Positions 1 through 22,147 of a stretch of DNA of 22,147 nt are shown one piece after another. The position numbers and the translations under genes are program-made. The notes beneath the pieces were generated by a model that was not told the DNA's origin, did not search any database, and saw nothing but the letters and a program-made list of their open reading frames with translations. Origin of the DNA: Xanthobacteraceae bacterium (GTDB lineage: Bacteria > Pseudomonadota > Alphaproteobacteria > Rhizobiales > Xanthobacteraceae); NCBI GenBank assembly GCA_019746355.1, contig JAIESC010000201.1:1-22147 (forward strand), in the 5' to 3' direction. Within the stretch, counting starts at the first letter, position 1. The number at the start of each line of letters is the position of its first letter.

Positions 1-543
1 GGCGTCGCGGCGCGCAGCGGCGGCAAGGTGCTGTGGTGCGTGACGCGCATGGATCTGTTCGCGCCGGCGCTCGCCCAGGCGGGTCTCGCGCCCGGCCGGG
101 TCGTTTATGTCGAGTGCGGCGACGAGAAGGCCCTGCTCGCGTGTTTCGAGGAAGGGCTGCGGCATCCCGGATTGGGCGCCGTCGTCGCCGAAGTGTCGCG
201 TCTCTCCATGACCGCCTCGCGCCGGCTCCAGCTCGCGGCCGAGGCCTCCGGCACGCTCGGTCTCGCAGTCCGGCGCTGGCGGCGGCAGACCGAGGCGGCG
301 GATTTCGGGATGCCGACGGCGGCCACCACGCGATGGCGCGTGTCGGCGCTGCCGTCGGCGCCGCTCCCGGTCCCCGGCGTCGGACGGCCGCGCTGGCTGC
401 TCGAGCTCATCCGATCGCGCGCCGGAGAATGCGCGGATTTCGTTGTGGAGGCGTGTGATGACCAGGGTCGTCTCGCTCTTCCTTCCAGCCTGGCCGACGG
501 ACAGGGTGCGAAGGATGTTGGGCGACGCCGCGCCTCCGCCTGA
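1..543 (+). CDS. imuA: ImuA, mutasome accessory protein, 3' part only
   Basis: The reading frame is open from the first base, so the start codon and N-terminal half lie outside the window. The visible 180 residues look like the C-terminal part of the RecA-like ImuA family: a VLWCVTRMDLFAPALAQAGL segment, then VYVECGDEKALLACFEEGLR, then a basic region. ImuA works with ImuB and DnaE2 in error-prone repair after DNA damage, a role known from Caulobacter and mycobacterial relatives. The 3' end overlaps the start of imuB by about 85 bases in another frame, and the imuB ribosome-binding site (GGAGG at 447-451) lies inside imuA, so the two are probably translationally coupled. The SOS-regulated promoter expected for this cassette would lie upstream of the window. 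The family call leans on the downstream imuB and dnaE2. Confidence 0.85.
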   Translation, partial: GVAARSGGKVLWCVTRMDLFAPALAQAGLAPGRVVYVECGDEKALLACFEEGLRHPGLGAVVAEVSRLSMTASRRLQLAAEASGTLGLAVRRWRRQTEAADFGMPTAATTRWRVSALPSAPLPVPGVGRPRWLLELIRSRAGECADFVVEACDDQGRLALPSSLADGQGAKDVGRRRASA

Positions 544-1981
544 GACGCCGCTCGTCCTTGTCGGCCGTGAGGGTCGCCGACGTGAGATCCTGGCCGCCGA
601 TGCGGCCGCGCAGCGCGCGGGCCTGCGCATCGGCATGGCCGCCAGCAAGGCGCAGGCACTCGTGAGGGATCTCGTCATGCGCGACGCCGAGCCGGACGCG
701 GACCTCGCCGCGCTCGACCGGCTCGCGCTCTGGGCGCTGCGCCGCTATTCGCCGATTGTCGCGGCAAACCCGCCCGACGGCCTCGTTATCGAGGCGACCG
801 GCGCCACCCATCTTCACGGCGGCGAGGCCGCCATGCTCGCCGACATGGTGGCGCGCCTGAAAGCTGCCGGCCTGTCCGCGCGCGCGGCGATGGCCGACAC
901 CTGGGGCGCAGCGCATGCGCTCGCGCGCTTCGCCGCACGGCCGACGCTTGTCGTTCCCGCCGGCGAGAGCGCCGCAGCGATCATGTCCCTGCCGATCGCG
1001 GCATTGCGGCTGCCGGCCACGACCGTCGACAGCTTGCGCCGGCTTGGCCTCGACCATATCGGCGATCTCGAGCGCACCCCGCGCGCGCCGCTCGCGCTGC
1101 GCTTCGGGTCCGACATCGGCCGCCGCCTCGACCAGGCGATGCGCCGTCTCAGCGAGCCGATCGACCCGATCCGTCCCGCCGAGATCGCCGAAGTGCAGCG
1201 GCAATTTCCCGAGCCGATCTCAGCGGCCGAGACGATCGCCCGCTACATCGCCAAGCTGGTGAGCGAGCTTTGCATCCTGCTCGAGGCGCGCGGGCAGGGC
1301 GCCCGGCGCCTCGACCTTCTCTGTCACCGCGTGGACGCGCGGATGGCGGCGGTTCGCGTCGGCACGGCGTTGCCCGTGCGCGACGCCAGGCGGCTGACGC
1401 GGCTCCTCACCGACAAGATCGAGACCATTGATCCGGGCTTCGGCATCGAGCTCATGCGGCTCGCCGCGACGATCGCCGAGCCCTTGGACGCGAAGCAGAC
1501 CATCTCCGATCTCGCCGCGCCGCCGGAGGCGGATATCAGCGATCTGATCGACACGCTGTCCAACCGCATCGGCGGCGAACGCCTCTATCGCATCGTTCCG
1601 GTTCAGAACGACGTGCCGGAACGATCGGTCGTGCGCGCGGCGCCGGCAGCGCCCGACGCCGGCGCGTCCTGGTCGGGATCGTGGCCGCGGCCCGTGCGGC
1701 TCCTCGCCTCGCCCGAGTCGATCGAGACCGTGGCGCTGCTGCCCGATCATCCGCCCGTGACATTCACCTGGCGCGGCGTGCGCCGGCGCGTGCGGCGCGC
1801 CGACGGCCCCGAACGGATCTTCGAGGAATGGTGGCGCGGCGATGCCGAGCTCGACGCCGTGCGTGACTACTTCCGCGTCGAAGACGAGCAGGGCGAGCGC
1901 TTCTGGATCTATCGCGCCGGCGACGGCGAGCACGGCGAGACCGGCTCGCAGCGCTGGTATCTGCACGGAATCTTCGGATGA
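458..1981 (+). CDS. imuB: ImuB, catalytically inactive Y-family polymerase homologue
   Basis: This 507-residue protein begins [20 protein letters not shown]. Active Y-family polymerases have an acidic HIDMDAFFA-like motif here; this protein has [10 protein letters not shown]. Loss of those metal-binding residues is the hallmark of ImuB, which acts as an adaptor between DnaE2, ImuA and the sliding clamp. The helix-hairpin-helix-like region [20 protein letters not shown] follows at about residues 190-215. The C-terminal third ([25 protein letters not shown]) matches the conserved ImuB tail. I chose ATG 458 because GGAGG lies 6 bases upstream; TTG 443 and GTG 455 are in-frame alternatives. The stop overlaps the dnaE2 start as ATGA, typical of one operon. 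Length is normal for alphaproteobacterial ImuB. Confidence 0.92.
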
Positions 1982-4900
1982 CCGGCCCGCGCTATGTCGA
2001 GCTGCAGGCAACCTCGCACTTCTCGTTCCTGCGTGGAGCGAGCAGCGCCGAAGAATTGTTTGCGCAGGCGGCGATGCTCGGCATCGAGGCGCTCGGCATC
2101 GTCGATCGCAATTCCCTGGCCGGCATCGTCCGGGCGCATGAAGCCGCCAAGGCGACGGGCGTCCGCCTCGTCGTCGGCTGCCGCCTCGACCTCGCGGACG
2201 GCTTCTCGCTGCTCGTCTATCCGACCGACCGCGCCGCCTATGCGCGGCTCTGCCGCCTGCTATCGGAAGGCAAGCGGCGCGCCGGCAAAGCGAAATGCCA
2301 CCTCGAATGGCGCGATGTCGTCGCCTATGGCGAGGGCCTGATCGCCATCCTTCTCCCGGATGACGCCGACGCGCTCTGCGCCGAACGGCTGTGCCGGCTG
2401 CGCGAGGCCTTCGGCGATCGCGGCTACCTCGCCTTGACGCTGCGCCGCAGGCCCAACGACCAGCTCCGGCTGCACGAGCTGGCGAACCTTGCGGCGTCGC
2501 TGCGCGTCGAGACCGTCGTGACCAATGACGTGCTGTTTCACGAACCTCGGCGTCGCATCATGCAGGATGTCGTCACCGCGATCCGCCATAACGTGACGAT
2601 CGACACCCTCGGCTTCAGGCGTGAGCGGCACGCGGATCGCTTTCTCAAGCCGCCCGAAGAGATGCACCGGCTGTTCGCGCGCTATCCAGAAGCGCTCGCG
2701 CGCACGCTTGCGATCGCGAAGCGCTGCACCTTCTCAATGTCCGAGCTCGAATATCAATATCCGGAAGAGCGCAGCCTGCCGGACCTCACGCCGCAGGAGG
2801 CTCTGGAGAAGTTCACATGGGAGCGCGCCGCGGAGCGTTATCCCGAGGGCGTGCCCGACAGGGTGAGCAAGATCCTCGCTCATGAGCTCGCGCTGATCCG
2901 CACGCTCGATTACGCCCCGTATTTTCTCACCGTCAATGCGATCGTCCGTTTCGCACGATCGAAGGGCATCCTGTGCCAGGGTCGCGGCTCGGCCGCCAAT
3001 TCCGCCGTCTGCTACGTGCTCGGCATCACATCTATCGACCCGGATCGCAACGACCTGCTGTTCGAGCGCTTCGTCAGCGTCGAACGCAAGGAGCCGCCCG
3101 ACATCGACGTGGATTTCGAACACGAACGGCGCGAGGAGGTGATTCAATGGGTCTATGAAACTTATGGACGCGACCGGGCGGCGCTGTGCTCGACGGTCAT
3201 CAGGTACAGATCGAAAGGCGCGCTGCGCGACGTCGGCAAGGCGCTGGGCCTGACCGAGGATACGATCAAGATGCTGTCGGGCCAGGTCTGGGGCTGGTCG
3301 CGGACCGGCATCGAGGACAAACACGCCGCCGACCTCAACATGAATCTTGGCGACCGGCGCCTGCGCCTCGCGCTCGATCTGGCGCGCGCGCTGATCGGCA
3401 CGCCGCGCCATCTCAGCCAGCATCCGGGTGGCTTCGTCCTGACGCGCGATAGGCTCGACGACCTCGTGCCGATCGAGCCCGCGGCGATGGCCGGACGACA
3501 AGTCGTTGAGTGGGACAAAGACGACGTCGACGCCTTGCGCATGATGAAGATGGATTGCCTGGCGCTCGGCATGTTGTCCTGCATGAAGCGCGCCTTCGAC
3601 CTTCTGTCGGAGCACAAGGGCGTCGCGCTCGATCTCGCCACCATTCCCGCCGAGGACCCGCGCACCTACGCGATGATCCGCCGTGCTGACACGCTCGGCG
3701 TGTTCCAGATCGAAAGCCGGGCGCAGATGAGCATGTTGCCGCGGCTGAAGCCGCGCACCTTTTACGATCTCGTCATCGAAGTCGCGATCGTGCGGCCGGG
3801 ACCGATCCAAGGCGACATGGTCCATCCGTACCTGCGCCGGCGCGAAGGCAAGGAGGATGTCGTCTATCCGACGCCGGAGCTCGAGGCCGTCCTCGGCAAG
3901 ACCTTGGGAGTGCCGCTGTTTCAGGAGCAAGCCATGAAGGTCTCGATGGTTTGCGCCGGCTTCTCCGCCAGCGAGGCCGATCAGCTCCGCAGAAGCATGG
4001 CGACGTTCAAACACACGGGCGGAGTCAGCGCGTTTCACGACAAACTCGTCAACGGCATGATCGCCAACGGCTATACGCGCGAGTTTGCTGAGAAGACATT
4101 CTCGCAACTCGAGGGATTCGGCTCGTATGGGTTTCCGGAATCGCATGCCGCGTCATTCGCGCTGCTGGCCTACGCCTCAAGCTGGCTGAAATGCCATCAC
4201 CCCGACGTGTTCTGCGCGGCGCTGCTCAATGCCCAGCCGATGGGATTTTACGCGCCGGCGCAAATCGTCCGTGACGCGCGCGATCACGGCGTCGAGGTGC
4301 GGCCCGTCGATGTGAACCTGTCCCGATGGGATTGCACGTTGGAGCCGACTGAGCAGGAGGATCGCTTCGCGGTCAGGCTCGGCATGCGCATGGTGCGCAG
4401 CCTCGCCAATGGCGACGCCGCGCAGATCATCGCCGCCCGCGGCGATCGGCCATTCTCCTCGGTCGACGATCTATGGCGCCGCGCCGCCGTGCCGTCCGCT
4501 GCGCTTGTTCACCTTGCTGACGCCGACGCCTTCCGCCCGGCTTTCGGTCTTCCTCGGCGCGATGCGATGTGGGCGATCAAGGCGCTGCGCGACGAGCCGC
4601 TGCCGCTGTTCGCTGCCGCCGCGGCGCGCGAGGCGAGGACCATCGCGGAGATCAACGAGCCTACCGTAACGCTGCGCCCGATGAAGGCCGGCGGTGAGGT
4701 AGTCGAAGACTACGGGCATGTCGGCCTGACACTGCGCGCCCATCCGCTGTCCTTTCTGCGCGCCGATCTTACGCGCCGGCGCGTCGTCACCTGCGCCGAG
4801 GCGATGGCGTCGCGCGATGGACGCTGGCTCGAGGCCGCCGGCCTCGTCCTGGTCCGTCAGATGCCGGGCAGCGCCAAGGGCGTGATGTTCGTGACGCTGG

Positions 4901-5247
4901 AGGATGAGAGCGGCATCGCCAATCTCGTGATTTGGCCGAAGGTCTTCGAGCAATATCGGCGCGTCGTGCTGTCGGCCGGAATGCTCTCAGTTCGAGGGCG
5001 GATTCAGCGGGAGGGCGAGGTGGTGCATCTTGTGGCTCGGCACTTGTCCGACCTCTCAGGCGCGCTCGCGAGCGTCGGCGAGCGCGATGACGCCTTCCCG
5101 CTGCCGCATGGCCGCGGCGATGAATTCCACCACGGCAGTCCGTCGCCTGATCCGCGCGGGCTGCCGAAGGGTCCGCGGACGCGCGATCTCGGCAATACAT
5201 ACGGGCACATCGACCAGATCCGCGTGAAGACACGGGATTTCCGATAA
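1978..5247 (+). CDS. dnaE2: DnaE2 (ImuC), error-prone DNA polymerase III alpha subunit
   Basis: This 1089-residue C-family polymerase is complete and of the usual DnaE2 length. It opens with a PHP domain ([20 protein letters not shown]). The palm has [14 protein letters not shown], where D377 and D379 match the first two catalytic aspartates of E. coli DnaE, and D526 in the segment [10 protein letters not shown] matches the third. VRPGPIQG and the fingers and thumb regions follow. An OB-fold stretch ([20 protein letters not shown]) lies near residue 970, and the C-terminus ends [13 protein letters not shown], typical of DnaE2. It performs mutagenic synthesis past DNA lesions in the cytoplasm together with ImuA and ImuB. 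Its start overlaps the imuB stop by 4 bases. No frameshift or missing catalytic residue was seen, so the cassette is probably functional. Confidence 0.95.
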
Positions 5248-5313
5248 GCGGGTGATGGCGTCGCTGAAACAAGCCATCCGCTACGGAGACCATGCGGCAA
5301 GCCCTCAATGGGC

Positions 5314-5342
5314 TGGACTCTTACCATTATGTCGATTAGTCT
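5314..5342 (+). promoter_or_regulatory. Candidate leaderless promoter of the first ars operon
   Basis: A TGGACT box at 5314-5319 (4 of 6 matches to TTGACA) is followed after exactly 17 bases by TAGTCT at 5337-5342. The arsR ATG begins 7 bases after the -10 box, so the transcript would start at or next to the start codon. No Shine-Dalgarno sequence precedes that ATG. The second arsR at 8630 has the same arrangement, which raises confidence. A 5-bp hairpin at 5300-5314 overlaps the -35 box and has no T-run, so I do not call it a terminator. Confidence 0.5.
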
Positions 5343-5349
5343 CGACATA
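5328..5349 (+). promoter_or_regulatory. Palindromic ArsR operator candidate overlapping the arsR start codon
   Basis: This is a perfect inverted repeat with 8-base arms TATGTCGA and TCGACATA separated by TTAGTC. It covers the -10 box and ends on the A of the arsR ATG. ArsR repressors bind imperfect dyads in their own promoters and release them when arsenite binds, so autoregulation of arsR-arsC-arsC-acr3 is the natural reading. Binding itself is inferred. Confidence 0.6.
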
Positions 5350-5720
5350 TGGAATTAGAGCAAGCTATCCTCGCGTTTGCGGCGCTCGCCCAGCCGACCC
5401 GCCTCGACGTGTTCCGGCTCCTCATGGAGCACGAACCTGACGGACTGCCGGCCGGCGAGATCGCCCGGCATATGGCCGTACCGCACAACACAATGTCCTC
5501 GCATCTGGCGATCCTCACCCGCGCCGGACTGGTCGAGGCCGAACGCCAGGGTCGTTCGATCATCTACCGCGCGAAGCTCGATGCCGTGCGTATGCTCACC
5601 GGGTTCCTGGTCAAGGATTGCTGCGGCGGCCGTCCGGAGATCTGCGCACCGCTGATCGCCGACCTTGCTCCCTGTTGTCCGCCGAAGAAGACCGCTGCCA
5701 AGGAGACCGTCCGTGACTGA
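5349..5720 (+). CDS. arsR: ArsR-family arsenite-responsive repressor
   Basis: This 123-residue winged-helix repressor begins with the usual ArsR opening LAQPTRLDVFRLL. A recognition-helix region VPHNTMSSHLAILTRAGLVE sits at about residues 44-63, and the beta wing QGRSIIYRAKLD follows. The As(III) site appears C-terminal: C91, C92 and C99 in DCCGGRPEIC, with another pair at C109-C110. Adjacent cysteines plus a third 7-8 residues later resemble the C-terminal site of Acidithiobacillus ferrooxidans ArsR rather than the ELCVCDL helix site of plasmid R773 ArsR. The start is placed at 5349 because residues 2-15 align with the family and no better start exists, although no ribosome-binding site is present. 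It overlaps arsC by 8 bases and probably controls the whole first operon. Confidence 0.93.
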   Translation: MELEQAILAFAALAQPTRLDVFRLLMEHEPDGLPAGEIARHMAVPHNTMSSHLAILTRAGLVEAERQGRSIIYRAKLDAVRMLTGFLVKDCCGGRPEICAPLIADLAPCCPPKKTAAKETVRD

Positions 5721-6240
5721 CCGCATCTATAATGTGCTCTTCCTCTGTACCGGCAATTCCGCTCGCTCAATCCTGGCCGAGAGCATCCTGATCAAGGACG
5801 GCCGCGGGCGCTTCCGTGCCTTCTCCGCCGGCAGCCAGCCAAAGGGCGTCGTCAATCCCCTCGCGCTGAAGGTGCTGCGCAGCTTCGACTATCCGGCTGA
5901 CGGTTTCCGCTCGAAGAGTTGGGAAGAGTTCGCCAAGCCCAATGCGCCGGTGATGGATTTCGTGTTCACCGTCTGCGACAACGCCGCCGGCGAATCCTGT
6001 CCGGTCTGGCCGGGCCAGCCCATGACGGCGCATTGGGGAATCGAGGACCCCGCCGCGGTCGAGGGACCGGACATCCAGAAGGAGGCCGCTTTCGTAGCCG
6101 CCTTCCGCTATCTCAAGAACCGCATTTCGGTCTTCACGGCGCTGCCGATTGCCAGTCTCGACCGCATGACGCTCGGCTCCAAGATCGTCGAGATCGGCCA
6201 GTTACAGGGCGCGACCAAGCCGCGTCCGAGCGCCGCATGA
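5713..6240 (+). CDS. arsC: Arsenate reductase, thioredoxin-coupled LMW-phosphatase type
   Basis: This 175-residue protein has the low-molecular-weight phosphatase P-loop CTGNSARS with catalytic C12 and R18. It also has the downstream VCDNAAGESCPVWPG (C88 and C96) and HWGIEDPAA (H107, D112) typical of this arsenate reductase class. It reduces arsenate to arsenite in the cytoplasm through a cysteine relay regenerated by thioredoxin. A longer frame extends upstream inside arsR, but I chose GTG 5713. AGGAG at 5701-5705 sits 7 bases before it, and the protein then begins TDRIYNVLFLCTGNSARS as expected. The gene overlaps arsR by 8 bases. The arsenite formed would be exported by the ACR3 pump two genes on. 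A second, unrelated arsenate reductase follows directly. Confidence 0.93.
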   Translation: MTDRIYNVLFLCTGNSARSILAESILIKDGRGRFRAFSAGSQPKGVVNPLALKVLRSFDYPADGFRSKSWEEFAKPNAPVMDFVFTVCDNAAGESCPVWPGQPMTAHWGIEDPAAVEGPDIQKEAAFVAAFRYLKNRISVFTALPIASLDRMTLGSKIVEIGQLQGATKPRPSAA

Positions 6241-6248
6241 GGCCGGTC

Positions 6249-6674
6249 ATGGACGTCATCATCTATCACAACCCCGATTGCGGCACGTCGCGCAACACGC
6301 TGGCGATGATCCGCAATGCCGGCATCGAGCCGCATGTCATCGAATATCTGAAGACGCCGCCGACGCGGACCATGCTCAAACAGCTCATCGCACGGATGGG
6401 CATCTCCGTTCGTGCATTGCTCCGCGAGAAGGGCACGCCCTATGCGGAGCTGGGCCTTGGCGACCCAAAGCTGACCGACGACGAGCTGCTCGACGCCATG
6501 ATGGCGCATCCGATCCTCATCAACCGCCCAATCGTCGTGAGCCCAAAGGGGGTGAAGCTCTGCCGCCCCTCCGAAGGCGTGCTCGACCTGCTTCCGCCGC
6601 AACAAGGCGAGTTCATCAAGGAAGACGGCGAGCGCGTGGTCGACGAGCGCGGCCGCCGCGTGGCGACGGCGTGA
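6249..6674 (+). CDS. arsC: Arsenate reductase, glutaredoxin-coupled type
   Basis: This 141-residue protein closely follows the E. coli R773 ArsC pattern: IIYHNPDCGTSRNTLAMIRN with the catalytic cysteine in HNPDCGTSR, then MGISVRALLREKGTPY, HPILINRPIVVSPKGVKLCRPSE and KEDGERVVDERGRR. It reduces arsenate using glutathione and glutaredoxin and is unrelated in fold to the preceding arsC. ATG 6249 is preferred because GAGG at 6239-6242 sits 6 bases upstream. An in-frame ATG at 6237 overlaps the previous stop as ATGA and would add four residues. Translational coupling with the upstream arsC is likely either way. Carrying both reductase types would let the cell draw on thioredoxin and glutathione pools. 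Confidence 0.95.
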   Translation: MDVIIYHNPDCGTSRNTLAMIRNAGIEPHVIEYLKTPPTRTMLKQLIARMGISVRALLREKGTPYAELGLGDPKLTDDELLDAMMAHPILINRPIVVSPKGVKLCRPSEGVLDLLPPQQGEFIKEDGERVVDERGRRVATA

Positions 6675-6683
6675 GGAGCGGCC

Positions 6684-7751
6684 ATGTCCACCTTTGAACG
6701 CTATCTCACCCTCTGGGTCGCACTCTGCATCGTCGCCGGTATCGCGCTCGGTCATGTCATGCCCGGCGTGTTTTATGCCATCGGCGCGGCCGAGATCGCC
6801 AAGGTCAACCTGCCGGTCGCGGCGCTGATCTGGCTGATGATCGTGCCGATGCTGGTGAAGATCGACTTCGCCGCACTCGGTCAGGTGAAGGAGCACTGGC
6901 GCGGCATCAGCGTGACGCTGTTCGTCAACTGGGCCGTGAAGCCGTTCTCGATGGCGGCGCTCGGCTGGCTCTTCATCGGCTATCTGTTCCGGCCTTACCT
7001 GCCGGCCGACCAGATCGACAGCTATATCGCGGGCCTCATCATCCTCGCGGCCGCGCCCTGCACGGCGATGGTGTTCGTCTGGTCGAACCTCACCAAGGGC
7101 GAGCCGCATTTCACATTGAGCCAGGTCGCGCTCAATGACACGATCATGGTGTTCGCCTTCGCGCCGATCGTCGGCCTGCTGCTCGGCCTCTCGGCCATCA
7201 TCGTGCCGTGGGACACACTGGTTCTCTCCGTCGTGCTCTACATCGTCGTCCCGGTGATCGCGGCGCAACTGCTGCGGCGCCGATTGCTCGCGACAGGCGG
7301 CGAGCCGGCCTTGAAGCGGTTTCTCGACCGGCTCCAGCCGTTGTCACTGGTCGCGCTTCTCGCCACCCTCGTTCTCCTGTTCGGCTTTCAGGGTGAACAG
7401 ATTCTGGCGCAGCCGCTCATCATCGCGCTACTGGCGGTGCCGATCCTGATCCAGGTCTATTTCAACTCCGGCCTCGCTTACCTGCTCAACCGCATCTCGG
7501 GCGAGCAACATTGCGTCGCCGGCCCCTCCGCCCTGATCGGCGCCTCCAACTTTTTCGAGTTGGCGGTCGCCGCGGCCATCAGCCTGTTCGGTTTCCAGTC
7601 GGGCGCCGCTCTCGCCACCGTCGTCGGCGTTCTGATCGAGGTGCCGGTGATGCTATCCGTGGTCTGGATCGTCAACCGCTCAAAGGGCTGGTACGAGAGC
7701 GGCTCTTCGAGATCATCGAAGGTGGTGGCGGACGCCGCTCAAGACGGCTAG
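6684..7751 (+). CDS. acr3: ACR3-family arsenite efflux permease
   Basis: This 355-residue integral membrane protein has about ten hydrophobic segments and the ACR3 signature LAAAPCTAMVFVWSNLTKGE, where C126 is the conserved cysteine needed for arsenite transport. VNWAVKPFSMAALGW and ASNFFELAVAAAISLFG are further ACR3 landmarks. It expels arsenite across the inner membrane using the proton-motive force. A GAGGAG ribosome-binding site lies just before the ATG, inside the 9-base gap after arsC. It is the main effector of this operon. The C-terminus ends in a short hydrophilic tail (SKGWYESGSSRSSKVV). No sign of decay was seen. Confidence 0.95.
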   Translation: MSTFERYLTLWVALCIVAGIALGHVMPGVFYAIGAAEIAKVNLPVAALIWLMIVPMLVKIDFAALGQVKEHWRGISVTLFVNWAVKPFSMAALGWLFIGYLFRPYLPADQIDSYIAGLIILAAAPCTAMVFVWSNLTKGEPHFTLSQVALNDTIMVFAFAPIVGLLLGLSAIIVPWDTLVLSVVLYIVVPVIAAQLLRRRLLATGGEPALKRFLDRLQPLSLVALLATLVLLFGFQGEQILAQPLIIALLAVPILIQVYFNSGLAYLLNRISGEQHCVAGPSALIGASNFFELAVAAAISLFGFQSGAALATVVGVLIEVPVMLSVVWIVNRSKGWYESGSSRSSKVVADAAQDG

Positions 7752-7792
7752 GAATCCCCCTCCAAAGGACATCGAGACCGAAAGACAGCGCA

Positions 7793-8539
7793 TTGAGCAG
7801 CGAAGCCGCTTGGCTGGCCATTCTATTTCTCGTTATCGCGCTGTTCTATGCGTCAGTCGGCCAGGCGGGGGCGTCCGGCTATCTCGCGGTCATGGGTCTT
7901 TTTGGACTTGCTCCCGCTGCCATGAAAACCACGGCCTTGTCGCTTAACGTGCTCGTGGCAGGCATCGGGACATTGCAGTTCTGGCGTACAGGCCAGTTGT
8001 CCTGGCGTACGTTCTATCCATTCGCCATTCTTGGATTTCCATTCTCACTGCTTGGAGGAGCGCTTCAGCTCCCGGCGCATGTCTATTACCCCGTCGTAGG
8101 CGTCATTCTCATATTGTCCGCGTTGCAGATGGTTCGCTCGGCGTTGAAGCCCGCTGCTGAGCAGCAATTGCCTCCATCAGAGCCTCCGTTTCTTCCGGCC
8201 CTGCTGGTCGGCGCGGGCATTGGTTTCCTGTCCGGGATGACGGGCACAGGCGGCGGCATTTTTTTGGCTCCGATCATTCTGGCGATGAATTGGGTAAGTC
8301 TCCGCAAGACGGCCGCCGTGACGGCAGCGTATAATCTGCTTAACTCCGCGGCCGCTTTGGCGGGCGCCTATAGCATCCTCAACGCGATCCCCGAGAGCTT
8401 ACCCGTGTGGCTTCTCGCGGTCGGCATCGGCGGTGCGGCCGGAGCCTTTATCGGTAGCCGCTACCTGCCGGACAGCGCACTGCGTTACATTCTCGCGTGC
8501 ATCCTCGTAGTCGCCGGCATCAAGCTTCTGTTGTCTTAG
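7793..8539 (+). CDS. TauE/SafE-family permease in the ars operon
   Basis: The 248-residue protein is almost wholly hydrophobic, with about eight segments in two related halves. These open AWLAILFLVIALFYASVGQA and LVGAGIGFLSGMTGTGGGIF. The glycine-rich SGMTGTGGGIFLAP block is typical of TauE/SafE anion permeases, which move sulfite, sulfoacetate or related anions. The frame is open upstream through the end of acr3, so the start is uncertain. TTG 7793 is chosen because it precedes the first hydrophobic segment, but its ribosome-binding site is weak. The next in-frame ATG would delete a membrane segment. It lies 41 bases after acr3 and is probably co-transcribed. Base composition looks less GC-rich than its neighbours, so it may have been acquired separately. 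Its substrate here is unknown. Confidence 0.8.
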   Translation: MSSEAAWLAILFLVIALFYASVGQAGASGYLAVMGLFGLAPAAMKTTALSLNVLVAGIGTLQFWRTGQLSWRTFYPFAILGFPFSLLGGALQLPAHVYYPVVGVILILSALQMVRSALKPAAEQQLPPSEPPFLPALLVGAGIGFLSGMTGTGGGIFLAPIILAMNWVSLRKTAAVTAAYNLLNSAAALAGAYSILNAIPESLPVWLLAVGIGGAAGAFIGSRYLPDSALRYILACILVVAGIKLLLS

Positions 8540-8594
8540 GGAAGGCTGCATGAAGCTGCCGATGCTCCTATTTCCATCACACTAGAAATATGGA

Positions 8595-8623
8595 TTGACC
8601 ACCCGGGCCTGCTGACGTAGCTT
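8595..8623 (+). promoter_or_regulatory. Candidate leaderless promoter of the second ars unit
   Basis: TTGACC at 8595-8600 (5 of 6 to consensus) is followed after exactly 17 bases by TAGCTT at 8618-8623, and the arsR ATG begins 7 bases after that box. Transcription would start on or next to the ATG, and there is no ribosome-binding site. Just upstream, TATTTC at 8569-8574 and GAAATA at 8585-8590 form a 6-base inverted repeat with a 10-base gap. That position, upstream of the -35 box, is unusual for a repressor site, so I do not call it an operator. Confidence 0.6.
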
Positions 8624-8629
8624 GTTTCC

Positions 8630-8950
8630 ATGAATCTCGAAAAAGCAGCAAAGCAGCTGGAAGCGATCGGCAACCCGACCCGTCTTCGCGTCTATCGAAC
8701 CCTCGTCCGGGCCGGGAATAACGGGCTGCCGGTCGGTCGCCTGCAAACCAAGCTCGGCATTCCGGCATCGACGCTCTCCCATCACTTGCAGCGGCTGGTG
8801 GCGACGGGGCTTGTGACGCAGGAACGTCAGGCCACCACGCTGATCTGCCGCGCCAGCTACCCGGCGATGAACGGCCTCATCGGCTTCCTCGCCGACGAAT
8901 GTTGCGCCGATGTGGGCTGCGTAGCGAGCGAGGAGGAAGCGGTCGCCTGA
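8630..8950 (+). CDS. arsR: Second ArsR-family metalloid-responsive repressor
   Basis: This 106-residue winged-helix protein shares the ArsR layout: LEAIGNPTRLRVYRTLVRAG at the N-terminus, IPASTLSHHLQRLVATGLVT as the DNA-reading helix, then a short wing. A putative As(III) site lies at the C-terminus, with C91 and C92 in DECCADVGC and C97, plus C73 in the wing. It is clearly distinct in sequence from the first ArsR, so this is not a recent duplication. It probably controls the flavoprotein and the MFS transporter that follow, and perhaps cross-regulates the upstream operon. The start follows the family alignment; the mRNA appears leaderless. Confidence 0.9.
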   Translation: MNLEKAAKQLEAIGNPTRLRVYRTLVRAGNNGLPVGRLQTKLGIPASTLSHHLQRLVATGLVTQERQATTLICRASYPAMNGLIGFLADECCADVGCVASEEEAVA

Positions 8951-8998
8951 CGGCGTTTCGTTTTGCGCCTTATTTCGATGATCCCGGAAGGATAGAAT

Positions 8999-10375
8999 AT
9001 GCAGCAACATTCCCAAAAAGCGCTTCCCGTGACGGTCATCGGCGGCGGCCCGGTCGGTCTTGCCGCCGCCGCCCATCTGGTCGGACGAGGCGTGCCGGTG
9101 AAGCTCTACGAGGCTGGTCCCACGGTCGGCGCTAATATCCGCGACTGGCGGCATGTTCGCCTGTTCACGCCGTGGCGCTATTGCGTGGACGCGGCGTCCG
9201 TCGCTCTCCTGGAGCGCCAGGGCTGGAAGCAGCCGCCCGCCCATGCGTTTCCGACCGGCGGCGAGATCGTGCGCGACTATCTCGAACCGCTTGCAGCAAC
9301 ACCCGCGCTTGCGGACATTGTCGAGACCGGCGCCCGCGTCGTCGCCATCTCGCGCCTCGGCATCGACAAGGTCGTCAGCCACGGCCGCGAAGAGCGGCCG
9401 TTCGTCGTGGCCGTAAAGACGGCCACTGGCATGCGGCGCGATCTCGCTCGCGCCGTGATCGACGCCTCCGGCACATGGGCAACCCCGAACCCGCTCGGCG
9501 CGAGCGGCGTGCCCGCCGACGGCGAGGCCACGTTTGCGGATCGCATTGCCTATGGCATCCCCGACGTCCTCGGCCGGGACCGGCATCTCTATGCCGGGCA
9601 GACGACATTGGTGGTTGGTGCCGGCCATTCCGCGGCCAATGCGCTGCTCGATCTCGCGCGGCTGTCGGACGCTGACCCGACTACGACGTCGATCTGGTCG
9701 ACACGCAGCACCAACCTCGCGCGCATCTATGGCGGCGGTGACGCCGACCAGTTGCCGGCGCGCGGTGAGCTTGGGGCGCAGACGCGGGCATTGGTCGAGA
9801 ACGGCCGCGTGTCGCTCTTTGCGGGCTTTTCGATCATCCGCATCCGCGAGGCGGACGGCCGGGTCATGATCGACGGCGAGACGGCGGCGGGTCCGCGCAG
9901 CATCGGCCCTATCGACCGCATCATAGCCGCGACGGGCCAGCGTCCAGACCTCTCGCTGACGCGAGAACTGCGGCTGGATCTCGATCCGTTGCTCGAAAGC
10001 ACCAAGGCTCTTGGACCGCTCATCGACCCGAACGAGCATTCCTGCGGGTCGGTCCCGCCGCACGGACATCGTGAACTCGCCCATGTCGAGCCAGGCTTCT
10101 ACACCGTCGGCGTCAAGAGCTACGGCCGCGCGCCGACCTTCCTGCTGCTGACGGGCTACGAGCAGGTGCGCTCCGTCGCCGCCGCGCTCGCCGGCGACAT
10201 GGCAGCCGCCGACAATGTCCAGCTCGTGCTTCCCGAAACGGGCGTTTGCAACACCTCCTTCTCCGTGGACGGCAGCGCGGCAGCCGCATGCTGCGGCGGG
10301 CCAGCGCCGGATAGGGCCGACGCCGTGGCGAAGGACGACGGCAAGGAGGGATGCGGCTGCGGCGTCGCCGCATGA
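8999..10375 (+). CDS. ArsO-like FAD/NADPH-dependent monooxygenase with Cys-rich tail
   Basis: This 458-residue flavoprotein has an N-terminal FAD Rossmann motif VIGGGPVGLAAAAHL (about residues 13-27). A second dinucleotide-binding motif, LVVGAGHSAANALLDLA, lies near residue 205 and probably binds NADPH. A short conserved ATGQRPDLS turn follows. This resembles flavin monooxygenases found in ars clusters, sometimes named ArsO. The last 45 residues carry C416, a C430-C431 pair, and C452 and C454 in GCGCG. This tail looks like a metalloid- or metal-binding extension, which is inference. GGAAGGA precedes the ATG. The stop overlaps the start of an MFS gene as ATGA, so enzyme and transporter were co-expressed, but that transporter is now broken. 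The substrate cannot be read from sequence; an arsenic species is plausible from context. Confidence 0.8.
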   Translation: MQQHSQKALPVTVIGGGPVGLAAAAHLVGRGVPVKLYEAGPTVGANIRDWRHVRLFTPWRYCVDAASVALLERQGWKQPPAHAFPTGGEIVRDYLEPLAATPALADIVETGARVVAISRLGIDKVVSHGREERPFVVAVKTATGMRRDLARAVIDASGTWATPNPLGASGVPADGEATFADRIAYGIPDVLGRDRHLYAGQTTLVVGAGHSAANALLDLARLSDADPTTTSIWSTRSTNLARIYGGGDADQLPARGELGAQTRALVENGRVSLFAGFSIIRIREADGRVMIDGETAAGPRSIGPIDRIIAATGQRPDLSLTRELRLDLDPLLESTKALGPLIDPNEHSCGSVPPHGHRELAHVEPGFYTVGVKSYGRAPTFLLLTGYEQVRSVAAALAGDMAAADNVQLVLPETGVCNTSFSVDGSAAAACCGGPAPDRADAVAKDDGKEGCGCGVAA

Positions 10376-10706
10376 GCGTCCCTGTGGTGGGCGAGCTTAC
10401 CTCGACCTATCGGCCGCCAAGGCTTCTACTCGTCATTCCCGTCCTCGGCGTGACGCAGATTCTGGCGTGGGGCTCTTCCTACTATCTGTTGGCTGTTCTG
10501 GCGCAGCCGATCGCGGCCGATACCGGCTGGCCGCTGGCGTGGATCGTCGGCGGCCTCTCCCTCAGCCTCCTGTCGCCGGGATCGTGTCGCCGCGCGTCGG
10601 GGACCGCATCCAGCGGCTTGGCGGCCGCGCTGTGCTTGCGACCAGCGCGGTGTTTCTCGCTATCGGATCGGCCGGTCTCGCGCTCTCGCCCAATCTGCCG
10701 GTCTAA
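10372..10706 (+). pseudogene. MFS transporter, frameshifted and truncated after about three membrane segments
   Basis: The frame starts with an ATGA overlap and reads LLLVIPVLGVTQILAWGSSYYLLAVLAQ and then GWPLAWIVGGLSLSLL, typical of the first helices of a major facilitator. At about 10572 the frame breaks. The next frame continues smoothly as AGIVSPRVGDRIQRLGG, then RAVLATSAVFLAIGSAGLAL, so a single base, probably a G, has been lost. Homology stops abruptly at about 10706 after SPNLPV, where sequence from another gene on the opposite strand begins. Only about a quarter of a normal MFS protein of roughly 400 residues remains. MFS genes next to an ArsO-like gene are known in ars clusters and are thought to export metalloid products. 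Here that function is lost. Confidence 0.85.
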
Positions 10707-11472
10707 CCCCAACCGACTTTGATCGAGTCTTTGTCGTAGATCGCACGGGGGACATCAGTAAGCGGAAAATACGCGTCGATCCCGACGACATCGATGTTAG
10801 GATCGGACCAAAGCGCGTCAAGCGGAAAGTCGACGTTGCCACTGCAACGATCGTCATATCGATACTCGACCCAGTCCGCCGCGTAAGTGACGACGCAGTC
10901 CGATCAGAGGCGGCTCTTCGCCTCTGCTGCAATCGACTGCCAAAAAGGTACCGCAGGATGACGCCGCCGCCGTCGCGCAGCTTATCCAGCGCCACCATTT
11001 CAGAGCCGATGACGAAGCCGTCCACGCCGCCCGCATCTTCGCAAAGCGTCATGCAATGGCGCACGAAGCGCAGATAACCGTCTGGCTGTTCAAAAAAGCC
11101 TGCGACACTTTCTGCTAATCCGCCGATGCGCCCGCGCCATGGAAACGGCGCCGGGTCGGGGCGGAGGGATGTCCATCATCAAGAATGTAGCCCAGCTGTG
11201 CAGGTGCTGAATGGCCCGTATCACATAACCGTCGCTGATCGTTCCGCCGTAGAACAGCCCGAGCGATCCATCGGGTTTGGTAAAAGACGAAACGAGTGGC
11301 CATGACGAAGCGCCGATGCCAAAGATTGGCCGACCCACTCCCATCACTGACCAGAGGTAGGGTGCCGTGTCCGGCAGCCGGTCAGGATAGGTGGCGTACT
11401 CGGCTTCCGGTCTGATCGAGCAGGTGGCGACGTCGATCGAGGTACCGAACCACGCGTACCATTTCCCACGGG
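10707..11472 (-). pseudogene. Gene-transfer-agent TIM-barrel tail protein, internal fragment
   Basis: Read on the minus strand with frame changes, this stretch gives WYAWFGTSIDVATCSIRP, then GLFYGGTISDGYVIRAIQ, then FLMMDIPP. A shift at a C-rich run near 11160 leads into DPAPFPWRGRIGGLAESVAG and FFEQPDGYLRFVRHCMTLCE, with GFVIGSEM after it. After a further shift come PAVPFWQSIAAEAKSRL, an in-frame TGA, TYAADWVEYRYDD, and finally LWSDPNIDVVGIDAYFPLTD. The order matches the glycoside-hydrolase TIM-barrel-like domain of the large host-attachment protein of alphaproteobacterial gene transfer agents and related prophage tails. Both ends are cut, with at least two frameshifts and one stop, so it is dead. 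Only this gene of the roughly 15-gene GTA cluster is seen, and it abuts unrelated fragments on both sides. Confidence 0.75.
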
Positions 11473-11913
11473 TGGTCAAACTTGAACTCACGGTATGCTT
11501 GAGCGCCAATTTGCGCGGTAATTTTGTACCCCCCCCCGCTGGTGGCGAACGCCTGTCCTTGTGTCCAACAGCCCAGGTTCCGGAAAACGAGTCACCAGCT
11601 TGATATTAACTGGAGCGCCCGGTAGGCCCCCCGTGATTGCGTAACGTACTCCGAAGCGGATGAAACGTCTAGCAAGGATTGTCGTTGTGCTCTGAACGAG
11701 AGTCGCATTCCGGATCATCGTAACTGGTCCGGCGCTGCTTTGTGCAATCGCGTAAGGCTCGCTTCCCGCTTGATAGAGACCGCGTTCCAAGACGACGGCT
11801 TTATACACCTGGTGCTGGTCGGAACGCGCGGCTGATGGACTTGCGGCCAAGGCTGCCACGAACGCGAATCTCAAAAAGTGACTGGCAGCAGTGCACGAGG
11901 GGCCTCTAGGCAC
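11473..11913 (-). pseudogene. DUF3859-like secreted protein, frameshifted and truncated
   Basis: GTG 11913 starts two bases after the stop of the CDF gene. The N-terminus FLRFAFVAALAASPSAARS looks like a cleavable signal peptide. The mature part reads VVLERGLYQAGSE, then TTTILARRFIRFGVRYAI, then PVNIKLVTRFPEPGLL, a pattern I associate with DUF3859 domain proteins of unknown function. At a run of nine Gs on the minus strand (plus 11529-11537) the frame breaks. It resumes one frame over as YKITAQIGAQAYREFKF and DHPWEMV, and is then replaced by the tail-protein fragment near 11470. The expected last 20-25 residues are missing. The G-run shift alone could be a sequencing or slippage event, but the lost end makes it a pseudogene. 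It lay downstream of the CDF exporter, probably in its operon. Confidence 0.6.
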
Positions 11914-11915
11914 AG

Positions 11916-12509
11916 TTACTCTCTTTTTGCTTCCCGCAGGATCTCCAGACCGCCTTTGAACACGACCACGACGATCGCTAAACCGATGAGCAAATCAGGG
12001 GTCGGTGAGCGAAATATCATCACCGACACGCCTGACGCGGCAATGCCCAAGTTCGCCAGCGTGTCATTGGTCGTAAAAATCCACGAGGCTTTCAGATGTA
12101 CCCCTTCGTTTCGATGAGTGCGGAGTAATCTGAGGCAGAGAAGATTAGTTGCGGCGTTTACAATGGCCGTGCCGATCATCGCGAGACCGTAAGGCTCGCC
12201 TCCTACGTAGAAGCGTCGCAAGACTTCCACGAACAATCCGAGGGACAGCGCGATGAGAAGAATACCTGACAGCCGGGCGGTCCATTGCTTCGTCTCGAGT
12301 GATCACCCGACGGCATACAGGCTCACGGCGTACACGGCGGAATCAGAGAGGTTGTCGAGTGCGACCGCCAGGAGACCAGTAGAAGAGGCGATCAGACCGA
12401 CCACGCCGGCGACGACGAACTGGGCGAAGTTGATTCCCAGAACCAACAGTAGCGTTCGCCGCTCTGCGGCGTCGGCAGGATCCAGTGAAGGTTCGTCGCT
12501 CTCAGCCAT
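11916..12509 (-). pseudogene. CDF-family cation exporter, one internal stop codon
   Basis: The minus-strand frame is continuous for about 198 codons except for one TGA at about 12301-12303, after SAVYAVSLYAVG. On the far side it continues SLETKQWTARLSGILLIALS. An arginine codon CGA changed to TGA would explain it. The protein has membrane segments and the CDF metal-site motifs ALDNLSDSAVY and IFTTNDTLANLG. It belongs to the short cation-diffusion-facilitator group of about 200 residues that exports divalent metals by proton exchange. ATG 12509 is chosen; TTG 12530 is an in-frame alternative. A MerR-type promoter lies just upstream, so the gene was probably controlled by the adjacent regulator. 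As read it would yield a fragment ending after two membrane segments. The rest shows no decay, so the lesion is recent or possibly an error. Confidence 0.88.
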
Positions 12510-12539
12510 CCGTGACCTAGCAGGGATCAAAGATCGGGG

Positions 12540-12570
12540 AGCCTAATCCCTTAAGCGGCTAGAGGGTCAA
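12540..12570 (-). promoter_or_regulatory. MerR-type promoter of the CDF gene
   Basis: On the minus strand TTGACC (plus 12565-12570) is followed by exactly 19 bases and then TAGGCT (plus 12540-12545). The spacer contains CCCTCTAG and an imperfect inverted match, CTTAAGGG. The over-long 19-bp spacer with a dyad is the hallmark of promoters activated by MerR proteins, which twist the DNA to align the two boxes. TTGACCCTCTAG is shared base for base with the promoter at 13053, so the same regulator probably binds both. Only 6 of 9 dyad positions pair here. Confidence 0.6.
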
Positions 12571-12607
12571 CTTGCTCGACGTCTGGAAGTCAAGGCGGCG
12601 TTGCCGG

Positions 12608-13048
12608 CTACGCAGGCAACGCTCCCGATTTCGTGCTGTCAGGGAGCGACGGCGCAAGAGCATCGATGATGCGACAATCGGCGATCGTGCCGCAGCTGCA
12701 CTGCTCAATGAGGCTGGAAAGTTCATCCCTGAGGGCCGTCAAGTCTACAATTTTGCGATCAACGTCAGCCAGGTGTTGGCGGGCGATCAGGTCGACCCCC
12801 TCGCAGGATTGGCGCTTCTGGTCTGATAAGCTGAGGAGTTCCCGAACCTGGTCCAACGTAAACCCCAGATCGCGGGCTCGTCGGATGAAGCTCAGTCGTC
12901 CCAGGTGCTTCGCTGCGTAAGCTCGAAAGTTCCCGCGGGTACGCGAGGGAGCCGGGAGCAAGCCGATCTGCTCGTAATACCGGATGGTTTCGACCTTCGT
13001 GTTCGTTGCCCGTGCCAGATCACCGATCTGCAATCTTTCGGCGCCCAT
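12608..13048 (-). CDS. MerR-family divalent-metal regulator (CadR/PbrR/ZntR-like)
   Basis: This 146-residue protein starts LQIGDLARATNTKVETIRYY, the MerR winged helix-turn-helix. It continues EQIGLLPAPSRTRGNFRAY and RLSFIRRARDLGFTLDQVRE, then a dimerisation helix. Metal-binding cysteines are C82 and, at the C-terminus, C117, C119 and C125 in QCSCGTIADC. This pattern fits regulators of Cd(II), Pb(II) or Zn(II) rather than mercury or copper. It is divergent from the P-type ATPase: its ATG lies 5 bases from the ATPase -35 box, so the regulator's transcript probably starts inside the shared operator and has little or no leader. A second matching promoter lies beyond its stop, upstream of the CDF gene. 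Which metal it senses cannot be fixed from sequence. Confidence 0.92.
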   Translation of the reverse strand: MGAERLQIGDLARATNTKVETIRYYEQIGLLPAPSRTRGNFRAYAAKHLGRLSFIRRARDLGFTLDQVRELLSLSDQKRQSCEGVDLIARQHLADVDRKIVDLTALRDELSSLIEQCSCGTIADCRIIDALAPSLPDSTKSGALPA

Positions 13049-13052
13049 CGCA

Positions 13053-13083
13053 TTGACCCTCTAGTTCCTACAGGGTCTATATA
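13053..13083 (+). promoter_or_regulatory. MerR operator and promoter of the P-type ATPase
   Basis: TTGACC (13053-13058) and TATATA (13078-13083) are separated by 19 bases, as in zntA, cadA and pbrA promoters. The dyad at 13056-13076 has arms ACCCTCTAG and CTACAGGGT with one mismatch, around TTC. This agrees with the known CadR/PbrR/ZntR operator pattern. Metal-loaded MerR protein would activate transcription of the ATPase and probably repress its own gene, whose start codon is at 13048 on the other strand. Confidence 0.88.
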
Positions 13084-13113
13084 GCCGTCACTTCATAGAA
13101 ATCGAGGTGACCC

Positions 13114-16100
13114 ATGTCGGACTCAGTGGTTTTAGCGAAGGCGTCCCAGCAGTCCCTTCGGTTCAAAATTGAAGGACTAGATTGCCAGAATGAAGTCCGC
13201 CAGCTGAAGGCCGCGGTGGGTCCTCTCGTCGGCGGTGATGGGATGCTCGCCTTTGACCCAAAGGGCGGTGTGATGGAGGTCAGCTTTGGCGGTGCCTGGC
13301 CGGGAATCGAAGCCATCATCACGGCGGTCGCGCGCACCGGAATGCGAGTGACTTCACATACCGCGCAAGACAGCGAGCTGGTCTTTGATGTTCAGGGGCT
13401 TGATTGCCAGAATGAAGTCCGCCAACTCCAGGCCGCCGTCGGTATCTTGGTGGGAGAAGAAAAGCTGAGTTTTGACACGAAGGCTGGCACCATGCGGGTG
13501 AGCCCGCAGAACCTCGCTACCGCGAATGACATCGAAAGCGCAGTCATACCGACCGGGATGCGGGCGAAGCTGCGCTCGGTCATAGATCCCGGAGAAGCGA
13601 CCAAAGACCTTCCCTTAGAATTTATAGTGCGTGGTCTCGATTGCCAGAATGAGGTCCGAGCGCTGAAGGCAGCCGTCGGACCTCTGGTCGGCGGAGACCA
13701 CAATCTAACCTTCGATACGAAAGGAGGCATCATGCGGGTGGCGCCCGCGTCAGGCGCTCCAGTGACGGCAATTCAGAATGCCGTCGCAACCACGGGAATG
13801 TTCGCCGAAGTTGCCGGGACCGGAATTACTGCGCGAAGGCCCGCCGCAACCTCCGCGGCAGGCGATGCGGCCTGTACCGATTGCTCAGCTGACATGGTTG
13901 GCGATCAGGCGCTCACCACGCCGGTTCCTATTTTGCCGGGACATGCGGTATTCAGGGTTCATGGCATGGACTGCGGGGATGAAGTCGCAGCCCTGAAGCG
14001 TGAAGTCGGCCCAGTCGTTGGGGGCGAGGACAAGCTGGCGTTTGACTTGGTCAACGGGCGGATGTCCGTTCTAGGCAGCGTAAACGCCTTGCCGCGCGAA
14101 CTCATAGAAAAGGCCGTTCTTAGAACCGGCATGACGGCGGAGCTTTGGCAAGAGGGCTCGACATCTGATGCAACGCTTGCTGAAGAGCGGCGAAGGCGAA
14201 CCCAGACGATTTTGACAACGGCAAGCGGAGTTCTAGCCGCAGCCGGTCTCGGGCTGCACTCCGTTTTAGGGGGAGGGATTGCCGCTGCCGTGGGTGCAGC
14301 CGAGGCAGGGGCCGGGACGCCGACCCCGGCGATAGCGGCCTACGTTCTCTCGATTCTTTGCGCTGTCCGTTATGTGGCTCCGAAAGCGCTGCTATCGGTT
14401 CGGCGCCTGCGCCCTGACATGAACTTGCTGATGGTAGTAGCCGTTGCAGGTGCGGTCGGCATCGGTGAGTGGTTTGAGGCGGCGACCGTTTCGTTCTTCT
14501 TCGCGCTGGCATTGGCTCTCGAGGCCTGGAGCTTGGGGCGTGCGCGCCGAGCGGTCGCGGCGCTGATGGAGCTTGCACCGACAGTTGCCCGCGTCCGGCG
14601 CGGCGACGGCATCGAGGTCGAATTGCCTGCCGTCGAAGTGCCAGTCGGCGCGCATATTGTGGTGCGTCCGGGCGACAAGATCCCGCTCGACGGAAGAGTC
14701 ATCGAGGGCGAAAGCGAGGTCAACCAAGCCCCGATCACTGGGGAAAGTGTTCCCGTCGCAGTGCAGGCCGGCACCGAGGTTTATGCCGGCACCATCAACG
14801 GCGAGGGTGCTCTAGAAATTCAAACGACTAAAGCAGCGCAAGACACAACTCTTGCTCGCATCATTCGCATGGTCGGTTCGGCTCAGAGCCGGCGGGCACC
14901 GAGTGAGCAGTGGGTCGAAAAATTTGCGCGAGTCTACACGCCCGCGGTGATGATCTTGGCGTTGATCGTCTTTCTTATCCCGCCGCTCGTCTTTGGTGGA
15001 GCATGGGAGCCGTGGTTCTATCGAGCGCTGGTGCTCCTAGTCATCGCCTGCCCCTGTGCGCTCGTTATCTCTACGCCAGTCACGATCGTCGCGGCGCTAG
15101 CAGGCGCCGCAAAACAGGGTGTGCTGGTCAAGGGCGGAGTACACCTTGAGACGCCGGCAAAGCTGAAAGCCATTGCTACGGACAAGACCGGCACCCTCAC
15201 GGAGGGCCGGCCAAAGGTCGTCGAGCTTGTGCCACTCGGTGGTCGCAGCGAGGCAGAGTTGCTGGAGTTTGCCGCCGCTCTGGAGGCCCGCAGCGAGCAT
15301 CCTCTGGCTCGTGCCATCCTCATTGAGGCGAAGCAGCGCGGACTCACTATAGCGCCAGCGTCGGCCGTACAGGCAATGCGTGGGAAAGGAGTCAGCGGGC
15401 GCGTTGGGGCCGCTGAAGCTTGGCTTGGATCACGAAGCTACCTGGTCGAGCGCGGAAAGACCACCGCCACGGCCGAGGTGCTGGCTGTCGCGGATCGTAT
15501 TGCGGGAGCTGGGCGTACTGTCGTCGCGATCGGTGATGAGCACGCTGTCTGGGGATTGATTGCTGTCGCCGATGCAATTCGTCCCGAAGCTAAACGCATC
15601 GTTGCAGAACTACATGCAGCGGGGATCGAGCGGGTGATCATGCTTACCGGGGACAACCGCGCGACTGCCGAATCAATTTCCCGCGAAACCGGTGTGGACG
15701 AAGTGCGCGCCGAGCTTCTTCCCGAAAACAAGGTAGCAGCCGTTGAAGAACTGGCTTGCCACTATCACACGTCGGGTGGTGCCATCGCAATGATTGGCGA
15801 CGGCGTGAACGATGCGCCAGCAATGGCGCGAGCGGACCTCGGTATTGCGATGGGCGCCATCGGTTCAGATGCTGCCATCGAGACCGCCGACATCGCTCTA
15901 ATGTCCGACGATCTATCAAAGCTGCCTTGGTTGATCCGACACTCCAAGGCGACGCTGGCCATCATTCGGCAAAACATAGGGTTCTCGCTCGCCGTGAAGC
16001 TGTTGTTTACCGGTTTGACGATCGCTGGCTTTGCATCGCTCTGGGGCGCAATTGCTGCGGACGTTGGCGCCTCTCTTCTGGTTGTTCTCAACGGTTTGCG

Positions 16101-16134
16101 GCTGCTCACGCGTGGGCAACAGCAGCAGGCTTAA
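13114..16134 (+). CDS. P1B-type metal-exporting ATPase with four N-terminal HMA-like repeats
   Basis: This protein of 1006 residues is about 250 longer than typical ZntA or CadA. The extra length is N-terminal: four HMA-like repeats centred on C24, C98, C177 and C287. The first three share GLDCQNEVR; the fourth has GMDCGDEV. A linker with CTDC (about residues 254-257) separates repeats 3 and 4. The core has the transmembrane metal site ACPCALVISTP (C646, C648), phosphorylation site DKTGTLTEG (D690), the TGES loop, the HP locus SEHPLARA, and GDGVNDAPA near residue 895. A CPC motif with a MerR CadR-type regulator points to Zn, Cd or Pb export rather than Cu. GAGG lies 6 bases before the ATG. 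The gene is followed 21 bases later by ccdA, then lspA and a DsbD-like gene, probably one operon. Confidence 0.94.
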   Translation: MSDSVVLAKASQQSLRFKIEGLDCQNEVRQLKAAVGPLVGGDGMLAFDPKGGVMEVSFGGAWPGIEAIITAVARTGMRVTSHTAQDSELVFDVQGLDCQNEVRQLQAAVGILVGEEKLSFDTKAGTMRVSPQNLATANDIESAVIPTGMRAKLRSVIDPGEATKDLPLEFIVRGLDCQNEVRALKAAVGPLVGGDHNLTFDTKGGIMRVAPASGAPVTAIQNAVATTGMFAEVAGTGITARRPAATSAAGDAACTDCSADMVGDQALTTPVPILPGHAVFRVHGMDCGDEVAALKREVGPVVGGEDKLAFDLVNGRMSVLGSVNALPRELIEKAVLRTGMTAELWQEGSTSDATLAEERRRRTQTILTTASGVLAAAGLGLHSVLGGGIAAAVGAAEAGAGTPTPAIAAYVLSILCAVRYVAPKALLSVRRLRPDMNLLMVVAVAGAVGIGEWFEAATVSFFFALALALEAWSLGRARRAVAALMELAPTVARVRRGDGIEVELPAVEVPVGAHIVVRPGDKIPLDGRVIEGESEVNQAPITGESVPVAVQAGTEVYAGTINGEGALEIQTTKAAQDTTLARIIRMVGSAQSRRAPSEQWVEKFARVYTPAVMILALIVFLIPPLVFGGAWEPWFYRALVLLVIACPCALVISTPVTIVAALAGAAKQGVLVKGGVHLETPAKLKAIATDKTGTLTEGRPKVVELVPLGGRSEAELLEFAAALEARSEHPLARAILIEAKQRGLTIAPASAVQAMRGKGVSGRVGAAEAWLGSRSYLVERGKTTATAEVLAVADRIAGAGRTVVAIGDEHAVWGLIAVADAIRPEAKRIVAELHAAGIERVIMLTGDNRATAESISRETGVDEVRAELLPENKVAAVEELACHYHTSGGAIAMIGDGVNDAPAMARADLGIAMGAIGSDAAIETADIALMSDDLSKLPWLIRHSKATLAIIRQNIGFSLAVKLLFTGLTIAGFASLWGAIAADVGASLLVVLNGLRLLTRGQQQQA
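13180..13658 (+). repeat. In-gene DNA repeats encoding the first three HMA-like motifs
   Basis: The same 23-base stretch, beginning GATTGCCAGAATGAAGTCCG, occurs exactly at 13180-13202 and 13402-13424. It recurs at 13639-13658 with one mismatch over 20 bases. The periods are 222 and 237 bases, matching one HMA-like domain each. The sequence identity at silent positions suggests fairly recent internal duplication, or conversion between repeats. The fourth domain (around 13969) is more divergent. Confidence 0.85.
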
Positions 16135-16155
16135 CGACGCGCTTCTGGGCGCCCC

Positions 16156-16911
16156 GTGGCAACGCTTTTCAGGGATCTCGGTTTGGCACTGGCCTCGAAT
16201 ATTGGGTTCGTGACCGCCTTTGCTGCAGGGGCTGTGTCGTTCCTCTCTCCGTGCGTGCTTCCGCTGGTCCCGGGCTACGTTTCCTATATGGCCGGGCAGT
16301 CGGTGGCCGGTGCTACCGTCAGCCAAGCGCGATGGCGAACGCTTGGACTGAGCCTCTGCTTTGTTCTCGGCTTTTCGACAGTGTTCGTAGTGTTGGGCTT
16401 AGGCGCAAACGCCTTGAGCATGGTTTTGAACGCGTACCGGTGGGAAGTTAACCTCGCCAGCGGTGTGTTGGTGATCGTCTTCGGGCTGTTCACGGCGGGC
16501 CTGCTCCGCTTGCCGTGGCTTCAGCGGGAGTTGCGATGGCATGGCGATCCTCCCGGAAGTGGCCCTGTCGCAGCGTATTTCCTAGGAATGGCTTTTGCGT
16601 TTGGCTGGACCCCTTGCATCGGGCCAGTGCTCGGCGCGGTTCTGGCTGTTTCGACATCATCAGCTAGTCTGAGCGGGGTTGCCCTTCTGACCGCTTATTC
16701 ACTCGGGCTTGGCGTGCCGTTCGTTCTCGCAGCACTTTTTATGGGCGGATTTGTGGAAAGGCTACGAAGCTTCCGCAAAGCCGGGCGCGCGTTGCAGCTA
16801 GCAGCTGGCGCCATCATGGTCGTTATGGGCATCGCTATGATCACGGGTCACCTGACGCTCTTTGCAATCTTCATGCTTGAGACATTTCCAGCGCTCGGGA
16901 CAATCGGATGA
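16156..16911 (+). CDS. ccdA: CcdA/DsbD-type transmembrane thiol-electron carrier
   Basis: This 251-residue membrane protein has about six hydrophobic segments and the paired cysteine motifs of CcdA: SFLSPCVLPLVPGY (C33) and FGWTPCIGPVLG (C154). CcdA passes electrons from cytoplasmic thioredoxin across the inner membrane to periplasmic thiol proteins. It serves cytochrome c maturation, or in split DsbD/ScsB systems it serves envelope disulfide reduction. The start is GTG 16156, 21 bases after the ATPase stop, with only a weak ribosome-binding site. The stop overlaps lspA as ATGA. No cytochrome c maturation genes are near. The neighbouring DsbD N-terminal-like protein is a more likely partner. 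Confidence 0.88.
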   Translation: MATLFRDLGLALASNIGFVTAFAAGAVSFLSPCVLPLVPGYVSYMAGQSVAGATVSQARWRTLGLSLCFVLGFSTVFVVLGLGANALSMVLNAYRWEVNLASGVLVIVFGLFTAGLLRLPWLQRELRWHGDPPGSGPVAAYFLGMAFAFGWTPCIGPVLGAVLAVSTSSASLSGVALLTAYSLGLGVPFVLAALFMGGFVERLRSFRKAGRALQLAAGAIMVVMGIAMITGHLTLFAIFMLETFPALGTIG

Positions 16912-17411
16912 CGACCCACTCCATCGCCGATCCTCCAGCGTCTCTGAAGATTTATGGACTGGTTTTCGCGTTCGGGTGGTTCGTGTTCGACCAAGTGACG
17001 AAGTGGTGGATCCTCGAAGGGGTAGTCTCGCCGCATGGCGCAATTCACGTCACACCATTCTTCAATCTTGTGCTCGGTTGGAACAGAGGCATTAGCTTTG
17101 GAATGCTCGGTGGCCATGATTTGCCCCCTTGGATTCTCGCGCTGTTCTCCGGAAGCATTGCTGCTGGCCTGATTATTTGGCTGCTGCGGACGCGTGATCG
17201 GCTGGTCGCGACGGGCCTCGCTCTGATCATCGGAGGAGCTCTCGGCAACGCTTTGGATCGGCTCCGTCACGGAGCAGTGGCCGACTTCCTAGATTTTCAT
17301 TTGGCCGACTGGCACTGGCCTGCATTCAACATGGCAGATGTTGGCGTGGTCTGTGGGGCAGCGCTTCTGATAACGGACAGTTTCATTAGGCGTGATCGCG
17401 GCGCAAATTAG
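16908..17411 (+). CDS. lspA: Lipoprotein signal peptidase (signal peptidase II)
   Basis: This 167-residue protein has four membrane segments and the conserved LspA blocks: FVFDQVTKWW (D28), FFNLVLGWNRGISFGML (N59, R60), GGALGNALDRLRHGAVADFL with catalytic D117, and WPAFNMADVGV with catalytic D144. It cleaves prolipoprotein signal peptides in the inner membrane and is the target of globomycin. Copies of lspA in metal-resistance operons are known, for example pbrC in the lead operon of Cupriavidus metallidurans. This one, inside the ATPase operon, is probably an accessory copy beside the housekeeping gene, which is not in the window. It overlaps ccdA by 4 bases. Confidence 0.93.
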   Translation: MTTHSIADPPASLKIYGLVFAFGWFVFDQVTKWWILEGVVSPHGAIHVTPFFNLVLGWNRGISFGMLGGHDLPPWILALFSGSIAAGLIIWLLRTRDRLVATGLALIIGGALGNALDRLRHGAVADFLDFHLADWHWPAFNMADVGVVCGAALLITDSFIRRDRGAN

Positions 17412-17433
17412 ATATCCTTACGGAAGGCCGGAA

Positions 17434-18321
17434 ATGATGCTCATCGATCCTGGCGGCATCTCGCTCCTCTCTGTCCAACGGAACTGTCATTGGTTCCTGG
17501 CGAGTGCAACGAGTGTGATGCTGACAGTGGGGCTGACGGCGTTCGCCCTGGCGGCGGACGCATCCAAGTGGGATGGAGATAACCGCTCGGCCGTGCGGCT
17601 TATTGCTGGAGCTTTCGTCGGCGAGGATGGCGCGCGAATTGGAAGAGCGGGTATTGAAATAAAGCTCGGGGCAGGATGGAAGATGTACTGGCGCCATCCA
17701 GGCGATGCCGGCGTTCCTCCAAGCTTCGACTTTGCCGGGTCCACGAATGTCACCGATGTCACCGTGATGTGGCCAGCACCACAGCGGTTCACCGACGAGG
17801 GTACCCATTTGATCGTTTATAAGGACCGCGTCGTGCTGCCGCTGCGCGTCGTGCCGGAACATGCAGCGAAGCCTGTGACGTTACGACTCAAGTTGGTTTA
17901 CGGAATTTGCGAAAAACTTTGCATCCTGGCTGAAGCACAATCCGAGCTGCTGCTCTCTGGTGATACGACAACCCATGAGCCTGCGCTCGCTGCTGCGGAA
18001 GCCAGAGTGCCTAGGAAAGCGCGAATTGGCGAAGGTGGCAGACTTTCCATCCACGCGATTCAACGTGAGATGGGACGAACGGGCCCGAGGATCGTAATCG
18101 ACGTGGCGGCGCCCGCCGCTGCTAGCGTCGATCTCTTTGCCGAAGGACCCGGTTCTGATTGGTCGCTGCCACTCCCGCAGCCAATTTCGGCGGAAGGCGA
18201 CTTGCGGCGCTTTTCCCTCGATCTCACCGGAGTTCCGGCAGGCGTGGGTACGAGCGGCGCCATGCTTAGGTTGACTGCGACTGCGGATCGGGAGGCAATC
18301 GAGGTTTCAGTCCCTTATTGA
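17434..18321 (+). CDS. Periplasmic DsbD N-terminal (alpha)-like thiol protein
   Basis: The 295-residue protein starts with a hydrophilic stretch, then a hydrophobic signal or anchor (about residues 21-42, ending FALAADA). The mature part reads GAGWKMYWRHPGDAGVPPSF, then VMWPAPQRFTDEGTHLIVYK, then LKLVYGICEKLCILAEAQ. That is the DsbD_N-type domain with its cysteine pair C159 and C163. In DsbD and ScsB this domain receives electrons from the membrane domain and reduces periplasmic partners. Here the membrane part would be the separate CcdA two genes upstream. The frame is open from 17392, but ATG 17434 is chosen because GGAAGG sits 6 bases before it; ATG 17437 is also possible. The thioredoxin-like gamma domain of DsbD is absent. 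Confidence 0.82.
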   Translation: MMLIDPGGISLLSVQRNCHWFLASATSVMLTVGLTAFALAADASKWDGDNRSAVRLIAGAFVGEDGARIGRAGIEIKLGAGWKMYWRHPGDAGVPPSFDFAGSTNVTDVTVMWPAPQRFTDEGTHLIVYKDRVVLPLRVVPEHAAKPVTLRLKLVYGICEKLCILAEAQSELLLSGDTTTHEPALAAAEARVPRKARIGEGGRLSIHAIQREMGRTGPRIVIDVAAPAAASVDLFAEGPGSDWSLPLPQPISAEGDLRRFSLDLTGVPAGVGTSGAMLRLTATADREAIEVSVPY

Positions 18322-18353
18322 GCTTCAAACGATGCGCAGTGTGGGGACGAGGC

Positions 18354-18740
18354 TCATCGGCCGACCAGTATCAATCCGGCTGCGACGACATAGGAAGCGA
18401 CGGATGGCGATGCTGTTAGAGCCATGCCAAACGAGCGCTGTGCGGCGCCTTGAGAGTAGCGCAATGAAAAGCTCACCCGGCCTAGCAAATAAAGGGCGAC
18501 GAGCAGGGGGATGACCACCAGTTCCAAGCCCCGGAGAGCCGTAGCAAGGACCAAATGTGCACCGACGGCCAAAACTGCTTGATCGAGCGAATTTTGGAGA
18601 AGAGCCTTGGGGATCGCGATCTCCTCGCTTGAAGGACCGAACGCCGCTCCTTTCCGATCGATTGTCGAACGGAATCGCCTGCTGCTTACCGCCCGAACAG
18701 ACCAAGCTAACCAGATGAACAAGGGCAAATCAATTTTCAA
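18354..18740 (-). CDS. MAPEG-family membrane protein, probably 5'-truncated
   Basis: The frame encodes up to 128 residues and ends LLQNSLDQAVLAVGAHLVLA, VVIPLLVALYLLGRVSFSLR and QRSFGMALTASPSVASYVVA. This is the layout of small MAPEG proteins, which have four membrane helices; the LQNxLEQ-like helix and the GR...R-Y segment are visible. The only start is a TTG at 18740 without a ribosome-binding site, and an in-frame stop lies further upstream. A nadE fragment on the opposite strand begins at about 18748, so the true N-terminus and promoter were probably lost at that junction. Related MAPEG proteins include glutathione transferases, but no activity can be assigned. It converges on the DsbD-like gene with 32 bases between stops. 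No terminator hairpin was seen there. Confidence 0.6.
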   Translation of the reverse strand: MKIDLPLFIWLAWSVRAVSSRRFRSTIDRKGAAFGPSSEEIAIPKALLQNSLDQAVLAVGAHLVLATALRGLELVVIPLLVALYLLGRVSFSLRYSQGAAQRSFGMALTASPSVASYVVAAGLILVGR

Positions 18741-18747
18741 AGCGAAC

Positions 18748-19855
18748 GCGATTGGTCGTGACCTTTTGCAGCAAGATGCGGTTCTGGATGCCGTTCAATC
18801 TGCCGTCACCAAACTAGTCATGGCGAGCAAGACGGCGGCGCCGAGATGCTCCTTAATCTATCTGCGTCTAACATAACAATCGGCAAAGCCGACGACCGCA
18901 GACTTCTATGCGGTTCGCAGTCAATGCGTTGCATCGCGGCTTGCGCTTATTCGGCTGCCGGCCCGGGCGAATCGACCACCGACTTAGCCTGGGATGGCCA
19001 TGCAGGAATCTTTGAGAACGGCTTGCCCTTGGCACCTTGGCAGAGACGGAGCGCTTTCCCACCGGCTCGACCATGGCCGTCGCGGATGTCGATCTCGGTC
19101 GGCTGCGCCAAGAGCGAATGCGACGTGTTACCTTCGGAGATTGTGCACGTCATCGCCTCCACAGAGATGCAGGTGACTGTTCCTTTCGTACCGTGACGGC
19201 GACGATTGATTGCCCGCCGGATGAGCTACCCCTGAGACGCCTTGTAGAACGATTCCCCTATGTTCCATCCGATGCCAGCAAGCTCGCGGAGAATTGCTAG
19301 TGGGAGCCACTCCAATGTCAATTCGTCTGTTTCAAAAACCCTCATCCAGCATCTCATTAGATTCGTTGCGGACTCGGGCGATGTGAATTCAGATACCGCA
19401 AATCTTCTGAAGAGCATTCTTGCCGCCGTCATCAGTCTTGAACTTGTCCCTCCTGAAGACGGTGGCTCGCCACAGTCCACCGGGGCTGTCATTGGGCCTT
19501 ATGCCCTGCAGGATTTTCACCTTTACTACACGGCTAGATACGGCTTTCGGCCGTCCAAAGTAGCTTATTTGGCTTGTTGTGCGTGGAATGACGCCGCTCG
19601 GGGCAGCTGGCCGACGAACATTCCCCCGACCGCCACACGTCTTATGATCTCCACCAAATCAAAAAGTGGCTTCGTGTTTTCCTGCATCGCTTCTTTGCGA
19701 CGAGTCAGTTTGAACGTTCGGTCATGCCGAACGGGCCCAAGATCATCAGGAGGGTCATTGTCAGCGCGGGGGATTGGCGCGCTCCCTCGGATAGCTCTGC
19801 GGAAGTATGGCTGGATGAGCTGGACCGAGCACTTGGCGAGATACCGCTAGCCTAA
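18748..19855 (+). pseudogene. nadE: Glutamine-dependent NAD+ synthetase, relic with large internal deletions
   Basis: Four blocks of one protein can be read in order, in different frames. Block 1, about 18748-18830, gives [20 protein letters not shown]. Block 2, about 18835-19035, gives [20 protein letters not shown] and [17 protein letters not shown]. Block 3, about 19036-19300, gives [10 protein letters not shown], then [20 protein letters not shown] and LRRLVERFPYVPSDASKLAE. Block 4, about 19305-19855, gives NVNSSVSKTLIQHLIRFVAD and IGPYALQDFHLYYTARYGFR. It then shifts frame to [20 protein letters not shown], followed by [20 protein letters not shown] and TAA. These match the amidase and synthetase domains of bacterial glutamine-dependent NadE (about 680 residues). 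About 120 residues of the amidase domain and about 170 of the synthetase domain, including the SGGLDS ATP loop, are gone. The N-terminal 60-80 residues are also missing. It cannot be functional; an intact nadE must exist elsewhere. Confidence 0.88.
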
Positions 19856-19911
19856 ACACGACGCCTGCCCATGAAACGACTAGGGACGCGGCGATATGAC
19901 TTAGCCCAGTT

Positions 19912-21099
19912 TCAATTGGGCAACCAAGAGCGGAAACGGTCGGTAAATGAGGGCTTCCCTGTCGTGCTATTGGCCGAAGAGGCCGATCGCTGTTCATCGG
20001 ACGGGACTGCCGGCACCGATGCCAGAACACCGGGCGGAGAGTTGCGTGCGGTAGAGGAACCGATCACGTCCCGCTTCACCTGGTTGGGAACTGGGTGAGC
20101 GGTCGGCGGCGAAACGGGGGCCGAACCTGTCTGAACCACGATCTCGCTTGGCTCTGCCGCGAGCGCATCCGGCCGACTGACGTCGCCAAGTGACCGTCTT
20201 ATATTTTCGTCAACTTCCGACGACGGACCGGCGGCGGCAGCCAATGCAAGTTTCTTCATAGACGGGTGCCCACCACCGTCCTGATAAACGAGCCGAACGG
20301 CTGGCGCGCCTTTGGCAATGCGCGCCGCCACATCGCGCTCGTCGCGCGATGCCTTGGCCGAAATATCTGCGGCGTGGGCGGGGGCTATGTTGAACGCGTA
20401 ACGGCCGGCCGCAACCGTCCATGCCGGCTCATCGCCGCTCACTTCAAAGATGTCGGATCCGTCCTTCAGATTTTTCCAAAACGCGAGATGCGGGTCGGCG
20501 CGGTGCTTGGTCAGGTTCTCCGCAGTCATTCGGAACGGGTATGACTGAAATTGGAAAGACCGTTGCCCCGAAGCGAAAGCCTCGCGGGCTAAAGCGTAGA
20601 CCTCGCTCATCGCCTCGTCGGTCATTGCAAAACAGCCCTGCGACGAGCAGGCACCATGGACCATAAGGTGAGAACCAGTGCGCCCGTGCGAGCGGTCAAA
20701 CGCGTTGGGATATCCGATATTAAATGAAAGAAAGAGGCTCGATTTGGGGTTCATCGAGGCGGCGGTCACTTCATAGAAGCCCTCGGGGGCTTGACGATCG
20801 CCCTCTCGAACTTTCGGTCCGAGCTGCCCTGACCACCTGCACATGGGATATGTCTTGAGCAGGGCATATTTGCCGTCTCGCCCGCGCTTCCACACCTCGA
20901 TCTCGGATTCTTTTTTGAAGGAACGCATAAGGATTGGAGCGCCGGGGTCCATGCCCTTATCGTACATGAGCGCCAATGTTTTTGCGGGAACGGGAGCTAG
21001 ACCACGGGTGGATCTATAGGAATCCTGAGCGCAAGAGCTGAGCGCCGCGATGAGCCCACCAGCGAACACGAAACTCTTCCAACCACGCAAGCTCACCAC
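19912..21099 (-). CDS. L,D-transpeptidase (YafK-like) lipoprotein
   Basis: This 395-residue protein starts with an apparent lipoprotein signal: FVFAGGLIAALSSC, lipobox LSSC with lipidated C23. The catalytic YkuD/YafK-type domain spans about residues 40-215. SHLMVHGACSSQGCFAM holds H148 and the likely nucleophile C156, with C151 also present. Such enzymes cross-link or remodel peptidoglycan, or attach proteins to it, in the periplasm. Residues 225-260 (LAFWKNLKDGSDIFEVSGDE) are typical of alphaproteobacterial members. The tail from about 290 is low-complexity, rich in Ser, Pro and Ala. The start is GTG 21099, or GTG 21096 next to it; ribosome-binding and promoter signals are weak. It is the only clearly intact gene right of 18740. 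Its maturation would need a signal peptidase II such as the lspA product here. The 145 bases between it and the next relic show nothing I can name. Confidence 0.87.
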   Translation of the reverse strand: MVSLRGWKSFVFAGGLIAALSSCAQDSYRSTRGLAPVPAKTLALMYDKGMDPGAPILMRSFKKESEIEVWKRGRDGKYALLKTYPMCRWSGQLGPKVREGDRQAPEGFYEVTAASMNPKSSLFLSFNIGYPNAFDRSHGRTGSHLMVHGACSSQGCFAMTDEAMSEVYALAREAFASGQRSFQFQSYPFRMTAENLTKHRADPHLAFWKNLKDGSDIFEVSGDEPAWTVAAGRYAFNIAPAHAADISAKASRDERDVAARIAKGAPAVRLVYQDGGGHPSMKKLALAAAAGPSSEVDENIRRSLGDVSRPDALAAEPSEIVVQTGSAPVSPPTAHPVPNQVKRDVIGSSTARNSPPGVLASVPAVPSDEQRSASSANSTTGKPSFTDRFRSWLPN

Positions 21100-21244
21100 C
21101 CCGTTTACCCCTATTCAGCTCGCCATACCGGCTACACATATACCAACCCATTCTGAATGCTGATTTAACCTGAATTGTGGCGCGTCATTGAATCTGCGGA
21201 CGCCCGAAGTATGTCCGCAGCGTGCGGCCAGTCGAAATCTGCGC

Positions 21245-21840
21245 CGTTTCCCGCCAAGCGCGATTGTGATGTTCTGCCAGATGTTGCCGAGTGTCGCCTA
21301 AGAAAGAGCGATAAGGTCCGCGACGCCTCCTACGCGATCTCGAAGCAGGGCGCATCGGCGGTTTCCAACGCCACATCGGTGCCACCGCCCATCGAGACGC
21401 CGACCGAGGCCGCCGCGAGCGCGGGGGCATCGTTGATCCCGTCACCGATCATGGCGACAGGTCCTGTCTCCTTTAACCGGCCAATCTCGGTGAGCTTGGC
21501 CTCCGGTAACAGCTCGCCTTTGGCTTCCATGCCAAGTCCCGAGGCGATGGCGTTTGCGGTGCGCTGGTTGTCGCCCGACAGCATCAATACGCGAACGCCA
21601 CGATCCTTCAGCCGTCGTATGCCCTCGGCCGCATCGTCGCGTGGCTCGTCGCGCAACTCGATCAGCCCCTCGACAATCTTGCCCGCCATCAGCACGACAA
21701 CGGTCTTGCCCTCGTTCTCCAGCGCAAGGATGCGGTCGCGGACATCGGCCGGTATCTCGGCCCGTTCCGCAGCATGACGCGGCGAGCCGACCGAGGCAAA
21801 GCCGCCCTTCGTCGGGCGACGCCGCCACGGGCCAGTTCCT
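21245..21840 (-). pseudogene. Second metal P-type ATPase, C-terminal relic
   Basis: On the minus strand this gives FASVGSPRHAAERAEIPADV, LALENEGKTVVVLMAGKIVE and GLIELRDEPRDDAAEGIRRL, then VLMLSGDNQRTANAIASGLG, VAMIGDGINDAPALAAASVG and VSMGGGTDVALETADA. These are the nucleotide-binding and hinge regions of a ZntA/CadA-like P-type ATPase. At about 21335 the frame shifts to RVGGVADLIALS, meets an in-frame TAG and continues ATLGNIWQNITIALGGK, where homology ends. The N-terminal domains, the CPC site, the phosphorylation site and the last helices are missing. It is not a copy of the intact ATPase at 13114: the sequences differ throughout the shared GDG region, for example GDGINDAPALAAAS versus GDGVNDAPAMARAD. 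Confidence 0.85.
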
Positions 21841-21844
21841 GTGA

Positions 21845-22096
21845 CGTCGCGAGCGGGTTGGCGTCAATGCCCGGCTCACCGGCAAGCACCAGATGGTCGA
21901 AGAAACTGGAGATCGCCGCCATACTGCGGTTGATGCTAGTCGGCGACAGCGTTGTCCGTACCGCCGCAGGAAACGCCGTCAACCGGACGCGCTTGCTCTC
22001 GATACTGCCCAGCCAGGCAAGCAGATCGACGCGGTGCGCCAACTTGAACGGCGGGAAAGTCAGACCTCTCTCAGAGCCGGTCCCGGAAATCTGCAC
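21845..22096 (-). pseudogene. Tyrosine-recombinase (integrase) N-terminal fragment
   Basis: The minus-strand frame reads VDLLAWLGSIESKRVRL, then TTLSPTSINRSMAAISSFFD and HLVLAGEPGIDANPLA. This resembles the SAM-like core-binding domain of phage and XerC/D-type integrases, where STxNRxLAAxxxFxxxL and NP follow this order. The catalytic domain with its R..HxxR..Y residues is absent. The frame runs into ATPase-relic sequence at about 21842, in a different frame from that relic, so no fusion protein is encoded. A GTG at 22096 follows an in-frame TAG, so the original start may be lost. It may be the scar of a mobile element that brought metal genes here. No attachment site was identified. Confidence 0.55.
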
Positions 22097-22147
22097 AGGA
22101 CGCTAAGTGGAATTTCTGCCTGACGGCGGGCACGATGGGCCCGCGAA

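What the first reader, a model, noticed from the sequence alone, without database searches (positions are those of the whole stretch)
13114..14160. ATPase with four tandem HMA-like domains carrying Cys-x-x-Glu in place of Cys-x-x-Cys
Metal-binding N-terminal domains normally carry GMxCxxC. All four repeats here have DCxxE: three have LDCQNE and one has MDCGDE. Single DCxxE-type variants (for example DCPTEE) occur in some CadA/ZntA-like pumps, so the motif alone is not new. Four in tandem, with near-identical DNA in two and an extra CTDC in the linker, is unusual. The array could bind metal through Asp/Cys/Glu, which would favour Zn, Cd or Pb over Cu, or act as a regulatory brake or metal buffer.
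Basis: partly seen in the sequence, partly recalled or inferred. Interest (0 to 1): 0.7.

Follow-up and report, generated by a model that had tools for sequence, protein, structure and literature searches.

The report
Zinc/cadmium pump with four-domain sensor array
This is a bacterial zinc/cadmium-type export pump whose cytoplasmic tail carries four copies of a small metal-binding-type domain with an unusual Asp-Cys-x-x-Glu site; it looks like a recurrent, under-annotated variant of a known pump family rather than a new kind of machine.

The parts
13114..16134 (+). P1B-2-type ATPase, 1006 aa, annotated in relatives as Cd2+/Zn2+-exporting ATPase
   Evidence: Pfam E1-E2_ATPase and Hydrolase; NCBIfam TIGR01525 591 bits and TIGR01512 510.6 bits, both over cut-off; CPC 646, N954x7K962, D983xGx7N993, DKTGT 690
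13153..13365 (+). HMA repeat 1 (residues 14-84), GLDCQNE
13375..13587 (+). HMA repeat 2 (residues 88-158), GLDCQNE
13612..13824 (+). HMA repeat 3 (residues 167-237), GLDCQNE
13873..13884 (+). CTDC (residues 254-257) in the low-confidence linker before repeat 4
   Evidence: linker pLDDT under 50 at 236-269; Cys pair at this place in 163 of 199 distinct arrays
13942..14154 (+). HMA repeat 4 (residues 277-347), GMDCGDE, membrane-proximal
   Evidence: Pfam HMA best stretch of the whole protein 279-333; groups with single HMA domains of simpler pumps
13053..13083 (+). MerR-type promoter candidate: TTGACC, 19 bp with dyad, TATATA
   Evidence: the standard sigma-70 scan, limited to 16-18 bp spacers, finds none
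12608..13048 (-). Divergent MerR-family regulator, CadR-like
   Evidence: Pfam MerR domains; best PDB match CadR 6jgv, E 1.6e-28; below NCBIfam equivalog cut-offs for CueR and CadR-PbrR
16156..16911 (+). CcdA/DsbD-like membrane protein
   Evidence: Pfam DsbD_TM 58.3 bits; match in 30 of 77 related loci
16908..17411 (+). lspA-type signal peptidase II
   Evidence: Pfam Peptidase_A8; match in 49 of 77 related loci

Best explanation
It is a P1B-2 heavy-metal exporter (Zn/Cd, possibly Pb) switched on by the divergent MerR-family regulator. Its N-terminus is an expanded array of HMA domains. SHOWN by sequence and models: pump class, HMA topology of the four repeats, conservation of Asp, Cys and Glu, the promoter dyad as a sequence, and the wide range of repeat number. 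INFERRED: each repeat binds one divalent ion through Asp, Cys and Glu; repeat 4, equivalent to the single HMA of ordinary pumps, does the usual job of docking near the ion entrance and tuning or feeding the pump; repeats 1-3, tied to it by a flexible Cys-bearing linker, are additional, individually dispensable capture sites that raise the local metal supply at high load.
For: Pump class. Fold. Ligand conservation: DCxxE intact in 531 of 549 inner and 199 of 199 last domains of distinct arrays (one snake ATP7A row, P0155, left out here). Dispensable inner repeats: P0192 has lost the motif in repeats 2 and 3 and keeps it in 1 and 4; repeat number changes at least 22 times on the 117-row core tree. 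Repeat 4 ancestral: 94 last and 8 single domains form one group, support 98, in the domain tree (70 columns only). Precedent: plant HMA4 CCxxE HMA domain binds Zn with nanomolar affinity and is needed for function (PMC6255694 and PMC6305203, passages); that Asp of DCxxC ligates Zn in ZntA is recalled. Control region; 29 of 77 loci have a regulator at least 60% identical just upstream on the other strand (counted).
Against: No binding or transport datum exists here. Selection is clear, metal is not: conserved Asp/Cys/Glu could be structural, and other columns (G, L, F, GM) are as conserved. Inner versus last loss is a weak contrast (P rows only: 12 of 493 against 0 of 169, p 0.043, rows not independent, searches word-based). 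2 of 17 single-domain rows do not read DCxxE. The promoter dyad was not found by my pattern in 15 of the 32 loci examined, including six with a close regulator. The domain arrangement is not resolved (pTM 0.42 and 0.36).
Confidence: 0.62

Rival explanations
1. Regulatory brake: the metal-free array packs on the cytoplasmic domains and inhibits the pump; metal binding releases it, and more repeats give a steeper or higher threshold.
For: Terminal metal-binding domains are proposed as sensors for autoinhibitory tails in Cu pumps (PMC11970713, title and abstract opening in the listing only). A flexible linker (236-269, pLDDT under 50) would allow such movement.
Against: No inter-domain contact is predicted with confidence (pTM 0.42). 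Repeat number varies from one to six among related pumps, so no fixed geometry is kept. The text on ZntA says that truncation or CxxC mutation reduces activity (PMC6305203 passage), which is not what loss of a brake would do.
Confidence: 0.18
2. Metal sink: the array mainly stores or buffers cytoplasmic divalent metal and contributes little to transport.
For: Many sites on one chain, individually lost in some relatives.
Against: Four sites on a membrane pump are a small buffer against cell metal (inference). The array has stayed fused to pumps in the relatives examined; free-standing arrays were not searched for systematically, and the protein search only admits proteins of 0.55-1.75 times the query length.
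Confidence: 0.12
3. Degenerate HMA domains that no longer bind metal and serve as spacers or protein contact modules.
For: The usual CxxC is absent; Pfam HMA does not reach its cut-off on any single repeat.
Against: Asp, Cys and Glu are 98-100% conserved in 550 inner and 200 last domains including the one outlier row; spacers would not need this.
Confidence: 0.05
4. A copper pump with an odd N-terminus.
For: MerR regulator scores slightly higher on CueR (120.3 bits) than on CadR-PbrR (116.6), both below cut-off; nearest solved multi-HMA arrays are of Cu pumps.
Against: P1B-2 signatures; copper subfamily TIGR01511 373.6 bits is under its cut-off of 397 while TIGR01512 passes; regulator's best solved match is CadR and it shares CadR's cysteines in the alignment.
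Confidence: 0.03

Closest known systems
ZntA/CadA-type P1B-2 ATPases
   Same: CPC, N(x)7K, DxG(x)7N, P-type motifs, N-terminal HMA fold; MerR control is known for zntA/cadA in Cupriavidus (PMC11112998 passage)
   Different: DCxxE instead of DCxxC; four HMA domains instead of one or two (Brucella abortus ZntA has two GMDCASC, PMC10800456 passage)
Plant P1B-2 pumps HMA2/HMA4 with a CCxxE HMA domain
   Same: Glu in place of the second Cys of CxxC; binds Zn with nanomolar affinity (PMC6255694 passage)
   Different: Plant motif is CCxxE, one domain, with a long C-terminal extension; here DCxxE, four domains
Cu pumps with HMA arrays (ATP7A/ATP7B, Bacillus CopA)
   Same: Tandem HMA domains before the pump body; profile match to ATP7B E 5.9e-10, Foldseek to CopA two-domain unit E 7.7e-6
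   Different: CxxC, Cu(I), P1B-1 body
pbr lead-resistance operon (PbrR, PbrA, PbrC)
   Same: Divergent MerR regulator, 19-bp spacer promoter, P-type ATPase, lspA-type gene (PMC3431237 abstract and passages)
   Different: CcdA-like gene between pump and lspA here; PbrT, PbrB and PbrD counterparts were not searched for
CadA of Mesorhizobium metallidurans
   Same: P1B-2 pump needed for Zn tolerance, induced by Zn and Cd, with a CcdA-like gene just downstream, said to have 'uncommon characteristics' (PMC3668242 and PMC4932525 passages)
   Different: Its sequence was not seen, so membership in the array family is unverified; the primary paper is not held

Membership tests
P1B-2 ATPase (ZntA/CadA) | CPC in the membrane, N(x)7K and DxG(x)7N signatures | tested here: met
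   CPC 646, NIGFSLAVK 954, DVGASLLVVLN 983; signatures from PMC6305203 passage
P1B-2 ATPase (ZntA/CadA) | Family profile | tested here: met
   TIGR01512 510.6 bits over cut-off 313.5, TIGR01525 591 over 346.25; the narrower ZntA models NF008262 and NF033775 are not reached
P1B-2 ATPase (ZntA/CadA) | Exports Zn(II)/Cd(II)/Pb(II) | not testable with these tools
   No assay
HMA domain (PF00403) | Pfam gathering score | tested here: inconclusive
   Whole protein 41.5 bits over 24.8; single repeats none, 17.0, 12.5 and 23.3
[quoted passage not shown]
   Predicted in all four repeats; listed structural matches cover repeats 1-3 only
HMA domain (PF00403) | GMxCxxC metal site | tested here: not met
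   GLDCQNE x3, GMDCGDE; plant CCxxE domains show that CxxC is not obligatory
CadR/PbrR-type MerR regulator | NCBIfam TIGR02047 equivalog score | tested here: not met
   116.6 bits, cut-off 151.45; CueR 120.3, cut-off 147.4. So only 'MerR family, CadR-like'
MerR-controlled promoter | 19-20 bp spacer with dyad between -35 and -10 | tested here: met
   TTGACC-19-TATATA, arms 85% complementary; function not tested
pbr operon | PbrT, PbrB, PbrD counterparts | not tested
   Only MerR, ATPase and lspA-type genes were compared

The most novel reading that the evidence does not exclude
The DCxxE HMA array is a portable, copy-number-tunable metal-capture cassette: it expanded from one to six repeats in Alphaproteobacterial Zn/Cd pumps and has been recombined as a block between pump bodies, in one lineage onto pumps whose own HMA domains are DCxxC, so that natural hybrids carry both kinds of site.
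Probability: 0.4. Interest if true: 0.55.

Novelty: new variant of a known kind. Interest (0 to 1): 0.4.

Why it matters
Why heavy-metal pumps carry several N-terminal metal-binding domains is debated. Here is a natural series of related Zn/Cd-class pumps with one, two, three, four, five and six near-equivalent domains, with relatives in which single sites have been lost and hybrids with two site chemistries. That would let copy number and ligand set be tested in comparable pump bodies. It also shows that Pfam-based annotation understates such arrays.

Tried and rejected
Rejected: 'rare architecture'. Rejected: 'recent DNA duplication of two repeats' (47-58% DNA identity). Rejected: 'linker CTDC is a stray'. 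Rejected on present data: copper pump.

Led nowhere: standard promoter scan (spacer limited to 16-18 bp); the window's own genome (not held); the primary Mesorhizobium metallidurans CadA paper (not held), and a last protein search begun from a Mesorhizobium protein did not list that species among its 120 rows. Methylomonas plasmid hit looked like an array by pieces but has one DCAEE domain. Paper searches returned nothing; none of the 20 listed of 40 papers holds 'DCXXE'.

Caveats that I kept: in the array tree the P0060 group attaches between the two array types, so by topology alone it could be an outgroup that kept an ancestral array, with losses in the single-domain pumps; identity levels argue against this. 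The AU rejection of 'all array pumps one clade' (p 0.00175) fits transfer or loss. The group was named after a first tree was seen, so its p value is optimistic.

Full report
OBSERVATION. ORF 13114-16134 (+) encodes 1006 residues. DCxxE stands at residues 23, 97, 176 and 286, with CTDC at 254-257. Shuffling residues 1-350 gave four such motifs in 0 of 20,000 trials. Repeats are 41-57% identical in protein and 47-58% in DNA, so they are old duplicates; the near-identity in DNA is confined to a short run round the motif in repeats 1 and 2.

PUMP CLASS. The body matches TIGR01525 (591 bits) and the Cd/Zn subfamily TIGR01512 (510.6 bits, cut-off 313.5), while the copper subfamily TIGR01511 is under its cut-off (373.6 of 397) and the narrow ZntA models are not reached. 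It has CPC at 646, N(x)7K at 954 and DxG(x)7N at 983, which PMC6305203 (passages) gives as P1B-2 signatures. Best solved sequence matches are 7qbz and the zinc pump 4umv.

DISTRIBUTION. A search with residues 1-360 gave 414 proteins at E up to 1e-3 among the 7,990 candidates scored; 120 are listed. By motif 104 of 120 have four, 7 five, 4 six, 5 three; by a domain model 107, 7, 4 and 2. One scan of named genomes kept 77 loci of 87 relatives: counts run from one (Acidobacteria, Planctomycetota, some Sphingobium), two (Afipia, sphingomonads, Hyphomonadaceae), three (Azospirillum, Afipia), four (many Hyphomicrobiales and others), five (Consotaella) to six (Falsiroseomonas). The scan required GLDCQ- or GMDC-type patterns and so is biased to motif keepers. 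Of 296 genomes of the nearest family, 31 have a match: 14 with two or more repeats (7 four, 2 three, 5 two), 7 with one, 10 weak and not counted. Of 385 genomes of the class, 22 match, two of them (G001, G616) along nearly the whole profile. In plasmids 155 records match and 12 cover at least 80%. Seven loci from Martelella, Novosphingobium, Rhizobium, Bradyrhizobium and an unassigned MAG give the same match and domain scores, which suggests recent transfer; I did not align them.

CONSERVATION. In distinct arrays DCxxE is intact in 531 of 549 inner and 199 of 199 last domains (after leaving out P0155, a snake ATP7A picked up by the search). In database proteins alone it is 481 of 493 and 169 of 169 (p 0.043); rows are related and the searches are word-based, so the contrast is weak. 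P0192 (named Tardiphaga) has lost the motif in repeats 2 and 3 and keeps it in 1 and 4. 15 of 17 single-domain rows read DCxxE. A Cys pair lies within 45 residues before the last domain in 163 of 199 arrays, against 2 of 350 middle and 4 of 199 first domains; also in 6 of 17 single-domain pumps and in 0 of 62 domains of DCxxC pumps. The upstream stretches compared differ in length (means 38, 9, 17, 27 and 15 residues), which favours the last position; even so the middle linkers are nearly Cys-free. The E. coli ZntA CCCDGAC motif, needed for Pb binding (PMC10800456 passage), may be the counterpart; this is inference.

HISTORY. On a 117-row body tree the DCxxE pumps (102 rows) stand apart from the DCxxC pumps, and repeat number changes at least 22 times. 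On a 376-domain tree 94 last and 8 single domains group together (98), away from the inner repeats (only 70 columns). So repeat 4 looks like the original domain and repeats 1-3 an addition on the far side of the Cys linker. Body and array disagree: P0037 has its body with the DCKNE-type pumps (100/96) and its array with the DCQNE type (P0037 and P0039, 100/100). P0060, P0101 and P0120 have bodies near single-domain pumps (90/97, 100; P0060 against L005: 76%) but the P0060 array is 68% identical to that of P0041, whose body is only 60% identical; P0041 and this window's pump are 58% in array and 74% in body. Holding all array pumps together on the body tree is rejected, p 0.00175, though loss could also cause that. 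L095, P0121 and P0122 carry one or two DCQNE repeats before two or three DCPxC domains; L095 lies with the DCxxC pumps, and P0121's body is 58% identical to two DCxxC pumps against 43-45% to three DCxxE pumps. At least one exchange is required by the conflict of two well-supported trees; the hybrids add another.

CONTEXT. A MerR-family gene (12608-13048, -) faces the pump; its best solved match is CadR (E 1.6e-28) and the aligned cysteines agree, but it is under the NCBIfam equivalog cut-offs. Between them lies TTGACC-19 bp-TATATA with an 85% complementary dyad. In 32 loci examined of 77, 13 have TTGACC with a 19-bp spacer, 4 a TTGATT form with 19 or 20, 15 none by my pattern. In 77 loci a relative of the regulator is found in 58, lspA in 49, the CcdA-like gene in 30, the CDF fragment in 28 and the DsbD-N gene in 2. 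PMC3431237 (abstract and passages) describes 19-20 bp spacers for metal-sensing MerR regulators and the pbr operon with an lspA-type gene. PMC3668242 (passages) reports a CadA of Mesorhizobium induced by Zn and Cd, with a CcdA-like gene downstream and co-induced; whether it carries this array is not known to me.

MECHANISM. Shown: pump class, fold prediction, conserved ligand-type residues, variable repeat number, control sequence. Inferred: divalent metal bound by Asp/Cys/Glu in each repeat, repeat 4 as regulatory or delivery domain, repeats 1-3 as extra capture sites. The plant CCxxE domain, which binds Zn with nanomolar affinity and is needed in planta, is the nearest tested precedent. Brake and sink models are not excluded.

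VERDICT. A real, conserved, under-annotated variant of a known pump, not rare, with a modular history that is the more interesting part.

Noticed in passing
window 11916-12236 (-): A 106-aa ORF matches the second part of the Cation_efflux family only (profile 85-194 of 198), so it looks like a truncated CDF exporter gene; a relative lies in 28 of 77 related loci.
   Followed up: partly
window 21330-21695 (-): Fragment of a second P-type ATPase (Hydrolase profile 87-190); neighbouring frames hold stops, so it appears to be a remnant. Described only.
   Followed up: partly
window 443-5247 (+): Adjacent ORFs for an ImuB-like IMS-family protein with DUF6504 and a DNA polymerase III alpha-type protein, resembling an imuB-dnaE2 mutagenesis cassette (name recalled).
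   Followed up: no
window 5349-10375 (+): Arsenic-type cluster: two ArsR-like ORFs (by eye), a low-molecular-weight phosphatase/ArsC-type protein, an SBF-family transporter, TauE/SafE and an FAD-dependent oxidoreductase.
   Followed up: no
window 18354-18740 (-) and 19912-21099 (-): MAPEG and YkuD L,D-transpeptidase genes; relatives of both also lie near the array pump on Agrobacterium plasmid pAt3 (L133). MAPEG found in 19 of 78 loci, YkuD in 8 of 78.
   Followed up: partly
L095:5875-9228; P0121; P0122: Natural hybrid pumps with one or two DCQNE repeats followed by two or three DCPxC HMA domains.
   Followed up: partly
P0192 (Tardiphaga sp.): Array pump in which repeats 2 and 3 have lost the DCxxE site but repeats 1 and 4 keep it.
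   Followed up: no
L128 N-terminus: Single-domain relative preceded by a long His/Asp-rich repeat (HDHAGHDHAGHDHA), an alternative kind of N-terminal metal-binding extension.
   Followed up: no
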